From Sphingobacteriaceae bacterium (GTDB lineage Bacteria; Bacteroidota; Bacteroidia; B-17B0; Aurantibacillaceae), in assembly GCA_002319075.1 (NCBI GenBank), contig NVQB01000001.1, positions 3,472,001 through 3,536,000 of the forward strand: a DNA stretch of 64,000 nt. Direction: 5' to 3'. The notes under the pieces are model-generated. The model ran no database searches. It saw only the letters and a list, made by a program, of their open reading frames with translations, and was not told the origin of the DNA. Made by a program: the position numbers and the translations under genes. Within the stretch, counting starts at the first letter, position 1. Every line of letters begins with the position of its first letter. Positions 1-64,000 of this stretch are shown one piece after another.

Positions 1-1431
1 ATTTAAATTAAAATAATTAGCAACGGTAATTATTTCATCACTGCATTGATAGCTGCTCACCATACTGTACATGGTGTCAGCCATTTTGTAATGCGCCATC
101 GGCGGGTATTGCGCCAGTGTTGGTAATCCCGTAGATACAAAATCGAAATTCCAGGCATGATGAACTCCTGTGCCTTTCGTCTCTACTCTCCAGAACATAT
201 CTGTACTGTCAGCGCGAATGCGCAGATAAAGTTCGTAGACACCTGAATTATTTATACTCGAAGAATTATCAATGATGGCAATACGGTTACCGTTATATTT
301 TAAAGTGTCGTGTTTTACGGGACCAAGACCGTAAGTATAAGTATGAAAAGCAATTCTTCCTACGTTGCTGAAATCAGTTCTGTTTCCACCCACACTTATC
401 TGCAGATTTTTTACCTGGCTGGTATCTCCATAAAACCAATAGTGTTCTGTGCTTTGCCCGTTGCGCAACCAGGTGAAACTTGTATCGGGTGAAGTGTTTT
501 GTGTCTTAACGTGAAATTTTACATAGCCGGCATTCCCTGCAGCGGCCACCATTACGCGGCCCGGTATATTGGCGATCATGCTTTCAATGAGTTTTGCTTC
601 AAGATCTGTTCCATCATGACTCCCGTAATAATCTCCAAGACTGGCGTTAATCACGCAAGGCTTTCCCAATAAGCTGGCTTTACTTAAAATATAATCAACT
701 GCATCGGCTGTAGTGGGGCCGTTCATGTTAAAATTAACAGCCACCATCACAATATCCGCTTTTGGAGCCACGCCTTCGTGGGTGCCGTTAGAAAGACCAT
801 TGCCCGCTGCTATTCCTGAAACATGTGTGCCGTGTCCGTAGTAGGCCATATCTGAATGCGTACACTGATTCGCGTTGATTTGTGTATCGGTCCATTCAAT
901 ACCATAGCCATACGGCGAAGGAACCGTAGATCCGGAATTTGTTGTCTGATCCCATAAAAATTTAATACGGGTATTTCCCTGTGCGTCTTTAAAATCTTTA
1001 TGTACTACATCAATACCAGTATCAATAAAACCGAGCACAATGTCTGTTCCGTCGTAGCCTTGTGTGAGCGGATGTGTGCCCAGTTTAGCGGCTTTTATGC
1101 GGTTGCGGAAAACCATCGTATCGTTCATAGGTTTCGCGTGCGCTTCTTTAAATTCGGCGTAGGAGATAATGTTATGGTCTATTAGAAAAGAAATCGCCGT
1201 TGCGTTACAAGTAATGGAAGCCACATCTCCAGACGAATAATTAAAGGTAAAACCTGCTTCTCGTTGTGCAGCTTTTAGTTTTGTAATATCACCCTGCACC
1301 AAAATAGAATAAACCTTTTCTGGCGAGCTTTTTTCAGATAAACGCATTTTAAGAGCAGGATTCAACTTAGCTGTTTGCGAAAAAAGTCCGCCCGACAGCA
1401 GCACTACTAAAAAAAGATAAATTAGACGCAT
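1..1431 (-). CDS. Subtilisin-like (S8) serine peptidase, N-terminal part, cut by window edge
   Basis: Secreted protease of the subtilase family. The ATG at 1431 is followed by a signal peptide ending near LSGGLFSQ. The catalytic Asp is in GFIDTGID (D137) and the catalytic His in GHGTHVSG (H200). The oxyanion Asn lies in MVAAAGNAG. After the Asn there is a long beta-rich insertion instead of an immediate catalytic Ser, and the sequence leaves the window at EIITVANYFN, which in this family precedes the GTS(M) serine motif. The serine and any T9SS sorting domain would therefore lie left of position 1. About 477 residues are visible. Substrate unknown. Divergent from the gene at 1480. Confidence 0.9.
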   Translation of the reverse strand, partial: MRLIYLFLVVLLSGGLFSQTAKLNPALKMRLSEKSSPEKVYSILVQGDITKLKAAQREAGFTFNYSSGDVASITCNATAISFLIDHNIISYAEFKEAHAKPMNDTMVFRNRIKAAKLGTHPLTQGYDGTDIVLGFIDTGIDVVHKDFKDAQGNTRIKFLWDQTTNSGSTVPSPYGYGIEWTDTQINANQCTHSDMAYYGHGTHVSGIAAGNGLSNGTHEGVAPKADIVMVAVNFNMNGPTTADAVDYILSKASLLGKPCVINASLGDYYGSHDGTDLEAKLIESMIANIPGRVMVAAAGNAGYVKFHVKTQNTSPDTSFTWLRNGQSTEHYWFYGDTSQVKNLQISVGGNRTDFSNVGRIAFHTYTYGLGPVKHDTLKYNGNRIAIIDNSSSINNSGVYELYLRIRADSTDMFWRVETKGTGVHHAWNFDFVSTGLPTLAQYPPMAHYKMADTMYSMVSSYQCSDEIITVANYFNLN

Positions 1432-1479
1432 TGGAGTAAAATATACTTAAAGTTAAATAAAAAAAACGAACTTTGATTT

Positions 1480-2118
1480 ATGAATCAGGCAAGCATTTTA
1501 TTCGTCATTCTATGGTTTTGCAGTCTTATGAATTTAGCGCAAACTGACAGTATAGTGTATGCTCCCGGCAAAGTTTTAGAAGATGCGGTTTATCTTACAC
1601 ATGATGATTTCAGGCACTACCGGGGGATCAGGAAAGCACAGATGATTTCAAAAACCGAAAAAGAACAACTTGATTTTTTAAGCAAAGTACTCTTCGAAGA
1701 AAAAATGACTTACGAAGAAAATGGAGAACGCTTTACAGTAGAAAGCAAAAAAGTTTGGGGCTATATGCAGAACGGCACTTTATACGTTAACTTTAAAGGA
1801 GAGTTTTTCAGAGTACCTGTATTTGGATCCATTTCTTATTTTGTAGCAACAGTAACGGTTATCAATCCTGGATTCTACGACCCGCGTTTTGGAATGTCTA
1901 CAGGCAGTGGCACCACTAAAGAAATTCGTGAATTTATTATGAATTATTACGATGGCATACTCGTTGAATTTTCGCCTGAAGAAATAGATAAATTATTGGC
2001 AAGAGATCCAGTTCTTTTTGCAGAGTTTAAAAAGTTAAGCCGACGTCAGCAAAAAGAGCAGACCTATGGCTACATCAGGAAATATAACGCATTGCATCCG
2101 ATCTATTTTCTGAGATAA
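1480..2118 (+). CDS. Hypothetical secreted protein
   Basis: A 212-residue protein that I do not recognise. Residues 1-21 form a signal peptide (hydrophobic LFVILWFCSLMNLAQ, then TDS), so it is probably periplasmic or outer-membrane associated. The mature part is mixed alpha/beta and charged, with a Gly/Ser/Thr patch (GMSTGSGTTKE) in the middle. It is divergent from the subtilase with only 48 bp between the start codons, so the two may share a control region. No catalytic motif is evident. Confidence 0.7.
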   Translation: MNQASILFVILWFCSLMNLAQTDSIVYAPGKVLEDAVYLTHDDFRHYRGIRKAQMISKTEKEQLDFLSKVLFEEKMTYEENGERFTVESKKVWGYMQNGTLYVNFKGEFFRVPVFGSISYFVATVTVINPGFYDPRFGMSTGSGTTKEIREFIMNYYDGILVEFSPEEIDKLLARDPVLFAEFKKLSRRQQKEQTYGYIRKYNALHPIYFLR

Positions 2119-2345
2119 GATGCGCGCTTTTCTGCCACAGATGACGCGGATTGTGCAGAGTTTCTCACAGCACAGTTAGCCCGGTTACCACAGCGTTTTT
2201 CATTAAACTATTTGGTGTCACTGAAAGGTTTTGCGCCTGAGTAATCTGTGTAACCTGTGTCAGCTTTCCCGGTGAGTACGATGCCGAATTTACATTTATT
2301 CACAATTTTAAACCCAAAAAATTGTATCTTTAGAGCTTCAAAATT

Positions 2346-3800
2346 ATGAGTATTTACGATAAATACGAACCCGTTATTGGTTTAGAGTGTCACATACAAT
2401 TGCTTACAAAAACAAAAATGTATAGCAGCGATGTGGCAGAGTATGGTGGACTTCCAAACACCCATGTAAGTGTTGTTACACTTGGTCACCCGGGTACTTT
2501 GCCGGTGGTGAATGAAAGTGCAGTGGAATTTGCTGTAAAATTAGGCATTGCTGTGAACGCTGATATTCGTGAAGAAAATCAATTCGCACGTAAAAATTAT
2601 TTCTATGCCGATCTTCCGAAAGGCTATCAGATCACGCAAGATAAAACTCCAATTTGTACAGGGGGGTATATTCCCTTTAAATTAAATGGTGTTGAAAAGC
2701 GTGTGAATCTTACGCGGATTCATATGGAAGAAGATGCCGGGAAAAGTTTGCATGATATCGATCCTTTTGAAACCCTTGTAGATCTTAACCGTGCAGGTAC
2801 ACCTTTATTGGAAATTGTATCTGAACCGGAGATCAAAAGTGGCGAAGAGGCTTATGCTTACATGACAGAAGTAAGAAAACTTGTCCGTTACCTGGGCATC
2901 TGCGACGGCAACATGGAAGAAGGATCTCTTCGTTGCGACGCGAATATTTCGGTTATGCTAAAAGGCTCAAAAGTGTTTGGAAAAAAGGTGGAGGTAAAAA
3001 ACATGAACTCTTTCCGCAATGTGCAAAGAGCGATTGATTTCGAAATTAAACGCCAGATTGATTTAATTGAAGCTGGCGAAGCGATTGCCGGTGAGACAAG
3101 AAGTTTTGATGCTGTAAAAGATCTGACCTTTGCTTTAAGAAGTAAAGAAAATGCAAATGATTACCGGTATTTCCCGGAGCCAGATCTTCAACCCATTTAC
3201 GTTACACAAGATTATATAAACAAAGTAAAGGCCGAACTTCCAACCTTACCGTCGGCTTTATTTAAAACTTACACCGAAGAATATAAGTTAAGCGAATACG
3301 ACGCTTTACAAATTTTAGATGTAAAAGAAGTAGCGTTTTATTTTAACGAGCTTGTTAAGCACACAAAAAATTTTAAGAGCGCCGCTAACTGGATCATGGG
3401 CGCTGTGAGGTCATACCTGAACGAACGGGCATTGAACTTTTCTGAGTTTACTTTGGCTCCTGAAAAAATTGCCGAAATCATCGCTTTAATTGATGCTGGA
3501 AAAATCAGTAATTCAGCGGCTTCACAAACCTTATTCCCTGCATTGATCGACGCGCCGTCAAAAAGTGCCGAAAGCATTGCCAAAGAATTAGATCTGGTTC
3601 AAAACAGTGATAGTGATGCTATACAGGCATTGGTGGAAGAAGCGCTCTCTAAGTTCCCTGCAAAAGTAGCCGAGTATAAGGGTGGCAAAGTTGGTTTGCT
3701 TGGCATGTTTGTTGGTGAAGTGATGAAATTAAGTAAAGGAAAAGCGGATCCAAAATTGTTGAATCAACTCGTGAAGGAAACCCTCGATCGTCCCGAATAA
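2346..3800 (+). CDS. gatB: Asp-tRNA(Asn)/Glu-tRNA(Gln) amidotransferase subunit B
   Basis: GatB binds mischarged Glu-tRNA(Gln) or Asp-tRNA(Asn) and transamidates it in the GatCAB complex, in the cytoplasm. The 484-residue length is typical. The N-terminal signature YEPVIGLECHIQL, the motif ARKNYFYADLPKGYQITQ, the segment DLNRAGTPLLEIVSEPE and the ENANDYRYFPEPDL stretch are all classic GatB. The C-terminal part is the GatB/YqeY tail domain (about residues 340-484). GatA and GatC are not in the window, so the subunits are scattered. A TATCTTTA box at 2325-2332, close to the Bacteroidota -7 consensus TAnnTTTG, precedes the start. Confidence 0.97.
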   Translation: MSIYDKYEPVIGLECHIQLLTKTKMYSSDVAEYGGLPNTHVSVVTLGHPGTLPVVNESAVEFAVKLGIAVNADIREENQFARKNYFYADLPKGYQITQDKTPICTGGYIPFKLNGVEKRVNLTRIHMEEDAGKSLHDIDPFETLVDLNRAGTPLLEIVSEPEIKSGEEAYAYMTEVRKLVRYLGICDGNMEEGSLRCDANISVMLKGSKVFGKKVEVKNMNSFRNVQRAIDFEIKRQIDLIEAGEAIAGETRSFDAVKDLTFALRSKENANDYRYFPEPDLQPIYVTQDYINKVKAELPTLPSALFKTYTEEYKLSEYDALQILDVKEVAFYFNELVKHTKNFKSAANWIMGAVRSYLNERALNFSEFTLAPEKIAEIIALIDAGKISNSAASQTLFPALIDAPSKSAESIAKELDLVQNSDSDAIQALVEEALSKFPAKVAEYKGGKVGLLGMFVGEVMKLSKGKADPKLLNQLVKETLDRPE

Positions 3801-3837
3801 AAGCGAAACGTTTATAATAAACCTGCTAAATAAATAA

Positions 3838-4971
3838 ATGAAGAAAATGTATAAATCAATTATCTGTACCGGAGCATTGGCTCTGCTTGTATCCTGCAAT
3901 CCATCGGGAAGCCAGGGCAACTTCGAACTAAAAGGAAATTTTACCAACAGCAAAGGCGAGATGATCTATCTCGAAAAATTAAATGGTCCGCAACCGGTTG
4001 TAGTGGATAGTACTGTTATTGATGAGAAAGGCGATTTCGCGTTTAAAAATTACACACCAAAGATTGGTTTTTACCGTGTAAAAGTTACAGCGCAAAATTT
4101 TGCCATGCTTGTTTTGGATTCTTCTGATAAAGTAAACTTAACAGGAAACTTAAATGATCTTGGAAATAGCTACAAAGTTGAAGGTTCGCCGGAAACAAAG
4201 TTATTTATCGAATACAACGATATCTCTAAGGCAAGAGATCAGCGTTTGGATTCTTTGAACAAAGCTTTTCAATCGGTGATGGAAGTGAGTAAGATGGATG
4301 CTAAAAAAATGGACTCTTTAAGTGCTATTTTTGAAGGACCGTACAACGTTATAGTGGAAAATTCAAATAATAAATTGCTCACGAAAATAAAAGAGAATGC
4401 TTCCATGTATTCTTCTCTTATAGCTATCCAGTCTTTAGAACCAGATAAATACCTCGATACCTACAAAACTTTAGACGCGGGTCTTGCAAAAAAATTTCCA
4501 GGCGATAATAACGTAAAAATGTTTCACGGAATGGTTCAGTCTTTAGAAGCTACTGCCATCGGACAAGTAGCTCCGGATATCAACCTTCCTTCTCCTGATG
4601 GAAAAGAAATCGCTTTAAGTTCGTTAAAAGGTAAAGTGGTGCTGGTAGATTTCTGGGCAAGCTGGTGCGGTCCTTGCCGCAAAGAGATGCCGAATGTGGT
4701 TAAGGCTTATGCGAAATTTAAAGACAAAGGATTCGAAATTTATGGCGTATCGTTAGATAAAGAAAAAGAACGTTGGGTAGAAGCTATTGCTAAAGATGGC
4801 ATAACTTGGCCGCAGGTAAGCGATCTGAAACAATGGCAAAGTGATGTGGTGCCGCTTTACAGCATCCAGGGAATTCCTTTTACTGTTTTGTTAGATAAAG
4901 AAGGGAAAATTCTCGCTAAAAATTTACGCGGCGAAGAGTTAGAGAAAAAATTAATGGAAGTATTGAATTAA
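3838..4971 (+). CDS. TlpA-like thioredoxin-fold lipoprotein with DUF4369 domain
   Basis: Predicted lipoprotein disulfide reductase of the TlpA/ResA type facing the periplasm. The lipobox ends at C20 (ALLVSC). Residues about 28-130 resemble the beta-rich DUF4369 domain that Bacteroidota place in front of TlpA. The thioredoxin domain (about 240-377) holds WASWCGPCRKEMP with redox cysteines C277 and C280, and a cis-Pro segment at GIPFTV. Such proteins keep periplasmic thiols reduced or serve cytochrome c maturation; the specific partner here is unknown. The gene lies 37 bp after gatB and 34 bp before the outer-membrane protein at 5006. Confidence 0.92.
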   Translation: MKKMYKSIICTGALALLVSCNPSGSQGNFELKGNFTNSKGEMIYLEKLNGPQPVVVDSTVIDEKGDFAFKNYTPKIGFYRVKVTAQNFAMLVLDSSDKVNLTGNLNDLGNSYKVEGSPETKLFIEYNDISKARDQRLDSLNKAFQSVMEVSKMDAKKMDSLSAIFEGPYNVIVENSNNKLLTKIKENASMYSSLIAIQSLEPDKYLDTYKTLDAGLAKKFPGDNNVKMFHGMVQSLEATAIGQVAPDINLPSPDGKEIALSSLKGKVVLVDFWASWCGPCRKEMPNVVKAYAKFKDKGFEIYGVSLDKEKERWVEAIAKDGITWPQVSDLKQWQSDVVPLYSIQGIPFTVLLDKEGKILAKNLRGEELEKKLMEVLN

Positions 4972-5005
4972 AAGATAACGTTTCCTCGATCTTAATCTTA
5001 CAAAC

Positions 5006-6154
5006 GTGGGGAAACGCCATCTCATATACTTTCTGTCTTTACTTGTGGTGCAGTTTGCTGCTCTTGCACAGGAAGATAAAAGTTCTCCCCCTGAACACAA
5101 AAGAATTTTCGGATTTAGAAGTCTTAAAGACACTGTTCTCAAAGAAAAGAACGGTGTCTTTGTTTTACCACTCATTTATTATACGCCCGATACACGTTGG
5201 GCAGCAGGGGCAGCGGGTGTTTATTATTTTAAGGTGCTGGCAAGAGATACTACCGAAAACGATACCCGCGTTTCTAACGTTCAGTTTCTTACTGATTACA
5301 CACAGAATAAACAGTTGGATGTTTGGGGACAGTGGAATATTTTTACACACAACGAAAATTATTTATTCAAGGGAGAAGTGCGCTACCGCAATTTTCCCGA
5401 CCGCTTTTATGGGATAGGTAACAGAACCTCCAAAGAAAATGAGGAGAGATATGTTTATAACCTGGTAAGTTTTAAAACACTTGCACTCAAAAAGCTTGCA
5501 CCTGCCGTATTTGCCGGCGTTGATTACCACTTCGAAAAGGAATATAATTTTAGCTACGACCCTCTCGGCGCTTTGCAAACAGGTACTATAACGGGTTATA
5601 ATGGCGGTATTCAGTCTGCCATTGGTTTAGTGGGAATTTACGATAGTCGCGACAACGTGATTAATACTTATACCGGAACTTTACTGGAAGTCTCATCTTA
5701 CTTTTACAAAAAACAATTCGGTAGCACCTTTGATTTTACTTACCTGAATTTGCTGTACCAGCATTTCTGGAGACTTAAGAAAAAACATATCCTTGCAACG
5801 CAACTACGTGGACGCTATGGCTATGGTACTGTGCCTTTCCTCGACATGTCTGCCGTTGGTAACGACGATTTATTAAGAGGTTATCCAAAAAACAGGTACC
5901 GTGATAAGAATATGATCGGCGGACAAGTCGAGTACCGTTTTCCTTTATTCTGGCGCTTTGGTATGGTGGTATTCGGTGGAGTGGGAGATGTGTTTTCAAA
6001 AACTTCTGACCTGAGTTTAGATCATCTTAAATATTCTTACGGAACCGGGCTGAGGTTTATTGTAAATCCTGCAGAGCGCTTGAACATTCGCCTCGATTAC
6101 AGTCATGGCAAAGAAGGTGGTTATTTTTATTTTGTGGTTGCTGAATCTTTTTAG
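5006..6154 (+). CDS. BamA/TamA-like outer-membrane beta-barrel protein (D15 family)
   Basis: A 382-residue protein with a signal peptide from a GTG start (LIYFLSLLVVQFAALAQ). The rest is a run of amphipathic beta strands. DDLLRGYPKNRYRDKNM matches the conserved RGY element of the D15/Omp85 barrel, and the protein ends in an aromatic strand (YFYFVVAESF) as expected of outer-membrane barrels. At this length it has no room for a series of POTRA domains, so it is not BamA itself but a short D15-type protein. Its function is not known. Confidence 0.82.
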   Translation: MGKRHLIYFLSLLVVQFAALAQEDKSSPPEHKRIFGFRSLKDTVLKEKNGVFVLPLIYYTPDTRWAAGAAGVYYFKVLARDTTENDTRVSNVQFLTDYTQNKQLDVWGQWNIFTHNENYLFKGEVRYRNFPDRFYGIGNRTSKENEERYVYNLVSFKTLALKKLAPAVFAGVDYHFEKEYNFSYDPLGALQTGTITGYNGGIQSAIGLVGIYDSRDNVINTYTGTLLEVSSYFYKKQFGSTFDFTYLNLLYQHFWRLKKKHILATQLRGRYGYGTVPFLDMSAVGNDDLLRGYPKNRYRDKNMIGGQVEYRFPLFWRFGMVVFGGVGDVFSKTSDLSLDHLKYSYGTGLRFIVNPAERLNIRLDYSHGKEGGYFYFVVAESF

Positions 6155-6210
6155 ACAAGGTTTTTTTAAAACAGAATTCTATATGTACTTTTAGTCATTA
6201 ATTTTTCTCT

Positions 6211-9200
6211 ATGATGAAACGTTTATGTCTTTTCTTTAGCTCGTTTGCGGCACTGTACAGTTCTTCACAAACAGCTTATTTCCAGCAACGTGTGGATTGT
6301 AAAATGGATATCAGTCTTAACGATGAAAAGCATACAGTTTCTGCATTTGAAGAGATTAACTACGTTAATAATTCTCCGCAGACTCTGGATTTCATTTATT
6401 TTCATCTTTGGCCCAATGCCTATAAAAATAATTCTACGGCATTGGCCAAACAATTATTATGGCAAGGCAAAACAGATTTTTATTATTCTACACCGGAAGA
6501 GCGTGGTTATATCGACAGTCTCGATTTTAAAGTAAACGGCAAATCTTTGAAGTGGGAATACGACAAAGAGAACATCGATATTTGCAAAGTGTTTTTAAAT
6601 GAACCTCTGAAAGCCTCTGATAGTATTAAGATCACTACGCCCTTTTTTTTAAAAATTCCCGATGCGAAATTTTCACGCATGGGACACACCTTCCAGGCTT
6701 ATTATATGACGCAGTGGTATCCAAAACCGGCAGTCTATGACAGCAAAGGCTGGCACCAAATGCCTTATCTTGACCAGGGCGAATTTTTTAGTGAGTATGG
6801 CAGTTTTGATGTGAAAATAACATTACCTGATAATTTTGTATTGGCTGCAACGGGTGATAGGATTGATGCCGCGGAAGAAGAAGCCTTTCTTAACAAAAAA
6901 GTGGAGGAAACAAAAAAGGAAATAGAAAGAAGAGCTACTGAGGTAAGAAAGCCGGGACGTACTGTTTACAAATATGAAACTCCGGTTTCTACCAAATTGA
7001 ACAAAACTATTCGTTTTAAACAATCACATGTACATGATTTTGCATGGTTCGCTGATAAAAGGTTTTATGTTTTAAAGGGAGAGATAGAATTGCCCCAGAG
7101 TAAACGTAAAGTTACCAGCTGGGCTTATTTCTTAGCCCCACATCTGATTGAATGGAGAGAGGCAGTAAATTATGTAAATAGCGCGACCTTATTTTATTCT
7201 CAGCACAGTGGCGAATATCCTTATAATAATGTATCAGCTGTTGATGGGAATATTATGGCCGGTGGGGGAATGGAGTATCCTAACATCACCGTTATTGGTG
7301 GAGTTAGTTCTGCCATTGAACTGGATATGGTAATAACCCACGAAGTAGGACATAATTGGTTCTATGGTATTTTAGGAAGCAATGAAAGGGATAATCCCTT
7401 TTTAGATGAAGGCATTAATTCTTTTTATGAGCTACGTTACATGCGGGAGAAATATCCCCGTGCAACACTGGCCAATCTTATTGGCAGAGATTCTACTTTT
7501 AAATTACTGGGGATAAATAAAGTTCCGTTTTGGAAATACCATGAGATCTCCTTCTTTGTTCCCCTGCGCGCCGGTAAAGACCAGGAATTGGCTCTTAAGT
7601 CGACAGAGTATACCGAATCAAATTACGGCGGCATAGTTTACAGTAAGTCTGCTAATATAATGGACTATATGTTGGACTACTTTGGCGAGAATGTGATGGA
7701 CAGCGCTATGCACCGGTATTTCGAGGCATATAAATTTAAGCATCCTACACCCAATGATCTGTTTAGAACGCTTGCAGAGTATTCGGGGAAGGACTTAAAG
7801 GAATTTCAGAACCGCCTTTATTACGGAACAGAGCGTATTAATTATAAAATAAAAGGTATTAAAAAGAAAGACGGCAATTATGTGTTGACGCTTAAAAATA
7901 AAACAAAGAGCATTCTCCCTTTTAATATTTATGCGTACGATAAAAAAAATAACGTCCTTAATGTTAACTGGTACGATGGCTTTGAAAAGAAACGCACGGT
8001 AACTCTTCCTGCTGCGGATGTGCATCATTTTAAAATTGATGGACAAAATCGTATGCCGGACATTTACCGTAAGAATAACAGTATTAAAACGCATGGTTTA
8101 TTTAAACACTCAAAACCTTTGAAAATGCGTTTTATAACTCAGTTTGAAGATCCATCTAAAACCCTTGTCAATTATGCTCCTGTGCTGGGTGCAAACTATT
8201 ACGACGGCTTTATGTTAGGTATGAGTTTTCATAATTACAGTTTCTATGAAAAACGTTTCGAATATCTTATCGCTCCTATGTATGCTTTTAATACCAAAGC
8301 TCCCGTGGGTTTCGCAGAATTCAATTTTAATTTTTATCCGAAGTCTGTGTTTAGTCATATTAAAGTGGGCGCAAAGCTGAAAACTTTTCACTACGATTAT
8401 TTTAATTCAGAGTTTTTGAATGAGAATCTTGGGACAAATTTTGACGATTTGTATTTTAAATATTATAAGTTTAGTCCATACATTCAGTTCAAAATAAAGA
8501 AGAAAGATGTTTTAAGTCCGATCACGCAATTCTTAACTTACAGCAATACCAACTTAATAACGGATAGTCTTGATACCCGTGTTTACCAAACTATTGCGGT
8601 AGCCGGACCTGCAAAGAAAACGACTTATTCTTTTGTAAACCAGTTGAGTTATGATCTCACGAATAAACGGACGATCGATCCTTTTACGTTTAATGTGAAC
8701 TTGCAGCATACGGCAAGCATGGCTAAGATTTCGGGGACATTAAATTATAAAATTAATCTTACCAGGAAACATGAAATGACGGTGCGTGTTTTTGCGGGTG
8801 CTTTTCTTACAGGCAACGCAAACGAGCGTGGATATTACGCTTTCAGGGCAAGTGGTTACAATGGCTGGAACGATTATTTGTTTGAAGGAAATTATGTGGC
8901 GCGCAACGAACGCGGTGGTTTTGGCTTTAGCCAGTTTATGGAAAAAGATGGTGCTTTGAAAATATGGACCCCTCTTGGGCAAACCGGCGAATGGATGACA
9001 GCGGTAAATTTGAAGTCTCCAAAGTTTTTAAAGCTCTTTAAAGTTTTTGCCGATGCGGTTGTTTGTGATGGACGTTCTTTAAACACCGATAAATTTTTGT
9101 GGGATGCAGGAATCAATATCAGCTTATGGACCGATGTGATTGAAATTTACGTTCCTCTGGCCTATAATAACGACATTCGTGAGACCCTGGAGTTAAACAA

Positions 9201-9285
9201 AGTTAGCTTCCCGAATACCATTCGCTTTACGTTTAATATTCATAAATTAGATGCGAAAAACATCTTACAAACCAGTTTCTTTTAG
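6211..9285 (+). CDS. M1 family (aminopeptidase N-like) metallopeptidase, secreted
   Basis: A 1024-residue gluzincin zinc peptidase. Signal peptide 1-18, N-terminal beta domain to about 210, then the catalytic domain with the substrate loop GGGMEYPNI and zinc site HEVGHNW (H377, E378, H381) plus E400 in FLDEGINSF, the correct 18-residue spacing for M1. The region from about 640 to the end is rich in alternating aromatic strands (YYDGFMLGMSFHNYSFYE and following) and resembles an outer-membrane barrel, so the peptidase may be tethered to or inserted in the outer membrane. The stop overlaps the next start by one base, indicating translational coupling with the LpxH-like gene. Confidence 0.92.
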   Translation: MMKRLCLFFSSFAALYSSSQTAYFQQRVDCKMDISLNDEKHTVSAFEEINYVNNSPQTLDFIYFHLWPNAYKNNSTALAKQLLWQGKTDFYYSTPEERGYIDSLDFKVNGKSLKWEYDKENIDICKVFLNEPLKASDSIKITTPFFLKIPDAKFSRMGHTFQAYYMTQWYPKPAVYDSKGWHQMPYLDQGEFFSEYGSFDVKITLPDNFVLAATGDRIDAAEEEAFLNKKVEETKKEIERRATEVRKPGRTVYKYETPVSTKLNKTIRFKQSHVHDFAWFADKRFYVLKGEIELPQSKRKVTSWAYFLAPHLIEWREAVNYVNSATLFYSQHSGEYPYNNVSAVDGNIMAGGGMEYPNITVIGGVSSAIELDMVITHEVGHNWFYGILGSNERDNPFLDEGINSFYELRYMREKYPRATLANLIGRDSTFKLLGINKVPFWKYHEISFFVPLRAGKDQELALKSTEYTESNYGGIVYSKSANIMDYMLDYFGENVMDSAMHRYFEAYKFKHPTPNDLFRTLAEYSGKDLKEFQNRLYYGTERINYKIKGIKKKDGNYVLTLKNKTKSILPFNIYAYDKKNNVLNVNWYDGFEKKRTVTLPAADVHHFKIDGQNRMPDIYRKNNSIKTHGLFKHSKPLKMRFITQFEDPSKTLVNYAPVLGANYYDGFMLGMSFHNYSFYEKRFEYLIAPMYAFNTKAPVGFAEFNFNFYPKSVFSHIKVGAKLKTFHYDYFNSEFLNENLGTNFDDLYFKYYKFSPYIQFKIKKKDVLSPITQFLTYSNTNLITDSLDTRVYQTIAVAGPAKKTTYSFVNQLSYDLTNKRTIDPFTFNVNLQHTASMAKISGTLNYKINLTRKHEMTVRVFAGAFLTGNANERGYYAFRASGYNGWNDYLFEGNYVARNERGGFGFSQFMEKDGALKIWTPLGQTGEWMTAVNLKSPKFLKLFKVFADAVVCDGRSLNTDKFLWDAGINISLWTDVIEIYVPLAYNNDIRETLELNKVSFPNTIRFTFNIHKLDAKNILQTSFF

Positions 9286-10034
9286 TGAATTCAAAAAAAA
9301 TATATTTTGCCTCCGATTTTCATTTAGGCGTTCCTTCCTTTGAAAACAGCCTGCAACGCGAAAAACTCGTTTGCAAATGGTTGGACATGGTAAAACACGA
9401 TGCGCAGGAAATTTTTCTTGTCGGCGATATCTTTGATTTTTGGTACGAATACAAATACACCGTACCTAAAGGAAATGTGCGTCTGCTGGGCAAAATAGCA
9501 GAGATAACTGATTCCGGCATACCGGTGCATTTTTTTGTCGGTAACCACGATCTCTGGATGAAGGATTACTTTACGCAGGAATTAAATGTTTCTGTATTTC
9601 ATCATCCTATTACAAGAACTTTCAGTAACAAAGTATTTTATATTGGTCACGGCGATGGACTTGGTCCCGGTGACAAAGGCTACAAACTTCTTCGTAAAAT
9701 TTTCGCCAGCAAAACCTGCCAGTGGTTATTCAGTAGATTGCATCCCAACCTCGCTTTTTACATAGCCAAACAAAGCAGTAAGCGCAAAAAAGAAATTACC
9801 GGCAACGAAGATGAAAAATTTTTAGGCGCCGAAAACGAATGGCTGTTCTTGTACAGTCGCGACTATTTAAAAGAAAACAAAATAGATTATTTTGTTTTTG
9901 GTCACCGTCACTTGCCTTTAGATTTGGACGTAGACGGCAAAGCCCGCTACATCAACCTTGGAGAATGGATTCATTATAATACTTACGCAGTATTTGATGG
10001 CGAGAAAATGGAGTTGAAGGCGTTTGAGGGGTAG
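9285..10034 (+). CDS. lpxH: UDP-2,3-diacylglucosamine diphosphatase, LpxH-like metallophosphoesterase
   Basis: Calcineurin-like phosphoesterase. In the LpxH family the enzyme cleaves UDP-2,3-diacylglucosamine to lipid X in lipid A synthesis at the inner membrane. All metal-binding motifs are visible: SDFHLG (8-14 region), VGDIFDFW, VGNHDLW, GHGDGLG and FGHRH. The length of 249 residues fits. The start is GTG at 9285, which shares its G with the TAG stop of the M1 peptidase. It could be a related phosphoesterase, but the DFWYEY and GHGDGLGPGD contexts favour LpxH. Confidence 0.88.
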   Translation: MNSKKIYFASDFHLGVPSFENSLQREKLVCKWLDMVKHDAQEIFLVGDIFDFWYEYKYTVPKGNVRLLGKIAEITDSGIPVHFFVGNHDLWMKDYFTQELNVSVFHHPITRTFSNKVFYIGHGDGLGPGDKGYKLLRKIFASKTCQWLFSRLHPNLAFYIAKQSSKRKKEITGNEDEKFLGAENEWLFLYSRDYLKENKIDYFVFGHRHLPLDLDVDGKARYINLGEWIHYNTYAVFDGEKMELKAFEG

Positions 10035-10168
10035 AGTAAAATTTAACCACAAAGACGCTGCGCATTTCCTGTCGGCAAATTGAGCTCTTTTTATAAAAAA
10101 TAGTATTATTTTCTTCTCCAGGCAGTGCGAATAGTGATACCATTCTTTCTCTGTTCCTCCCTGGTAAA

Positions 10169-11254
10169 TCACCGCTTCGTCGTAAACTTCTTTTGGTAAA
10201 TAAAGGGCACACCTAATTCCAGCGTTACATCGGGCTCTGGTTTTTCTTTTACCTGTTTGCGGTAAGTCGAATAATAAATCTTAATCAGGATCACGAAATA
10301 CGAAATCAACAGTGGACCAAAGATCAATCCCGGAATTCCCATGTAATTTAAACCCATGATCACACCCAGAACCGTTATAACAGGATGCACATCGGCCATA
10401 CGTTTGGCAAGTACAAAACGAATGACATTGTCGGCGCTGCCCATAACGATAGCGCTCCAGGCAATAACGCCAACACCCTGCCAGGTTTGTCCTTCTGCGA
10501 ATAAATAAATAGAGATAGGCAACCAGATCAAACCCGTTCCAACAATAGGGATAATAGAAGCAAAACCTGTAAGAATCGCCCAGAACGCAGCTTCCGGCAC
10601 TCCGGCTACCCAATAAGCGACAAAGGCGCTCAGGCCTTGCGCTACCGCAATTAGGGGAATGCCAATAGCATTACTGAAAGTTTGTGCTTTTAATTCGTGG
10701 CCAAAAAGCATAATTTTTCTTTTGTCGAAAGGAAGAAATAAAATAATAGCGGCTTCAATACGATTAAAGCCCACTAATAAAAAGTACAGGAAAAAATACA
10801 TCATGGTGATGGAAGAAAAAACAGAGAGGCCCATGTTTAACGCCTGACTTGCGAGTCCTGCGGCGCGCGATTGAAGCTCTGCAATATTTTTTTCAGAAAG
10901 GATTTCAATATTAAACTTTGTTTGGATAGTTTCTACGTAAGCTTTTACGTTTTCGGGATGAGAGACAAGTGGCGTTGCTTTGTTAATTACGAGACTTGAA
11001 AAAGAAAAGATGGGTACCATGATGATGATAAACGATACAATTACAATAAGAATCGCGGCTCTCCCTTTTTTCCATTTTTTCTTATTTACTAAAAATTCCA
11101 TCCAGGGTTTAAAGAGCACATAAAACATAATTGCACCCAGAAACGCGGTAAAAAATTCGCGCATAGAGAACAGTAATAGCAAAGCGAAAATGATAATCAC
11201 TGATAAAAAAAACGACTTGTTTATTTTAGCTGTATTTAATGTTGTACCCCCCAT
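10169..11254 (-). CDS. AI-2E family transporter (PerM-like membrane protein)
   Basis: A 361-residue inner-membrane protein with about seven or eight hydrophobic segments: two near the N-terminus (FFLSVIIIFALLLLFS and a second around 30-45), one near 62-80, and a C-terminal cluster. The segment AILTGFASIIPIVGTGLIWLP matches the conserved AI-2E/PerM signature, followed by GSADNVIRFVLAKRM and HPVITVLGVIMG. The family name is historic; members export autoinducer-2, ions or other small molecules, and the substrate cannot be told here. It is convergent with the LpxH-like gene; a 134-bp gap without an obvious strong terminator lies between. Confidence 0.93.
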   Translation of the reverse strand: MGGTTLNTAKINKSFFLSVIIIFALLLLFSMREFFTAFLGAIMFYVLFKPWMEFLVNKKKWKKGRAAILIVIVSFIIIMVPIFSFSSLVINKATPLVSHPENVKAYVETIQTKFNIEILSEKNIAELQSRAAGLASQALNMGLSVFSSITMMYFFLYFLLVGFNRIEAAIILFLPFDKRKIMLFGHELKAQTFSNAIGIPLIAVAQGLSAFVAYWVAGVPEAAFWAILTGFASIIPIVGTGLIWLPISIYLFAEGQTWQGVGVIAWSAIVMGSADNVIRFVLAKRMADVHPVITVLGVIMGLNYMGIPGLIFGPLLISYFVILIKIYYSTYRKQVKEKPEPDVTLELGVPFIYQKKFTTKR

Positions 11255-11402
11255 AGTAGTAAAATTTGTTCGGTGTTTTATTTTTAGTAATTTTAATTAA
11301 AATAGTTGATAGACCAGCTTTTTACACACAAACAAATTAAAATTATTTAGTATCAAATGTTGTGCCCGCTATCAAGCAGTTAGCCGCAATGCTTAAACAA
11401 AT

Positions 11403-12047
11403 ATGACGCCTGAGAAAATAGTTATTTTAATGCTTTTAATCGGTTTTTGTAGTTGTTCAGACATTGCAGTCACCTCAACTGTTGAGACGCAGGTTACAGA
11501 AAAAAAGTCGTCTGGATTTAGTATAGAAAACGGACTGAGGCAAGGAATCTTGTATGTGGACTCCACTGGAACCGAATATATATACTATTCTGTTACATCA
11601 ACTATAACGAATGACTCCACAATTCCGATGCATTTTGTGGTAGATTTTGCAAAAGCAACAGACTTAGCTAATGACAGTCTGGGGCCTCGGGTTTTTCTGC
11701 AGCCAAGAAGAGCTCTGACACAAGAGAAACTCCAGACAATTAATAAATCAGCAATTTCCTTAAGCATTTCAAACGACATAAAACACGTTTTGGCCATGGT
11801 TGCACAAACTCCCACTACGCTCGACACACTGCTGAGTTCGAAGGGTAAATGTGTGATGACCTTTGGTTTACTAAACAACACTAAACATGCAGAACCATAT
11901 GCAATTGGTCTGCAAGTATCAGGTAATGGTTCTTCAGCAACAGAGCTGGAACTTAAATTTGATAATATAACCCCCGAGAAACATTATGTGGTACCTTGTG
12001 GGCAAATCAATTTTGAAAACATTGCTGACAACTTGCATAACCGCTAA
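11403..12047 (+). CDS. Hypothetical lipoprotein
   Basis: A 214-residue protein that I do not recognise. The N-terminus (ILMLLIGFCSCSD) is a lipoprotein-type signal with Cys at 16 and 18. The mature part is beta-rich and Ser/Thr-rich (YYSVTSTITNDSTIPMHFVVDFAKA), resembling an extracellular immunoglobulin-like sandwich. It stands alone between the AI-2E transporter (divergent) and the holin-X-like pair. The upstream 148 bp are AT-rich. Confidence 0.65.
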   Translation: MTPEKIVILMLLIGFCSCSDIAVTSTVETQVTEKKSSGFSIENGLRQGILYVDSTGTEYIYYSVTSTITNDSTIPMHFVVDFAKATDLANDSLGPRVFLQPRRALTQEKLQTINKSAISLSISNDIKHVLAMVAQTPTTLDTLLSSKGKCVMTFGLLNNTKHAEPYAIGLQVSGNGSSATELELKFDNITPEKHYVVPCGQINFENIADNLHNR

Positions 12048-12065
12048 TAACGGCTAGTGGCGCCC

Positions 12066-12101
12066 AACTATTGACTATCAACTATAAACTATTGACTATC
12101 A
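12066..12101. repeat. 15-bp direct repeat pair
   Basis: AACTATTGACTATCA occurs at 12066-12080 and again at 12087-12101, separated by ACTATA, just in front of the ATG at 12105. It is low-complexity and may be a slippage product. Whether it affects expression of the holin-like gene is unknown. Confidence 0.7.
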
Positions 12102-12104
12102 CGT

Positions 12105-12485
12105 ATGGAGGAAAAAAAGGAATATTTCGAAGAAACTTACGAATTGTTTACAAACTATGTTGACGACCGCATGCTTCTTTTAAAAATACAGGCAGCAGAA
12201 AAATCCGGTAAATTAATGTCGGCATTTATAACGATGGCAGTTGTGGCATTATTTACCTTTTTCATTTTACTTTTTGTAAGTATTATGGGTGGTTATTATT
12301 TTGCTGAGGTAACCGGAAGTACTTTTTATGGCTTTAGTATTATAGCTGGAATCTATATTTTGTTGCTCCTGATTTTTTTGGTTCTCAACAAACAGGTATT
12401 ATCCCAATACATTATTAATACAGTGATTCGTATTTTCTTTGAACGTTCTAAAGTAGAAACCGATTTAACTAACGAAGATGAATAA
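12105..12485 (+). CDS. Holin-X-like phage holin family membrane protein
   Basis: A 126-residue inner-membrane protein with two long transmembrane helices (about 40-62, AFITMAVVALFTFFILLFVS, and 75-100, FSIIAGIYILLLLIFLVL) between an acidic N-terminal amphipathic region and a basic tail. This is the layout of the putative Actinobacterial Holin-X family (DUF1469-like), which is chromosomal in Bacteroidota and not necessarily phage-derived. The function is unknown; members often sit with small cytoplasmic coiled-coil proteins, as here. The 3' end overlaps the next gene by 8 bp. Confidence 0.75.
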   Translation: MEEKKEYFEETYELFTNYVDDRMLLLKIQAAEKSGKLMSAFITMAVVALFTFFILLFVSIMGGYYFAEVTGSTFYGFSIIAGIYILLLLIFLVLNKQVLSQYIINTVIRIFFERSKVETDLTNEDE

Positions 12486-12741
12486 ACGTCAGGTCATTAT
12501 TACTTCGCTTAGCGAATTGGAAACCGAAGAGAGAAGAGTGCGCCAGCGCATTAAAAAACAGGAAGCTGAGTTAATGTTGCGCGTTAAAAAATTACCTGAA
12601 GAACTCGTGTCGACCGCAGTTGTAAAGGTTGTCTCCGGACTCATTTCAGGTGATACAGCTAAAACTGTTATGGGTTTTATAAAAAAAATAGCAGGCAATC
12701 TCATTTCTAATATTTTCGAAAAGTTTTCTGACGACAAATAA
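12478..12741 (+). CDS. Small helical protein coupled to holin-X-like gene
   Basis: An 87-residue protein beginning MNKRQVIITSLSELE, with a charged coiled-coil at 12-45 (ELETEERRVRQRIKKQEAEL) followed by two amphipathic helices (about 45-80) of the kind seen in short membrane-associating proteins. It overlaps the holin-like gene by 8 bp in another frame, so translation is probably coupled. No family is recognised. It is the last gene before the structured segment that starts near 12755. Confidence 0.65.
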   Translation: MNKRQVIITSLSELETEERRVRQRIKKQEAELMLRVKKLPEELVSTAVVKVVSGLISGDTAKTVMGFIKKIAGNLISNIFEKFSDDK

Positions 12742-12754
12742 CAATTGTTAAGTC

Positions 12755-13075
12755 GAAAGGTGTTCTAATGCTGCGCCACTGACCGCTGCAAGTATACTCG
12801 TGAAGAGTGGACTTAAAGCGCCTGCTCGGTAGGGCAAAAGTCTGATAGACTTTTGAGCCAGATAGTGCGTTAGCTTTGACCCCTGGGAAAAAGACCCCGC
12901 ACAAACTTTTTATGCAGAGCGAAGTCGAGGCATAGGCGCTTTTAGGCCAGGCGAGCGAGATACAGCAGAGGGCAGGACCGCCATGAAGCGAAAGGCATGC
13001 GGAAATATAAAAGATGCCTTTCTGCTTCATGGGGGAGGCGCCCTTAAAATAGCGGGGAAGAAAAGCGTAACTTTT
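12755..13075. other. GC-rich, highly structured non-coding segment
   Basis: Part of a 497-bp gap between genes, visibly richer in G+C than its surroundings. It contains CAAAAGTCT/AGACTTTTG at 12835-12855 (9-bp stem, 3-base loop), a 17-bp stem with one small internal loop formed by 12981-12998 and 13014-13032, ACTC/GAGT near 12796-12808 inside CCACT/AGTGG (12776-12810), and a possible long-range pair AAAGCGCC (12815-12822) with GGCGCTTT (12935-12942). An open frame runs through it on the minus strand but has no recognisable protein features. It could be a structured RNA or a decayed repeat element; neither is proven. Confidence 0.5.
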
Positions 13076-13163
13076 ATCCTTTAGCCCTTATTTCCAACAC
13101 TTTAGAGAGGGCGTTTTCCTTGACATAACGCAAGTTTCAGGCAGACTTAATTTAACTTTAAAA

Positions 13164-13191
13164 TTGACCGAATTAGCCTCTAATTTATTTG
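13164..13191 (+). promoter_or_regulatory. Possible promoter for ilvE
   Basis: TTG at 13164-13166 and TTTATTTG at 13184-13191 resemble the Bacteroidota -33 (TTG) and -7 (TAnnTTTG) elements with a 17-bp spacer; the second base of the -7 box differs from consensus. It lies about 50 bp before the ilvE start. Confidence 0.3.
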
Positions 13192-13238
13192 CCAATTCGA
13201 AAATTATGTAGTTATTTGTTAGATCAACACAAAAAGGT

Positions 13239-14309
13239 ATGACTAGTACTATAGACATTAAAGTAGAAAAGATTAAGAAAAGTCGTGTTTCAGAATACGA
13301 TATAAATAATGTTGCTTTTGGTAAATGTTTCAGCGATCACATGTTCGTTGCTGAATACTCCGATGGCAAGTGGCAGAAAGCAGAAATCACTCCGTACCAG
13401 GATGTGCCGATGAGTTATGCAATGAGTGCGCTCCATTACGGACAGGCAATCTTCGAAGGAATGAAAGCCTACAAAAACGATAAGGGCGAGGTTTCGATGT
13501 TCAGAGCTCCTGATAACTTCAAACGTTTAAATAAAAGTGCTGTACGTATGGCAATGCCTGAAATTCCTGAAGATCTGTTCATGAATGGCTTGATGGAATT
13601 AATTCGTTTAGATTCAGCCTGGGTTCCTTCCAGTGAAACGGGAAGTCTTTACATTCGTCCGTTTTTAATTGCTACGGACGAAGCCATTGGTGTAAAAATC
13701 AGTGACACTTATAAATTTGTGATCATCACGTGCCCTGCCGGTAAATATTACAGCGAGCCAATTAAAGTTTTAGTAGAAACAAATTATTACCGTGCTGTAA
13801 AAGGTGGGGTAGGCTTTGTAAAAGCAGCAGGTAACTACGGAAGAAGTTTGTATCCTACAAAATTGGCGCAACAAAAAGGGTACCAACAGGTAATCTGGAC
13901 CGATAGCGAAACGCAGCAGTATTTTGAAGAAAGCGGAACCATGAACGTGATGTTTGTGATTGGAGATACACTTTTAACGCCGGGCTTGAGCGATACTATT
14001 TTAGATGGTGTTACACGTAGCTCTGTGCTTGCTTTGGCGAGAGACTGGGGTATGAAAGTAGAAGAACGTAAAGTAAGTATTAAAGAGGTTTTTGAAGCTA
14101 TTGAGGCAGGAACCCTGAAAGAAGTTTTCGGTTGTGGTACAGCGGCAACGATTGCGCAAATAATTGGCATCGGTCATAATGGAAAAGATTATGCTCTACC
14201 GCCGGTAGCAGAACGTAAGTTCTCACCACGTGTGGATGATACCTTGCGTGCGATTCGCAAAGGAAAGATGGAAGACAAACACGGATGGATGATGAAGGTG
14301 CCTTCGTAA
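13239..14309 (+). CDS. ilvE: Branched-chain amino acid aminotransferase
   Basis: Fold-type IV PLP enzyme that transfers the amino group between glutamate and branched-chain 2-oxo acids, the last step of Leu/Ile/Val synthesis. Features: SALHYGQAIFEGMKAY near 63-78, Arg-containing SLYIRPFLIATDE, the PLP lysine in GFVKAAGNYG (K195), and the C-terminal GCGTAATIAQI phosphate-binding turn. Length 356 is that of BCAT/IlvE type II enzymes. It stands as a single gene, followed by a clear terminator; no other ilv/leu genes are in the window. Confidence 0.96.
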   Translation: MTSTIDIKVEKIKKSRVSEYDINNVAFGKCFSDHMFVAEYSDGKWQKAEITPYQDVPMSYAMSALHYGQAIFEGMKAYKNDKGEVSMFRAPDNFKRLNKSAVRMAMPEIPEDLFMNGLMELIRLDSAWVPSSETGSLYIRPFLIATDEAIGVKISDTYKFVIITCPAGKYYSEPIKVLVETNYYRAVKGGVGFVKAAGNYGRSLYPTKLAQQKGYQQVIWTDSETQQYFEESGTMNVMFVIGDTLLTPGLSDTILDGVTRSSVLALARDWGMKVEERKVSIKEVFEAIEAGTLKEVFGCGTAATIAQIIGIGHNGKDYALPPVAERKFSPRVDDTLRAIRKGKMEDKHGWMMKVPS

Positions 14310-14328
14310 TCAGGAAATAGATTTATAT

Positions 14329-14360
14329 AAAAACCGGCTTCGAATGAGGCCGGTTTTTTT
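14329..14360 (+). terminator. Rho-independent terminator of ilvE
   Basis: AAACCGGC at 14331-14338 pairs with GCCGGTTT at 14349-14356 around a 10-base loop and is followed by a T run, 22 bp after the ilvE stop. Confidence 0.9.
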
Positions 14361-14369
14361 GTGTCCTTT

Positions 14370-14517
14370 CTCGACTACGCTCGAAATGACAATCGACTAC
14401 GCTCGAAATGACACGGGCTACGCACAAGCTGGCCTTAACATCCACTGGATGTTAATCCTGCTCGAACTGAAAATCGACTAGCCTCGAAATGACAGTGTCA
14501 AATCGAGCGTAGTCGAG
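14370..14517. repeat. MITE-like element with terminal inverted repeats, single 59-bp core
   Basis: A 148-bp non-coding element. The left end CTCGACTACGCTCGAAATGA (14370) is matched in inverse by the right end (TGTCAAATCGAGCGTAGTC, about 14496-14517), two mismatches over about 22 bp. Inside is one copy (14402-14460) of the same 59-bp unit that is tandemly repeated at 22594-22947, including the hairpin AACATCCACTGGATGTT. Extra partial end sequences sit at 14392 and 14473. It lies between convergent ilvE and the anti-sigma-like gene. Confidence 0.8.
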
Positions 14518-14536
14518 ATTGCGTAATATGTATACC

Positions 14537-16930
14537 TCATTTGAAGTTGCTACTATCGCTTTCATCGTAACTACTTTGTCCTGCAGGAGCTGGTTGGACT
14601 GAACAAGGAAAGACAACTGGCCTTAATCTCACTCTAATCTCTTCTCTGTTTTTTATTTTATCTCTTCTTGTATTCTCTTTTTGTTCGAAAAGCTGGTAAT
14701 TAAACTCCTCTAAAATATTTCTGGAAGCCCCGCCATTCATAGAAGAGAAATGCTCTATGTCTTTTTTGGACATCTTTGTTAATTGCAGACTTACTTCACC
14801 TGGCTTTGCTTTTGCTATGCTGTTACTGTAAATGGTCTCGCCTTTAAAACCCATTACAAGTAAACTGTAAGAAAATAATTCATTAAGATTTTCTTTAAAG
14901 TCTGCGTTAACAGTTGCAGGCATTCTTTGAAAGGAACTTAGTTTATCAGGAATAAGATAGGCAAGAATGCGGTCGTAGTCTTCCCTTCCCTGAACTTTTA
15001 CAAGAAGGGGTTCGTAACGAATAACCGCCTTTTTTCCGGATTGAGGATCTGTGTAATCAAGGGTTTCACGTTTACTTGTAGATTCGAAAACATAAACGTC
15101 TACGTTTTTCCATCCGGTGGTTTCAATTCTTGTTTCGAAATATGCCGCCGCCGGAGCTTTAACATAAGGTTTATCTAATTGTCTGTATGCCTCTTTCATA
15201 TTGGTTTCCAACTCTTCCATAAAAACATTGTTTATGCGTTTAACTTCTGATATATTATGGGTAGTTCTTTCTTCAAGTGCACGTTGATCTTCGATTTTTT
15301 CTTTTTTATAAAGTGATTGTAGAGTCTCACGCGCAGTTTTTTCGTACAGCGTTCTCTTTTCTTCCATATAAGCATGGAGTTTTTTTAGCTCGCTGGTTTT
15401 CATGGAAACGCCGCCTTGCCTTTTGTTATAGAACTCACGAAAGGTTTCTCCGCCTTCACCGAGCATCACCATGGCAAGGCTGTCAATCTCCCACATCCGT
15501 TTGTCCATATTTTTAACATAGAGGTCTAATACACTCGCGTTGCAGGTTTTAAAAATTGCTTTTAGTCGCGCTTCAAATTCTTTTGTTGCCAATAATGTTT
15601 TATTAAATTTTTTATTCCAGATGGCGCGAATACGGGACGGGGCGATTTCGCAGCCAGAGCTTACGGAATTTTGAACAGATTCTGCAACAGAGCCTCCAAT
15701 ATATTGAATGAGCGCAGATATATCGTTATCTGTTAAAGTCCCTTCAAATACAGTCATGGCTGTTTTCCCATTTTCCAAATAAATTTTATTAGCATAAGGA
15801 TCACCGCTCTTAATCATCTTTTCACTATTCATGATGTATTTTTTTAACCACTCGCCTTTTGGAATTCTTTCCATTATGCCTTCCAAACCCGGACCGGTGA
15901 GTTTTTGTTTTGTAAGGGAATGACAGACTGCGCAATTTTGTCTGAATATTTTTTCCGGATCCGGTTTTCGCACTGTGTCAGATCTTACTGTGTATTTTCC
16001 GTAGTCGTCTTCATTTTCATTAAAAGAAGCAGCATCCAATTCGCTGGAAAAGCACGCAAAAGAATAATAAACACTATCCGTAATTTTTTTATCGCTAATA
16101 TCAAATCCCATGCTTTGCAAAGAGTCTAAAAAGTGTGGCGGATAAAAATCGAGGCTCATAATGTCCATTGTAGTCAAAGCACTTTCCATGGGTTTAGGAT
16201 CTATCCAATTGATCTGGCCATCCGCCATCCGCTTGCCATCAAACAACATCATCTTTTTCCCATTAGTATTATCGGGAACGCTGGCATAGATGTTTTTGTT
16301 TGCAGGAATAATTAAATTTTTTCCATCCTTTCTTGCGTTGATATAAAACATACCTCCAGTCTCCAATAGTTTTCCCTCACTAGTTGTGGAGAGTCCTGCC
16401 TTCATTATGTCCAGTGGAGTCAGTGCTTCTTTTATTTCCAGTTCATAATCTTCAGTAACTTCATTACCCGTACTATTTATAAAAGCCCTGGCAGGAATTT
16501 GAAAAACCATGCCGCCTTTGGTCTCAATTATAGTATCGCTGTTTCCTCTGAGAATAAAGACTTGCGGACTAATTTGTTCATCCGCTTCTGACCAGTTCTT
16601 GTTATTTTGTTCATTCAGTTCATAACGGATATTTCTGTTTTCGGCAAATATTTTATTTATTACCACCATCACCGTTGCAACGGCCAGTGCTGTTATAGCC
16701 AAACCCAACATCCACTTGCCAGCTTTGGTTTTGAACGATCCTTTTTTAAATCCTTTGTTAATTTCAGATCTTAATCCCGCGTTTTCAATTCCACGCATAA
16801 CCTGCCTTTGCAGCTCAAATTCTTTTTTTAATTCAGCGTTTGTTTCTAATTGTTTTTCAAAGTCTGCTTTTTCAGCTTCATTTAGTTCACCATTGAGGTA
16901 GTTTTCTATGAGTTGTGTATACTTATTCAT
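14537..16930 (-). CDS. Transmembrane anti-sigma-like protein with periplasmic cytochrome c domain
   Basis: A 797-residue membrane protein. Residues 1-70 are a cytoplasmic, charged helical segment (NKYTQLIENYLNGELNEAE) like the N-terminus of anti-sigma factors, without the zinc HxxxCxxC motif. One transmembrane helix spans about 73-92 (MLGLAITALAVATVMVVI). Residues about 125-240 resemble the beta-rich ZU5-like domain common in Bacteroidota surface proteins (GGMVFQIPARAF, LLETGGMFYINA). Residues about 322-415 are a class I cytochrome c domain: CAVCH (C333, C336, H337), TGPGLEG, a candidate Met ligand M392 in KTAMTVFEG, and a C-terminal helix DNDISALIQYI. The remainder (430-797) is unassigned, with a coiled-coil near 515-590. 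It overlaps the sigma gene by 8 bp, which supports a sigma/anti-sigma pair. A role in redox or heme sensing is inference. Confidence 0.8.
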   Translation of the reverse strand: MNKYTQLIENYLNGELNEAEKADFEKQLETNAELKKEFELQRQVMRGIENAGLRSEINKGFKKGSFKTKAGKWMLGLAITALAVATVMVVINKIFAENRNIRYELNEQNNKNWSEADEQISPQVFILRGNSDTIIETKGGMVFQIPARAFINSTGNEVTEDYELEIKEALTPLDIMKAGLSTTSEGKLLETGGMFYINARKDGKNLIIPANKNIYASVPDNTNGKKMMLFDGKRMADGQINWIDPKPMESALTTMDIMSLDFYPPHFLDSLQSMGFDISDKKITDSVYYSFACFSSELDAASFNENEDDYGKYTVRSDTVRKPDPEKIFRQNCAVCHSLTKQKLTGPGLEGIMERIPKGEWLKKYIMNSEKMIKSGDPYANKIYLENGKTAMTVFEGTLTDNDISALIQYIGGSVAESVQNSVSSGCEIAPSRIRAIWNKKFNKTLLATKEFEARLKAIFKTCNASVLDLYVKNMDKRMWEIDSLAMVMLGEGGETFREFYNKRQGGVSMKTSELKKLHAYMEEKRTLYEKTARETLQSLYKKEKIEDQRALEERTTHNISEVKRINNVFMEELETNMKEAYRQLDKPYVKAPAAAYFETRIETTGWKNVDVYVFESTSKRETLDYTDPQSGKKAVIRYEPLLVKVQGREDYDRILAYLIPDKLSSFQRMPATVNADFKENLNELFSYSLLVMGFKGETIYSNSIAKAKPGEVSLQLTKMSKKDIEHFSSMNGGASRNILEEFNYQLFEQKENTRRDKIKNREEIRVRLRPVVFPCSVQPAPAGQSSYDESDSSNFK

Positions 16931-17480
16931 GACCGGAAGTTTTTAAGATTTGTAAATTTTCTTTCGCTTTTTCAATGCACCTGTACTTTTGATTTTTAGC
17001 CACTTTTTCTGAACCAAAGTTCAGCTTCGCGGCAATGTCTCTCATGGACATTTTTTTAAAGTAAAAGAGCAAAAGCAATTGCTTACATTTTTCTCCCAGC
17101 TGGTGGAAAGCTTTTTCCGCCAGTGTATTTTCCGATTCTGTTTTGTAAAGGGTTTCTAAGTGATGTTCGGCAGATGCTTGCTGAGTTGTTTCTAAATCAA
17201 CTTCTATCCGCTTGCTTTGCTTTTTAAGGCGCTCGCTCCACAAAAAGCGACAAATGCTGTACAAATAAGTAGTCAGACTACTTGTCAAAACAAAGTCGGG
17301 TGTTTTTAGTTTCCGGATCAGGATAATAAGTGCCTCCTGGTATATATCTTCTGCATCTTGTCTGCTACCGCTGTTTTTTAAGACGAATTTTTTTATAACA
17401 GGGAAGTAGCCGTAGAGCTTTTCGCTGACCTTAGCGTAGTGATTGCCTTGTAGCAATTCAATTATCTGGCTGTCTTTCAT
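16923..17480 (-). CDS. RNA polymerase sigma-70 family (ECF-type) factor
   Basis: A 185-residue sigma factor that would direct RNA polymerase to a dedicated promoter set. Region 2 is visible at about 20-95 (DAEDIYQEALIILIRKLK, then SLTTYLYSICRFLWSERLKK) and region 4 at about 125-180, with the helix-turn-helix MSMRDIAAKLNFGSEKVAKNQ. There is no region 1 or 3, as in ECF factors. It is the first gene of the pair and its stop overlaps the start of the membrane protein at 16930, the usual arrangement for a sigma factor held by its cognate anti-sigma. Target genes are unknown. Confidence 0.9.
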   Translation of the reverse strand: MKDSQIIELLQGNHYAKVSEKLYGYFPVIKKFVLKNSGSRQDAEDIYQEALIILIRKLKTPDFVLTSSLTTYLYSICRFLWSERLKKQSKRIEVDLETTQQASAEHHLETLYKTESENTLAEKAFHQLGEKCKQLLLLFYFKKMSMRDIAAKLNFGSEKVAKNQKYRCIEKAKENLQILKTSGHE

Positions 17481-17675
17481 TAATGTGTTTTTATATTAAT
17501 GGAGCTTTTCGCAAAAGGTCATCAAAAGAAATTGTAAAAAATGTATTAAGTCACGTAAGATAGTTAAAATCAATAAAATAGATTTAAATAAGGGTTACGT
17601 AAGCGATTTTTAAAATCATGTTTAATTAAATGAAACTGTCATTTTATAATCAAACGCCACTCCGCCTGATTTAAT

Positions 17676-17738
17676 AAGTCATTTCGAGTAGGATCAATAT
17701 CCGGTGAATGTTGAGGCTAGCTTGTGTATAGCCGGGAA
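17676..17738 (-). repeat. Diverged, inverted copy of the 59-bp repeat unit
   Basis: Read on the minus strand, this stretch follows the 59-bp unit of 22594-22947 base by base with about ten differences: CCCGGCTATACACAAGCTAG, then CTCAACATTCACCGGATATT, then GATCCTACTCGAAATGACT. It is isolated, without clear terminal inverted repeats, and lies between the sigma factor gene and the small membrane protein at 17772. Confidence 0.65.
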
Positions 17739-17771
17739 ATTTGTAAATTTAATAAACTCAATTTTGCAAAC

Positions 17772-17936
17772 ATGAAATCGAAAACGGGCTTTCTTATTGT
17801 TTTACTGGTACTTAACTGCATCGTTCTACTCGGTCAGCTTTGGCCCGAAGGGGCACCTCCTTTTGCACGAACGGTCAATATTATTTTCCTTATTTTAAGT
17901 TTAATCTTTTTTATTAGTTTACTTCGCAAAAAATAA
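17772..17936 (+). CDS. Small hydrophobic membrane protein
   Basis: A 54-residue protein beginning MKSKTGFLIVLLVLN with two predicted transmembrane helices (about 6-22 and 34-51) and a basic end LLRKK. A longer reading from a GTG at 17724 is possible but its first codons fall in a decayed repeat copy, so the ATG at 17772 is preferred. No family is recognised. Only 4 bp separate it from the lipoprotein at 17941, so the two are probably cotranscribed. Confidence 0.55.
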   Translation: MKSKTGFLIVLLVLNCIVLLGQLWPEGAPPFARTVNIIFLILSLIFFISLLRKK

Positions 17937-17940
17937 TTGT

Positions 17941-18324
17941 ATGAAAAAAATTATTTCTGTCTTAATTTCTCTTGCTGCGTTTTTTTTAATTGCCTGCAGC
18001 GGTTCTGATACTTACCTGGGTAAGTGGAAAGCCACTAACGCGAATGGTGATAAATTCGATCTTGAATTCAGTGCCAAAAAGTTTAGCGTAAAAGATAGCA
18101 GCGGACAAATAAAAAAGTACGAATACAAACAGCATTCTATCCACATTGATAATTCTATAAAAACTTACGGCATTAAATTAGAAGATGGCAGAGCTTATGA
18201 CATTCATTTTCCGAAAGAGAACGATGATAACATTGCTCTTATACGGGATGAGCAGGGTCAGCCTTTGTATACTCTGTCACGCAAGGACTATATAAAGTAT
18301 GAATCTGTTTATAAATTAGAGTAA
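17941..18324 (+). CDS. Hypothetical lipoprotein
   Basis: A 127-residue protein with lipoprotein signal (FFLIAC, Cys19). The mature part starts GSDTYLGKWKATNANGD, which resembles small lipocalin-like or copper-resistance-type beta barrels seen in many Bacteroidota lipoproteins, where a GxW motif opens the barrel. The function is not known. It is part of a short same-strand run of small secreted proteins (17772-18792). Confidence 0.65.
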   Translation: MKKIISVLISLAAFFLIACSGSDTYLGKWKATNANGDKFDLEFSAKKFSVKDSSGQIKKYEYKQHSIHIDNSIKTYGIKLEDGRAYDIHFPKENDDNIALIRDEQGQPLYTLSRKDYIKYESVYKLE

Positions 18325-18351
18325 TTAGTAGGGTGTTTGGCATAAGCGAAG

Positions 18352-18792
18352 ATGAAAAACCTGTTTAAGATAAGTTTCGTTTGCCTTACGCAATTCTTTG
18401 CTTCATGTTTTACTACTCAGGAAGAGCACCAGTTAACAACGCAGGAAGCACTCCGATACTTAGATTCTACGCAACTAAATTATGTACTCGCGGGTTATAA
18501 AGATACTGAGGGTTATTCTTTCCTAAGTCGGAAACACTTATCAGATACAATTGCCGTGAAGCTTTTTTGCAACCCTGGTTTTCCTGATATTACAGATACA
18601 CTCGTAGAAATACAATCAGGAATTTTTAAGTCTATTCGCAACCGCACACTTTACCAAATCCAAGCCAATGAAGTCACGGTAACCTATTTTCAAAAAATCA
18701 TTCACCCTTCTTCGAACTGGCAAGGACAAACGCCCTGGCAGGAAATTAATATAATAAAGTATCGGCGGATCGATAAAAATTTGAGGCCTTAG
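18352..18792 (+). CDS. Hypothetical lipoprotein
   Basis: A 146-residue protein with a probable lipoprotein signal (LTQFFASC, Cys19). I do not recognise the mature sequence; it is beta-rich with a YKDTEGYSFLSRKHL segment. It lies 27 bp after the lipoprotein at 17941 and 4 bp before the Nudix gene, so transcription is likely shared. Confidence 0.6.
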   Translation: MKNLFKISFVCLTQFFASCFTTQEEHQLTTQEALRYLDSTQLNYVLAGYKDTEGYSFLSRKHLSDTIAVKLFCNPGFPDITDTLVEIQSGIFKSIRNRTLYQIQANEVTVTYFQKIIHPSSNWQGQTPWQEINIIKYRRIDKNLRP

Positions 18793-18796
18793 AACT

Positions 18797-19375
18797 ATGA
18801 AAAGTAAAATGAAACTTCAGAAAACAGAAATCCTTTCTTCTGATAAATACCTTCTTAAAAAAATAACTTACGACTATTTGCGAAATGATGGTAAAAGCCA
18901 GGTGCAGAGCCGGGAAGTTTATGATCGTGGGAATGCTGCTACGATATTACTGTACAACAAAGAGAAAAAGTCAGTGATTCTCACAAGACAATTTCGTCTC
19001 CCTACTTTTTTAAATGGTAACGAAAACGGAATGCTCATTGAAGCATGTGCCGGCATGTTGGATAAAGATAGTCCGGAAGAGGCCATAAAACGTGAGGCAG
19101 AAGAAGAAACAGGCTATAAGATCACAGAAGTTAGAAAGGTCTTTGAGGCATACACTTCGCCCGGCTCTTTAACAGAATTGCTTTATTTTTTTATTGCTGA
19201 ATATTCAAAGGACCTGAAAGTGGCCGAAGGCGGAGGATTGGAAGAAGAACATGAAGAGATTGAGGTTTTAGAATTGGATATAGAAAAAAGCATGCAAATG
19301 ATAGAAAGTGGCGAAATTAAGGATGCCAAAACGATTATGCTGCTGCTGTATATCAGGTTGCATAAGATTTTATAG
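18797..19375 (+). CDS. nudK: Nudix hydrolase, NudK (GDP-mannose pyrophosphatase)-like
   Basis: Cytoplasmic Nudix enzyme that hydrolyses a nucleoside diphosphate sugar; the NudK branch prefers GDP-mannose. The Nudix box runs from AGMLDKDSPEEAIKREAEEE (residues 85-104) to TGY, with the ACAG lead-in and the longer spacing typical of NudK. Other features are TRQFRLPTF (63-71) and the late acidic stretch GGLEEEHEEIEV. Length 192 fits. Two nearby Met codons could serve as start; the first is used. ADP-ribose as substrate cannot be excluded. Confidence 0.8.
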   Translation: MKSKMKLQKTEILSSDKYLLKKITYDYLRNDGKSQVQSREVYDRGNAATILLYNKEKKSVILTRQFRLPTFLNGNENGMLIEACAGMLDKDSPEEAIKREAEEETGYKITEVRKVFEAYTSPGSLTELLYFFIAEYSKDLKVAEGGGLEEEHEEIEVLELDIEKSMQMIESGEIKDAKTIMLLLYIRLHKIL

Positions 19376-19481
19376 ATGCTGTTGACTGGGCATAAGGTTT
19401 TGAGTTACATCCGCACTTGCAGGCTATTTAACTGGCACCACATTTGCAAAGTATGACTGCACCGCAATAGGGAAAGAGCAA

Positions 19482-20024
19482 ATGGGAAAAGTAATTTTAG
19501 ACATGTCTATGTCATTGGACGGTTTTATCGGCAATCAGAAGCAAAAGTACATTTACCCCATTGAGGAAATTAAGAAAACACCCCAATTAAAGCAACTCAT
19601 AAAAAATGCAGGAGCTGTAATTATGGATATAGAGGCCTATGACCTTTCTGAGGGCGATTTTACAGACTATGAATACCAGGTTCCTGTTTTCGTTATCTGC
19701 AAAAAGGCACCTGCCAAAACTACAAAAGGAACAAACGAAAATTTAAAGTTTCATTTCATTACTACGGGCATTGAGAGCGCCGTTGAAAAAGCAAAAACTG
19801 CGGCTAAGTCTAAGAATGTTATGGTAATTGGTCTGGCTGAAGCGGCGCAGGAGTCGTTAAAGGCGCAGAAAATTGATGAATTAATTATCCGTATTATCCC
19901 AGTTCTCTTGGGAAAGGGTGTTCGTCTTTTTGAAAATTTGGGTAAAGAGGCTATCCCTCTAAAAATCCTGAATTCCGAAAAATACCTTGCGCATACCGAC
20001 ATTACTTTTAAAATTCAAAAGTAA
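19482..20024 (+). CDS. Dihydrofolate reductase-like (RibD C-terminal family) protein
   Basis: A 180-residue protein of the DHFR/RibD reductase fold. The N-terminal strand-loop MGKVILDMSMSLDGFIGN is the family hallmark, and the C-terminal IRIIPVLLGKGVRLFENLG is the conserved RibD_C end. Members are uncharacterised NAD(P)H-dependent reductases in most bacteria; the substrate is unknown. It starts a run with the DinB-like protein (30 bp downstream). Confidence 0.88.
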   Translation: MGKVILDMSMSLDGFIGNQKQKYIYPIEEIKKTPQLKQLIKNAGAVIMDIEAYDLSEGDFTDYEYQVPVFVICKKAPAKTTKGTNENLKFHFITTGIESAVEKAKTAAKSKNVMVIGLAEAAQESLKAQKIDELIIRIIPVLLGKGVRLFENLGKEAIPLKILNSEKYLAHTDITFKIQK

Positions 20025-20054
20025 GTTACTGGAAATTATTTTTTATTTTGTAGC

Positions 20055-20534
20055 ATGGATAAGATTTCAAACTATGCAAGGCAGCACTACGAATTTGTAA
20101 AAGATTCGCGGAGTGTTCTTCTGAACTATTGCCAGACAATTCGGGGGGAAGATTTTACAAGAGAAAACTCAGCATTTGGTCGCGGTGGCAGCATGCGAAA
20201 TTTGCTGGTGCATATCACCAATGTTTATGAATATTGGGTTGCAGAAGTCGGGTTGAATAAGAGTGTTAAGTTCTCGGACTGTGCATCCTTTGAAACACCT
20301 GACGATATAAATGAACTATTCGTTACTGTAAATAGTTATATGGATGAACTTATCGTTAAATTAGAAGATCCCGATTTCCTGGTAACCTATGTATTACATG
20401 ATGATAAAAAACACGTAACGCTTTTTAAACTTTTTAGTCACGTTATAAGCCACGAGTATCATCACAAGGGTCAGATTTTATCTATCAGTCGCCAGTTAGG
20501 TTACACACCGGTAGATACTGATATGATCCGATAG
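20055..20534 (+). CDS. DinB-like four-helix-bundle protein
   Basis: A 159-residue cytoplasmic protein with the DinB/YfiT fold: four long helices and the metal-binding His pattern, LLVHITNVYEYW in helix 2 (near residue 53) and SHEYHHKGQI in helix 4 (near 137-142). Members often bind Ni/Zn and act in thiol-transfer or stress responses, but the specific reaction is unknown. It may be cotranscribed with the DHFR-like gene before it. Confidence 0.85.
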   Translation: MDKISNYARQHYEFVKDSRSVLLNYCQTIRGEDFTRENSAFGRGGSMRNLLVHITNVYEYWVAEVGLNKSVKFSDCASFETPDDINELFVTVNSYMDELIVKLEDPDFLVTYVLHDDKKHVTLFKLFSHVISHEYHHKGQILSISRQLGYTPVDTDMIR

Positions 20535-20573
20535 AGCTGAGTTGACTTCGGGATTTATCTTTATATTCGTGCA

Positions 20574-22568
20574 GTGAAGTTCCTGAAAGAACATAGTTTA
20601 TTTCTCTGCATTCTTTTTGTCTGCGCGGTTTTAAGGTTTATTCCTTTGTTCGACTACCAGTTTACCTACGACGAATTAAGCGGACTCGAACGCACGCAGT
20701 TTTCATCTTTTTCGGAAGTGATTGAAAAAGGGGTAAAGATTGATGCGCATCCTGCCCTTGTACAATTGCTTATTTATTACCTCACACAAATTTTCGGATA
20801 CACTACCTGGATCATCAAACTCCCCTTTTTGCTTTTTGGATTTGCTGCCATCATTTATGCTTATGCATTTGGACTACGCAACTTTTCAAAGCAAGCAGGA
20901 TTATTTGCAGCTCTGATTTTTAGTTTTTCTTTAATTTTTGTTTTTTACGCGCCTATCGCCAGGATGTATGTCTCCGGTGTTTTTTTTAGCATCGCGCTTC
21001 TGTATTATTTTTTCGAAATATTTTTTTCTGAAAATCTTAAGAAGTCAAATTATTTTTTCCTGGCACTATTCGCTTATCTCTCAGCATTAAATCAACACAT
21101 CAATGCTTTATTTGCAACGACTGTTTTTCTTTCAGCTCTTTTCTTTCTCACAAAAGAGAATTACAAAGCTTTTATTATAACTTGTATATGCGTTGTTTTA
21201 GCTTATTTGCCGGCCTTACCTGTTACCCTTTACCAGTTGGGAATTGGAGGAATAGGAGTAGATGCAGGAGGTTGGCTGGAGACTCCTGAGTTTACCATTG
21301 TATTTTCGTTCTTAAAAACGCTTCTTGGAACTGGACGATTGTATTTGATTTTTTTCTTTTTAATCGCATTAGCTTTTATGCTTCAAAAAAAGGTCAGTAT
21401 TTCTAAAAAGCAAATTTTCCTGTTGCTGCTTTTTGTCATTAATTTTCTTGTGGTCTATTTATATTCTGCCTGGCGTTCTCCTATTTTTCAGTATTCTGTA
21501 ATGTTGTTTTCCGGAACGGCTTTTATCTTTTTTGTTTGTTCTTTTCTTGAATTCAAAACTACTTTCGTTTTTTATGGTGGATTTTGTTTGTTGGCTTTCG
21601 GCCTGATCTACAAGACCTATGTAAAAAAGGACTATCTCGGTGAGTGTGTGAAAACGGTTTTTGACTATCAATTTGAAAGAACGTGCTACTATAAAAGTCT
21701 TTACGGAGAAAAAAACGTCTACCCCGTTTTCTTTGATGCGGATGAAATTATGAAAAAGATTTATTTCAATAAATACAAAACCAATTTTGAGTGTAAAGTA
21801 TCGGCTGATTCTATGATCTCAAATAGGAGTTCAGTAATGTTTAAGCAAAAAACACGGTCGGAAAAAAATGAAGAAGCGGCCGAACAAACAGTTTCGTCCA
21901 TGCGTTTATTTTCTGAATTTGTGAATAAGATCGATGTCGACTATCTTATTCTAACGTCCGCTATGCCACAATTTCAGGCGGTGGTACTCGAAAAATTCCC
22001 TTACCTGCTTGAGAATACACAAACGCAGGGTATTAATTTCAAACTCTACTCCCGAAAGCCGGAAGATAGATCGAAAGTTGTTGCAGACGACGCTGTTTAT
22101 TATTTTTCATCGCCCTTAAAAGCGGGGAATTTTACTTACTCTAAACTATCTGGTAACACAACAAAAGTTTTTCCATTACGAGTTGATTCGCTTAACGAAT
22201 TTCCTTTTGATGCAAAGGCCGCGCTTGCTTCTGTCACAGCCAAAGAAGGGCAGGTTGTTCTTATATCTGCAAAATTAAAAATGAAAAGCAGGTATAGTCC
22301 TTTGGAAGTTTGTATTTCTGCAACAGACTCTGAAACCAACAAGCAATACGTTTACAGCGCCAGAGCGGCTTCAGATTTTGTGATGAACGCAGATTCGACT
22401 ATCATGATATATTCAGAACAATTTAACGGCGTGCATTACAATCAATTTAAATACAAAGCAAATTTAACGGCTTATATATGGAATCGCGGTAAAGAGAACT
22501 TTACGCTTCAGAATTTCGAAATTAAAGTAATTGATTACTGGCACCGGAAGTGGGAACTTTGGGAGTAG
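20574..22568 (+). CDS. GT-C type glycosyltransferase, ArnT/PMT (GT39)-like membrane protein
   Basis: A 664-residue polytopic inner-membrane protein that probably transfers a sugar from a lipid-linked donor to a surface molecule. The start is GTG at 20574. Residues 1-350 hold about ten transmembrane helices. The first periplasmic loop has the acidic pair of GT-C enzymes (TYDELSGLERT, near residue 33), followed by KIDAHPALVQLL and ARMYVSG, typical of the RgtA/B/C/D-like group. The C-terminal 310 residues are soluble and include a beta-rich region. Acceptor and sugar are unknown. Confidence 0.82.
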   Translation: MKFLKEHSLFLCILFVCAVLRFIPLFDYQFTYDELSGLERTQFSSFSEVIEKGVKIDAHPALVQLLIYYLTQIFGYTTWIIKLPFLLFGFAAIIYAYAFGLRNFSKQAGLFAALIFSFSLIFVFYAPIARMYVSGVFFSIALLYYFFEIFFSENLKKSNYFFLALFAYLSALNQHINALFATTVFLSALFFLTKENYKAFIITCICVVLAYLPALPVTLYQLGIGGIGVDAGGWLETPEFTIVFSFLKTLLGTGRLYLIFFFLIALAFMLQKKVSISKKQIFLLLLFVINFLVVYLYSAWRSPIFQYSVMLFSGTAFIFFVCSFLEFKTTFVFYGGFCLLAFGLIYKTYVKKDYLGECVKTVFDYQFERTCYYKSLYGEKNVYPVFFDADEIMKKIYFNKYKTNFECKVSADSMISNRSSVMFKQKTRSEKNEEAAEQTVSSMRLFSEFVNKIDVDYLILTSAMPQFQAVVLEKFPYLLENTQTQGINFKLYSRKPEDRSKVVADDAVYYFSSPLKAGNFTYSKLSGNTTKVFPLRVDSLNEFPFDAKAALASVTAKEGQVVLISAKLKMKSRYSPLEVCISATDSETNKQYVYSARAASDFVMNADSTIMIYSEQFNGVHYNQFKYKANLTAYIWNRGKENFTLQNFEIKVIDYWHRKWELWE

Positions 22569-22583
22569 AGGGTAGTGTTACTT

Positions 22584-23050
22584 CTCGACTACGCTCGAAG
22601 TGACACCGGCTACGCACAAGCTGGCCTTAACATCCACTGGATGTTAATCCTGCTCGAAGTGACGCCGGCTACGCACAAGCTGGCCTTAACATCCACTGGA
22701 TGTTAATCCTGCTCGAAGTGACACCGGCTACGCACAAGCTGGCCTTAACATCCACTGGATGTTAATCCTGCTCGAAGTGACACCGGCTACGCACAAGCTG
22801 GCCTTAACATCCACTGGATGTTACTCCTGCTCGAAGTGACACCGGCTACGCACAAGCTGGCCTTAACATCCACTGGATGTTACTCCTGCTCGAAGTGACA
22901 CCGGCTACGCACAAGCTGGCCTTAACATCCACTGGATGTTACTCCTGCTCGATAAGATATTCGGCTATACTCGAACTGACAGTAGACGGGGCTTGAACAA
23001 CGACGCTATTACTTCTCTAATTCAGGGTTGTTAGTTCGAGCGTAGTCGAG
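22584..23050. repeat. MITE-like element containing six tandem copies of a 59-bp unit
   Basis: Left end CTCGACTACGCTCGAA at 22584 and right end TTCGAGCGTAGTCGAG, ending at 23050, are inverted repeats. Between them, 22594-22947 is six consecutive copies of a 59-bp unit (starts 22594, 22653, 22712, 22771, 22830, 22889) without spacers. Units differ by single bases: unit 2 has GACGCC for GACACC; units 1-3 read GTTAATCCTG, units 4-6 GTTACTCCTG. Each has the hairpin AACATCC-ACT-GGATGTT. The right end reaches into the 3' end of the GNAT gene. Confidence 0.9.
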
Positions 23051-23482
23051 AACCTTCACCATCAAATAATGCTGAATAATACCCCAAAGCTTATAAGAAA
23101 TTTCTTTGTGTTTATATCCGGCAGACTCATAAAAAGCCAAGGCATTTTCACGGGCGTGTAATTCTATTTTCTGAAGTTGCATCACTCTTCCTTTTTCTTC
23201 CAGGAATTTCAGGATTAGTTTTCCAAGTCCTTTGCCCTGGTAAGCGTCATCAACTGCCATAAAACGGACCTGCCCGATTTTGTTTTCGTTTTCCTGCAAT
23301 CTTCCGCAGGCAATCACGGTTCCGTTTAGGTCTTCAATAAAAGCGTTTACATTTCCGGCTTCTGATCCGTCTGTAGCGCTTTCAAAAGATTGATTCCACG
23401 GCTGACGCAGAATTTTATAACGCAGTGCCAGGATGGCCTCCAGCTCTTTTTGAGTTGTTGCTTGTTTAACGGGAAACATCAA
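23009..23482 (-). CDS. GNAT N-acetyltransferase, ElaA-like
   Basis: A 157-residue acetyl-CoA-dependent N-acetyltransferase. The ElaA-like signature is visible: LRYKILRQPWNQ (20-31), VRFMAVDDAYQGKGLGKLIL with the acetyl-CoA loop Q-G-K-G-L-G (around 82-87), and LHARENALAFYESAGY. The last 13 residues (145-157, starting LDYARTNNP) are encoded by the right inverted repeat of the element at 22584-23050, so the C-terminus has been replaced or extended by repeat DNA. It overlaps the CoA-transferase gene by 4 bp, indicating coupled translation. Substrate unknown. Confidence 0.88.
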   Translation of the reverse strand: MMFPVKQATTQKELEAILALRYKILRQPWNQSFESATDGSEAGNVNAFIEDLNGTVIACGRLQENENKIGQVRFMAVDDAYQGKGLGKLILKFLEEKGRVMQLQKIELHARENALAFYESAGYKHKEISYKLWGIIQHYLMVKVLDYARTNNPELEK

Positions 23483-24552
23483 TCTAAAAATTTAAACGCG
23501 ATAGAGGAAACAGATTCGTTTGTGTTTTTTTCGTAAGTGAATTTACGGAGCATCTTTTTTGCTTCCGGCAGTTCAAAAACTTCTTTCAGGTTGCGGATCT
23601 TACCAATCGGAATTTCTTTTTCAAGGCAAAGATCAAAAAGCGTTTTAAAATTAAACTGTTTAATATAGTTGTATAGTAGGGCGTACAATTGCGTGCGGTT
23701 ATTTACACGCGACTGATTATTTGCATATTTTGGATCATTTGCCAGAGTGGCATATTGAATGAGCTCGCAAAGATTTTTAAATTGTTTGTTGCTGCCAATA
23801 GCAAAGGTCACCAGCTGATTATCTTTTGTCTCAAACAACTCTCCGTAAGGCGCAATATTCGGATGAATACTTCCTAGTGGTTTCGGAAGCGTTTTTCCAA
23901 TCAGCCAATTTGTAGCCTGGTTGGCTAAAGAAGCTACGGCGCTGTCAAATAAAGAAACACTTACATGAGACCCTTTATTGGTTTGGTAACGCTTTAAAAG
24001 CGCTAGTAAAATAGCTTCTTTTAACTGATGTCCTGCCAAAATATCGATAAGGGCTACAGGCATTTTTAAAGCCTGACTGTTGGGTTCTCCGTTCATGGAC
24101 ATAAATCCACTTTCTGCCTGTAAAATTAAATCGTAAGCAGAGCGGGGAGAGCCATGACCAAAACCGTTGATGGAGGCGTAGATTAATTTCGGGTTAAGAG
24201 TAGATAGCGTTTTGTAATCTACTTTCAATTTTTCATCGTCACCGGCTTTGTAATTGGTAATGATAATATCTGCATCCTTAACCAAAGCATATAACTTATC
24301 TAGTTGCGAAGGAGCTGTAATGTCGAGACTTAAAAATTCTTTGCCGGTGTTAACACTCCAGAAATAAGCAGAGGTTTTGTCTTTAGGATTTTCTGCTTTT
24401 AATTTCCAACTACGCGTTACATCGCCGTTGGTTTTTGGGTTTTCAACCTTTATAACTGTTGCGCCCAGCTCAGCAAAAAACAATCCCACACCTGGACCGG
24501 CAAGAACGCCGGCCAATTCTATTACTTTCAGATCTTTAAAAATACCTTCCAC
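23479..24552 (-). CDS. Class III (CaiB/BaiF) CoA-transferase
   Basis: A 357-residue enzyme that moves CoA between carboxylic acids. N-terminal signature LKVIELAGVLAGPGVGLFFAELGATVIKVE (quoted in parts: VIELAGVLAGPG, ELGATVIKVE), catalytic Asp in SAYDLILQAESG (D141), and the following MNGEP loop. It is somewhat shorter than typical members (about 380-410), mostly at the C-terminus. It lies 13 bp after pheT and overlaps the GNAT gene. Which acyl-CoA it uses is not evident; the family includes racemases as well. Confidence 0.9.
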   Translation of the reverse strand: MEGIFKDLKVIELAGVLAGPGVGLFFAELGATVIKVENPKTNGDVTRSWKLKAENPKDKTSAYFWSVNTGKEFLSLDITAPSQLDKLYALVKDADIIITNYKAGDDEKLKVDYKTLSTLNPKLIYASINGFGHGSPRSAYDLILQAESGFMSMNGEPNSQALKMPVALIDILAGHQLKEAILLALLKRYQTNKGSHVSVSLFDSAVASLANQATNWLIGKTLPKPLGSIHPNIAPYGELFETKDNQLVTFAIGSNKQFKNLCELIQYATLANDPKYANNQSRVNNRTQLYALLYNYIKQFNFKTLFDLCLEKEIPIGKIRNLKEVFELPEAKKMLRKFTYEKNTNESVSSIAFKFLD

Positions 24553-24565
24553 AATTTTTTATGCC

Positions 24566-27004
24566 CTATCTTAATTCAGCGCCTAATTTTTCTTTGTAAT
24601 TGGAAATTAATTTATCCATTACCGAATCAATTTGTTTGTCCGTTAAGGTGGCCTCCGTATTCAACAAAGTAAAACTTACCGCGTAAGATTTTTTATTCCC
24701 TAACTTCTCACCTTCGTAAATATCAAATAAATTAACTTCTTTTAAAAGTTTACGTTCCGTAGAAAATGCAAGTTCTTCTATTTGTTTGTAGCTAACAGTT
24801 TTGTCGATTAACAATGCCAGGTCGCGACGCACCGAAGGATATTTACTGATCTCTTCGAATTTTATGTTTTGTTTCGAAAACTCTTTTACCAGCATATCCC
24901 AGTTAATGCACGCGTAATAAACAGGCTGAGAGATTCCGAATTTTTTCAGAACACTTTTAGCTACCGATCCCAATTCAACAAGGTTTTTTGTGTTGACTTG
25001 GTAAGTTAATCCGCTATCAAAATTAGCATAAGCACTCTCCGTACTTTTGTATGACTTCACGCCACACTTGCTCAATAAATTTGTGACAACAGATTTTAAA
25101 AATGAAAATCCAATAGCTATCGGATCAGATTTTTGATTTAAACCGTAGGGATTTTCCGCGAATAAATTTCCACTCACAAAAAGTGTCAGATATTTTTGTT
25201 CCTTATACTTTGCTTCCTCTTTATTCGGTTGCTGATAAGTTTTACCAATCTCAAAAAACTTTAAATCCGGGTTTTTACGATTACTATTATAAGCTATCGC
25301 TTCTAACCCGCTAAAAAGCATATCTGCACGAAGTACATTTAAATCTGCGCTTAATGGATTCAGCATTTTAATAGTGTTGCTTTCTTCCGTATAATAGCTT
25401 TCTTTGGTTAAAGAAAGGCTCATGATCTCATTAAATCCAAATCCTTCTAACACAGCACCGGCGCGTGAATCTAAAGCAACATCAAAGTTTTTAGACTCAT
25501 TAAAAGCCGTATAAGAAATAGATTTGCTAACTTCTACGTTGTTATATCCGTAAATACGCATTACTTCTTCAATCACATCTGCCTCGCGCGTAACATCAGT
25601 TCTATAGCGTGGAACGAGCAGTAATAAAGCATCTGCGCCTTCACTTTCGATTTCAATGCCCAGGTTTAAGATGATATTCTTAATAAGTGTTCTGTCAATT
25701 TCTTTTCCGATAAGTTCCGTACAGTTGGAATAAGAGAAGGCAACTTTATAAGGCTCTAATTTTTCAGGATAGATGTCTTTCACTTCCATACTTAGATTTC
25801 CACCGGCAGTTTCAAAAATTAAATTTGCCGCGCGTACCAATGCGGTAACCGTTATCTCCGGGTCTGTTCCTCTTTCAAAACGAAATGAAGCGTCAGTTTT
25901 TAGTCCATGGTGCTTAGAAGAACGACGCACATACCCTGCATCGAAATAAGCACTTTCTAAAAATATGGAAGTTGTTTTTTCTGTCACTCCGCTGTCGGCG
26001 CCACCAAAAACACCCGCAAGACACATAGGTTCGCTTTCATTGCAGATCACAAGGTCATTGCTTTTCAAAGTGCGTTCTACATCATCGAGCGTTTTAAATT
26101 TCTCTCCGTCCTTAGCTGTTCGTACAATTATTTTTTTTCCTTTAATTTTATCCAGATCAAAAGCATGTAACGGTTGCCCTAATTCATGCAATACAAAATT
26201 CGTAATATCTACAATGTTATTGATCGGTCGCAGACCAATAGACTGTAAACGGGTTTTTAACCAATCTGGACTTTCCTTAACTTCCACTCCAGTGATCACC
26301 AGTGCTGAGTAACGTTTGCAGGCTTCAGGACTTTCAACACTTATCTCTACTTCGTTAATGTTAGTAGCTTCGCCAAGTTCGTGAAGGCCCTGGATGTTTA
26401 CTTCGTATTTTTTTTCAGTTCCCTGCGAATTTAAAATGGCTGCAAGATCTCTCGCAACCCCTAAATGAGAAGCTGCATCACTGCGGTTAGGAGTTAATCC
26501 AATTTCGAAAACCGTGTCGGTTTCTACCTTGAAGTATTCTGATGCAGGAGTTCCAATAATAGTGCTATCCGGAAGAATCATAATCCCTGCGTGACTTTTG
26601 CCCAGACCAATTTCGTCTTCAGCACACAACATGCCTTCGCTAACCGCACCGCGAATCTTGGATTTCTTTATTTCGAAAGGCTCTCCTTCGCCTGGATACA
26701 ATTTGGTGCCAATGGTGGCCACAATTACTTTTTGATTTGCTCCCACATTAGGGGCTCCACAAACAATAGAAAGTAATTCTCCGCTTCCAATATCCACTTT
26801 GGTTAAACTGAGTTTGTCGGCGTCAGGATGTTTACTGCATTCCACCACATGTCCTACCACCAATCCTTTAAGACCACCTTTAATACTCTCAGAGGTTTCG
26901 GCGCCTTCTACTTCTAATCCCGAAGAGGTTAATCGCTCTGAAGTTTCTTCCGCAGAAATATCAGTATTTATAAGCGTTTTAAGCCAGTTATTTGAAATTT
27001 TCAT
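24566..27004 (-). CDS. pheT: Phenylalanine--tRNA ligase beta subunit
   Basis: An 812-residue subunit of the alpha2-beta2 PheRS that charges tRNA(Phe). Domain order is complete: B1 with the tRNA-binding EMAP-like domain (about 40-150; VGHVVECSKHPDADKLSL), B3/B4 editing domain (about 210-400), B5 (about 405-475), catalytic-like core (about 490-690), and C-terminal FDX-ACB anticodon-binding domain (KYPSVRRDLALLIDKTVSY). Start ISNNWLKTLI is standard. pheS is not in the window, so the subunits are encoded apart. Confidence 0.97.
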   Translation of the reverse strand: MKISNNWLKTLINTDISAEETSERLTSSGLEVEGAETSESIKGGLKGLVVGHVVECSKHPDADKLSLTKVDIGSGELLSIVCGAPNVGANQKVIVATIGTKLYPGEGEPFEIKKSKIRGAVSEGMLCAEDEIGLGKSHAGIMILPDSTIIGTPASEYFKVETDTVFEIGLTPNRSDAASHLGVARDLAAILNSQGTEKKYEVNIQGLHELGEATNINEVEISVESPEACKRYSALVITGVEVKESPDWLKTRLQSIGLRPINNIVDITNFVLHELGQPLHAFDLDKIKGKKIIVRTAKDGEKFKTLDDVERTLKSNDLVICNESEPMCLAGVFGGADSGVTEKTTSIFLESAYFDAGYVRRSSKHHGLKTDASFRFERGTDPEITVTALVRAANLIFETAGGNLSMEVKDIYPEKLEPYKVAFSYSNCTELIGKEIDRTLIKNIILNLGIEIESEGADALLLLVPRYRTDVTREADVIEEVMRIYGYNNVEVSKSISYTAFNESKNFDVALDSRAGAVLEGFGFNEIMSLSLTKESYYTEESNTIKMLNPLSADLNVLRADMLFSGLEAIAYNSNRKNPDLKFFEIGKTYQQPNKEEAKYKEQKYLTLFVSGNLFAENPYGLNQKSDPIAIGFSFLKSVVTNLLSKCGVKSYKSTESAYANFDSGLTYQVNTKNLVELGSVAKSVLKKFGISQPVYYACINWDMLVKEFSKQNIKFEEISKYPSVRRDLALLIDKTVSYKQIEELAFSTERKLLKEVNLFDIYEGEKLGNKKSYAVSFTLLNTEATLTDKQIDSVMDKLISNYKEKLGAELR

Positions 27005-27173
27005 ACTAAAATTAAGGCCATAAAGATAGGTAATTTTTTAGGACTTTTGATTCTTAAAATAAGCCGCAATTCCTTTAGTCAGCGGAATTTAGTAGTTTTA
27101 ATTTATCACAAAAAGAGTAAGTATAGTCATCTGGTTTTTTGGAATTGCTCACTGTTCTTCCGCGCAAACAGGC

Positions 27174-27959
27174 GTGGCAGCTCCCGATGGCTATGCTGAC
27201 ACCTACTCTGTAAAAGAATGTTTTCAGGCTCCGAAATTTACCCCCGGGTTTAAGGCCGATTCCATAGCTCCCAACCGTGTTTTAAAAGGCATTCGCATCT
27301 GGCGTTCAGTAAGTCTTGAAAATCGCGAAAATCAACTTGTTTTAAATGGTACTAACAAGTGTGAGGACATGGGTTTACTTGAAATTATAAAGTTTGGAGT
27401 TTTTGAAAAAGGTCTGCATGTTTTTTCGTCGGATGATTTTAACGATGCAGCAAGAACAAGGATAGATAAAAAGACGTTTAAAACATTATTGCTGTTAAAC
27501 GATTCCATTTCAATGCCTGCGTTTGATGAGAAAGGTGAGCCAGTTGCATCAGGCGCTTCTCTCAAAAAATACCTTATGGGAAATGATATCAAAAGTTATT
27601 TGATAAAAGAAGATTGGATCACGAATAGTTACAGTGGAAAAACCGAAAAGTACATTGTTGGGATTGCGCCATTGGTTTACGACTCAAAAACTGAGAAAAC
27701 AGTTCCCCTTTTCTGGATTTATTATCCTGAATGGAAGAGCCTTCTCTCGGCTTTTAAAGCTAAAAATGTTTACACGCATGAAGGCATAAATTTTGCGGAA
27801 GTTTTCGCGAAACGTCTTTTTGTTTCACAAATCAGTAAAGAAAGTAACGTATTCGACAGAGGTATTAAAGCTTACAAACATGGGAGTGATACTTATCTGG
27901 AAAGCGAACTTATTAAAGAGAAGTTAAACAATGCAGAGAGTGATTTGTTTCAGCATTAG
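27174..27959 (+). CDS. GldN-family protein (T9SS/gliding ring component), stand-alone paralogue
   Basis: The GldN/PorN signature is clear in the C-terminal half: IKEDWI, IVGIAPLVYD, PLFWIYYPEWKSLL, FAEVFAKRLFVSQISKESNVFDRGI, and the end ESELIKEKLNNAESDL. GldN and GldK form the periplasmic outer-membrane-associated ring of the type IX secretion system. The first standard start in frame is GTG 27174, but the frame is open back to a TAA at 27099 and encodes ITKRVSIVIWFFGIAHCSSA before AQTG, a convincing signal peptide. That extension has no ATG, GTG or TTG; ATC at 27105 is the best candidate. The usual partners gldK, gldL and gldM are absent here. Confidence 0.8.
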   Translation: MAAPDGYADTYSVKECFQAPKFTPGFKADSIAPNRVLKGIRIWRSVSLENRENQLVLNGTNKCEDMGLLEIIKFGVFEKGLHVFSSDDFNDAARTRIDKKTFKTLLLLNDSISMPAFDEKGEPVASGASLKKYLMGNDIKSYLIKEDWITNSYSGKTEKYIVGIAPLVYDSKTEKTVPLFWIYYPEWKSLLSAFKAKNVYTHEGINFAEVFAKRLFVSQISKESNVFDRGIKAYKHGSDTYLESELIKEKLNNAESDLFQH

Positions 27960-27968
27960 GTATAAGTT

Positions 27969-28799
27969 ATGATAAAAGTAAATCTTCAGAATATTCTCGC
28001 GCTCTTTACGGCGCTTTTTTTTAGCAGTTGCGTGACGCGGAGCAAAGGACTTATTTTCTCTCCTGAACATAAGCTGGCACTGGATGTCTACAGTCCGAAA
28101 AAGATTCGTTCAAAAACAGATGTGCTTGTTTTTATTCATGGAGGCAACTGGCGATCTGGTAAACGTAAGACCTATAAATTTTTCGGTAAGGGTTTCGCCA
28201 GAAAAGGGGTGGTAACGGTGGTTATAGATTACAGACTAAGTGCAGTGACAGATTTTAGAGGAATGGGCACCGATGCAGCAAAGGCAGTAAAATGGGTGCA
28301 GCAAAATATTTCGAACTATGGAGGGGATAGTAGCCGGATTTTTTTATCGGGACATTCATCAGGCGGACATTTAAGTGCTTTGGTAGCAACTGACAACGCC
28401 TATTTTAAAGCTGAAGGGATTGAAAATACACTCAAAGGTGTTGTCTTGATTGATGCTTTTGGATTGGACATGTATTCTTATTTAAAAAAATCACAAAATG
28501 CAGAAGACAGTATTTATTTTCCGGCTTTTACAAAAGATCCGGTGAATTGGAAAAAAGGTTCGCCCATTTATTTCGTGGACAAAAAATCACCACTCTTCTT
28601 AACTTATGTGGGGGAAAGAACTTATCCTGCTATTAAAAAATACAGTGGGACTTTTTTAGAGGCTTTAAAACCTTTTCAGCCGCAGGCGCAGCTCTTACTT
28701 ATCAAAGGAAAAAAACATGTACCGATGATCGCACAATTTTATAATCCTTCGAATAGGCGTTATGATGAGATTCTGGAGTTTATGAAAAAGGTAAAATAG
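27969..28799 (+). CDS. Alpha/beta hydrolase (carboxylesterase-like) lipoprotein
   Basis: A 276-residue esterase with lipoprotein signal (TALFFSSC, Cys21), so it is membrane-anchored outside the cytoplasm. Oxyanion motif HGGNW (57-61), nucleophile elbow SGHSSGG (Ser130), and a late His in KKHVPMIAQF that completes a plausible triad. The HGG motif and order match the carboxylesterase/HSL-like branch. It begins 10 bp after the GldN-like gene and probably shares its transcript. The substrate is unknown. Confidence 0.85.
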   Translation: MIKVNLQNILALFTALFFSSCVTRSKGLIFSPEHKLALDVYSPKKIRSKTDVLVFIHGGNWRSGKRKTYKFFGKGFARKGVVTVVIDYRLSAVTDFRGMGTDAAKAVKWVQQNISNYGGDSSRIFLSGHSSGGHLSALVATDNAYFKAEGIENTLKGVVLIDAFGLDMYSYLKKSQNAEDSIYFPAFTKDPVNWKKGSPIYFVDKKSPLFLTYVGERTYPAIKKYSGTFLEALKPFQPQAQLLLIKGKKHVPMIAQFYNPSNRRYDEILEFMKKVK

Positions 28800-28866
28800 A
28801 AGTCAGCGGTAAAAATGAAATGTTGGCTAAAATAAACACATAAAGACATAGAAGGGATAGAAAAAG

Positions 28867-28889
28867 CTATGTGCCTAAAGGGCACATAG
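28867..28889. terminator. Hairpin in convergent gap
   Basis: CTATGTGCC (28867-28875) pairs perfectly with GGCACATAG (28881-28889) over a 5-base loop. It lies between convergent genes but has no T run, so a terminator role is only possible. The words resemble a degenerate intergenic repeat (ACATAG/CTATGTG) seen again near 59160-60000. Confidence 0.4.
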
Positions 28890-28989
28890 GAAACAAAGCA
28901 AAGCTGTGTTTTTGGAACAAAAGCACAGGTTGTGCAATGTTTACTGTCTTTTCTTGGTTCCCTTATGTCTCTTCAGTCATGCTTCTGCC

Positions 28990-31272
28990 TTAGTCAAGGA
29001 AGATCTTAAATGTCCGATAGCTCTCAGATATTAAGCGCCCATTACCGCTATAAACTTTAACGAAATAAATACCTTTTGGCCAGGCTTCGGTCTTTATTTC
29101 TGTGGATTTTTCTGTGAGCGTTTTAGTGTAAACGATTTGTCCTAAGGAATTTAAAATCTCTATTTTCTGATTTAGATTTTCCTGGTCAATATAGAAACTG
29201 CCCTGCGATGGATTTGGATAAATTTTAATTTCTGAATCCGTCATTTTATTTTCAATGCCTGTGGCTATTGCACAGTCCTCTATTTCTATCAGGAGGGTAG
29301 TGTCTTCGGGACACTTGTTAGATTTTTTTGCAGTTACCGTATAAATAGTTGCGGTAGTTGGACTCACCACTACCATGCTGCCTGTTAAGGCGCCTGGATT
29401 AAAAGTATAGCTCGTTGCTCCGCTGGCTTTAAGCGTAACAGATTGTCCAGAACAAATCAAACTATCGGAAGCTGTAAGGGTGATGTCAAAATCTATAACC
29501 GTAACCTGCACTCCAACTTGTTTGTTGCAGGAGTTTACTCTACCGGTAACGATGTAGGTATCTGTGGATACAGGGGTGTAGATAACACTATTCGTATTAA
29601 AATTTCCGGGATTCATGGTATAAGCATTAGCGCCATTTGCGGTAAGGGTTACAGACTCTCCTGCACAAATTGTAGTAGCGGAAGCAGCTAACGATAGAGT
29701 GAAATTTGGACTAACCGTTACCTGTATGACAGCAGATGCGCTACAACTTCCGTTCGCTCCAATTACCGTGTAATTTGTACTGGCGAAAGGTGTAATGGTT
29801 TGTAAACTTCCTCCGAAGGCACCTGGGAGCCAGGTGTAAGAAGCAGCGCCACTTGCAGTTAAAGAGGTGCTTCTACCCGGACACAAGATGTTCGTAAAAT
29901 TGCTAACCGTTAGCGTAGGTGTGTTGCCAACAGTTAAAGTCATGGTAGTTTCGCAGCTTGTAGAAGTACTGCTGTTCGCTAAAAGACTAATGGTGTAATT
30001 TCCGGCGCTGAAGGTATGGTTGGGGTTTTGAATACTGTAAGTTCCTGCTGATGGTCCGCTTACAATCCATTGCCACTGAGTGGGAACGCCGTTTGTGCTG
30101 TAGGTGAGGGGCAGTGTTTGTCCCGCACAGATCTGTGGATTTAACGTTATTGTGTTTGCTATCTGCGGCGGATTGGTTGCTTTTATGCTCACATAATATT
30201 TACCAAGGCTTCCGTAATCAGAATAATAATTCGAGCGACCGCCATCCACTGTAAAATAATAAGTTCCGGGTGTAAGCGTTAAACCTCTGAGGGTGTTAAG
30301 TTTTGTAAGGGCTGTATCTACCGCCAATACACTAGTAGTTGTGGCATTGTATAAAAAGAAGCGCACATCGAGGTCAGCTCCCAGATAACTGTTGGTATCA
30401 AGCGCCCAGGGTTTAACGCCGATGGTTACATAACGGTTGTCGCAAATGGTAAATTGGTAAGCGTCTATATCCGTAGGCTGCGTAATAATTCCAGAGTCTA
30501 AAAGATTTATATTGGTTAAATTCAAAATCTTCGCGGTGCCCAAAGTATTTCCTACATCATCGGGAATAAAATTCAAATAACCCGGACTCGTAATGCCAAT
30601 GCCCGAATTGCCATGGTCGTTTTGAATGGTACTACAACTTGTCGCGCTTTTGCCGTTGTGCCAGATGGTAATATTTTTAGAATAACCCACACCCATAATG
30701 GGAGCCCAGGAAGTGATACCGCTGCCCGTACCCGGATGGTATTCTGTTTTCACACAATTGGAAGTATAAGAACTTTGGTGACGCAGTGTTAAGGTATGTC
30801 CCACTTCATGCGCGGCAGCCTCTGCCATGTTTTTCACACTGTAACCCAATTGATTTTCAAAAACCCAGCAGGGAGTTCCGGGTGTGCCGCCCCAGACAAA
30901 ACTTCCTAAAAATGCTACTCCTCCCGCAGAGCCGTACCAGGCACTGGTTGGTGTAAACACAACGCGAATTCTCGTATTGGGTGTTGCTGCATTGAATCTC
31001 AGGGAGTCTGTTGTAACGTTTACATCAAAAGGTCTGTAGTCTTCGGCAATTCTTTGAAAGATGGTTGTGATTTCGGCTGCGCTTTTTGTAGAGGGCATGG
31101 CATTCACCGCTTGCCCACCATTCCAGGCCGTACCACTAACTACCTGCCCGTCAAAATCAAGGTAAATAACTTTCCTGGTAGTGGCAGGCTGACTGTTGAG
31201 TATTGGAATTTGTCCATAACATAATTGACATAGTACAATAAAAAGACCCAGAAGTTTTAGTTTTGATAACAT
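28990..31272 (-). CDS. Secreted metzincin-type zinc metalloprotease with T9SS sorting domain
   Basis: A 760-residue secreted protease. Signal peptide 1-20; catalytic domain to about 230 with zinc motif HEVGHTLTLRH (H155, E156, H159, H165), the HExxHxxxxxH pattern of metzincins. Residues about 255-370 resemble a pre-peptidase C-terminal (PPC-like) domain (TPGTYYFTVDG). Three Ig-like/PKD-type repeats follow (each with ICAGQ/LCPGR/ICSGQ and a SYTFNPG-type strand). The last about 80 residues are a type IX sorting domain (IKIYPNPSQGSFYI to GIYFVKV). Exported by Sec then T9SS; substrate unknown. Confidence 0.9.
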   Translation of the reverse strand: MLSKLKLLGLFIVLCQLCYGQIPILNSQPATTRKVIYLDFDGQVVSGTAWNGGQAVNAMPSTKSAAEITTIFQRIAEDYRPFDVNVTTDSLRFNAATPNTRIRVVFTPTSAWYGSAGGVAFLGSFVWGGTPGTPCWVFENQLGYSVKNMAEAAAHEVGHTLTLRHQSSYTSNCVKTEYHPGTGSGITSWAPIMGVGYSKNITIWHNGKSATSCSTIQNDHGNSGIGITSPGYLNFIPDDVGNTLGTAKILNLTNINLLDSGIITQPTDIDAYQFTICDNRYVTIGVKPWALDTNSYLGADLDVRFFLYNATTTSVLAVDTALTKLNTLRGLTLTPGTYYFTVDGGRSNYYSDYGSLGKYYVSIKATNPPQIANTITLNPQICAGQTLPLTYSTNGVPTQWQWIVSGPSAGTYSIQNPNHTFSAGNYTISLLANSSTSTSCETTMTLTVGNTPTLTVSNFTNILCPGRSTSLTASGAASYTWLPGAFGGSLQTITPFASTNYTVIGANGSCSASAVIQVTVSPNFTLSLAASATTICAGESVTLTANGANAYTMNPGNFNTNSVIYTPVSTDTYIVTGRVNSCNKQVGVQVTVIDFDITLTASDSLICSGQSVTLKASGATSYTFNPGALTGSMVVVSPTTATIYTVTAKKSNKCPEDTTLLIEIEDCAIATGIENKMTDSEIKIYPNPSQGSFYIDQENLNQKIEILNSLGQIVYTKTLTEKSTEIKTEAWPKGIYFVKVYSGNGRLISESYRTFKIFLD

Positions 31273-31286
31273 GGTAATTTTTTTAA

Positions 31287-31715
31287 TTATTCAGATACAA
31301 TATCGTCTTCGTTGCATTTGGTCATGGTCACAATGCCTTTATCGATGCGACCTTTGTAAAAAACAGATTTATCGTCCGATAAAATAAAAATCTGCGTAGA
31401 GTATTCTCCATTTATCTGGACCATCAGATAGGCTTTTGGAAAATAAGAAAGTTTGAGTTTTAAAAATTTCATGTCCCCGTTTAAAGTGTTTATCTCCACA
31501 AGCGACTTATCTAAAAACGCGTTGTTTTTTAAAACCAAAATATCTTTTGCTTTTTTTGAAAACAGGAGCTCAAAATCGCTTTTAGAAATTGTAAACGAAG
31601 CTGGATTTTTTGCAGCAACTTTTGAACTAGATGTTTTAGTGCTCTGCGCGTTCAAAGAGAAAGCACCGACTAAGAAAATCAGAAGCGGTAAAAATTTAAT
31701 AAAAGTAAATCTCAT
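31287..31715 (-). CDS. Hypothetical secreted protein
   Basis: A 142-residue protein starting MRFTFIKFLPLLIFLVGAF, with a signal peptide cut near SLNAQS. An upstream Met would add 19 residues and spoil the signal, so the ATG at 31715 is chosen. The mature part is Lys-rich with a conserved-looking GEYSTQIFILSDDKSVFYKG strand pair; I do not recognise the family. It lies upstream of the metzincin gene on the same strand with a 14-bp gap, so the two are probably cotranscribed. Confidence 0.6.
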   Translation of the reverse strand: MRFTFIKFLPLLIFLVGAFSLNAQSTKTSSSKVAAKNPASFTISKSDFELLFSKKAKDILVLKNNAFLDKSLVEINTLNGDMKFLKLKLSYFPKAYLMVQINGEYSTQIFILSDDKSVFYKGRIDKGIVTMTKCNEDDIVSE

Positions 31716-31829
31716 GAAAAATAAATTAACGTAAATAACAAATCTAGTAAAAAAAATAAGGATCACAAGCATGGCTCTTTCACTAAGGTTTTTCTCCCAA
31801 TTCGCAAAAAATTAGCACATGCGCCTGGT

Positions 31830-32753
31830 CTAATCAAAGAAGAACATCCCCGTTATCCCGCAAAGCGCCTTTACCAGCATCAATCCGTCAATGATGATGA
31901 GGTAATAGAAAATAGAGCGGCGAATGTGCATAGAATAAGCGACAAGTATGATCAGAAGAAAAGGAACCGTATTTATTAAAATTCTCAATTCTGAAAAATT
32001 TCTATAAGAAGCAAAGATCCACAAAGAGGCCAATCCTAAAACACAAAGTGGGATCACAAAATAAAAAAGTGTTTTGCGAAGCCCAAGGTTTACCACTACT
32101 GTTTTTAGCTGCTGGTTGTAATCCATCGCATAGTCTTTAATGTCAAATAAAACGCAAAGTACCGTGATGTACATAAAGTTTTTAATAAAAAGAAAAAGAC
32201 CGATCCAGGTGGGATCGTAATGCAAACCATTGTCGAGACAATAATATAAGATGGGATAAATATTTACGAGCCCCGCCCAGGTAAAACCAATGATAAAAGG
32301 TTTGAGCCAGCCAATGTTCCGTAGATTAATTTTACCAAACCAACGGCTTTCTACCCCATAATAGAGGGCCGAAACAATAGGAAAAACAAGCATCAGGGCC
32401 CATTCCGCTAAATGAAGGCTCAAAAAATTGCGCCAGTGTCCGCTTAAAAAATAAAACGCGCAAGCCAGCATGACCACGAAAAAAAAGATCTGGTTATTCT
32501 TCATAGCAGTGCGGTTTTTTGCATACCAGGATGAACGCAGGTTTTTGCTGTCCTCCGAAACTTCCGTCATAATGTAAGCATTGGTATAATAAACTACCGT
32601 GGCAGAAAAAGCAAGAATATAATAAAGCAAAGTATTTAAAGGATACCGTTGCTGCAAAGAACTTTCAATAGAAAGCGCCACGGCACAAATACCATAAAAA
32701 TAATTCCCAAAAAAAATGAGTTTAATTATTTTATTAGAGGCGAGACGCGACAT
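31830..32753 (-). CDS. UbiA-like prenyltransferase family membrane protein
   Basis: A 307-residue membrane protein with about eight transmembrane helices. The second Asp-rich motif of UbiA enzymes is visible (DIKDYAMD) followed by a segment like the conserved KTVVVNLGLRKT. The first motif region reads NAYIMTEVSED, a weaker match to NDxxDxxxD. UbiA proteins attach polyprenyl chains to aromatic or other acceptors (quinones, heme O, lipids); the acceptor here is unknown. No quinone or carotenoid genes are adjacent. Confidence 0.65.
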   Translation of the reverse strand: MSRLASNKIIKLIFFGNYFYGICAVALSIESSLQQRYPLNTLLYYILAFSATVVYYTNAYIMTEVSEDSKNLRSSWYAKNRTAMKNNQIFFFVVMLACAFYFLSGHWRNFLSLHLAEWALMLVFPIVSALYYGVESRWFGKINLRNIGWLKPFIIGFTWAGLVNIYPILYYCLDNGLHYDPTWIGLFLFIKNFMYITVLCVLFDIKDYAMDYNQQLKTVVVNLGLRKTLFYFVIPLCVLGLASLWIFASYRNFSELRILINTVPFLLIILVAYSMHIRRSIFYYLIIIDGLMLVKALCGITGMFFFD

Positions 32754-33502
32754 TTTTGTGGTGTAATTCTTTTGAATGAAAATTACGCAAATTTAGAGCC
32801 ATTGCAAAGAGTAAGAGTCTTATGCTTAAGACCAGTGACTGCGAGTCTTGATAAATATCGACTTAGTATTAAGTTAGTAGCCAATAATACGGTCAAATAC
32901 AAAAAGTAGAGAAGTTAGAATGTAATGTCCTGAAAAATCACGAAAATCAACTACGCATGCACATTTAATATCCAGCCTTATGCAGCCTTGATTTCTTTTT
33001 TTACTTTTCTTCATCAAGAAAGAAAAGTAAAAAAAATGTTGCCTGCGCGAGGGAGAGTGCCAGATAATTGATAAAAGTCTATCCATGCGCTAACAGAAGC
33101 CCCTTGTGTACTTAAGCGTAAATTACTCTGACGCTGACAGGACACAAATAGATAGCAGTCTTTTACGAGAAACATCCGCTAATACTCATAAGATCGCTTC
33201 GCTCTTCCAGGTAACGTTTTCGAAATGCCGCAATTTACAGCCTCTGTGTCGTCCGTGCGTTAGTCCATTTGCTGCAGGCGAATTTAATTTTTTTAGCTCA
33301 TGAAATCTGTGTTAGGTGTTTCCCTCTGTGGCAACATATGGCAGAAACTCTGTCTGTTTTTCAAGGCGCAGTATAGAATTTTGAACCATAAGAAGATATT
33401 AAAAATAATATGTGCGAAAATAGAGACCTGAATGTTTGAACGATCAGTTTTCCCCATCGAAATTAAGTAATTTTACTAAATAAAATAGCCTGTAACCTAA
33501 TT
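32754..33502. other. Intergenic stretch with one strong hairpin
   Basis: About 750 bp without a convincing gene. It contains the perfect hairpin described at 32996-33035 and, further on, short degenerate words (ATCTGTGTTAGGTG, CTCTGTGGCAAC near 33300-33340) of the kind often repeated between Bacteroidota genes. Nothing else is evident. Confidence 0.5.
32996..33035. repeat. Perfect 16-bp inverted repeat
   Basis: TTTTTTTACTTTTCTT (32996-33011) pairs without mismatch with AAGAAAAGTAAAAAAA (33020-33035) around an 8-base loop. It has A and T runs on both sides as in a bidirectional terminator, but lies over 200 bp from any gene end, so it could instead be a dispersed palindromic repeat. Confidence 0.75.
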
Positions 33503-33544
33503 GTGTTTAATACAACAGGGAGCCAGGCAGAAAAATTATATCCT

Positions 33545-34861
33545 ATGCAACTACCCAAAAAGAAATCCGCGACAATTTTTAGATTTTTGTTTTTAAAAAC
33601 ACTGGCTCTCTTTTTTCTTATGCCAGGATCTGCAAAGTCACAAGCTTTTTTTAATTTAACGTCCACCCTGTGCGCGGGTAATACCGTGAACGTTATTGCA
33701 CAAACCGGAAACCTTGCAGCCAATGCTTTTAGCTGGACCTCTGTATCAACAGGACCCTTATTTTCTTCGCCCAATGCTACTGTCAGCGACATTTCTTTTC
33801 CTGCGGCAGGAACTTATACCATTCAACTGGACATTAACGACGGCACCACAACATCCACCACCACGCGAACTATAGTTGTTTATCCTTTGCCTGTACTTTC
33901 TTTATATTCATCGGCTTCTCCTATCTGCGTGAATAGCGGCGCAACACTTACAGCCGGCGGAGCAAGTTCTTACACATGGAGTCCTTCTGGAGGGCTCTAT
34001 TTTTTGTCGAATCTGTACGACGAGGCTTATGCAACTCCAGCGGTAACAACCGGGTATACGGTAACCGGCACCAGCAGCGATGGCTGCCAGGGCTCTGTAA
34101 CTTTTACGCAAGTAGTTAATCCTTATCCTTATGTTGTTATAAGTGCCAATACCAGCAGTGTATGCCCGGGATACTCCGCTACTTTACTAGGTCTCGGGGC
34201 AGCAAATTATACCTGGACCGGATCCTCCATGGCAAGTCCCTTAGTTCAAACAACTATTTCGGCCGGACCCGGATCTTACTCTTTAGTTGGCGCGATTGGA
34301 AATTGTAAAGATTCTACTTCTTTCATAATTGATCTGGCTGCCCCTTTAAGTCTCAGTTTAACAGCAAGCCGCTCTTCCATTTGTAAAGACGATAATGATT
34401 CGATTATTCCTGTTACTTTAAATGTTTCGGGCGCTCCAGGTTATGTTTGGCAACCTTATCTGCCAGGACGCATGACCTATTCTGTTGGTCCTTATACCGC
34501 AGTTTCTCCGAGCATCAGTACCTGTTTTACGGTTACCGGTACAAGTCAGTTTTGTGGAGGAACGGCTGTGATTTGTGTAGACCTCATTACTTGCACCGCT
34601 CTGGAAGAAAAACAAAAGAAAATATTTTTACAGGTGTTTCCGAATCCGGCCAACGATAAAATAGTTCTACATTCTTCATTACAAGGAAATGCCATTTTAA
34701 AAATGATAAGTATAACCGGACAAGTGATTTTAGAAGAGAAAAAAGAAATGCAGGGAGAACCACAAACGCTCACAATAGAAAATCTGCCAGCCGGGATTTA
34801 TTTTCTATCTCTGGAAATAAAGGGTCAAACCACTCAGCTGGTTCGTGTAGTGAAGCAATAA
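33545..34861 (+). CDS. Secreted Ig-like repeat protein with T9SS sorting domain
   Basis: A 438-residue cell-surface or secreted protein. The ATG at 33545 gives a good signal peptide (FRFLFLKTLALFFLMPGSAKSQ); an upstream GTG would add 14 hydrophilic residues and is less likely. Three or four Ig/PKD-like repeats follow, each with ICVNSG/VCPGYS-type turns and SYTWSPSGG/NYTWTGSS strands. The C-terminal about 75 residues are a type IX sorting domain (FPNPANDKIVL to AGIYFLSLEI). It is a paralogue of the next gene. Function unknown, probably adhesion or matrix. Confidence 0.85.
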   Translation: MQLPKKKSATIFRFLFLKTLALFFLMPGSAKSQAFFNLTSTLCAGNTVNVIAQTGNLAANAFSWTSVSTGPLFSSPNATVSDISFPAAGTYTIQLDINDGTTTSTTTRTIVVYPLPVLSLYSSASPICVNSGATLTAGGASSYTWSPSGGLYFLSNLYDEAYATPAVTTGYTVTGTSSDGCQGSVTFTQVVNPYPYVVISANTSSVCPGYSATLLGLGAANYTWTGSSMASPLVQTTISAGPGSYSLVGAIGNCKDSTSFIIDLAAPLSLSLTASRSSICKDDNDSIIPVTLNVSGAPGYVWQPYLPGRMTYSVGPYTAVSPSISTCFTVTGTSQFCGGTAVICVDLITCTALEEKQKKIFLQVFPNPANDKIVLHSSLQGNAILKMISITGQVILEEKKEMQGEPQTLTIENLPAGIYFLSLEIKGQTTQLVRVVKQ

Positions 34862-34928
34862 TTAAGTTAAGAAAGAAAGTGTTTCAAAAAAAATCGTAAT
34901 ATTATATGACCCACAAAAAAAACAACTC

Positions 34929-36503
34929 ATGAAATATCCCAAACATTTTCTTGCATTCATTTGCTTTTTATCCTTCATAAAATTACACTCACAAGCGAGT
35001 TTTACTTTAGCGCCAAATCTCTGTGAAGGAGCAGTTGTTTCGGCTTCTGTCAACACCGGAACAATGTCCGCTATTATGTATAGCTGGGCTGCGATACCTT
35101 CAACCGGGGTGGTTTTTTCATCTACCTCTACGCAAACCACCACTATCTCTTTTAATTTAGCTGGTACCTACACGGTTGGTGCAGGCTTTTTAACCAGCAC
35201 AGGCTTTTCTTACACCACAAATGTGATCGTTATTGACCCGTATCCAATAATCAGTGTTAGCCCGACAAGTACAGCCATTTGTCTGGGAAATTCAACTCAA
35301 CTTACTGCAAGCAGCACAGGCACGTCTTATGCCTGGACACCAACGGTTTCCTTATTTGGGAGCACTGGTCCGAATACGATTGCTTCCCCAACTGTTACAA
35401 CAATCTACACAGTATCAAGCGCGATCGGAAATTGCGCGGCGAGCGAAACGGTTCAGGTTTCCGTCACTCCCTTATCCACCGTCAGCATTGTATCTACCGC
35501 GAATGCAGTTTGTACGGGCTTTACTTCCACTTTAACAGCTTTTGGTTCCGCAAATTATACATGGACCAGTTCAAGTTTTACCTCCCCGGTTTTACAGCAG
35601 TCGGTAGCTGTTGGTCCGGGCATTTACACAGTAACAGCTGGCACTGGCACCTGCGCATCGGCGGCTAGTTTTACTGTGGGGCTTATGCCAAATTTAAGTG
35701 TAGTTATTTTAGCTTCACCTGCTACACTTACAACGTGTATTGCAAGCAACTCTCCGAAATTTTCAAAACCCGTGCATCTCACAGCCAGTGGTGCAGGAAC
35801 GTATATTTGGTTCCCCTTTAATCTTACCAGCCCGACCATCGGACCGGAGGTAGATGTGCGTCCTTCTGCAAGCACATGTTACACGGTGGTTGGTAGTACT
35901 GCTATTTGCTCAGGTACCGGAGTAGTTTGCGTGAACGTAATTCCGCAATTTACAGCAGCAGTAACTCCTTCAGCACCCGTAACTTGTTTAGGTGATCACA
36001 CCTCGTTATCTATAGTAGATGTTAGTACACTTGCTACAGGTCCAGCTTCTTCATACACTTACACCTGGATGGAAGCTTTGAATGCTCCGCCAATAAGTAT
36101 TAGTGACTACTACACCTCTACTGTAACCGTGTATCCGCAAAACGCAACTACCTACACAGCAGAAGTGAGAGACTCTAGGGAATGCGTGTCAAGCCCTATG
36201 TTAGTGAATGTTACCGTAAATGCTTGTGTGGGAATAGATAAACAAACTTCCAAAGAATCTCAGTTTAAAATTTATCCCAATCCTGCTAACGATAAAATTG
36301 CCATTCAGTCTGCTTCTAATTCAACAGCGTCTATAGAAATTATGGATGCTATTGGCAAAACAGTTATCAAAGAAAAACGAAATTTTTCGGGTGACGCGAT
36401 GACGCAGAATTTTAACATTGCAGCCCTTCCAGCAGGAGTTTATTTTATTCGCATCAGTGCTGACGACACGCAGACAAAGATTTTAAAACTTATTAAAAAT
36501 TAA
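34929..36503 (+). CDS. Secreted Ig-like repeat protein with T9SS sorting domain
   Basis: A 524-residue paralogue of the protein at 33545. Signal peptide 1-22 (FLAFICFLSFIKLHSQ), about four Ig/PKD-like repeats (ICLGNSTQL, SYAWTP, VCTGFTSTL, NYTWTSSS), and a type IX sorting domain at the end (FKIYPNPANDKIAI to GVYFIRISADD). The PNPANDKI core is shared with the neighbour, which points to tandem duplication. Followed by a strong bidirectional terminator. Confidence 0.87.
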   Translation: MKYPKHFLAFICFLSFIKLHSQASFTLAPNLCEGAVVSASVNTGTMSAIMYSWAAIPSTGVVFSSTSTQTTTISFNLAGTYTVGAGFLTSTGFSYTTNVIVIDPYPIISVSPTSTAICLGNSTQLTASSTGTSYAWTPTVSLFGSTGPNTIASPTVTTIYTVSSAIGNCAASETVQVSVTPLSTVSIVSTANAVCTGFTSTLTAFGSANYTWTSSSFTSPVLQQSVAVGPGIYTVTAGTGTCASAASFTVGLMPNLSVVILASPATLTTCIASNSPKFSKPVHLTASGAGTYIWFPFNLTSPTIGPEVDVRPSASTCYTVVGSTAICSGTGVVCVNVIPQFTAAVTPSAPVTCLGDHTSLSIVDVSTLATGPASSYTYTWMEALNAPPISISDYYTSTVTVYPQNATTYTAEVRDSRECVSSPMLVNVTVNACVGIDKQTSKESQFKIYPNPANDKIAIQSASNSTASIEIMDAIGKTVIKEKRNFSGDAMTQNFNIAALPAGVYFIRISADDTQTKILKLIKN

Positions 36504-36522
36504 AAAATCTATTGATTGAAAT

Positions 36523-36550
36523 AAAAAAAGCTCCTGGTGGAGCTTTTTTT
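36523..36550. terminator. Bidirectional rho-independent terminator
   Basis: AAAAAAAGCTCC (36523-36534) pairs with GGAGCTTTTTTT (36539-36550) over a TGGT loop. It lies between the convergent T9SS protein and PEBP genes and serves both. Confidence 0.93.
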
Positions 36551-36569
36551 ATTTTATAAAAATGAAATT

Positions 36570-37109
36570 TTATTGTTTGGCGTACATCACAATAGATGCT
36601 TTGCTGAGCATGTTATTGTTGAGGTAAAATCCAACCATGGCCGGCGAGGCGTTTTTATCGAGTTCAATTTTACTTTTCAGGGCATAAACGGTTATCAGGT
36701 ACTGATGCGGTGCACCGGGAGGAGGACAAGGCCCACCATAACCTGGTTTTCCGAAATCGGTAATACTTTGAATAGCTTCTTTTGGAGCCAGTTTTTTTGC
36801 AACTTCCCCGGCACCTGATTTTAATTCTGTAACTGTAGCAGGAATATTAAAAATTACCCAATGCCACCAACCACTCCCGGTTGGAGCATCTTTATCGTAC
36901 ATGGTTACTGCAAAGTAAGTGGTGCCTTCAGGAGCATTCTCCCACGAGAGTTGAGGCGACACATTCTGACCGCTGCAACCCATGCCGTTAAAAAATTGCT
37001 TTTGTGCAGCCTGGCCACCAATATCACTGCTTTTTAAAGTAAATGTCTGAGCAGTTGTAGCTCCAATAAAAAGCACATACGCTGAAAGGATGGAAAGTAG
37101 TTTCTTCAT
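36570..37109 (-). CDS. PEBP family (YbhB/YbcL, Raf kinase inhibitor-like) protein, secreted
   Basis: A 179-residue phosphatidylethanolamine-binding-like protein. Signal peptide 1-20 (LLSILSAYVLFIGATTAQ) indicates export. Anion-binding-site motifs are intact: SPQLSWENAPEGT, MYDKDAPTGSGWWHWV and GPCPPPGAPHQYLITVYAL. The bacterial family has no firmly known function; ligand binding at the conserved pocket is expected. It is a single gene. Confidence 0.93.
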   Translation of the reverse strand: MKKLLSILSAYVLFIGATTAQTFTLKSSDIGGQAAQKQFFNGMGCSGQNVSPQLSWENAPEGTTYFAVTMYDKDAPTGSGWWHWVIFNIPATVTELKSGAGEVAKKLAPKEAIQSITDFGKPGYGGPCPPPGAPHQYLITVYALKSKIELDKNASPAMVGFYLNNNMLSKASIVMYAKQ

Positions 37110-37176
37110 GTGTGTAAATTTATATGTTAAATAAAATACTAATGTAATAAATAGAAAGATGCCGACAATGGCCCAT

Positions 37177-37216
37177 AAAAAAAAAGGACTAAGTTGCGAA
37201 GAGCTTAGTCCTTTTT
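37177..37216 (-). terminator. Terminator of the SprB-repeat gene
   Basis: AAAAAGGACTAAG (37181-37193) pairs with CTTAGTCCTTTTT (37204-37216). Read on the minus strand it ends in a T run and lies 60 bp after the stop of the gene at 37276. Confidence 0.9.
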
Positions 37217-37275
37217 AGTTTTAACTGTTAGTTCCCCTCCAGGAACTTATTAATTTATGAGCATTCCTGCTCCTT

Positions 37276-39339
37276 TTATTTAAAAATAATTACTTTTTGC
37301 TGAATGCGTTGTTCCTGGTTTTCACCAATAATAAAGTAAATGCCACTTGCAAGATCTGAAACAGAAGTTTCGTAAGCGTTTTTTTCGTCCAGACTAAGAG
37401 TAGCAACAACCTGGCCAATCTCGTTTATTACTTTTAGAGCAATGGCACTGGTAGCCTTAATAGTAAAGGCACCGTTGTTTGGATTTGGATAAACAAGCAC
37501 AGAACTTAAGTTAGAGTTAAACTCTCCTATACCGCTACAAGTGCTTACGGTAACTGTGTAAAGCGCTTTTCCAACACAACCATTTAAATCTGTAGAAGAG
37601 TAAACCAGCGTATGATTTCCTGCACCAGCAAGGGTAGGAGAGAATACTCCAACACTGGAAGTACCCGGTCCGCTATAGATACCTCCTATTGGCTGCGCAT
37701 TTAAATAAAGGGTTGCACTATTCACACAGAATGTTTTTTTGGTTGTAGAGAAAGCGGGAGTTGGCAGTCCGTAAATAGCTACAGAAGAAAGTTTTTGAAC
37801 CGTACACCCATTGGCATCAGTATATGCGTAAGTTACCGTTTGTGTTCCTACACCTGCAACTGATGGCGTGTAAACCGAGCCGGTTACGCCAAGCCCCGTA
37901 AAAGTACCATTAGATGGTGTAGCGGTTAATACAAAAGTATCTGAGTTAGCACAAAGCGAATTAGGACTCAAAGTGAAATTTACAACCGGTAGTCCGTTAA
38001 CAACAATTGTATTGGTAACACTGCTTGTGCAGCCATTGTTATCGATCACAGTATAAGAAACTGTTTTTGTTCCAATACCAGAAATATTAGGAAAGAAAGT
38101 ACCTGTATTAACACCCGTACCAGAATAATTTCCATTAAGAGGTGCTGCATCCAGAGGAAGAGCAGCAGCATTCAAACAAATAGTTGGCGGCATGGTAAAA
38201 GTAATGATCGGTAAAGGATTCACCTGTATGCTGATGCTACCCGTACGGTAACAATTGAGTGAGGTATATCCACCAACAGTATAAGTGGCGCTGGTGCCAG
38301 GGTTTACAACTTGTGTAGACGTGTTTACCGCGTTACTCCAGGTATAGGTAGAAGCACCTGAAGTTGTTAGTGTTATGCTTTTTCCTGCGCAAACGGTATA
38401 AAAATTAGCACTAACCGAAAGTGAGGGTTGTGCCACTAAAGATTGCGTAACACTTACTGTAGTGATCAGAGCACAGGCGCTTCCGCCTCCATCCTGTGAA
38501 ATAATGCTGTAAGTTCCTACGCCAAGATTGCTAACCATAGAACCAGTTTGAGCAGATGCCGTAGACCATGTGTAGGTATACGGACCTGTGCCACCAGTGG
38601 CATAAATACTTGCTGTTCCATCTATACCACCAGCGCACGAAACCGGTGTGCTAACCGCCGTATAACTTGGCATGGCTGCTCCTGAAATAGCGAGAATAAC
38701 ATTACGCGGGGTGCCACCGTTTGAAAACTTTACATTTTTTACGTTTTTTGAACGATTGGTACAAGTAATGGGAAGATTCAACGCAAACATTTTGCTTCCT
38801 GAACCGTTTGAAGGAGTTGTTCCTGTTCTGTTTACACGGTCAAAGTCAGAAAGAATAAGCACACCGTTGTTTTGAAACCAATCGGAAAGTGACTGGTTCG
38901 TAAAAACCTGGGTTGTATTATCGGTAAATCTAACGGTTACAGTCATAGTACCGTTTCCTTCCGTTGAAAAACATAAAAGGCTTAATCCTGAATAGGGAGC
39001 CGGGGTTACAAGTGACAAAGAATCTACTGTTACAGTTGCAGTTGTAAAACAAACGTTGTTGGCCGTGTAAGGTGCCAACTGGTAACTATAAGTTCCGCTT
39101 GTAATAACACCGTTGTTTGGCAAACCGTACGTCGAGCTATAAAGAGCTCCGTAGGCGGCGCTGTACAAAACATAATTACTGCCGTCTATAGGACCGCTGG
39201 TTGTAGCCAGCGCAGTTGTTGCTTCTGCTACAGCATCAAAATTATAGCCAGTTAAAGCAATGGGTGAAAAAGATTGTGCGGAAGATTTTCCGATGCAAAA
39301 CACAATGCATAAGGCAAGTAGAGTAATTGATTTCTTCAT
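37276..39339 (-). CDS. Secreted SprB/Ig-like repeat protein with T9SS sorting domain
   Basis: A 687-residue surface protein. Signal peptide 1-21, a unique beta-rich N-terminal domain (to about 225), a SprB-type repeat (PVSCAGGIDGTASIYATGGT, then GPYTYTWST, about 230-290), an Ig-like repeat (VCAGKSITLTTSGASTYTWS), three related repeats of the pattern GTKTVSYTVIDNNGCTSSV, and a type IX sorting domain (VLVYPNPNNGAFTI to ASGIYFIIG). SprB is the mobile gliding adhesin of flavobacteria; this is a short relative in repeat type only. Adhesion or matrix role is inferred. Confidence 0.87.
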   Translation of the reverse strand: MKKSITLLALCIVFCIGKSSAQSFSPIALTGYNFDAVAEATTALATTSGPIDGSNYVLYSAAYGALYSSTYGLPNNGVITSGTYSYQLAPYTANNVCFTTATVTVDSLSLVTPAPYSGLSLLCFSTEGNGTMTVTVRFTDNTTQVFTNQSLSDWFQNNGVLILSDFDRVNRTGTTPSNGSGSKMFALNLPITCTNRSKNVKNVKFSNGGTPRNVILAISGAAMPSYTAVSTPVSCAGGIDGTASIYATGGTGPYTYTWSTASAQTGSMVSNLGVGTYSIISQDGGGSACALITTVSVTQSLVAQPSLSVSANFYTVCAGKSITLTTSGASTYTWSNAVNTSTQVVNPGTSATYTVGGYTSLNCYRTGSISIQVNPLPIITFTMPPTICLNAAALPLDAAPLNGNYSGTGVNTGTFFPNISGIGTKTVSYTVIDNNGCTSSVTNTIVVNGLPVVNFTLSPNSLCANSDTFVLTATPSNGTFTGLGVTGSVYTPSVAGVGTQTVTYAYTDANGCTVQKLSSVAIYGLPTPAFSTTKKTFCVNSATLYLNAQPIGGIYSGPGTSSVGVFSPTLAGAGNHTLVYSSTDLNGCVGKALYTVTVSTCSGIGEFNSNLSSVLVYPNPNNGAFTIKATSAIALKVINEIGQVVATLSLDEKNAYETSVSDLASGIYFIIGENQEQRIQQKVIIFK

Positions 39340-39557
39340 TTTTTTGGATTTATACTCCCAAATATAAACTCTTAAATCGATTTAGTAAAATTTTTAACGT
39401 TAGGTCGTTTGCCAGGTTTTGAGATGCGAATTCTCCATTAGGCCGGATGACAAAGCCTTAGGGAGCAACGTAATAAATACAGCGCCTAAAACGAAGAAGA
39501 TTTTATTTTAGATTTTATTTTAGATGCACTAAAAGACTAAATAAAAGGAAAGAGATG

Positions 39558-39992
39558 CTATTTACCGGCTCCCCGATTTATTTCAGGTGACTTATCGCGA
39601 ACTTTTATCAAGTATCCGTGTAATCGTGTCGACGAAAATTTTGCATAAACGATCTGGTAACGGTATTCAAATCGAAATATCTTTTCTGTTAAAGGGTGTG
39701 TAAAATTAAAAGGAATGGGCTTTTCGAGTCCTTCTTTAGCAAGACTTAATGATTGTTTTACGGCTTGCAGATCATTTCCGTCGAGGTAGGTCTCTAAAAG
39801 ATGATCAATGTTGGTGGTTCCAAAGTCAAATTGTAAACGCTCCTTTAAACCTTCATGAAAAAAAACTTCCCTGTTTTCAAGGTCCACTTCCATAGAGGTG
39901 GATTTGCTTATCATTTCTCTTCTGTTTTTCCAGTTGAGAGACGGATTGGCGGTGTTGGGGTTTTCTTTAGAGGTCTTAGTTTGTTTTTTCAT
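39558..39992 (-). CDS. Small PAS-like protein
   Basis: A 144-residue cytoplasmic protein. After a basic N-terminus (KKQTKTSKENPN), residues about 40-135 read like a single PAS fold (LLETYLDGNDLQAVKQSL, then FRFEYRYQIVYAKFSSTRLH and GYLIKVRD). There is no attached kinase, GGDEF or DNA-binding domain, so it would be a free-standing sensor or adaptor. The assignment is by pattern only and no cofactor residue is evident. Confidence 0.55.
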   Translation of the reverse strand: MKKQTKTSKENPNTANPSLNWKNRREMISKSTSMEVDLENREVFFHEGLKERLQFDFGTTNIDHLLETYLDGNDLQAVKQSLSLAKEGLEKPIPFNFTHPLTEKIFRFEYRYQIVYAKFSSTRLHGYLIKVRDKSPEINRGAGK

Positions 39993-40340
39993 AAGGTATA
40001 GAACAGGAATTTTTTACAGGGTTCTTATACAATCCCGATTAGCTTTATGTACGCTAATTCCTGCCGTCTTCATTTTTAAGTGGTATTAACGCGGGTAAAA
40101 TACATTATTTTTTAATGCAATTACCAGGCATCTCTATTTTTTTTACAGGAATTTTCGTGTGTTTTTGAAAATACAACTACTGAGGTAGTTAAGCCCTTGA
40201 TTGAAACACAGAGATCCTGTGTCAAATTAAAAAAAGCGAAAGGCGTATCTAAAACTCTATGTTCGTAAAATCTTTCTGTTCTGCCGCAATTGCTACAAAT
40301 CATAGCCTCCTTTTCCCTGCTAAGCTTGTATTTTTGAGAC

Positions 40341-40736
40341 ATGGAACTGGTGATAAAATTATATAGCGACAAGCCTTCTAAAATCGGTATAAAATATCCC
40401 AACGAATACACCGCTGTGAGAGCATACGAAGAGATCTTTCATAAAAATGGCGGCGAAATCTTTTCATTGAAAATAGAATTTGTAAAAGAACGTTTAACCT
40501 TAACGTTAATTTCTGACGAAACCGGTGAACGTGTTATCTACAAAGAACTGGAGTATAAGTTAGAACACCTTAAAAAACTGCAGGCATTTATACAAGAAGG
40601 GGCAGATCTTGAATTTGTGCATGTGTTCAGTAAGGTTAATATTCTCTATCTGGCTAAAGCTTTTCGCAGCAAAAAATTTATCAAACTGAGTTCTTACGAG
40701 ATTATTGGTCCGGCTAATTTTGCTAATGGCTTTTAG
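40341..40736 (+). CDS. Hypothetical protein
   Basis: A 131-residue cytoplasmic protein that I do not recognise (starts MELVIKLYSDKPSKIGIKYP). It is mixed alpha/beta, charged, with no signal or membrane segment. TATTTTTG at 40329-40336 matches the Bacteroidota -7 box and lies so close to the ATG that the message may be nearly leaderless. The gene precedes the MBL-fold gene on the same strand by 78 bp. Confidence 0.65.
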   Translation: MELVIKLYSDKPSKIGIKYPNEYTAVRAYEEIFHKNGGEIFSLKIEFVKERLTLTLISDETGERVIYKELEYKLEHLKKLQAFIQEGADLEFVHVFSKVNILYLAKAFRSKKFIKLSSYEIIGPANFANGF

Positions 40737-40814
40737 TTTTATAATAACCTGCAGGGATTACAAGTTTTAATAACATGTTTAGTCACAAACCGCTTAATTT
40801 CTTTTCTTTGTAAT

Positions 40815-41681
40815 ATGTCTCTTTTTATAGCCTCTCTCAATTCAGGAAGTAACGGCAATTGTTATTACGTAGGTAATGAACATGAAGCTATTCTTGTTGA
40901 CATTGGCATTTCCTGCCGCGAGGTAGAAAAGAGACTTTTGCGCATGAACCTGGACGTAAAAAAAATCAAAGCGGTTTTTATTTCTCACGAACACTCCGAT
41001 CACATTAAAGGTGTTGAAGTGTTTTCACGCAAACATAAATTACCGGTTTATATTACGCGCTCTACTTTAATCTCAGGCAAGCTTCTGTTGCATGAAGAAT
41101 TGATCCTTGAATTTAAAGGCTATCAAACTATAAAAATTGGAAATTTGGAAATTACAGCATTTCCTAAATTTCACGACGCGTCTGATCCACATAGTTTTAT
41201 TGTCTCAGGAAATGGCGTCACTATTGGTGTTTTAACGGACATTGGTTCTGTATGCGGACATGTGATCGATAATTTTAAACAATGTCACGCTGTTTTCCTG
41301 GAAGCCAATTACGATGAGGTAATGATGGAAGAAGGTAATTATCCCTACTTTCTAAAAAGAAGAATTATGGGAACGCATGGTCACTTATCTAACACGCAAG
41401 CCCTCGAACTTTTTTTAAATTACAGTTCTCCTTCGTTGAGTCATGTTTTATTATCCCATTTGTCAAGAGATAATAATTCTCCGCAACTGGTTAAAAATTT
41501 ATTCGAACAACATGCAGGAACTATCAAAGTAGTGGTAGCGTCCCGCGATTACGAAACAGATGTTTTTCATATTCTTGCAACTGCTGTTGCTGAAGCAGCC
41601 ATTCCTCTGGCCTTGCCTGCCGGTGCACCAAAAAAAATGCAGGCACCCCTTCAGGCACCTGCACAAATATCTCTTTTTTAG
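40815..41681 (+). CDS. MBL-fold metallo-hydrolase, YycJ/WalJ-like
   Basis: A 288-residue cytoplasmic metallo-beta-lactamase-fold hydrolase. N-terminus SLFIASLNSGSNGNCYYVG and the metal motif ISHEHSDHIKG are typical of the YycJ/WalJ group, which has been linked to DNA end processing as a 5'-3' exonuclease. Other metal residues are in FHDASDPHSF, LTDIG and GTHGHLS, then LLSHLSRDNN. The last about 25 residues are a low-complexity Ala/Pro tail. Single gene. Confidence 0.88.
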   Translation: MSLFIASLNSGSNGNCYYVGNEHEAILVDIGISCREVEKRLLRMNLDVKKIKAVFISHEHSDHIKGVEVFSRKHKLPVYITRSTLISGKLLLHEELILEFKGYQTIKIGNLEITAFPKFHDASDPHSFIVSGNGVTIGVLTDIGSVCGHVIDNFKQCHAVFLEANYDEVMMEEGNYPYFLKRRIMGTHGHLSNTQALELFLNYSSPSLSHVLLSHLSRDNNSPQLVKNLFEQHAGTIKVVVASRDYETDVFHILATAVAEAAIPLALPAGAPKKMQAPLQAPAQISLF

Positions 41682-41684
41682 CCC

Positions 41685-42278
41685 TTATTGAAAATTCAGC
41701 GTTTCTTTCATCTTAAAGCAACGTTCTGCTTTTCTTAATTTATTTGCCAGTAAAGGAATGATGAATTTCTCAAGTTCTGAATTATAAAATTCAATTGTTC
41801 GATTCATGTTAAAAACGCTGTCATTAATGAATTTTTTAATGAGATCGTACTCGCGTTTCACGAGGGCTGTTGCGCCTGGACTCAGTTCTTCCATATCATG
41901 ATTGGTATTAATTTCAAAACTCATAACATTTGCTTTTACCGAAATACGAAGCGGAAAGGGAAGGTAAGATTCATGAAAGGGTTTTAGTCCTAAAAAATAC
42001 GTGTTGCCTGTCACCACTAACGAATATTCTGCGTAAAAATTAGAACGGTCGCGATAAGGACGGTCAACGAGGTCAACAATCTTATTCGCAAACGAAATAT
42101 CCAGGTTTTTAAATTTGTAGGCAGTAACGGTTTTTTGCACCAGTTCGTCAAAACTGAATTTATACATCAGCGCTTCAATATCGCTCATACGATCAATATC
42201 TGAAGCAATGTCGGAGAATTTTTGCAAGGCATAAGTCTCAAAGGGCTTTTCCCCAAATAAGTGAAATGTTTTGTTCAT
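41685..42278 (-). CDS. Hypothetical protein
   Basis: A 197-residue protein that I do not recognise, starting MNKTFHLFGEKPFETYALQK. No signal peptide or transmembrane helix. Mixed alpha/beta with a FPLRISVKANVMSFEINTNH strand region and a helical C-terminus. It is convergent with the MBL-fold gene with only 3 bp between the stops. Confidence 0.6.
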   Translation of the reverse strand: MNKTFHLFGEKPFETYALQKFSDIASDIDRMSDIEALMYKFSFDELVQKTVTAYKFKNLDISFANKIVDLVDRPYRDRSNFYAEYSLVVTGNTYFLGLKPFHESYLPFPLRISVKANVMSFEINTNHDMEELSPGATALVKREYDLIKKFINDSVFNMNRTIEFYNSELEKFIIPLLANKLRKAERCFKMKETLNFQ

Positions 42279-42639
42279 GAAGTTTGTCTATTTATGTGTC
42301 TTATAAATTAAACTATTTTTTTTGGAAATGGTTGCATCCAGCGCTACCAGCTGCGGTGTTAATAGTCTTAAATTAGGTGAAAACTTATTTTAATGCGGTA
42401 AAACAGAAAGTTAAAATAATGGCATCCGCACTATCACAGCGATTCAGGAAATAAGTGCCCCCGATAATTTAGTAAACGGAATGAAAAAAATACCGTGGTA
42501 GATTTTAAAGCAGATTACAACCATCCAATCCGGTGAAATTCAAATTTACAGCAGGTAAATCCCCTGGTGTCAATTTTTTAAGGGATCATCCTATAATAAG
42601 TTCGGATAGCTATCGGTATCAGCGTCAAACAAGCAGATC
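42279..42639. other. Intergenic stretch, nothing recognised
   Basis: 361 bp without a convincing open frame. Stop codons break all frames; no hairpin, repeat copy or RNA gene was seen. It may be a decayed gene, but no protein similarity is visible. Confidence 0.5.
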
Positions 42640-44592
42640 CTAATTGATCCGTCGCATCGCCATCTCCTTAGGCTGGCTAATCACCATGGGAAATTGCTCG
42701 ACTTTCACCGAACTGCTGTCTAGTCCAAATGCCTTAGCCTCACTCAAACTGAAATGCTTCATGATGAAATAAATATTGAGTATAAGTTTTTCGAAAGCAG
42801 GAAGATCGTTGTCGTAGGAAAGGAATTTTTCGACTACCACAAATTTGAAATCGCCAATCACATTGTTTTTATTCAGTGATTCGTAGCGACTGGTGATGTC
42901 TACTTCTTTATTTTTTACCAGATCTTCCACTACTTTTCTGAATAGCAAATTTATTTTCGGAGCTACGCGAAATCCTAATCGAAAGTCGATCCGGATAATG
43001 TCATCTGTTGCCACATGTTTTACTTTATACTCCATGCGGTAAGGCTCATCTGCCACATCCACATGCAAAAACCAATAAATATCAGCGCGCTTCGGACGCT
43101 TCTGCAAAATCGAATAAATTATTTTTGATTCTATCTCTTCAGGATTATTTGCGCTGGTCATGTAAATAAGATGCGTGGCATATTTTGTAAGAGACTCGTC
43201 GTGACTCAGGTCGATGATTTTTTGCTGATGATCGGCCAGGTTTACCATTTCTACATAGCGTTTCCGGATTCTTTTTGCAAGATGCCACACGGTCATTACG
43301 AAAATAAGCACTAAGGCAAGAACAACGGTGATCCACCCACCGTGTAAAAACTTACTAAGGTTTGCGGCAAAAAAAGAAACCTCTATGATCAGAAAAAAAG
43401 TAATGATGAAATAGATAAAATACTGGTTGTATTTTTTCATGTGCAGGTAAAAATTCAACAAGGTTGTGGTCATCAACATAGTTAACGCAATGGCCAGACC
43501 GTAGGCATGCTGCATATTTTTTGATTCCTTGAAAAATAAAACAACGCCAATACACCCCAACATTAAAAACCAATTGGCAGAAGGAATATAAAGTTGTCCT
43601 TTTAAAAGGGAAGGGTGCTTTACTAAGACTTTTGGCCAGAGATTTAAACGGATAATCTCATTTATAATGGTAAAAGATCCGCTGATCAATGCCTGCGAAG
43701 CCACAACGGTTGCTATGGTGGCCATCCCGATTCCAAAAGGAATAAACCATTCGGGCATGCTCAGGTAAAAAGGATTTCCTCCTTTAAAAGATTGTAAGGT
43801 CATGCCTTCATGTGCAAGGAGCCAGGCCGCCTGGCCAAAATAATTCAGCAGAAGCATTGCTTTTACAAATATCCAGCTCACACGAATATTTTTTCTGTTG
43901 GAATGACCCATGTCTGAATAAATAGTTTCGGCACCTGTAGTACATAAAAAGATCGCGCCAAAAATGGTAAAGCCATAAGGATGTGTCACCAGAAGTTTAT
44001 AGGCATACATGGGATTGAGGCAGTACAAGACACTCCAGTCATTCTTTAACTGGTAGATGCCTATAGCGCCGAGCATAAGGAACCACAGACTCATAAAAGG
44101 TCCGAAAGGCTTCCACATAAACCCGCTGCCGAATTGTTGGAGGAAAAATAAAAGAAATAAAATACCGAGCACAAACGGAACCGTTTTAAGATGGGGATTG
44201 TAAAAATGCAAACCCTCAATGGCTGCAGAAATAGAAATGGAAGGAGTAATAACACCATCGGCAAGCAAAGCGCTGCCACCTATCATGGCGGGAATAAGCA
44301 ACCATTTGAAACGTGTACGTCTTAACAAAGCGTATAATGAAAAAATCCCGCCTTCCCCTTTATTGTCTGCCCGAAGCGTAAGAATAATGTACTTTACAGT
44401 CGCCTGAAGTGTGAGAGTCCAGAAGATAGCGGAGATGGAGCCTCTCACAATGTCAGCACGAATTTCACTTTCTCCGAAAATAGCGCTCATCACATAGAGT
44501 GGGGAAGTGCCAATAGCGCCATAAATAATTCCCAGCGAAATTAATATGCCATTCATCGTAATTTTTCTTCGGTCTTGATTCGGATTTGGCAT
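42640..44592 (-). CDS. kup: Kup/HAK-type potassium uptake protein
   Basis: A 650-residue K+ uptake permease of the inner membrane, K+/H+ symport type. Twelve transmembrane helices in the first about 440 residues. Signatures: LGIIYGAIGTSPLYVMSAIF (18-37), FWTLTLQATVKYIILTLRADNKGEGG, SALLADGVITPSISISAAIEG and GAETIYSDMGHSNRKNI. A C-terminal cytoplasmic domain of about 200 residues follows, as usual. Single gene. Confidence 0.96.
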   Translation of the reverse strand: MPNPNQDRRKITMNGILISLGIIYGAIGTSPLYVMSAIFGESEIRADIVRGSISAIFWTLTLQATVKYIILTLRADNKGEGGIFSLYALLRRTRFKWLLIPAMIGGSALLADGVITPSISISAAIEGLHFYNPHLKTVPFVLGILFLLFFLQQFGSGFMWKPFGPFMSLWFLMLGAIGIYQLKNDWSVLYCLNPMYAYKLLVTHPYGFTIFGAIFLCTTGAETIYSDMGHSNRKNIRVSWIFVKAMLLLNYFGQAAWLLAHEGMTLQSFKGGNPFYLSMPEWFIPFGIGMATIATVVASQALISGSFTIINEIIRLNLWPKVLVKHPSLLKGQLYIPSANWFLMLGCIGVVLFFKESKNMQHAYGLAIALTMLMTTTLLNFYLHMKKYNQYFIYFIITFFLIIEVSFFAANLSKFLHGGWITVVLALVLIFVMTVWHLAKRIRKRYVEMVNLADHQQKIIDLSHDESLTKYATHLIYMTSANNPEEIESKIIYSILQKRPKRADIYWFLHVDVADEPYRMEYKVKHVATDDIIRIDFRLGFRVAPKINLLFRKVVEDLVKNKEVDITSRYESLNKNNVIGDFKFVVVEKFLSYDNDLPAFEKLILNIYFIMKHFSLSEAKAFGLDSSSVKVEQFPMVISQPKEMAMRRIN

Positions 44593-44701
44593 AACCTGGC
44601 TTTTTATATAGGATTTAAAATTACTATAAAAAAAGCTGATCTGGTAGGATAAATGAAACTAGTCTCCGGTGGTGAAACCTTATGATAAATCAATAAAATA
44701 C

Positions 44702-45139
44702 TTACAAAGTTTCTGCTCTGTTTTTCAGTTTTTCATTCATCAGCTTAAAGCCATTTACTGTATTTACGTCGAGCATTTTAGTGAGAAGTGGCACAAGTAT
44801 ACCATTAAATTTTTCGCGTTGAATAAAAAGTGTACTTCCATCAGCCAGATCTTTTAATTCGAAAATATGCTCTCCGTCAAAAATTCCTGGTAGAAATAAC
44901 CGGCCTTTCCAGCGGAACACTTTAAGTGGGCTGACTTCTAAAACAGTGGGACGCATGGTCATTCCTTTTTTACCTGGAGGAAGGAAACGCACTTGTAGTT
45001 TTTCATGAGCGAGGGCCTGCCCACTAATCGCCGTTAAAAAAGGATTCCAGCTGGAATAATTTTTAAAGTCCATTAAGATGCTCCATATTTTCTCTTTAGA
45101 TGCATAGATCTGTATTTCTGTTCTGATTTCTTTTGACAT
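44702..45139 (-). CDS. SRPBCC (START/Bet v1-like) family protein
   Basis: A 145-residue polyketide-cyclase/SRPBCC-type hydrophobic-pocket protein, starting EIRTEIQIYASKEKIWSILM with the classic I-W-x-L-L helix and SSWNPFL. The C-terminal long helix (TKMLDVNTVNGFKLMNEKL) closes the pocket. The ligand is unknown. It lies downstream of the Crp/Fnr gene on the same strand, with a perfect FNR-type palindrome in the 97-bp gap about 57 bp upstream of this start, so it is a likely target. Confidence 0.87.
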   Translation of the reverse strand: MSKEIRTEIQIYASKEKIWSILMDFKNYSSWNPFLTAISGQALAHEKLQVRFLPPGKKGMTMRPTVLEVSPLKVFRWKGRLFLPGIFDGEHIFELKDLADGSTLFIQREKFNGILVPLLTKMLDVNTVNGFKLMNEKLKNRAETL

Positions 45140-45188
45140 GTTGTTTGTTTTTTACATCACAAAGGTCGGTCGCAAAAGCATTCATGCT

Positions 45189-45204
45189 CTTGATCTGGAT
45201 CAAG
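45189..45204. promoter_or_regulatory. FNR/CRP-type operator palindrome
   Basis: CTTGATCTGGATCAAG is a perfect palindrome containing TTGAT-N4-ATCAA (45190-45203), the FNR/DNR-type half-site. A second palindrome AGCATTCATGCT (45177-45188) touches it. It lies between the Crp/Fnr gene and the SRPBCC gene, upstream of the latter. Confidence 0.65.
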
Positions 45205-45236
45205 AAAATAAACGTGCCAAATGTGCAAGTGAAAAT

Positions 45237-45806
45237 CTACTGAAGTGTTTTTTTACGAAGACGACTGAAAGTTTCAGGTGTCATACCCAACATGGAAGCA
45301 AGGTATTGCAAAGGTACCTGGTTAAAAAGTTCTTTATTTTTTTCGTAGAAAAGCAGGTAACGTTCTTCTGCGCTCATAGAAAGGTGACTAAAGATGCGGT
45401 CTTCCAACATAGAAAAGCACTTGGCAATAAATAATTTTTCAACCTCATGCCAGCGTGGAATAAGATTGCCAATCTCATCATAATTTTTTTTATCTATGGT
45501 GTAAAGTTCGCAGTCGCTCAGCGCTTGTATGTTCCAGCGCGCGGGGGCGTTAAAGACGAGGCCGGAGAGGTCTGTTATAAAAGAAGCTTTAGCAGAAACC
45601 CATTGTGTAACTTCTTTTTCCGGAGTTTTAACATACACGCGAAGTATGCCTGACTTTATAAAACTCATTTTCTCACAAGGCCTTCCGCTCTTAAGATAAA
45701 AATCGCCCTTGTTAAGAATCTCTTCTTTAAAAAGTAGGCTCAAAGTTTGAAGGTCTTTTTCGTGGATTGCAAAATAAGAATGTATGTATTGCTGAAGTTC
45801 AGTCAT
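45237..45806 (-). CDS. Crp/Fnr family transcriptional regulator
   Basis: A 189-residue regulator. The ATG at 45806 (MTELQQYIHSYF) gives the usual length; an earlier Met adds nine residues. Cyclic-nucleotide-binding fold at about 15-125 (KGDFYLKSGRPCEKMSFIKSG) and a winged helix at the end. The recognition helix reads TPETFSRLRKK; E178, S181 and R182 fit the ExxSR pattern of FNR-type proteins that read TTGAT. There is no N-terminal cysteine cluster for an iron-sulfur centre (Cys 44, 99, 130 only), so the effector is not an FNR-type cluster. The adjacent palindrome at 45189-45204 fits the predicted specificity. Confidence 0.88.
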   Translation of the reverse strand: MTELQQYIHSYFAIHEKDLQTLSLLFKEEILNKGDFYLKSGRPCEKMSFIKSGILRVYVKTPEKEVTQWVSAKASFITDLSGLVFNAPARWNIQALSDCELYTIDKKNYDEIGNLIPRWHEVEKLFIAKCFSMLEDRIFSHLSMSAEERYLLFYEKNKELFNQVPLQYLASMLGMTPETFSRLRKKTLQ

Positions 45807-45932
45807 TACTAGTCTGCTATTTTTTCCTGGCAACTCTATAAAAGTAGAAGAGGCCTGGCCGCGTTCTAAAATACAAAACTAATAGCAAAAATAAACAGGA
45901 GCTTTTAACCATAAAAAAATTAATTTAGCGGC

Positions 45933-46802
45933 GTGGAACTCGAAGAAAAAGCAATAAAAACAACTTACCTGAGTATCTTCGGTAACCTGGGATTGGCTAT
46001 TATTAAAGGTATTACGGGGTACTTCGGAAATTCTTATGCGATGATAGCCGACGCCATTGAATCGGTTTCTGATATTTTTTCTTCACTGCTGGTTTTATTT
46101 GGATTAAAATACGCAAGCAGGCCGGCAGATAAAAATCATCCTTACGGGCATGGAAGAGCAGAACCTTTGGTTACTTTTTTGGTTGTAGGTTTTTTAGTGG
46201 CCTCAGCAGTTATCATTGCCTGGCAAAGTGTTGAAAACATTCAAACCCCACACGATCTGCCCCGACCTTTTACATTAATTGTTTTAGGAGTTATTATCGG
46301 CATTAAAGAAACATTTTACCGTATTGTAAAGCGCAGGGGCGAACAAACGCATAGTTCGGCTATTAAAGCCGACGCCTGGCACCACCGCAGTGACGCTATT
46401 ACTTCTCTTGCAGCTTTTATAGGAATTTCTATTGCGCTCATTTTAGGAAAAGGATACGAATCGGCCGATGATTGGGCCGCACTTTTTGCTTCCGGAATTA
46501 TTTTATATAACAGTTACCTGATTTTCCGACCGGCCCTGGGTGAGATCATGGATGAACAACTTAACGACGATCTTATTATCCGTATCCGGAATCTCTCAAT
46601 ACAAGTAGCAGGGGTAATCGATACAGAAAAATGCCTGGCGCGTAAAACAGGGATGAAATACCATGTAGACTTACACATTATTGTCGATGCCGGAATTACA
46701 GTGCGCGAGGGTCATGTAATTGCACATAATTTAAAAGATTATCTTCAACAAGAAATTATCCAGTTGGCCGACGTACTTATTCACGTTGAGCCCAATGATT
46801 AG
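45933..46802 (+). CDS. Cation diffusion facilitator (CDF) family transporter
   Basis: A 289-residue divalent-metal/proton antiporter of the inner membrane, exporting Zn, Fe, Mn or similar. GTG start at 45933. Signatures: GNSYAMIADAIESVSDIFSS with metal-site Asp in transmembrane helix 2, HPYGHGRAEPL, KADAWHHRSDAITSLAAFIG with the paired D in helix 5, and a C-terminal cytoplasmic domain with KYHVDLHIIVD. Metal specificity cannot be set from sequence. Divergent from the Crp/Fnr gene. Confidence 0.93.
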   Translation: MELEEKAIKTTYLSIFGNLGLAIIKGITGYFGNSYAMIADAIESVSDIFSSLLVLFGLKYASRPADKNHPYGHGRAEPLVTFLVVGFLVASAVIIAWQSVENIQTPHDLPRPFTLIVLGVIIGIKETFYRIVKRRGEQTHSSAIKADAWHHRSDAITSLAAFIGISIALILGKGYESADDWAALFASGIILYNSYLIFRPALGEIMDEQLNDDLIIRIRNLSIQVAGVIDTEKCLARKTGMKYHVDLHIIVDAGITVREGHVIAHNLKDYLQQEIIQLADVLIHVEPND

Positions 46803-46816
46803 CTTCCCTGCTAAGC

Positions 46817-46866
46817 GCACTGGCCTTAACATCCACACACTGTTAATCCTGCTCAAAGTGACAGTC
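46817..46866. repeat. Decayed copy of the 59-bp repeat
   Basis: ACTGGCCTTAACATCCACAC, then ACTGTTAATCCTGCTCAAAG and TGACAGTCGG follow the 59-bp unit of the 22.6-kb array, but the central hairpin and the inverted-repeat ends are damaged. Confidence 0.75.
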
Positions 46867-47320
46867 GGCTTATAAAATCACACTTTACTCGGCAACCAAG
46901 CACAGGCACTGAGCTTTCATAGCTGTATTGCGTCATTTCGGGCATAATTCTAAAATGCAGAAAGCGCGAAAAAATTTCCGCGCCTTCCTCTTTTTTTTGG
47001 GTAAAAAATCTTCAGTCTACTTAATAACTAATAACTAATAATAATGATGATACAAAGTAAAGGTATTTCACTAAACTATTTTTCGCTAATTGGTAGTTGG
47101 TGCTTTTAAATTGATAAAAAGCAGTTTTTAGTTTGTGGAGTGTTTTTATGAAACTATAAAATGCCGGATCCCCCGATTTTAAAGACGTTTAGAGATAATT
47201 TTTTTAGAAGTTTTATTAAAATGCATACCCCTTAAAGGGGATGATTTTGATTTTTAAAACAGAATAGTTGAATGAGATGATAGTGATTAGTGCAGATTAA
47301 TTTTTGGCCTCCTGTGAGAT

Positions 47321-47350
47321 AAAAAAAAAAGCGCGAAATCTCTCCCGCGC
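47321..47350 (-). terminator. Terminator downstream of tsaB (minus strand)
   Basis: Read on the minus strand, GCGCG and CGCGC (47331-47335 with 47346-47350) form a stem followed by ten T residues. It lies about 200 bp after the tsaB stop, so it may end tsaB or a separate small transcript. Confidence 0.7.
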
Positions 47351-47547
47351 AGTTTTCTTCCTTATTTGGGTTTTGCTCGTCTTTTTGGGTAAAAAATCTA
47401 CAAAACAATGTCGTTAGTTATACAACTGTGTTACAAAGAAACGACTATACGGCGAGGTATTTTGCTCTACTTTGCGGATGGCACGATCTGCTTTGTGAAA
47501 AGCGGGTTTAAACTTGTGGAAGGTTTGGGGGTTTCGCTCTGCGAATG

Positions 47548-48234
47548 TTAAATCTTGTCTTTTTTCTTCAAAATCATAAAGTCCTTTAGGTAAAAGGGCT
47601 CAAAGTAGGCAAGGTTTTCAAAGGTTTTTGCCTGAAATTTGTTAAATGTGAGTTTTACCATGTTTTTTGCGGAAGGGTAAATGTTTTCGATAAATGCCGC
47701 ATTTGACCTGGTTTCTAAAAGACTTTTACATTTCGGCATGCCATCACCTAAATAATAGATCTTAGAATAGGCATTGAATTTTGTGCTGCTGTTTTCGTCA
47801 ACAATAAGGGCTTCAACGGCACTTTGAGAATTCAGCTTCCAGTCGTAAACCGCTGTGTAAATCTCCATCCTTCGTGCATCAATCATCGGGCAATAAAAGG
47901 CTTCTTCTTGTACCTGCTCAAAGGCAGCGAATGCCATAAGTTGCAAGGTGTCGATGCTGATAAGCGGAATGTTCAGGGCATAGGCGAGTCCCTTAGCGGT
48001 ACTAACTCCAATGCGCAAACCGGTATACGAGCCCGGACCTTTGCTCACCGCAATGGCTGACAGATCCTTTGCTTTGATGCCACTTTCTTTTAAGCCTTGT
48101 TCTATAAAAAGATGCAGATTTTCGGCATGTGTAAAACCTTCGTTTAACTCACGTGAAAAAATAAGCTCGCCGTTGTTCGAGATAGACACGGAGCAAACAG
48201 TAGTAGCTGTTTCAATATTTAAAAGGTAGATCAA
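47548..48234 (-). CDS. tsaB: tRNA t6A37 synthesis protein TsaB
   Basis: TsaB is the actin-fold scaffold partner of TsaD in the threonylcarbamoyl-adenosine (t6A) modification of ANN-decoding tRNAs. YLLNIETATTVCSVSIS, FTHAENLHLFIEQ and the signature AVSKGPGSYTGLRIGVSTAKGLA (in parts) are all present. Length 228 is typical. The gene lies 19 bp downstream of the HlyD adaptor on the same strand, which is probably cotranscription without functional link. Confidence 0.96.
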   Translation of the reverse strand: MIYLLNIETATTVCSVSISNNGELIFSRELNEGFTHAENLHLFIEQGLKESGIKAKDLSAIAVSKGPGSYTGLRIGVSTAKGLAYALNIPLISIDTLQLMAFAAFEQVQEEAFYCPMIDARRMEIYTAVYDWKLNSQSAVEALIVDENSSTKFNAYSKIYYLGDGMPKCKSLLETRSNAAFIENIYPSAKNMVKLTFNKFQAKTFENLAYFEPFYLKDFMILKKKDKI

Positions 48235-48253
48235 GAAAACAAAATTACGATTC

Positions 48254-49603
48254 TTACTTCGTATCTGCTTTATACAAGTCTTCTTTTTTAACCACTTTTA
48301 CTTTGCTCTTGTCTTTTAAAGTTTTAGAAACGGCGCTGTATGGACCACAAACAATTACATCCCCTTTTTTTATACCTGAACTAATTTCAATATAATCGTT
48401 ATCCTGGATACCTGTTTTAACTTCTACCTGCTTGATGGTTTCTTTTTCGAGAATAAAAACATATTCTTTTATTTTCTCTTCTGATTTCTTTAGCTCTTTA
48501 TCTTCATTCTCATTTGTTACCGTAATCTGCCTGTCATCCTCATCAGGTTTTTTTGTATCTACTGAGTCTTTATTCCTGGTAGTTACTGCCTGAATTGGAA
48601 TGGTGATCACTTTAGATACGCGCCTCGTTTGAATATCAACACTGGCACTCATTCCCGGACGAAAAGGAATAAGGTTTTTATCATTCACTAAATACCCATA
48701 CGATTCTCTCAGCATACGGATTTTAACCACGAAATTGGTTACCTGGTCCACCGATATACCCGTAGCATTCGAAGAGTTTGCAATCTCTGTGACTATGCCT
48801 TTGAATTTTTTATCCATGTAAGCATCCACTTCAATAATGGCCGTATCGTTTTTGTGCACTTTAATAATATCATTCTCATTCACTTCTACACTTACTTCCA
48901 TTTCGTTGAGGTTGGCCAGACGCATAATTTCTGTTCCGGTCATACCGCTAACTCCCACCACACGTTCTCCTTTTTCCACACTTAGTTTAGAAACAGTAGC
49001 ATCTACAGGCGAATAAATATAGGTTTTCTCCAAATTGGTATTGGCCTCCTTTAAAGAAGCTTCACTGCTTTGAATATTAAATTGCCCGGCGTTTACATTG
49101 GCTTCCAAAGATGCAACGTTTGCTTTGGCGCCTTCGAACTGAGCTTTTAAAGCATCAAACTCTTGTTGTGAAATAACGTTTTGTTCAAGTAATTTTTTAT
49201 TGCGGTTATAAGTAGCTTCGCTGTTGGCCAGGCTAGCTTTGGCTTGTACCAACTGCGCTTTTGCACTTTGTAAATTTGCTTTGGTTGTATTTACAGAAGC
49301 ATTCACGCGATCGAACGCGCTCACGTATAAATCGGGACGGATGCGGCAAAGTAAAGCTCCTTTTTTAACCTGATCGCCTTCTTTTACCATCATCTCCGTA
49401 ATTTCACCACTCACATCACTACTGATCTTTAATTCCGTTTCCGGTTGAATTTTTCCGGTAGCAGACACCACTTCTACAATACTACGAACGGCCGCATCTT
49501 CGGTATAAACTTCTGCAGGTTTATTGCCCTTCGCTACTTTAACAAGCACGATCGAAGCAATCGCAACAACTCCTATGATAATAATCCAATAAATTCTCTT
49601 CAT
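48254..49603 (-). CDS. HlyD/MacA-like periplasmic adaptor subunit
   Basis: A 449-residue membrane-fusion (adaptor) protein of an efflux pump. N-terminal membrane anchor (YWIIIIGVVAIASIVLVKVA), split lipoyl domain (ISSDVSGEITEMMVKEGDQVKKGALLC and TYIYSPVDATVSKLSVEKGERV, in parts), a long coiled-coil hairpin (about 85-195, with repeated QSAKAQLVQAK-type heptads), a beta-barrel domain and a C-terminal membrane-proximal domain. A Lys/Glu-rich insert (about 350-380) is unusual. No ABC or RND pump or TolC gene is adjacent, so it is orphan. Confidence 0.92.
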   Translation of the reverse strand: MKRIYWIIIIGVVAIASIVLVKVAKGNKPAEVYTEDAAVRSIVEVVSATGKIQPETELKISSDVSGEITEMMVKEGDQVKKGALLCRIRPDLYVSAFDRVNASVNTTKANLQSAKAQLVQAKASLANSEATYNRNKKLLEQNVISQQEFDALKAQFEGAKANVASLEANVNAGQFNIQSSEASLKEANTNLEKTYIYSPVDATVSKLSVEKGERVVGVSGMTGTEIMRLANLNEMEVSVEVNENDIIKVHKNDTAIIEVDAYMDKKFKGIVTEIANSSNATGISVDQVTNFVVKIRMLRESYGYLVNDKNLIPFRPGMSASVDIQTRRVSKVITIPIQAVTTRNKDSVDTKKPDEDDRQITVTNENEDKELKKSEEKIKEYVFILEKETIKQVEVKTGIQDNDYIEISSGIKKGDVIVCGPYSAVSKTLKDKSKVKVVKKEDLYKADTK

Positions 49604-49808
49604 AATTCCATGTATTTTACTCTAAAAATTTCGCATTTTGCTACTTCCGGCGGTTTCTTCCTGTGACAACAATCCGTGAAATTTGCGTCATCTGCTGCAA
49701 AGTTGCTTCGATTTTTCTCCAAATTTAACTATTAATAAAAGTAATTGATTAAAACCATGCGTAATTTTAGGGGCTTAGAACAGGATTATTACCATTTATA
49801 AAAATTAC

Positions 49809-51854
49809 ATGTCGTCCAGCCAAAATAAAACGCCTAACAGCCTTATTCACGAAACGAGTCCCTATTTGTTGCAACATGCTTACAATCCTGTAAACTGGTT
49901 GCCTTTTACAGATGAGGCTTTTGAAAAAGCTAAAAAAGAAAATAAACCTGTATTGGTTAGCATAGGCTACAGCGCCTGCCACTGGTGTCACGTTATGGAA
50001 CACGAGAGTTTTGAAGATGCGGAGGTGGCTGAGTTAATGAATAAACATTTTGTTAATATTAAAGTAGACCGCGAAGAACGCAGTGATGTGGATATGCTCT
50101 ACATGCAGGCGGTGCAACTGATGACGGGGCAGGGTGGCTGGCCGTTAAATTGTTTTGTACTTCCCGACGGACGCCCCTTTTACGGGGGAACGTATTTTAA
50201 TAAAAACCAATGGCTGAATATTTTAAGAAACCTGGCGGATATTCATTCCAGCGATCCGAAAAAAGTACAGGAGTATGCAACGGAACTTACTAACGGTATT
50301 CGTCAGTCAGAACTTTTAACGACGACTAACAAAAAGAAGGAAGTTTTTACCAAAGAAATCCTTAAAGAAAGTGTGGCAAAGTGGAAAGAGCGGATGGATA
50401 ATGAAGAAGGCGGGCCTAACCGCGCTCCGAAATTTCCTTTGCCTTCAAACTATCTGTTTTTGCTGAGGTATGCGATTCTCGAAAAAGATAAAGCTCTACA
50501 GGAACATGTGGAACTGACTTTGCGTAAAATGGCTTTCGGTGGAATTTATGACCAGTTACACGGAGGGTTTTCGCGATATAGCACCGATATGCTCTGGAAA
50601 GTACCGCACTTTGAAAAAATGCTATACGATAATTCGCAGCTTGCGTCTTTGTACTGCGAAGCTTATACACATACTAAAAACGACTTATATAAAGAGACCG
50701 CTATCGGGACACTTGAATTTGTAGAGAAGGAATGGTTGACAGAAGAAGGTGCTTTTTATTCGGCTTACGATGCCGACAGCGACGGGGAAGAAGGGAAATA
50801 TTACGTCTGGAATGAATTGGATCTGAAAGATCTGCTTGGTGAAAATTATCCGCTCTTCTCAAATTATTTTGAGATCAACGACAAAGGCTATTGGGAACAT
50901 GGAAATTATATTCTTATGCGTTCTGAAAACCTGGCGCAGATTCTGGTGAAATTTAATCTGACGAAAGAACAAGTCGTCGAAAAAATAAATGCCTGCAAAG
51001 AAATTTTAAAACAGGAGGCTAAGTCACGCATTAAACCCGGACTCGACGACAAATCCATTACATCGTGGAATGCTATGATGTGCACGGCTTTTGCGAAAGC
51101 TTATCTTGCTTTTGGGAATAAAAAATACAAGGAGATTGCGCTGCATTCGCTGAATTTTATTTTGAAAACGCTTTCCAAACCAGATGGAACGTTATTTAGA
51201 ACCTATAAAAAGGGTACTGCGAAGATTGACGGATTTTTGGAAGATTACGCCTTTACCATTGAAGCCTTGATTCATTGTTATTTAATTAGCCAGGACGAAA
51301 GTTATTTGCAGAAAGCGAAAACCATGACGGAATTAACTCTGAAACATTTTAAAAATCCTGACAGCGACCTGTTATTTTATACAGATAATTCTTCCAGCGA
51401 TTTGATAACCAAAACAACGGAAACCAGCGACAATGTGATTCCAGCTTCTAATTCACAAATGGCTTTAAATCTGTTCCAGTTAGGAACCTATTTTAATGGC
51501 AACGATCCTATCACTATCGGTTGGGTAGAACGTTCTGAAGCCATGCTTTCTAATTTCGCAGATGAAATAAAGAAATATGGTGCTGGATACAGCCATTGGG
51601 GAAATCTCGCTTTACATTTAACATATCCCTTTAAGGAAGTTGCAATTGTTGGTAACAATGTTGATGAAAAGTTGCAGGAGCTATACAAACAAGGCATTAC
51701 AAATGCGATTTTCGCTGTACATGCTGATGCATCTGAGCTGCCCTTGATAAAGGACAGGTTTGTAAGTGGTAAGACTTTATTTTATGTCTGCGAAAACAAA
51801 ACCTGCCAATTGCCGGTTAGCTCGGTGGAAGAAACAGTAAAACTACTTGGGTAA
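49809..51854 (+). CDS. DUF255/YyaL-type thioredoxin-domain protein
   Basis: A 681-residue protein of the YyaL/SSP411 family. The N-terminal thioredoxin-like domain (to about 165) has [14 protein letters not shown] and [17 protein letters not shown] with a CxxC-type pair; residues about 190-650 form an (alpha/alpha)6 barrel like cellobiose epimerases, with [17 protein letters not shown]. The enzymatic function of the family is not settled. No signal peptide, so cytoplasmic. The stop overlaps the next start by 8 bp. Confidence 0.92.
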
Positions 51855-52827
51855 ACATTTTTTCATAGTCCTTTTTATCTCTGCGCTGTCCTCTGTTGCG
51901 CAAGTCCTGATTCCTACGCCAGAAACGGCTTTTGAACTCCAGCATAATTTTAATCCTGAAGTGATAAAGCAGAAGGGTATAAAAAAAATTACGTTTGAGA
52001 TCATTGATAAAAAAGATTTTGAAGTGGCTGTAGATAAAAGCCTTATCGAAACTTATGAATTTAATGCCGAGGGACGTCTTTCTCGTTTTTACTTTACCAT
52101 CATCGTTAAAACAAACGAAAAACAGATCACGCGGGTTAACCGTAAGGGACAATCGGTTTCTCACAGCATAAACGATTACCTCTACGACACCGTTAGCACT
52201 ACCTATTTTTATTCGGGAAATAACCTGATTCTGAAACGTTACCACGATGGTATAAATTATTACGAAGGCCGCTATTACCGCTATGACAGTCTTGGTAACC
52301 TCACCAAAGAGTCACGTTTTAAAGAAACAAATAATAGTACCGACCGTTCTCTTTTTATTTTAGGGAACCAAGTGTTATTAAGCGAAGATAGTTTTCAGTA
52401 TAAAAAATTCAGCTCGGGACAATTAAAATGTACTTTTTTAAACAATGAGAACCGTCCCTACAAAGAACGCATTACCAACTTTGATAGTCTGGGCAGGAAA
52501 AAAACGGAGAACGAAAATTATACTGCAGCTTCCTGGATCATGCAGGAGAGCAAATATGAGTACAAAGGAAAACATTTAGTGTCAGCACAGTTTGAAGGCA
52601 ATGCGGGAAATAAAGTCCTGGTAAAAAACACTTACGAGTACGACGACATGGACGAACTTTATACTGAGAAACAATTTAAAAACGACGTTCTGCAAAAAGA
52701 AATAAGTTACGTCACCAACAAAGGTGATAGTCTTTTAAACTCCATTGTGATTCGCGATCCCAATAACAAGAGCATACGCATTGTACGCCTGAAATACGAT
52801 TTCGGGATGATAGGAAAGACCAAGTGA
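51847..52827 (+). CDS. Hypothetical secreted protein with YD-like repeats
   Basis: A 326-residue protein from a TTG start that overlaps the DUF255 gene by 8 bp. Signal peptide [18 protein letters not shown]. The mature part has repeated Tyr/Asp-rich strands ([44 protein letters not shown]), reminiscent of the YD/RHS-type beta repeat, but much shorter than RHS toxins and without a toxin end. The start codon is inferred from the signal peptide. Function unknown. Confidence 0.65.
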
Positions 52828-53006
52828 TTTTTATACCCTGATTAAGGAGAGTGATTAACTGTGCGCCGGTTCTAAGAACCGGATAACAAAGCCCTTTAAT
52901 TTTACAGGCTTATTCATTAAAATTTTATTTTTAAAGACGGTAATGTCTGCAGGGTAGGCGTGTAGGTGACTAACATCATTTTATGCTTGTCTTAAAGTGC
53001 CGTGAT

Positions 53007-54125
53007 TTATTTTATAAGTTGTTTTCTTAACCATTTACCAAGTGGCTTCTCTATGTAGTTATAGATCCATAAAGAAAAACTTACAAATAAGATTATGATC
53101 ACCACAGGAAAGAGTGGGCTTAACGTTCCAAAGAAAGAACCGAATTTATGGATAAAAAGCACTCCGAGGTTTTCGTGAATGAGATAGAGGGAATAGGAGG
53201 CAACGCCAATGGAAGTAAGCACCTTAGATTTAAGAAATCTAAGTTTTTCGGGATAATAAATAAATGTAAGAAAGCTTGCCATCATAAGTACAATAAGCAT
53301 TTGCATCCTAAGAGAATACCAGGCATCTACAATTAGAAAACTCACTGTAAAGCAAAGTGCAAGCATGGTTAGCCAGGTGTGGGTTCTGGAAAAGATCTGG
53401 TAAAAAAGCACGCCCGCTAAAAACCATAATAAGGTTGTTGGGAAATAAAATAAGTGTGTAATCCAGTAATCATAACTTTTTTCAAGGTAGATGTTATGCG
53501 GAAGGTTAAAAAAATTCTGTCCTTTTACATCCAGCATCAACCTGTTAAGCAAATAAATGATAATACAAATCCAGGTAAACCTGTTAAAGAATTTAGTTTT
53601 GTTTGTAAAGTAAATGGCACTAGCGAGTACATAAAATTGAATCTCCGGCCACAACGACCAATAACTTCCGTTTACATAATTTCCTTCGATGTTTGCAAAT
53701 TTAAGGATGCGGTCGAGTACCAAGGGGTTAAGGAAAGTAAGACTGTAACCTACATTTTTAAGCTCATGACTGTTTGGTAAAATAGGTTCCGTGTCAAAGA
53801 TTAAAAAAAGAAAGTAGGTAACAAAAGAGCAAAATAACATCGCGGGAAAGAGCCGGATGAATCTTTTTTTCCAGAAGTCAAAAAAACTTGTTGTATTCTT
53901 GAGCGTATAGGCTATTACAAAGCCCGATATAATAAAGAAAAACTCTACGCCTAAATATCCATAAGAAAAAAAGTCTTCTGTTCCTTCGTAGGGATATAAA
54001 TTTCTTACATAATGATTTGTACCCCAACGTGTGTAATAGTGGTAAAGTACAACACTAAAAATGGCAATAAAACGGAAGCTGTCTAAAACGTCTATTCTAT
54101 TGCCATCTGGGGTTTTTTGTGTCAT
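53007..54125 (-). CDS. Acyltransferase family 3 membrane protein
   Basis: A 372-residue integral membrane O-acyltransferase with about ten transmembrane helices. N-terminal LDSFRFIAIFSVVLYHYYTRW carries the conserved H of the family (H in LYHYY), and GYLGVEFFFIISGFVIAY and RFIRLFPAMLFCSFVTY (with the Arg motif) follow. It acetylates or succinylates a surface polysaccharide or lipid; the acceptor is unknown. Last gene downstream of fkbp on this strand, 42 bp after it. Confidence 0.93.
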   Translation of the reverse strand: MTQKTPDGNRIDVLDSFRFIAIFSVVLYHYYTRWGTNHYVRNLYPYEGTEDFFSYGYLGVEFFFIISGFVIAYTLKNTTSFFDFWKKRFIRLFPAMLFCSFVTYFLFLIFDTEPILPNSHELKNVGYSLTFLNPLVLDRILKFANIEGNYVNGSYWSLWPEIQFYVLASAIYFTNKTKFFNRFTWICIIIYLLNRLMLDVKGQNFFNLPHNIYLEKSYDYWITHLFYFPTTLLWFLAGVLFYQIFSRTHTWLTMLALCFTVSFLIVDAWYSLRMQMLIVLMMASFLTFIYYPEKLRFLKSKVLTSIGVASYSLYLIHENLGVLFIHKFGSFFGTLSPLFPVVIIILFVSFSLWIYNYIEKPLGKWLRKQLIK

Positions 54126-54167
54126 ATAAATCTAACCTTGAAAATTAAGCTTCAAGGTAAAGGGGGT

Positions 54168-54683
54168 TTAGTGATGGTGATGCCCACCTGGTCCGTGTAC
54201 ATGACCGTGTTCTAATTCTTCAGATGTAGCTTCGCGCACATCCAGTACTTCACCGATAAAATGCAAATCGTGACCAGCCAGAGGATGATTAAAATCCATT
54301 TCTACATCTGTATCAGAAATTGTAAGCACGCGTCCCATTAAAGGATTTCCTTCTGCGTCGCTCATTTCCAGGTCTTGTCCAACTTTCACACGTACATCGT
54401 CAAATTTGCCATCCACGTCAAAAGCTGCTTTATCGATTTTTACAACGTAATCTTTTTCGTAGTTACCGTATCCGTTTTTTGCGCTGATCTTAAAGTCGAA
54501 TTTATCGCCTTTTTGTTTTCCGTTTAAGCTTGTTTCAAAGTCCGGAAGAACGCTGCCATAACCGAATAAAAACACAAACGGATGTTCAGTGCTAGTCTCT
54601 TCAATTAATTGTTCAGGCTCATTATTTTTACTTGCAGTTAAATAGTAGTTAACCGAAACTGCTTTGTCATCTGAAATCGTCAT
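54168..54683 (-). CDS. FKBP-type peptidyl-prolyl isomerase, SlyD-like
   Basis: A 171-residue prolyl isomerase/chaperone. FKBP strands (VSVNYYLTAS, FLFGYGSVLPDFETSLNG) flank an insert-in-flap chaperone domain at about 75-135 (GYGNYEKDY, FNHPLAGHDLHFIGEVLDV). The C-terminal tail is His-rich (HGHVHGPGGHHHH), a metal-binding feature as in SlyD. Same strand as cdaA, 58 bp downstream. Confidence 0.93.
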   Translation of the reverse strand: MTISDDKAVSVNYYLTASKNNEPEQLIEETSTEHPFVFLFGYGSVLPDFETSLNGKQKGDKFDFKISAKNGYGNYEKDYVVKIDKAAFDVDGKFDDVRVKVGQDLEMSDAEGNPLMGRVLTISDTDVEMDFNHPLAGHDLHFIGEVLDVREATSEELEHGHVHGPGGHHHH

Positions 54684-54741
54684 GTCTAAAGTTTTTTTAT
54701 TGGGATTGAATTTACGGAAATTATACCGATTCGGAATAAAA

Positions 54742-55548
54742 TTAAATAAGATGCTTGGTGTTTTTTTCCAACAGGTACAGGAGTTTTTCGCGGGAAAGAT
54801 CGGGTTTTATTTCCCCATGTAATGTTAAAGAAACAGCTCCGGTTTGCTCACTTACAGCTATAGCCATGGCATCTGTATTTTCGGTAACTCCTACGGCAGC
54901 GCGGTGGCGCATGCCGAAATGTGCTGGAAAATTTTCTTTCTCAGTTACGGGTAATACGCATCTTGCGGCAACAATGCGGTTATCCACAATAATTACAGCT
55001 CCGTCGTGAAGCGGCGAATTTTTAAAGAAAATGTTTTCAAGCATCCGGCTGCTCATTCCCGAATCAACAACTTCTCCTGTGGCTATAAAAAATTTGAGGT
55101 CCGATTTGCGGGCAATAATAATCAAAGCGCCCGTTTTGGTAAAGCTCATATTAAAACAGGCCTCAGCAAGAGCGTCCATGTCCAGGATAATATTTGTCTC
55201 GGTTACAGAAGAGCCGAATTTAAAAATCCCTCTCCAGTTTCTGTTACGTAAAAATTCGTTTGATCCTATGTAGAGAAGAAACTTGCGGATCTCCTGCTGG
55301 AATACGATCATGATGGCGATGACCCCTACGTTTACAAATTTTCCAAGAATGGATGAAAGTAATTGCAGGTCGAAAGCTTTAATGACGATGTACACAAAAT
55401 AAATCAGTGCAAGACCAACGAAAATATTTATGGCTGAAGTGCCCTTTACCAGGTTATAAGCCAGGTAAAGGATAACCGCTACCAGGAGTATATCAATGGC
55501 ATCGTTCAGTCCAAAAGTGATAAAGTTTATGATGGTTAATGAGGTCAA
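54742..55548 (-). CDS. cdaA: Diadenylate cyclase CdaA
   Basis: Makes cyclic di-AMP from two ATP at the inner membrane. The 268-residue length, three N-terminal transmembrane helices (about 18-85) and the DAC domain from about 105 fit CdaA. Catalytic motifs DGA (HDGAVIIVDN, D182-A184) and RHR (FGMRHRAAVG, 214-216) are intact. c-di-AMP controls potassium and osmotic balance in many bacteria. The gene follows ppx by 15 bp; the regulator CdaR is not adjacent. Confidence 0.96.
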   Translation of the reverse strand: MTSLTIINFITFGLNDAIDILLVAVILYLAYNLVKGTSAINIFVGLALIYFVYIVIKAFDLQLLSSILGKFVNVGVIAIMIVFQQEIRKFLLYIGSNEFLRNRNWRGIFKFGSSVTETNIILDMDALAEACFNMSFTKTGALIIIARKSDLKFFIATGEVVDSGMSSRMLENIFFKNSPLHDGAVIIVDNRIVAARCVLPVTEKENFPAHFGMRHRAAVGVTENTDAMAIAVSEQTGAVSLTLHGEIKPDLSREKLLYLLEKNTKHLI

Positions 55549-55563
55549 TGTCGGTTCTTAAAT

Positions 55564-56469
55564 TTATTTAGTTTCTGACTGTTTCGGATTTTTTTTAAGA
55601 TGGTCTTCGTAAAGCTGATGCACAAGGCCGTCAGAAAGCCCAACTTGTGGTACAAATACTTTTTCAATATCGGCATTTTTCATGACGGTTAAAAAAATCC
55701 TGGCGGCAGGAATAATTACATCGGCACGGTCAGGTTTTAAATCCAGTCTTTCTACACGTTCCTGGTAGGTATAAGAACAAAGCATGTCGTAAATATTTTT
55801 GAGTCGCTCGTAACTCAGATGTTTGGTTTCTTTTTTTCCACTCATCTTAAAAATTTTATTGATGTTTCCTCCCGACCCAATGGCCGATAGAGGATGAATA
55901 CCAATAGTATTACGTTTGAGCCAGGCTTTCATTTCTTCCCATTCTTCTTTATTTACTTTGTCAAGAAGCATCCGTACGGTTCCGATATTGAAAGATTTTG
56001 CGGCAATAACTTTATTGTCGTAGTACAAAGTCAGTTCGGTGCTTCCACCGCCCACATCAATATATAAATAAGCGTGTTTTGGATTTAGTAGTTCTTCAAT
56101 GTGATTAGAGAAAACAAGTGCCGCTTCGTTTTTACCGTCAATAATTTCCACGGTAATTCCAGCTTCGGTTTTAATTCTTTCAATAATTTCCATCCCATTA
56201 CTGGCATCGCGCATGGCGCTGGTGGCAACGGCCCGGAAGTTTTGAACGCCATAAGCTTTTATAAGTTCCGAAAATCCTCTTAATGCGGTGATGAGCCTGT
56301 CTGCTTTTGCCGGGCTTATCTTCCCTTGTAAAAAAACATCTTCTCCTAAACGGATCGGCATACGGATCAGCTCTTCTTTACTGAAATGAGGTTTCCCATC
56401 AACCGTGTAAACTCTGCAAAAAAGTAAGCGCATAGCGTTACTTCCAATATCTATTGCTGCAAAAACCAT
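55564..56469 (-). CDS. ppx: Exopolyphosphatase/GppA-type phosphatase
   Basis: A 301-residue Ppx/GppA hydrolase of the ASKHA fold that cleaves terminal phosphate from polyphosphate or pppGpp. Phosphate-1 loop AIDIGSNAMRLL, phosphate-2 loop YIDVGGGSTELTLY and a DxG-type end (GSGGNINKI) are visible. At 301 residues it lacks the C-terminal HD-like domain of long Ppx. It overlaps ppk1 by 1 bp and precedes cdaA by 15 bp, so both are probably in one operon. Confidence 0.94.
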   Translation of the reverse strand: MVFAAIDIGSNAMRLLFCRVYTVDGKPHFSKEELIRMPIRLGEDVFLQGKISPAKADRLITALRGFSELIKAYGVQNFRAVATSAMRDASNGMEIIERIKTEAGITVEIIDGKNEAALVFSNHIEELLNPKHAYLYIDVGGGSTELTLYYDNKVIAAKSFNIGTVRMLLDKVNKEEWEEMKAWLKRNTIGIHPLSAIGSGGNINKIFKMSGKKETKHLSYERLKNIYDMLCSYTYQERVERLDLKPDRADVIIPAARIFLTVMKNADIEKVFVPQVGLSDGLVHQLYEDHLKKNPKQSETK

Positions 56470-58577
56470 TAGCTGTGTGTTAAAGTTCTGGATTTAATGA
56501 TTTGTGTTGGTTGTTGCTTATCGTTTTTTAAATACCTGTAAATTTCATCCTGCACGCGCACTTTCTTTTCGCCTGGTTTTGCTTTTTTATAATGGTTTTC
56601 CTGGCGACGGTCTAAGATACGGACTTTGGTATTTCCGGATAGCTGAATGTTGATAATGTCTTTTATTTGTTTACGGATTTCCGGGCTATAAATAGGCACT
56701 GCTACTTCGCTACGGTTATCCAAATTACGGCTCATCCAGTCGGCCGACGAAATAAATATTTTTTCGTCACCTTTATTGTGAAAAATAAAAACGCGGGTGT
56801 GTTCCAGATATTTATCTACAATGCTATAAGCGTGTATATTATCGCTCCAGCCTTCCATTTCTGTCACCAAAGAACATGCGCCGCGTATAATCAGTGTCAC
56901 TTTCACTCCTGCCATACTTGCTTCATAAAGTTTGGCGATCATTTCTTTATCAACCAGGCTATTCATTTTCAATGTGATCTCCGCCGGTTTTTTGCTTTTT
57001 GCATTTCTGATTTCGTTGTTGATCAATTGAACAAATTCTTTACGCATAAAGAATGGCGCAACCAAAAGGTGTTTGAAAGATTGTACCTTGAAGTTGTTCT
57101 CGTAAAAATCAAACATCTTAATGAGCTCTCCTGCAATTTCTTTGTTGGCCGTGAGTAAAGAGAAGTCGGTGTATATACGAGAGGTTTTTTCATTAAAGTT
57201 ACCCGTACCGATATGCGCGTAATGCACTTCCTTGCCGTTTTCGCGAGCGGTAACAACAAACAGTTTGCTGTGCACTTTTAATCCCGGTACACCATAAATA
57301 ACACGCGCTCCTTCTTCCTGCATCTTATTTGCCCAGTAAATATTATTTTCTTCATCAAAACGCGCCTGCAATTCTACAAGTACGGTTACCTTTTTTCCGT
57401 TCTTAATCGCATTAATCAAGGCATTCGCAATTTTGGAGGAATCGGCCACACGGTACAAAGTAATTTTAATACTTTCAACACTCGGATCAATAGAAGCTTC
57501 TCTTAAAAGATCGATGATGTGCTTATAAGTATGGTAAGGATAGTGCAATAAAATATCTTTTTGTTTTATCGCTTTTAAAGTGGTAAACGGATTTGTCTCC
57601 AGATCTTTATGCAATAAAGCAGGAGGATGATTATAAATAAGTTCTTTTTCGCCAAGATCAGGAAAAGTGATAAAGTTTTTAAAGTTATGATAACGTCCAC
57701 CTGGAATCGCATTGTCTTTCTTAGCCATGCCAAGTTTTTTCATAATGTACTTTAACATGTCGTCAGGCATAGCTGCATCGTACACAAATCTCACGGGCTG
57801 ACCCTGCTTACGGGCCTTTACACTTTTCGAGATTTTTTCGATCATACTTTTGCTCACATCGTTATCCAGCTCGAGTTCAGCATCACGGGTCAATTTAATA
57901 TTGTAGGCCTCAGCTGTGCGAAATCCGAATACTTCAAAAATCTGGTCGGTATTGTAACGGATAACATCGTCTACCAGCATGATGTAATGTTTTTTACCAT
58001 GTTGAGGTAAAATCACAAAACGCGAAATGTTTTGCGAGGGAATTTCAATTAAAGCGTATTTGTTTTTTTTGTTTGGAACAATGGATTCTAATTTCAGATA
58101 CATGTAGCTGGCCTTATCCTTCATATAAGGAAAAGGTTTGTTCTCATCTATCATCACCGGGAACAGGTTGGATGCCAGCTCGGTGTTGAAGTATTCAGAA
58201 ACAAAGATCTTTTGTGTATTGGTAAGTTGTTTTTCGTTGATGATAAAAACATTTTTAGCAGAAAGTTCCACTAAAATTTCCTGGTATATAGTTTCAAAAT
58301 GATTTTGTTGCTCAATTACTTTCCTTTGCAGGCGCGTTAATAATTCTTTTGGATCTTCTCCATAAACATTCACTGCTTTTTTGCCGAGCTTGGCAAGGCG
58401 TTTTACCGTTGCAACGCGCACACGGTAAAATTCATCGCGGTTGTTACTGAAAATTCCTAAAAATTTAAGCCGCTCAATAAGCGGAGTTGTTTTGTCGGAA
58501 GCTTCCTGCAAAACGCGTTCGTTAAAGGATAACCAGCTTATCTCACGGTTTATGTAGGGGAATTCTTTGCTTTTCAT
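56469..58577 (-). CDS. ppk1: Polyphosphate kinase 1
   Basis: Reversibly makes polyphosphate from ATP. At 702 residues it has all four domains (N, head, C1, C2). N-terminal YINREISWLSFNERVLQEA and NNRDEFYRVRV are classic. The catalytic His is in GLKVHSKLF (H436); the ATP-site stretch YAHIGTGNFNEKTSRIYTD and late HNKGDEKIFISSADWMSRNL are present. The C-terminus is basic (KKAKPGEKKV). Overlaps ppx by one base; 28 bp after sixA. Confidence 0.97.
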   Translation of the reverse strand: MKSKEFPYINREISWLSFNERVLQEASDKTTPLIERLKFLGIFSNNRDEFYRVRVATVKRLAKLGKKAVNVYGEDPKELLTRLQRKVIEQQNHFETIYQEILVELSAKNVFIINEKQLTNTQKIFVSEYFNTELASNLFPVMIDENKPFPYMKDKASYMYLKLESIVPNKKNKYALIEIPSQNISRFVILPQHGKKHYIMLVDDVIRYNTDQIFEVFGFRTAEAYNIKLTRDAELELDNDVSKSMIEKISKSVKARKQGQPVRFVYDAAMPDDMLKYIMKKLGMAKKDNAIPGGRYHNFKNFITFPDLGEKELIYNHPPALLHKDLETNPFTTLKAIKQKDILLHYPYHTYKHIIDLLREASIDPSVESIKITLYRVADSSKIANALINAIKNGKKVTVLVELQARFDEENNIYWANKMQEEGARVIYGVPGLKVHSKLFVVTARENGKEVHYAHIGTGNFNEKTSRIYTDFSLLTANKEIAGELIKMFDFYENNFKVQSFKHLLVAPFFMRKEFVQLINNEIRNAKSKKPAEITLKMNSLVDKEMIAKLYEASMAGVKVTLIIRGACSLVTEMEGWSDNIHAYSIVDKYLEHTRVFIFHNKGDEKIFISSADWMSRNLDNRSEVAVPIYSPEIRKQIKDIINIQLSGNTKVRILDRRQENHYKKAKPGEKKVRVQDEIYRYLKNDKQQPTQIIKSRTLTHS

Positions 58578-58605
58578 AATCTTTGTTTTTTGTGCGTATA
58601 AAAGC

Positions 58606-59112
58606 TCAGCCTTTATTTTTAAATTCTTTTGGAAATTGGTAATAGTTTAATTTTCCTTGTTTTTCATCCAGCTCCGACCATTTTTTAATGTCAAAATTAT
58701 AGGAAACAATGCCACAAGTGGGAATGTCATCAAAAAAAAGATCGTCGCATAAATAGTTACAAATGGTAGTTAACGAAGGATTGTGTCCGAATAGCATAAC
58801 ACTGTTATAACTAGCATCCATCTTCTTAAGAACAGAGAGTAAAGTTTCCAGCGAAGCTTCATAAATTTTTTCTTCCACCTTGATTTTATCCTTGTTTTGT
58901 TCTAAAGAACGTGCAAAGATAAAGGCGGTGCTTAATGCTCTGGTCGCAGAACTCGAAAGGATGAGGTCTGGTTTCTTTTTGTTTTTCTCAAACCATTCAC
59001 TTAAAAAATAAGCGTCTCTGTAGCCTCGTTCGTTCAAATGACGATCAATGTCTTTCAGAAATTCCGTTCCCCAGTCGCTCTTGGCGTGTCGTACAAAAAT
59101 GAGTTCTTTCAT
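58606..59112 (-). CDS. sixA: SixA-like phosphohistidine phosphatase
   Basis: A 168-residue histidine phosphatase. The RHG-type motif is RHAKS (R8, H9), with second conserved Arg in SSSATRALSTA and His in MLFGHNPSLTTI. SixA removes phosphate from histidine-containing phosphotransfer proteins in phosphorelays or PTS. It is immediately upstream of ppk1 (28 bp) and probably cotranscribed with it. Other small phosphatase functions are possible. Confidence 0.9.
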   Translation of the reverse strand: MKELIFVRHAKSDWGTEFLKDIDRHLNERGYRDAYFLSEWFEKNKKKPDLILSSSATRALSTAFIFARSLEQNKDKIKVEEKIYEASLETLLSVLKKMDASYNSVMLFGHNPSLTTICNYLCDDLFFDDIPTCGIVSYNFDIKKWSELDEKQGKLNYYQFPKEFKNKG

Positions 59113-59289
59113 GAGTTATCGATAATTTGAAGTGAAAAGAATTTCTTCGTTGGAGATCCTACACGGAGTTAACCACATAGGTACAAAGGGCGGATAGATA
59201 AAACTAACCGCCGAAAGGGGCACATCGGGTTGAAGCTTAGCTTCAACGGGCATCGCCCAAAATTTCATACTCCTGTTGTTTTGCATAAA

Positions 59290-59694
59290 TTAAATCTCGG
59301 GTAAAAGTTTAAAATATTCGTTAACATAAGTTTTTTGCCCGTCTTTAAAAATAGTATTGTAATTAAAATTAAGGATCAGGCCTTTCGGTGCCTGAAGCAA
59401 CTTCATGTAGTTTACAAGCTTCGCTTCAAATATAGGATTATGATCATTAGTGGCTTTTAATTCCACAACCGGGCAATCTCCTACAAATAAATCGCGGCGG
59501 AAATTCAGATTTAAATCCTTTGTCTTGTATAAAGCAGGAATTTTGAGTTCCGAGACAAATTTTATCTTTCTTAGAGTTAATTCCTCAATCATACACTGAT
59601 GGTAAACACTTTCCAATAAACCCCTTCCCATTATTTTGTGGACTTCTATTGCAGCACCAATCACATCCAGCCTTTTCTTTGTCAACTTTTTCAT
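59290..59694 (-). CDS. GxxExxY-family protein (PD-(D/E)xK-like)
   Basis: A 134-residue protein of the GxxExxY family, named for GLLESVY (G25, E28, Y31). The core RRDLFVGDCPVVELKAT fits the D-(E/D)xK nuclease-like motif, and the Q in LQAPKGLILNF is also typical. The family is very common in Bacteroidota and its function is unproven. It stands alone, 177 bp from sixA. Confidence 0.88.
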   Translation of the reverse strand: MKKLTKKRLDVIGAAIEVHKIMGRGLLESVYHQCMIEELTLRKIKFVSELKIPALYKTKDLNLNFRRDLFVGDCPVVELKATNDHNPIFEAKLVNYMKLLQAPKGLILNFNYNTIFKDGQKTYVNEYFKLLPEI

Positions 59695-59760
59695 TTTATA
59701 AATTCTGGTACCAAACCCGGTAGTTAATTGCCAGAAGTTCTAAAATTGCGCATGCGCAAT

Positions 59761-60023
59761 TCCTATGTGCAACTTTATGCATTTAGGAATTTCCTCTCCA
59801 ATCTTCGCATAAAAACTATGTGTCTATGTGGTTTAATTAAACAACGTATAAAAGTTAAAAACATTTCAAAGTAAAACTACCTCTCTCAATTCTAAAATTT
59901 CCTATGCGCCCCTTTAATCATTTAGTAGGTCCTATGCCATACCGGTGATTCTTAAAAACTCTGTGCCTATGTTGGTTAATTGGCTCCATAACAAAAGGTT
60001 AAAAAACATTTCAAAATAACTTA
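59761..60023. repeat. Imperfect tandem duplication of about 140 bp
   Basis: 59761-59880 and 59902-60023 share order and wording: CCTATG(T/C)G, then ATTTAG, AAAAACT(A/C)TGTG(T/C)CTATG, a TTAATT segment, and AAAACATTTCAAA near the end. It fills the gap between the GxxExxY and DUF2130 genes. A related inverted piece (TTAACCACATAGGTACAAAG) lies at 59170-59189. Confidence 0.7.
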
Positions 60024-60059
60024 CTTTAAGTCATAAATTTACGCAAAACATAATTTGTT

Positions 60060-61286
60060 ATGAGTAATAATTCAACAATTCAGTGTCCTAATTGCAAACA
60101 CGAATTCGCTATAGAAAACGCACTGTCACAAAAGATTGAAGACGATATCCGCGGAAAATATTTAAAACGGTACAATGAAGACAAACAAAAAATAGAGGCT
60201 GAAAAAGCCCAACTGGCCAGGGAAACCGAACAGTTAAAGTTACAGGGCGAAAATCAGGACAGAATATTGCAGGACAAATTGCGTCTGGCAAAAAGCCAAC
60301 TTCAGGAAGAAGCCATCAAGAAAGCAGCCGGTGAAATGCAGCTGCAAATGGAAATGCTTAACAAAGAATTAACGGAGAAATCGCAAAAGCTTAAAGCCAG
60401 CGAGAAAAAGGAACTCGAGCTAATGCAAAAAGAAAAGCAAATCAAAGAAAGGGAAGAAAGTATGAAGCTGGACATGGAAAAACAAATGTTAGAGCGACAG
60501 AAAGAGATAGAAGACCGCGTTAAAAAAATGGAAAGTGAACGTTCTGACCTTAAAATTAAAGAGTTGGAAAAAAAATTGGCCGACCAGGTGGATCTGGCAG
60601 AAACCATGCGTCGAAAGGCAGAGCAGGGCAGTATGCAATTACAGGGTGAAGTTTTAGAGCTCGCATTAGAAGAATTGTTGCGAAGTAGTTACCCTTTTGA
60701 CAGCATTGAGGAAGTAGCTAAGGGGGTTAGAGGGGCAGATTGCATGCAGCACGTACACAATACGATTGGTCAGTTATGCGGGAAAATAATTTACGAGAGC
60801 AAACGCACCAAAGCCTTTACAAACGAGTGGATTGAGAAACTGAAAAAAGACATGCGCGCTCAACAGGCCGACATTGCAGTGATTGTAACAGAAACACTTC
60901 CAAAAGATATGGAGGCATTCGGCTTTCGCGACGGCGTGTGGATTTGTCGCTTTGCGGACGTAAAACCTTTGTCTTTTTTACTGAGAGACAGTCTTATTAA
61001 AGTGTATGGAGCAATGGTAAGCCAGGAAAACAAAGGGGATAAAATGCAACTACTTTACAATTACCTTACCGGCAACGAATTCAACCAGAATGTTTTAGCC
61101 ATTACCGAGGGTTTTGTGGCATTGCGAGACAGTATTACCCGTGAAAAAATTCAGATGGAAAAAATGTGGAAGGAACGCGAAAAACAACTGGATAAGGTGC
61201 TTCTCAATACAAGTCTTTTTTATGGTTCTATCAAAGGCATTGCAGGTAACGCCATCAGCGACATTAAATTACTGGATGGTGAGTAG
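60060..61286 (+). CDS. DUF2130 family protein (nuclease-like)
   Basis: A 408-residue cytoplasmic protein. N-terminal Cys pair IQCPNCKHEF (C9, C12), a long Lys/Glu-rich coiled-coil (about 25-200, repeats such as KQIKEREESMKLDMEKQML), then the DUF2130 domain (about 205-330) with VRGADCMQHV, IIYESKRTKAF and ADIAVIVTETLPKDM, an arrangement like a PD-(D/E)xK nuclease core with E-x-K. Function unknown; nuclease activity is inference. Confidence 0.88.
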   Translation: MSNNSTIQCPNCKHEFAIENALSQKIEDDIRGKYLKRYNEDKQKIEAEKAQLARETEQLKLQGENQDRILQDKLRLAKSQLQEEAIKKAAGEMQLQMEMLNKELTEKSQKLKASEKKELELMQKEKQIKEREESMKLDMEKQMLERQKEIEDRVKKMESERSDLKIKELEKKLADQVDLAETMRRKAEQGSMQLQGEVLELALEELLRSSYPFDSIEEVAKGVRGADCMQHVHNTIGQLCGKIIYESKRTKAFTNEWIEKLKKDMRAQQADIAVIVTETLPKDMEAFGFRDGVWICRFADVKPLSFLLRDSLIKVYGAMVSQENKGDKMQLLYNYLTGNEFNQNVLAITEGFVALRDSITREKIQMEKMWKEREKQLDKVLLNTSLFYGSIKGIAGNAISDIKLLDGE

Positions 61287-61525
61287 AAATATAAAAAAGA
61301 GAGACTCTTAACCAGTTAGCCAAGAGATGCTGAGGGACAAGGTGGAAAGTTCGGTTTCTTCTCAGTATGACTTTTAAAACCTTTTGAGAGGCTCTTCTTT
61401 TGTTTTTCAGTTCATTCTTTTTTCCTGCTATCCTTATCCATTCTTCAACCTCCAGCTTTCGCCTTCATAAAGATAAGCCTAGCGAAATGGAAAAAATTAC
61501 CAACTATTTTAGTTGGATCAAATGA

Positions 61526-61555
61526 AAAAGACTGCCATCCGGCAGCCTTTTCCTC
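61526..61555 (-). terminator. Terminator of the LamG-domain gene
   Basis: CTGCC and GGCAG (61532-61536 and 61541-61545) form a stem with an ATCC loop; on the minus strand it ends in a T run (from AAAAAG at 61525-61530). It lies just past the stop at 61563. Confidence 0.85.
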
Positions 61556-61562
61556 AAGGGCT

Positions 61563-63437
61563 TTAGTTTTCAATAACAAGTTTTCCAGAGCTTGTTCCAG
61601 AGTCGCTTGTAAAAACGTACAGGTAAATGCCAGCTTTATATCCTTCCAGTTTTACTTCCTGTTCATTTTTCTGAACATTTATTTCTGAGAGGATCTGGCC
61701 GGTTAAAGCATAAACAGTTAATACACCAGGATGTTCTGAAGATACTTTTATACTTCCGGAAGATGGATTCGGATAAATCACTAAGCTTCCATCCACACGA
61801 CCTGTTTTTTCAATGCCCAGTGTTTTTACACTTGAAAGGTTATGTGGCGCTTCTTCGCCTCTGTTGCAGTCTTTCCTGCAAGTGCCTGTAACGGGAGCAT
61901 TTTCGCTTGACCAGCCTGCTAAATTAACGAACGATCCGGTAAAGCCGTTTACTGAGCCATCAATAACAGTGCTTGCACCTACCTGGTTACAGCGGTAATA
62001 AAGCACGAGGTCAGACTCGGTTCCCAGACGACATTTCTGGTAATTGGAAGCTATATCTATTGGAGCCAAAGCTTTTTTCCAGATACGTACTTCATCCATT
62101 TTTCCGTCAATGGAGTTAACACCGGGGCAAGCGCCGCAGGCAGAAAGGTTTGTCTGGATCACATTGGGTATGGGCGCTACGGTGAGGAGTTGAGTATCTA
62201 CCAGTACACCATCTACATATAAATATTTCCTGCCAGCCAAATAATCAGCAACGCCGGCAGCATGATACCACCTGTTGGTTAAAAAACCACCCGCTGGTTT
62301 CCATGCGCAATTAAGATCAACCGGCACGCCGGACGGAGGGTCTACTTTAAATACGAGACTGTCATACCCTCTGTTGAAAAATCCGCTATGCCAGCCGAAG
62401 CCCAGATACAGATCTCTAAAGGATGCATTGTCGATAGCACTGATGAGCGGAAGGTCATTGCTTGTACTGCCAGGAGCCGATTTTAATTTAAACCAGGTTT
62501 CCCAGGTATATCCGGTACTGGTGACGTCGTAATAATACTGGTTGGTAAGTGGCAATGCAACTGACGGATTATTCCTGGTGTCAAAGTCAAGAGAGCCCAG
62601 GCATTTGCAGGCTTCCTGGCATGCTGTGCCAGATACTGGTGCGTTTTGGGTAGACCAGGCTGGCGAAGGCGCGTTTAAGAAAGATGCGTTGTTAAAGTTG
62701 CTTGTTGCGTCAAGAACGCTGAGTGCGCCTGTTTGGTTAAGTCGGTAATAAAGAAAAAGGTTGGCCTCAGTGCCATTCAGACATTGGTTACAGTTCGCGG
62801 AAATTTCTAATGGGCTTAATGGCTTGTCCCAGATGCGCACTTCATCCATATACCCGTTAAGAGAGTTTAATCCGTTGCCGCCATTGTGCGACGAAAGGTT
62901 GGTAGGAATAACGCGTGTATTAGGCGCCACGGTTAAAGACTGAGAATTAACAAGTACGCAGTTAACATACAGGTACTTCATGCCTGCACCGTAATCTGCA
63001 ACACCGGCAACATGGTACCAGGTATTGATTAAAAATCCGCCCGAAGGTTTCCAGGCACAGTTCAGATCAACCGGTACGGCTGCGCTTGGCGGATCTACTT
63101 TAAAAACGAGGCTGTCGTAACCTCTGTTCTGAACTCCTCCGTGCCAGCCAAAGCCAAGGTACATATCTTCATAAAGCGTGCCGTCAATGGAACTTATTAT
63201 TTGACGGTCGTTGTTGGTACTGCCGGGAACAGAATTAAGTTTAATCCAGCACTCCCATGTATAACCACCGTTAACGGCTGTATAATAATGATTGGTTGCA
63301 GGCAGTTTTACCGAGATGTCGTTTGTTTGATTAAATAATAATGAACCTTGGCAGGACTGCTGGGCCTCTGCATAATGTATTAAGAAAAATGAAAGTGATA
63401 GAAAGAGCAGTTTGCTCCACTGAAATGGTTTTTTCAT
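61563..63437 (-). CDS. Secreted protein with two LamG domains and T9SS sorting domain
   Basis: A 624-residue secreted protein. Signal peptide 1-25 (LLFLSLSFFLIHYAEAQ), two LamG (concanavalin-like) domains of about 240 residues each (about 30-270 and 275-520), and a type IX sorting domain at the end (LVIYPNPSSGSIKV to AGIYLYVFTSDSG). The two LamG copies are close to each other (both carry NRGYDSLVFKVDPPS and DEVRIW), so one gene-internal duplication is recent. LamG domains bind glycans or proteins; the ligand is unknown. Confidence 0.9.
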   Translation of the reverse strand: MKKPFQWSKLLFLSLSFFLIHYAEAQQSCQGSLLFNQTNDISVKLPATNHYYTAVNGGYTWECWIKLNSVPGSTNNDRQIISSIDGTLYEDMYLGFGWHGGVQNRGYDSLVFKVDPPSAAVPVDLNCAWKPSGGFLINTWYHVAGVADYGAGMKYLYVNCVLVNSQSLTVAPNTRVIPTNLSSHNGGNGLNSLNGYMDEVRIWDKPLSPLEISANCNQCLNGTEANLFLYYRLNQTGALSVLDATSNFNNASFLNAPSPAWSTQNAPVSGTACQEACKCLGSLDFDTRNNPSVALPLTNQYYYDVTSTGYTWETWFKLKSAPGSTSNDLPLISAIDNASFRDLYLGFGWHSGFFNRGYDSLVFKVDPPSGVPVDLNCAWKPAGGFLTNRWYHAAGVADYLAGRKYLYVDGVLVDTQLLTVAPIPNVIQTNLSACGACPGVNSIDGKMDEVRIWKKALAPIDIASNYQKCRLGTESDLVLYYRCNQVGASTVIDGSVNGFTGSFVNLAGWSSENAPVTGTCRKDCNRGEEAPHNLSSVKTLGIEKTGRVDGSLVIYPNPSSGSIKVSSEHPGVLTVYALTGQILSEINVQKNEQEVKLEGYKAGIYLYVFTSDSGTSSGKLVIEN

Positions 63438-63860
63438 AACGTTGGTTTTAAATTGTTAATTAAAAAATGCACCGACCCTGTTTGTGAGTAACCTTGATAG
63501 CGCGAGGGCTGAGCTAGAATGGTGCTGCGGGCTCTCCTGCGCCGAATAACAAAAAGGTTAAGTGGGTAAAGGCTGTTTTTCTTTCATAGATTGGGGTTTT
63601 AGGTTGTACCTACTTTGTTTAAAGCGTAGTTCGGTAAGTCCGCTATTGCAATATATTCTCAGGATCATTGTAACAGGAAGGATCGTTCTTTCGCTGGTAA
63701 ATGTCAGAAAGCAGCCAGTTAAATTCGGAATGTGTTTCATAAAACGTCATTAAATGAGTTTATGAAGCTAAATTAGTTGACCCCGGGCAGGAAGCCGGAG
63801 AAGGATTAACATCTGCTGAAAAGCATCTGACGAACGCAGAGGTTTAACTTACAAGCGCAC
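63438..63860. other. Intergenic stretch, nothing recognised
   Basis: 423 bp between the LamG gene and the regulator at the right edge. Short overlapping open frames on both strands (near 63558-63753) have no signal, domain or start context. No repeat of the 59-bp family is present. Confidence 0.5.
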
Positions 63861-64000
63861 TTATAATTCTGAGAGTTTTTGTAACAGCAGCTCTTTTTTG
63901 CGGGTAGATACCGGCAGCGACACATTGTTTTTTAAAACTGCTTTGCCGCCTTCTGTTTTTTCATACCGTTTAAAATACTGCAGGTTGAGCAGGTAGGTTT
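63861..64000 (-). CDS. LytTR-type DNA-binding regulator, C-terminal end only
   Basis: Only the last 46 codons are visible; the gene runs off the right edge. The sequence YLLNLQYFKRYEKTEGGKA and LPVSTRKKELLL is the conserved C-terminus of LytTR DNA-binding domains (LytR/AgrA type). In Bacteroidota these usually follow a receiver domain, so a response regulator is likely. Confidence 0.75.
   Translation of the reverse strand, partial: TYLLNLQYFKRYEKTEGGKAVLKNNVSLPVSTRKKELLLQKLSEL

Follow-up and report, generated by a model that had tools for sequence, protein, structure and literature searches.

A putative ECF sigma/anti-sigma gene pair of Bacteroidota with an ActA-like cytochrome c domain in an exchangeable ectodomain slot

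Related sigma/anti-sigma and heme-sensing systems

The class I anti-sigma domain (ASDI) is described in the survey of ECF anti-sigma factors, in the part that treats it, as a three-helix bundle followed by a fourth helix (PMC7406223). The gene pair considered here lies in a window of 64,000 nt (the whole stretch of DNA that was analysed, within which the positions of the locus are counted), and it shares with the class I membrane anti-sigma factors RseA, RskA and RsiW, as presented in passages of that survey, an adjacent sigma gene, one membrane helix, a periplasmic sensor part and, as far as the model of the tail can be trusted, an N-terminal cytoplasmic domain with four predicted helices (PMC7406223). 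It differs from them in that its tail falls under the profile threshold and its sensor part has a swappable slot, here occupied by a heme-c domain; the word cytochrome has no occurrence in the main text of the survey. Known Bacteroidota sigma/anti-sigma pairs likewise have domains on either side of the inner membrane; neither a cytochrome nor a slot for captured modules was found in the passages describing them, and the C-terminal part of the window protein (residues 430–797) differs in lacking a Pfam domain, with zero matches at E<1.

A second point of reference is the ActA protein of alternative complex III. For Flavobacterium johnsoniae it has been proposed that electrons pass from this complex to cytochrome aa3 on the mobile N-terminal domain of ActA, whose docking place is stated to be not known in the relevant passage of PMC8552683. 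With the mono-heme domain at the N-terminus of the ActA encoded in its own genome, the slot domain shares 69% identity. Unlike ActA as described in parts of that source (6BTM; PMC8552683), it consists of one heme domain joined to an anti-sigma frame, lies outside an act operon and lacks the five-heme part. Respiratory-chain control of a sigma factor, as proposed here, has a parallel in RsfSR/SigF of Mycobacterium smegmatis, which relies on a histidine kinase, a phosphatase and partner switching and has no heme domain built into the anti-sigma factor (PMC10950880). The sCache_heme sensors are likewise extracytoplasmic c-type heme sensors built from acquired cytochrome-derived sequence, with the difference that, in the part describing them, a short heme-binding fragment sits in a Cache fold, whereas here a whole cytochrome domain is present; the terms 'sigma factor' and 'anti-sigma' are absent from the main text of that source (PMC12889525). 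Among the papers listed by a literature search, with subscription journals mostly outside its scope, none was on an anti-sigma factor that contains a cytochrome c domain. Plant NLR receptors contain integrated decoy domains, copies of host-protein domains at a fixed place that have been gained many times; these serve immunity in plants and are a mere analogy to the slot.

Layout of the locus and co-occurrence with the sigma gene

The initial annotation had described a 185-aa ECF-type sigma gene overlapping by 8 bp a 797-aa gene, and both ORFs were reproduced at exactly these coordinates (Table 1). The sigma protein matches Pfam Sigma70_r2 (E=5.4e-9) and, over cut-off, the NCBIfam sigma70-ECF superfamily (2.2e-19); an Rfam scan of the window gave zero matches at the gathering threshold.

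Table 1. Predicted features of the locus (positions within the window)
Feature	Position	Strand	Basis
ECF sigma factor gene, 185 aa	16923-17480	minus	ORF and profile matches
Gene for 797-aa membrane anti-sigma-like protein with periplasmic cytochrome c	14537-16930	minus	ORF, profiles, model
N-terminal cytoplasmic tail, residues 1-69, four predicted helices, anti-sigma-domain-like	16724-16930	minus	model; co-occurrence with sigma gene
Membrane helix, about residues 74-97	16640-16711	minus	model, charge flanks
ZU5/GAIN-fold domain, about residues 112-254	16169-16597	minus	alignment, model, fold comparison
Slot: class I cytochrome c domain, residues 322-415, ActA mono-heme-like	15686-15967	minus	Pfam, fold, trees, identity
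CAVCH heme-binding motif, residues 333-337	15920-15934	minus	sequence
Met392, predicted axial ligand	15755-15757	minus	conserved Met near position
Conserved C-terminal core, residues 429-780, with Cys463 and Cys776	14591-15646	minus	homologue alignment, model
Promoter-like motif TGACCTTTT-N11-CATTAAT, 14 nt before sigma start codon	17495-17521	minus	upstream-region comparison

The AF2 model of the 797-aa protein (mean pLDDT 81.7, pTM 0.59) has a single membrane helix that is basic on the inside, with a net charge of +6 over residues 50–74 versus -1 over residues 97–115. Tail helices are predicted at residues 5–12, 18–30, 32–50 and 54–69, model confidence being low beyond residue 50. Matches of the tail to anti-sigma profiles are weak (zf-HC2 E=0.16, under the Pfam cut-off), as is that of the tail profile to PDB entry 3hug_B (E=0.53), which we take to be an RslA complex. 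The ZU5-like domain has zero Pfam matches at E<1; when residues 100–296 were modelled alone, the top nine VIA entries were all GAIN, ZU5 or FIIND folds (some of these labels being our assumption) with modest Z of 4.6–6.2 and rmsd of 3.3–4.2, a ranking that backs the fold named in the initial annotation. Autopeptidases of the ZU5 type are described, in the passage concerned, as having a CxH autoproteolytic motif at the C-terminal end (PMC3482391). Autoproteolysis of this kind was rejected for the present domain, the catalytic motif being absent and no His or Cys falling in invariant or near-invariant columns of an alignment of 34 sequences. The ectodomain frame, a ZU5 fold and then a helical and beta core, is probably tied by disulfides. 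The roughly 370 unassigned residues had been thought to point to further inputs; they form this C-terminal core, and since the core is conserved with or without the cytochrome they need not be input domains.

Within the family, 13 of the 87 genomes have a full-length or partial homologue; there the 79 matches counted by the search tool are mostly the ActA-type cytochrome domain alone; a further homologue without cytochrome is found in genome G002. Across the class, 36 of 395 genomes gave a match at E<=1e-40, with at most two candidates scored per genome. Among 69 distinct homologous ORFs, the tail and an adjacent upstream sigma gene (counted within -200 to +700 bp of the ORF) are both present in 55 and both missing in 13, three of these being cut by contig ends. 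The single discordant case, L095, has a broken frame with the tail in a separate 57-aa frame beside the sigma gene. Stated the other way, a sigma gene lies just upstream of 55/55 tail-bearing ORFs, a conserved adjacency of the two genes, and is missing from 13 of the 14 tail-less ones; the gaps between the two genes fall between -61 and 126 bp in 54 of 55 cases, the remaining one being 625 bp. The correlation of sigma and tail distances with ZU5 distance removed is 0.36, a value that 0 of 1000 permutations reached (52 pairs). Raw correlations are 0.64 for sigma and tail and 0.71 for sigma and ZU5. By a measure different from the present one, the survey reports, in the relevant part, correlation values of 0.82 for true pairs and 0.5–0.6 for negative controls (PMC7406223); the raw value of 0.64 lies near that negative-control range, the measures differing.

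The motif TGACCTTTT-N11-CATTAAT reaches 14/16 or more upstream of 26 of 51 sigma genes, a score that none of 1020 shuffled sequences attained; in this test the consensus was taken from 23 of the tested loci, the loci are related to each other, the shuffles preserve single-base content only, and spacers of 9–13 were permitted. The best sites have an 11-nt spacer in 44/51 and lie 10–24 nt from the start codon in 48/51, the three distant ones being those of L074 (86 nt), L089 and L119 (48 nt). In the window's genome the sole perfect match is the site before this sigma gene. Taken together, the agreement of tail and sigma gene in 68 of 69 ORFs, the promoter-like motif and the residual sigma–tail correlation uphold the sigma/anti-sigma relationship suggested initially: an ECF sigma/anti-sigma pairing of the two genes is strongly supported at the level of sequence, with the tail presumably binding the sigma factor and the motif serving as a putative promoter.

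Motif scans of the window's genome and of 12 relatives returned no regulon beyond the pair's own operon. In the window's genome, 18 sites at <=2 mismatches compare with 24 in the reversed control, with no excess beyond the perfect own site, and the act operon is without the motif at <=2 mismatches. The 12 relatives have 17 sites at <=1 mismatch; all six perfect ones precede the pair's sigma gene, three of the other 11 also precede sigma genes (L157, L170 and L156), and the eight left over compare with 11 in the reversed control. For seven genomes of another clade, a clade-specific motif at <=3 mismatches found eight sites versus 0 in controls, five being the pair's own promoters. Another, at L223, lies 30 nt before the gene of a 490-aa protein with a ZU5-like domain (profile E=3e-20), lipoprotein-like by eye, and is a lead only; the remaining two are not convincing. 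A downstream ORF was within the available sequence for 38 of the 55 tail-bearing loci, among which the largest cluster of conserved neighbours had seven members, from one clade and all on the opposite strand; the window's clade shares neither of the two genes that come first downstream of the pair in the window.

The slot and its ActA-like cytochrome

The Pfam Cytochrom_C profile covers residues 327–411 over cut-off (E=1.8e-8), and the AF2 model has a cytochrome c fold there (VIA Z 11.8 to 3cp5, 92 residues, 2.8 A); profile and fold thus agree on a class I cytochrome c domain with CAVCH and Met392, as first annotated. CxxCH is found in 27/27 slot cytochromes detected by the profile. Among the 25 that are untruncated, 24 have a Met near the position of the ligand and L071 lacks it. 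The window's genome has two gene matches to Cytochrom_C_asm (cytochrome c assembly), and the slot cytochrome is presumably loaded with heme.

Slot contents differ among relatives and include cytochrome c, a short linker, a PpiC rotamase and other modules, and the cytochrome is best described as one among several modules that can take each other's place in a slot of fixed position. Just a short linker fills the slot in 23 of 55 tail-bearing relatives, so the frame would work without any module; tail-less forms holding the cytochrome also occur (L064, L117 and L118). Some modules resemble envelope folding or redox proteins, namely PpiD-like rotamases (a name that we take to cover proteins with SurA_N and rotamase domains) and, in L121, DsbD. 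The DsbD-alpha label is under the Pfam cut-off for L121 (E=0.0086), whose module also matches the DsbD of its own genome, and for L100 (E=0.072), and was given by eye only for L085, L095 and L116; CarboxypepD_reg in L073 and L084 is also under Pfam's cut-off, and the own-genome candidates for L067 are only the ORFs found with the L115 query.

The identification as ActA is backed by the match of a protein from another member of the genus to 6btm_A (E=1.9e-94) and by the act-like gene order of the window's genome, where the ActA gene (7816–9096 of L198) stands with ActB- to ActF-like genes; no act-like genes lie near the pair, in positions 11000–22000 of the window. The 797-aa protein is not ActA-like in full, having one CxxCH versus the six hemes and act operon of ActA. 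Among eight genomes compared, the slot is closer to the ActA of its own genome than to the other ActAs and slots in six, the exceptions being L119, where own ActA is not the closest, and L072, a tie. For the window slot, the best other ActA or slot in this comparison is 38% identical. It is also 66% identical to an ActA from the same genus, and for this reason capture need not have occurred in the window's genome. In a tree of 20 slots and 14 ActA sequences the two interleave, and a single slot clade is rejected (dlnL 221, p-AU 8.9e-45); both L069 slots fall among other, non-ActA cytochromes. The window slot and its own actA are identical at 76, 88 and 38% of first, second and third codon positions, with 64 of 90 amino acids the same, and recent gene conversion between the two is rejected on the third positions. 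The window slot is best read as a copy of long standing whose protein sequence has been kept by selection. In most lineages examined the slot cytochrome is specifically like the mobile domain of ActA, either through repeated gain or because conversion has maintained the likeness; older conversion may stand in place of repeated capture.

Proposed mechanism and other readings

The reading that we favour, with a probability of about 0.55, is that the anti-sigma factor reads respiratory electron traffic by means of a captured ActA-like shuttle domain, the pair regulating itself. The four-helix tail would hold the sigma factor at the inner membrane, and the ectodomain would form a conserved frame with the slot between its two halves, occupied in this lineage by a heme-c domain that is related to the mobile domain at the N-terminus of ActA. 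As the copy has remained similar to ActA, it would most likely dock to, or swap electrons with, the partners of ActA. The redox or docking state of the domain could alter the frame, either directly or through exposure of a protease site, and the altered frame would free the sigma factor for transcription of the pair's operon from TGACCTTTT-N11-CATTAAT. Weighing against the reading are the weak profile matches of the tail, the raw sigma–tail correlation, the slots filled by a linker, the slots of L071, L119, L072 and L069, and the failure of the motif scans to reveal a wider regulon. The comparisons above give good support to the pairing and to the origin of the module; docking to the respiratory chain and the release of sigma in response we infer, and control of release by redox state or heme supply, as suggested in the initial annotation, would be a further step of this kind. 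A broader version is tentative: that a class of Bacteroidota anti-sigma factors senses by self-copying, a fixed slot having been filled repeatedly from the cell's own envelope machines, namely with the shuttle heme domain of ActA, a PpiD-like rotamase or a DsbD alpha-like domain. The copy would sample the partners of that machine, or compete for them, and couple the machine's traffic directly to transcription, the anti-sigma factor here being a third partner in the ACIII–aa3 electron shuttle.

Retention of CxxCH in all 27 slot cytochromes, and the kinship of some modules to envelope folding and redox proteins (PpiD-like rotamase; DsbD in L121), would also fit an anti-sigma factor that senses receipt of heme by, and folding of, its own cytochrome and would thereby monitor the supply of heme or the assembly of cytochrome c instead of electron flow, with rotamase- and DsbD-type modules reporting other envelope folding in other lineages. 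Such a sensor has no need to stay near ActA, yet the window slot keeps its 69% identity to own ActA with third codon positions saturated, and we regard it as unlikely. Less weight still is given to an electron-transfer or scaffold protein whose amount is held constant by the sigma factor, the pair regulating only itself and the cytochrome being a working part and not a sensor. The genome's only perfect motif match being the pair's own, the lack of conserved downstream genes in the window's clade and the tail-less cytochrome forms speak for it; many relatives, however, retain tail and sigma gene though the module differs or is missing, which suggests that sigma pairing is the constant function.

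Sensing of a gas or peroxide (NO, CO or H2O2) by the cytochrome, in place of respiratory redox, has precedent in the c-type heme NO sensors in Cache domains reported in part of PMC12889525, but 24 of 25 untruncated slots keep a Met where the ligand is expected, and the domain is like ActA, an electron carrier, which makes such sensing very improbable. Equally slight is the chance that the membrane protein is a co-transcribed neighbour of the sigma gene and not its anti-sigma factor: the weak profile matches of the tail and a raw sigma–tail correlation not above that of sigma and ZU5 are what would be expected of a neighbour, against which stand the association of tail and sigma gene (55/55, and none for 13 of 14 tail-less ORFs) and the narrow range of gaps (54 of 55 between -61 and 126 bp, one of 625 bp).

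If the favoured reading is true, evolution has several times turned the electron-carrying domain of a respiratory complex into the sensor of a transcription switch, giving Bacteroidota a direct route from respiratory electron traffic to gene expression, and the slot domain would be a natural probe for the docking place of the unresolved ActA mobile domain. Copying a domain of the watched machine into a ready-made anti-sigma frame would then be a general way to new sensors. Some relatives end in a TonB_C or type IX sorting domain, which suggests a reach to the outer membrane.

Conservation of the sigma/membrane-protein pair

The sigma protein of the window (genome G000, 5.65 Mb; contig C1, bases 3472001-3536000) scores above the cut-off for the NCBIfam sigma70-ECF superfamily. 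In the structure model of its 797-aa partner (mean pLDDT 81.7, pTM 0.59), four short N-terminal helices and a membrane helix are followed by a beta-sandwich, a cytochrome and a long helical/beta C-terminal part. The cytochrome c domain proposed in the initial annotation is borne out by a Pfam match above the cut-off at residues 327-411 and by the clear modelled fold (Z 11.8 to 3cp5 in structure comparison). The guess of a ZU5-like domain is likewise supported, because the beta-sandwich, compared by itself, has nine GAIN, ZU5 and FIIND structures as its best-ranked matches, at modest scores (Z 4.6-6.2); the autopeptidase motif described for the ZU5 superfamily (PMC3482391) is absent from this domain.

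Coordinates of features in the window and at loci of relatives in other genomes
Feature	Locus	Position	Strand	Remark
ECF sigma gene	window	16923-17480	minus	ORF; 8 bp overlap with 797-aa gene
797-aa gene	window	14537-16930	minus	ORF; overlaps sigma gene by 8 bp
Promoter-like motif, perfect	window	17495-17521	minus	14 nt from sigma start codon
Short intergenic repeats of CTCGAAATGACA type	window	14367-14520; near 17684		by eye, near the pair
Three secreted proteins, each with a type IX secretion sorting domain	window	28990-31272; 37276-39339; 61563-63437		Pfam
Slot-bearing homologues	L069	2-2482; 5971-8310		
Split version of the pair	L090	5983-9435		
Second pair	L100	8660-10206		opposite strand beside first pair
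Homologue with displaced cytochrome	L086	5977-7704		cytochrome at residues 431-521
Lipoprotein-like gene with motif	L223	1501-3032		motif 30 nt before gene

Homologues were collected by whole-protein searches, profile searches and a two-pattern scan, both patterns of which fall in the ZU5 domain, outside the cytochrome and the N-terminal cytoplasmic part (the tail); the scan records are Bacteroidota MAGs, many of them Bacteroidia and Flavobacteriales. The 74 sources scanned (a further 4 repeat loci being excluded) gave, once 6 duplicates had been taken out, 69 distinct ORFs with a ZU5 domain, each scored for a tail and for a same-strand sigma gene upstream. Both were found in 55 and neither in 13, with a single discordant ORF; the pairing first noticed in the window is conserved across genomes. 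In the discordant case (L095) a sigma gene is followed, 94 bp further on, by a separate 57-aa frame that holds the tail. Three of the 13 ORFs with neither are cut by contig ends, and upstream sequence of 1383 bases or more is present for each of the other ten. Tail-less forms are either lipoprotein-like (by eye) or membrane-anchored and retain the cytochrome (L064, L117, L118), and in one split version (L090) only a few bases separate an ectodomain gene lacking the tail from a sigma gene behind it, after which comes a separate 329-aa tail-bearing protein.

The tail is predicted to be the sigma-binding part, for which co-occurrence is stronger evidence than distance correlation. Across 52 pairs, with the tail taken together with the membrane helix, sigma and tail distances correlate beyond ZU5 distances (partial correlation 0.36, with 0 of 1000 permutations as high), whereas the raw sigma-tail correlation (0.64) is lower than that of sigma and ZU5 (0.71). 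The raw value is also near the 0.5-0.6 of the negative controls in PMC7406223; both points weigh against the support from the correlation. The pair probably works like a membrane anti-sigma factor, and formal class I anti-sigma membership, based on adjacency and predicted helices without a profile match, is likely.

Broken frames in L095, L098 and L120 are possible pseudogenes or assembly errors. L100 carries a second sigma gene with a tail-bearing 306-aa protein and its own promoter-like motif. L156 (G054 contig 166) is another sigma gene in a genome that already has one; judged by eye it belongs to this family, and it has the motif too, so that some genomes carry two pairs.

The exchangeable slot and the source of its modules

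Between the ZU5 domain and a conserved C-terminal core, which together form the frame of the protein, lies a position (the slot) whose content changes. Among the 55 tail-bearing ORFs it holds a cytochrome c in 22, a linker of <80 residues in 23 and another insert in 8; one of the remaining two has a cytochrome further downstream and the other is truncated. The other inserts include a PpiC rotamase (L067 and L115; Pfam above cut-off), weak DsbD-N-like matches (L100 and L121) and weak carboxypeptidase-regulatory-like matches (L073 and L084). In a quick 60-row tree built from the frame with the slot removed, the cytochrome state has to change 10 times, and well-supported branches force at least 8 of these changes. 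All six cysteines of the window protein are outside the membrane: two in the CxxCH, Cys293 and Cys427 on either side of the slot, and Cys463 and Cys776, at alignment columns where 31 and 32, respectively, of the 40 sequences have Cys.

Eight relatives were searched for the nearest cytochrome from outside the family, and in seven of them it is like ActA, a subunit of alternative complex III, with six CxxCH motifs; in the eighth genome (L069) no ActA was found at the search threshold used. A same-genus protein matches 6btm_A (ActA, alternative complex III) with E=1.9e-94, as do four ActA-like proteins from other lineages (1.2e-91 to 1.5e-58). In the window genome, actA is followed by genes whose order, and in part whose Pfam matches, fit ActB to ActF, and also by an oxidase subunit (by eye). 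In the tree, slot domains are mixed with ActA domains, and an arrangement with all slot domains in one clade is rejected (p-AU 8.9e-45; 20 of 25 slot domains, five long-branch ones being left out, and 14 of 30 ActA domains, with 11 other cytochromes left out). As an exception, both slot cytochromes of L069 fall among other, non-ActA cytochromes, and cytochromes of more than one origin may therefore enter the slot. The displaced cytochrome of L086 groups with L074 and the ActA of L074 in trees.

Eight genomes with both slot and ActA were compared. Identity of the slot to the genome's own ActA, against the best other ActA or slot in the comparison, is 69 vs 38% in the window, 55 vs 40% in L077, 66 vs 60% in L075, 61 vs 58% in L078, 67 vs 60% in L071 and 53 vs 38% in L074, with a tie in L072 (66 vs 66%) and an exception in L119 (44 vs 46%). 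The ActA of another same-genus genome likewise shares 66% identity with the window slot. Among the candidates compared, the rotamase slots are closer to the PpiD-like protein of their own genome than to that of the other (44 vs 32% for L067, 52 vs 30% for L115), and for the L121 insert the match, at 36-39%, is to the N-terminal region of the DsbD from the same genome. The simplest reading of these sequences is that the slot is filled anew by copying envelope proteins of the same cell; the alternative is conversion after an older capture. At codon positions 1, 2 and 3 the window slot is 76, 88 and 38% identical to its own actA. Judged from sequence, the window slot is an old copy whose ActA-likeness is held by selection on the protein.

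The promoter-like motif

A promoter-like motif, TGACCTTTT-N11-CATTAAT, precedes the sigma genes and was scored in 51 upstream regions after four with a cut sigma gene were dropped. At least 14 of 16 positions match in 26 of the 51 regions (0 of 1020 shuffled sequences) and at least 12 in 45 (88 of 1020), counts that are not independent, because 23 of these loci also served to define the consensus and because the loci are relatives of one another. The 11-nt spacer is found in 44 of the 51 best sites, and the window site is the only perfect match in its genome. The family very likely regulates itself; motif searches of the window genome and relatives demonstrated no regulon beyond the pair. The lipoprotein-like gene at L223, in another genome, has a ZU5-like domain and may be a second gene that the sigma factor controls.

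Proposed role of the slot cytochrome

Four points are shown at the level of sequence: pairing, motif, slot and the resemblance of the slot module to ActA. The ActA of F. johnsoniae has a mobile, membrane-anchored heme domain at its N-terminus, for which a role in bringing electrons to cytochrome aa3 has been proposed. For an anti-sigma factor with a copy that has stayed ActA-like, the best explanation is that it reads this electron traffic. In the mechanism we infer, the protein would bind the sigma factor, the slot's ActA-like domain, loaded with heme, would dock and read respiratory electron traffic, and a signal would then release the sigma factor. The profile search, which also took in tail-less forms, gave 27 slot cytochromes; all 27 keep the CxxCH, and a Met is at the ligand position in 24 of the 25 untruncated ones (L071 being without it). 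Rival explanations are that the module is a sentinel of heme supply or folding, that the slot cytochrome is a gas sensor, or that the 797-aa protein is a self-regulating electron carrier.

In published work, control of sigma by respiratory state runs through a two-component system (PMC10950880) and heme-c sensors are known in Cache domains (PMC12889525). Neither an anti-sigma factor with a cytochrome c domain nor a slot of captured modules was found in the part of the literature that was searched. At the C-terminal ends of 40 aligned sequences, TonB_C is found in six (L072, L076, L092, L099, L103 and L119) and a type IX secretion signal in one (L075, 884-963), which suggests contact of these anti-sigma-like proteins with the outer membrane.
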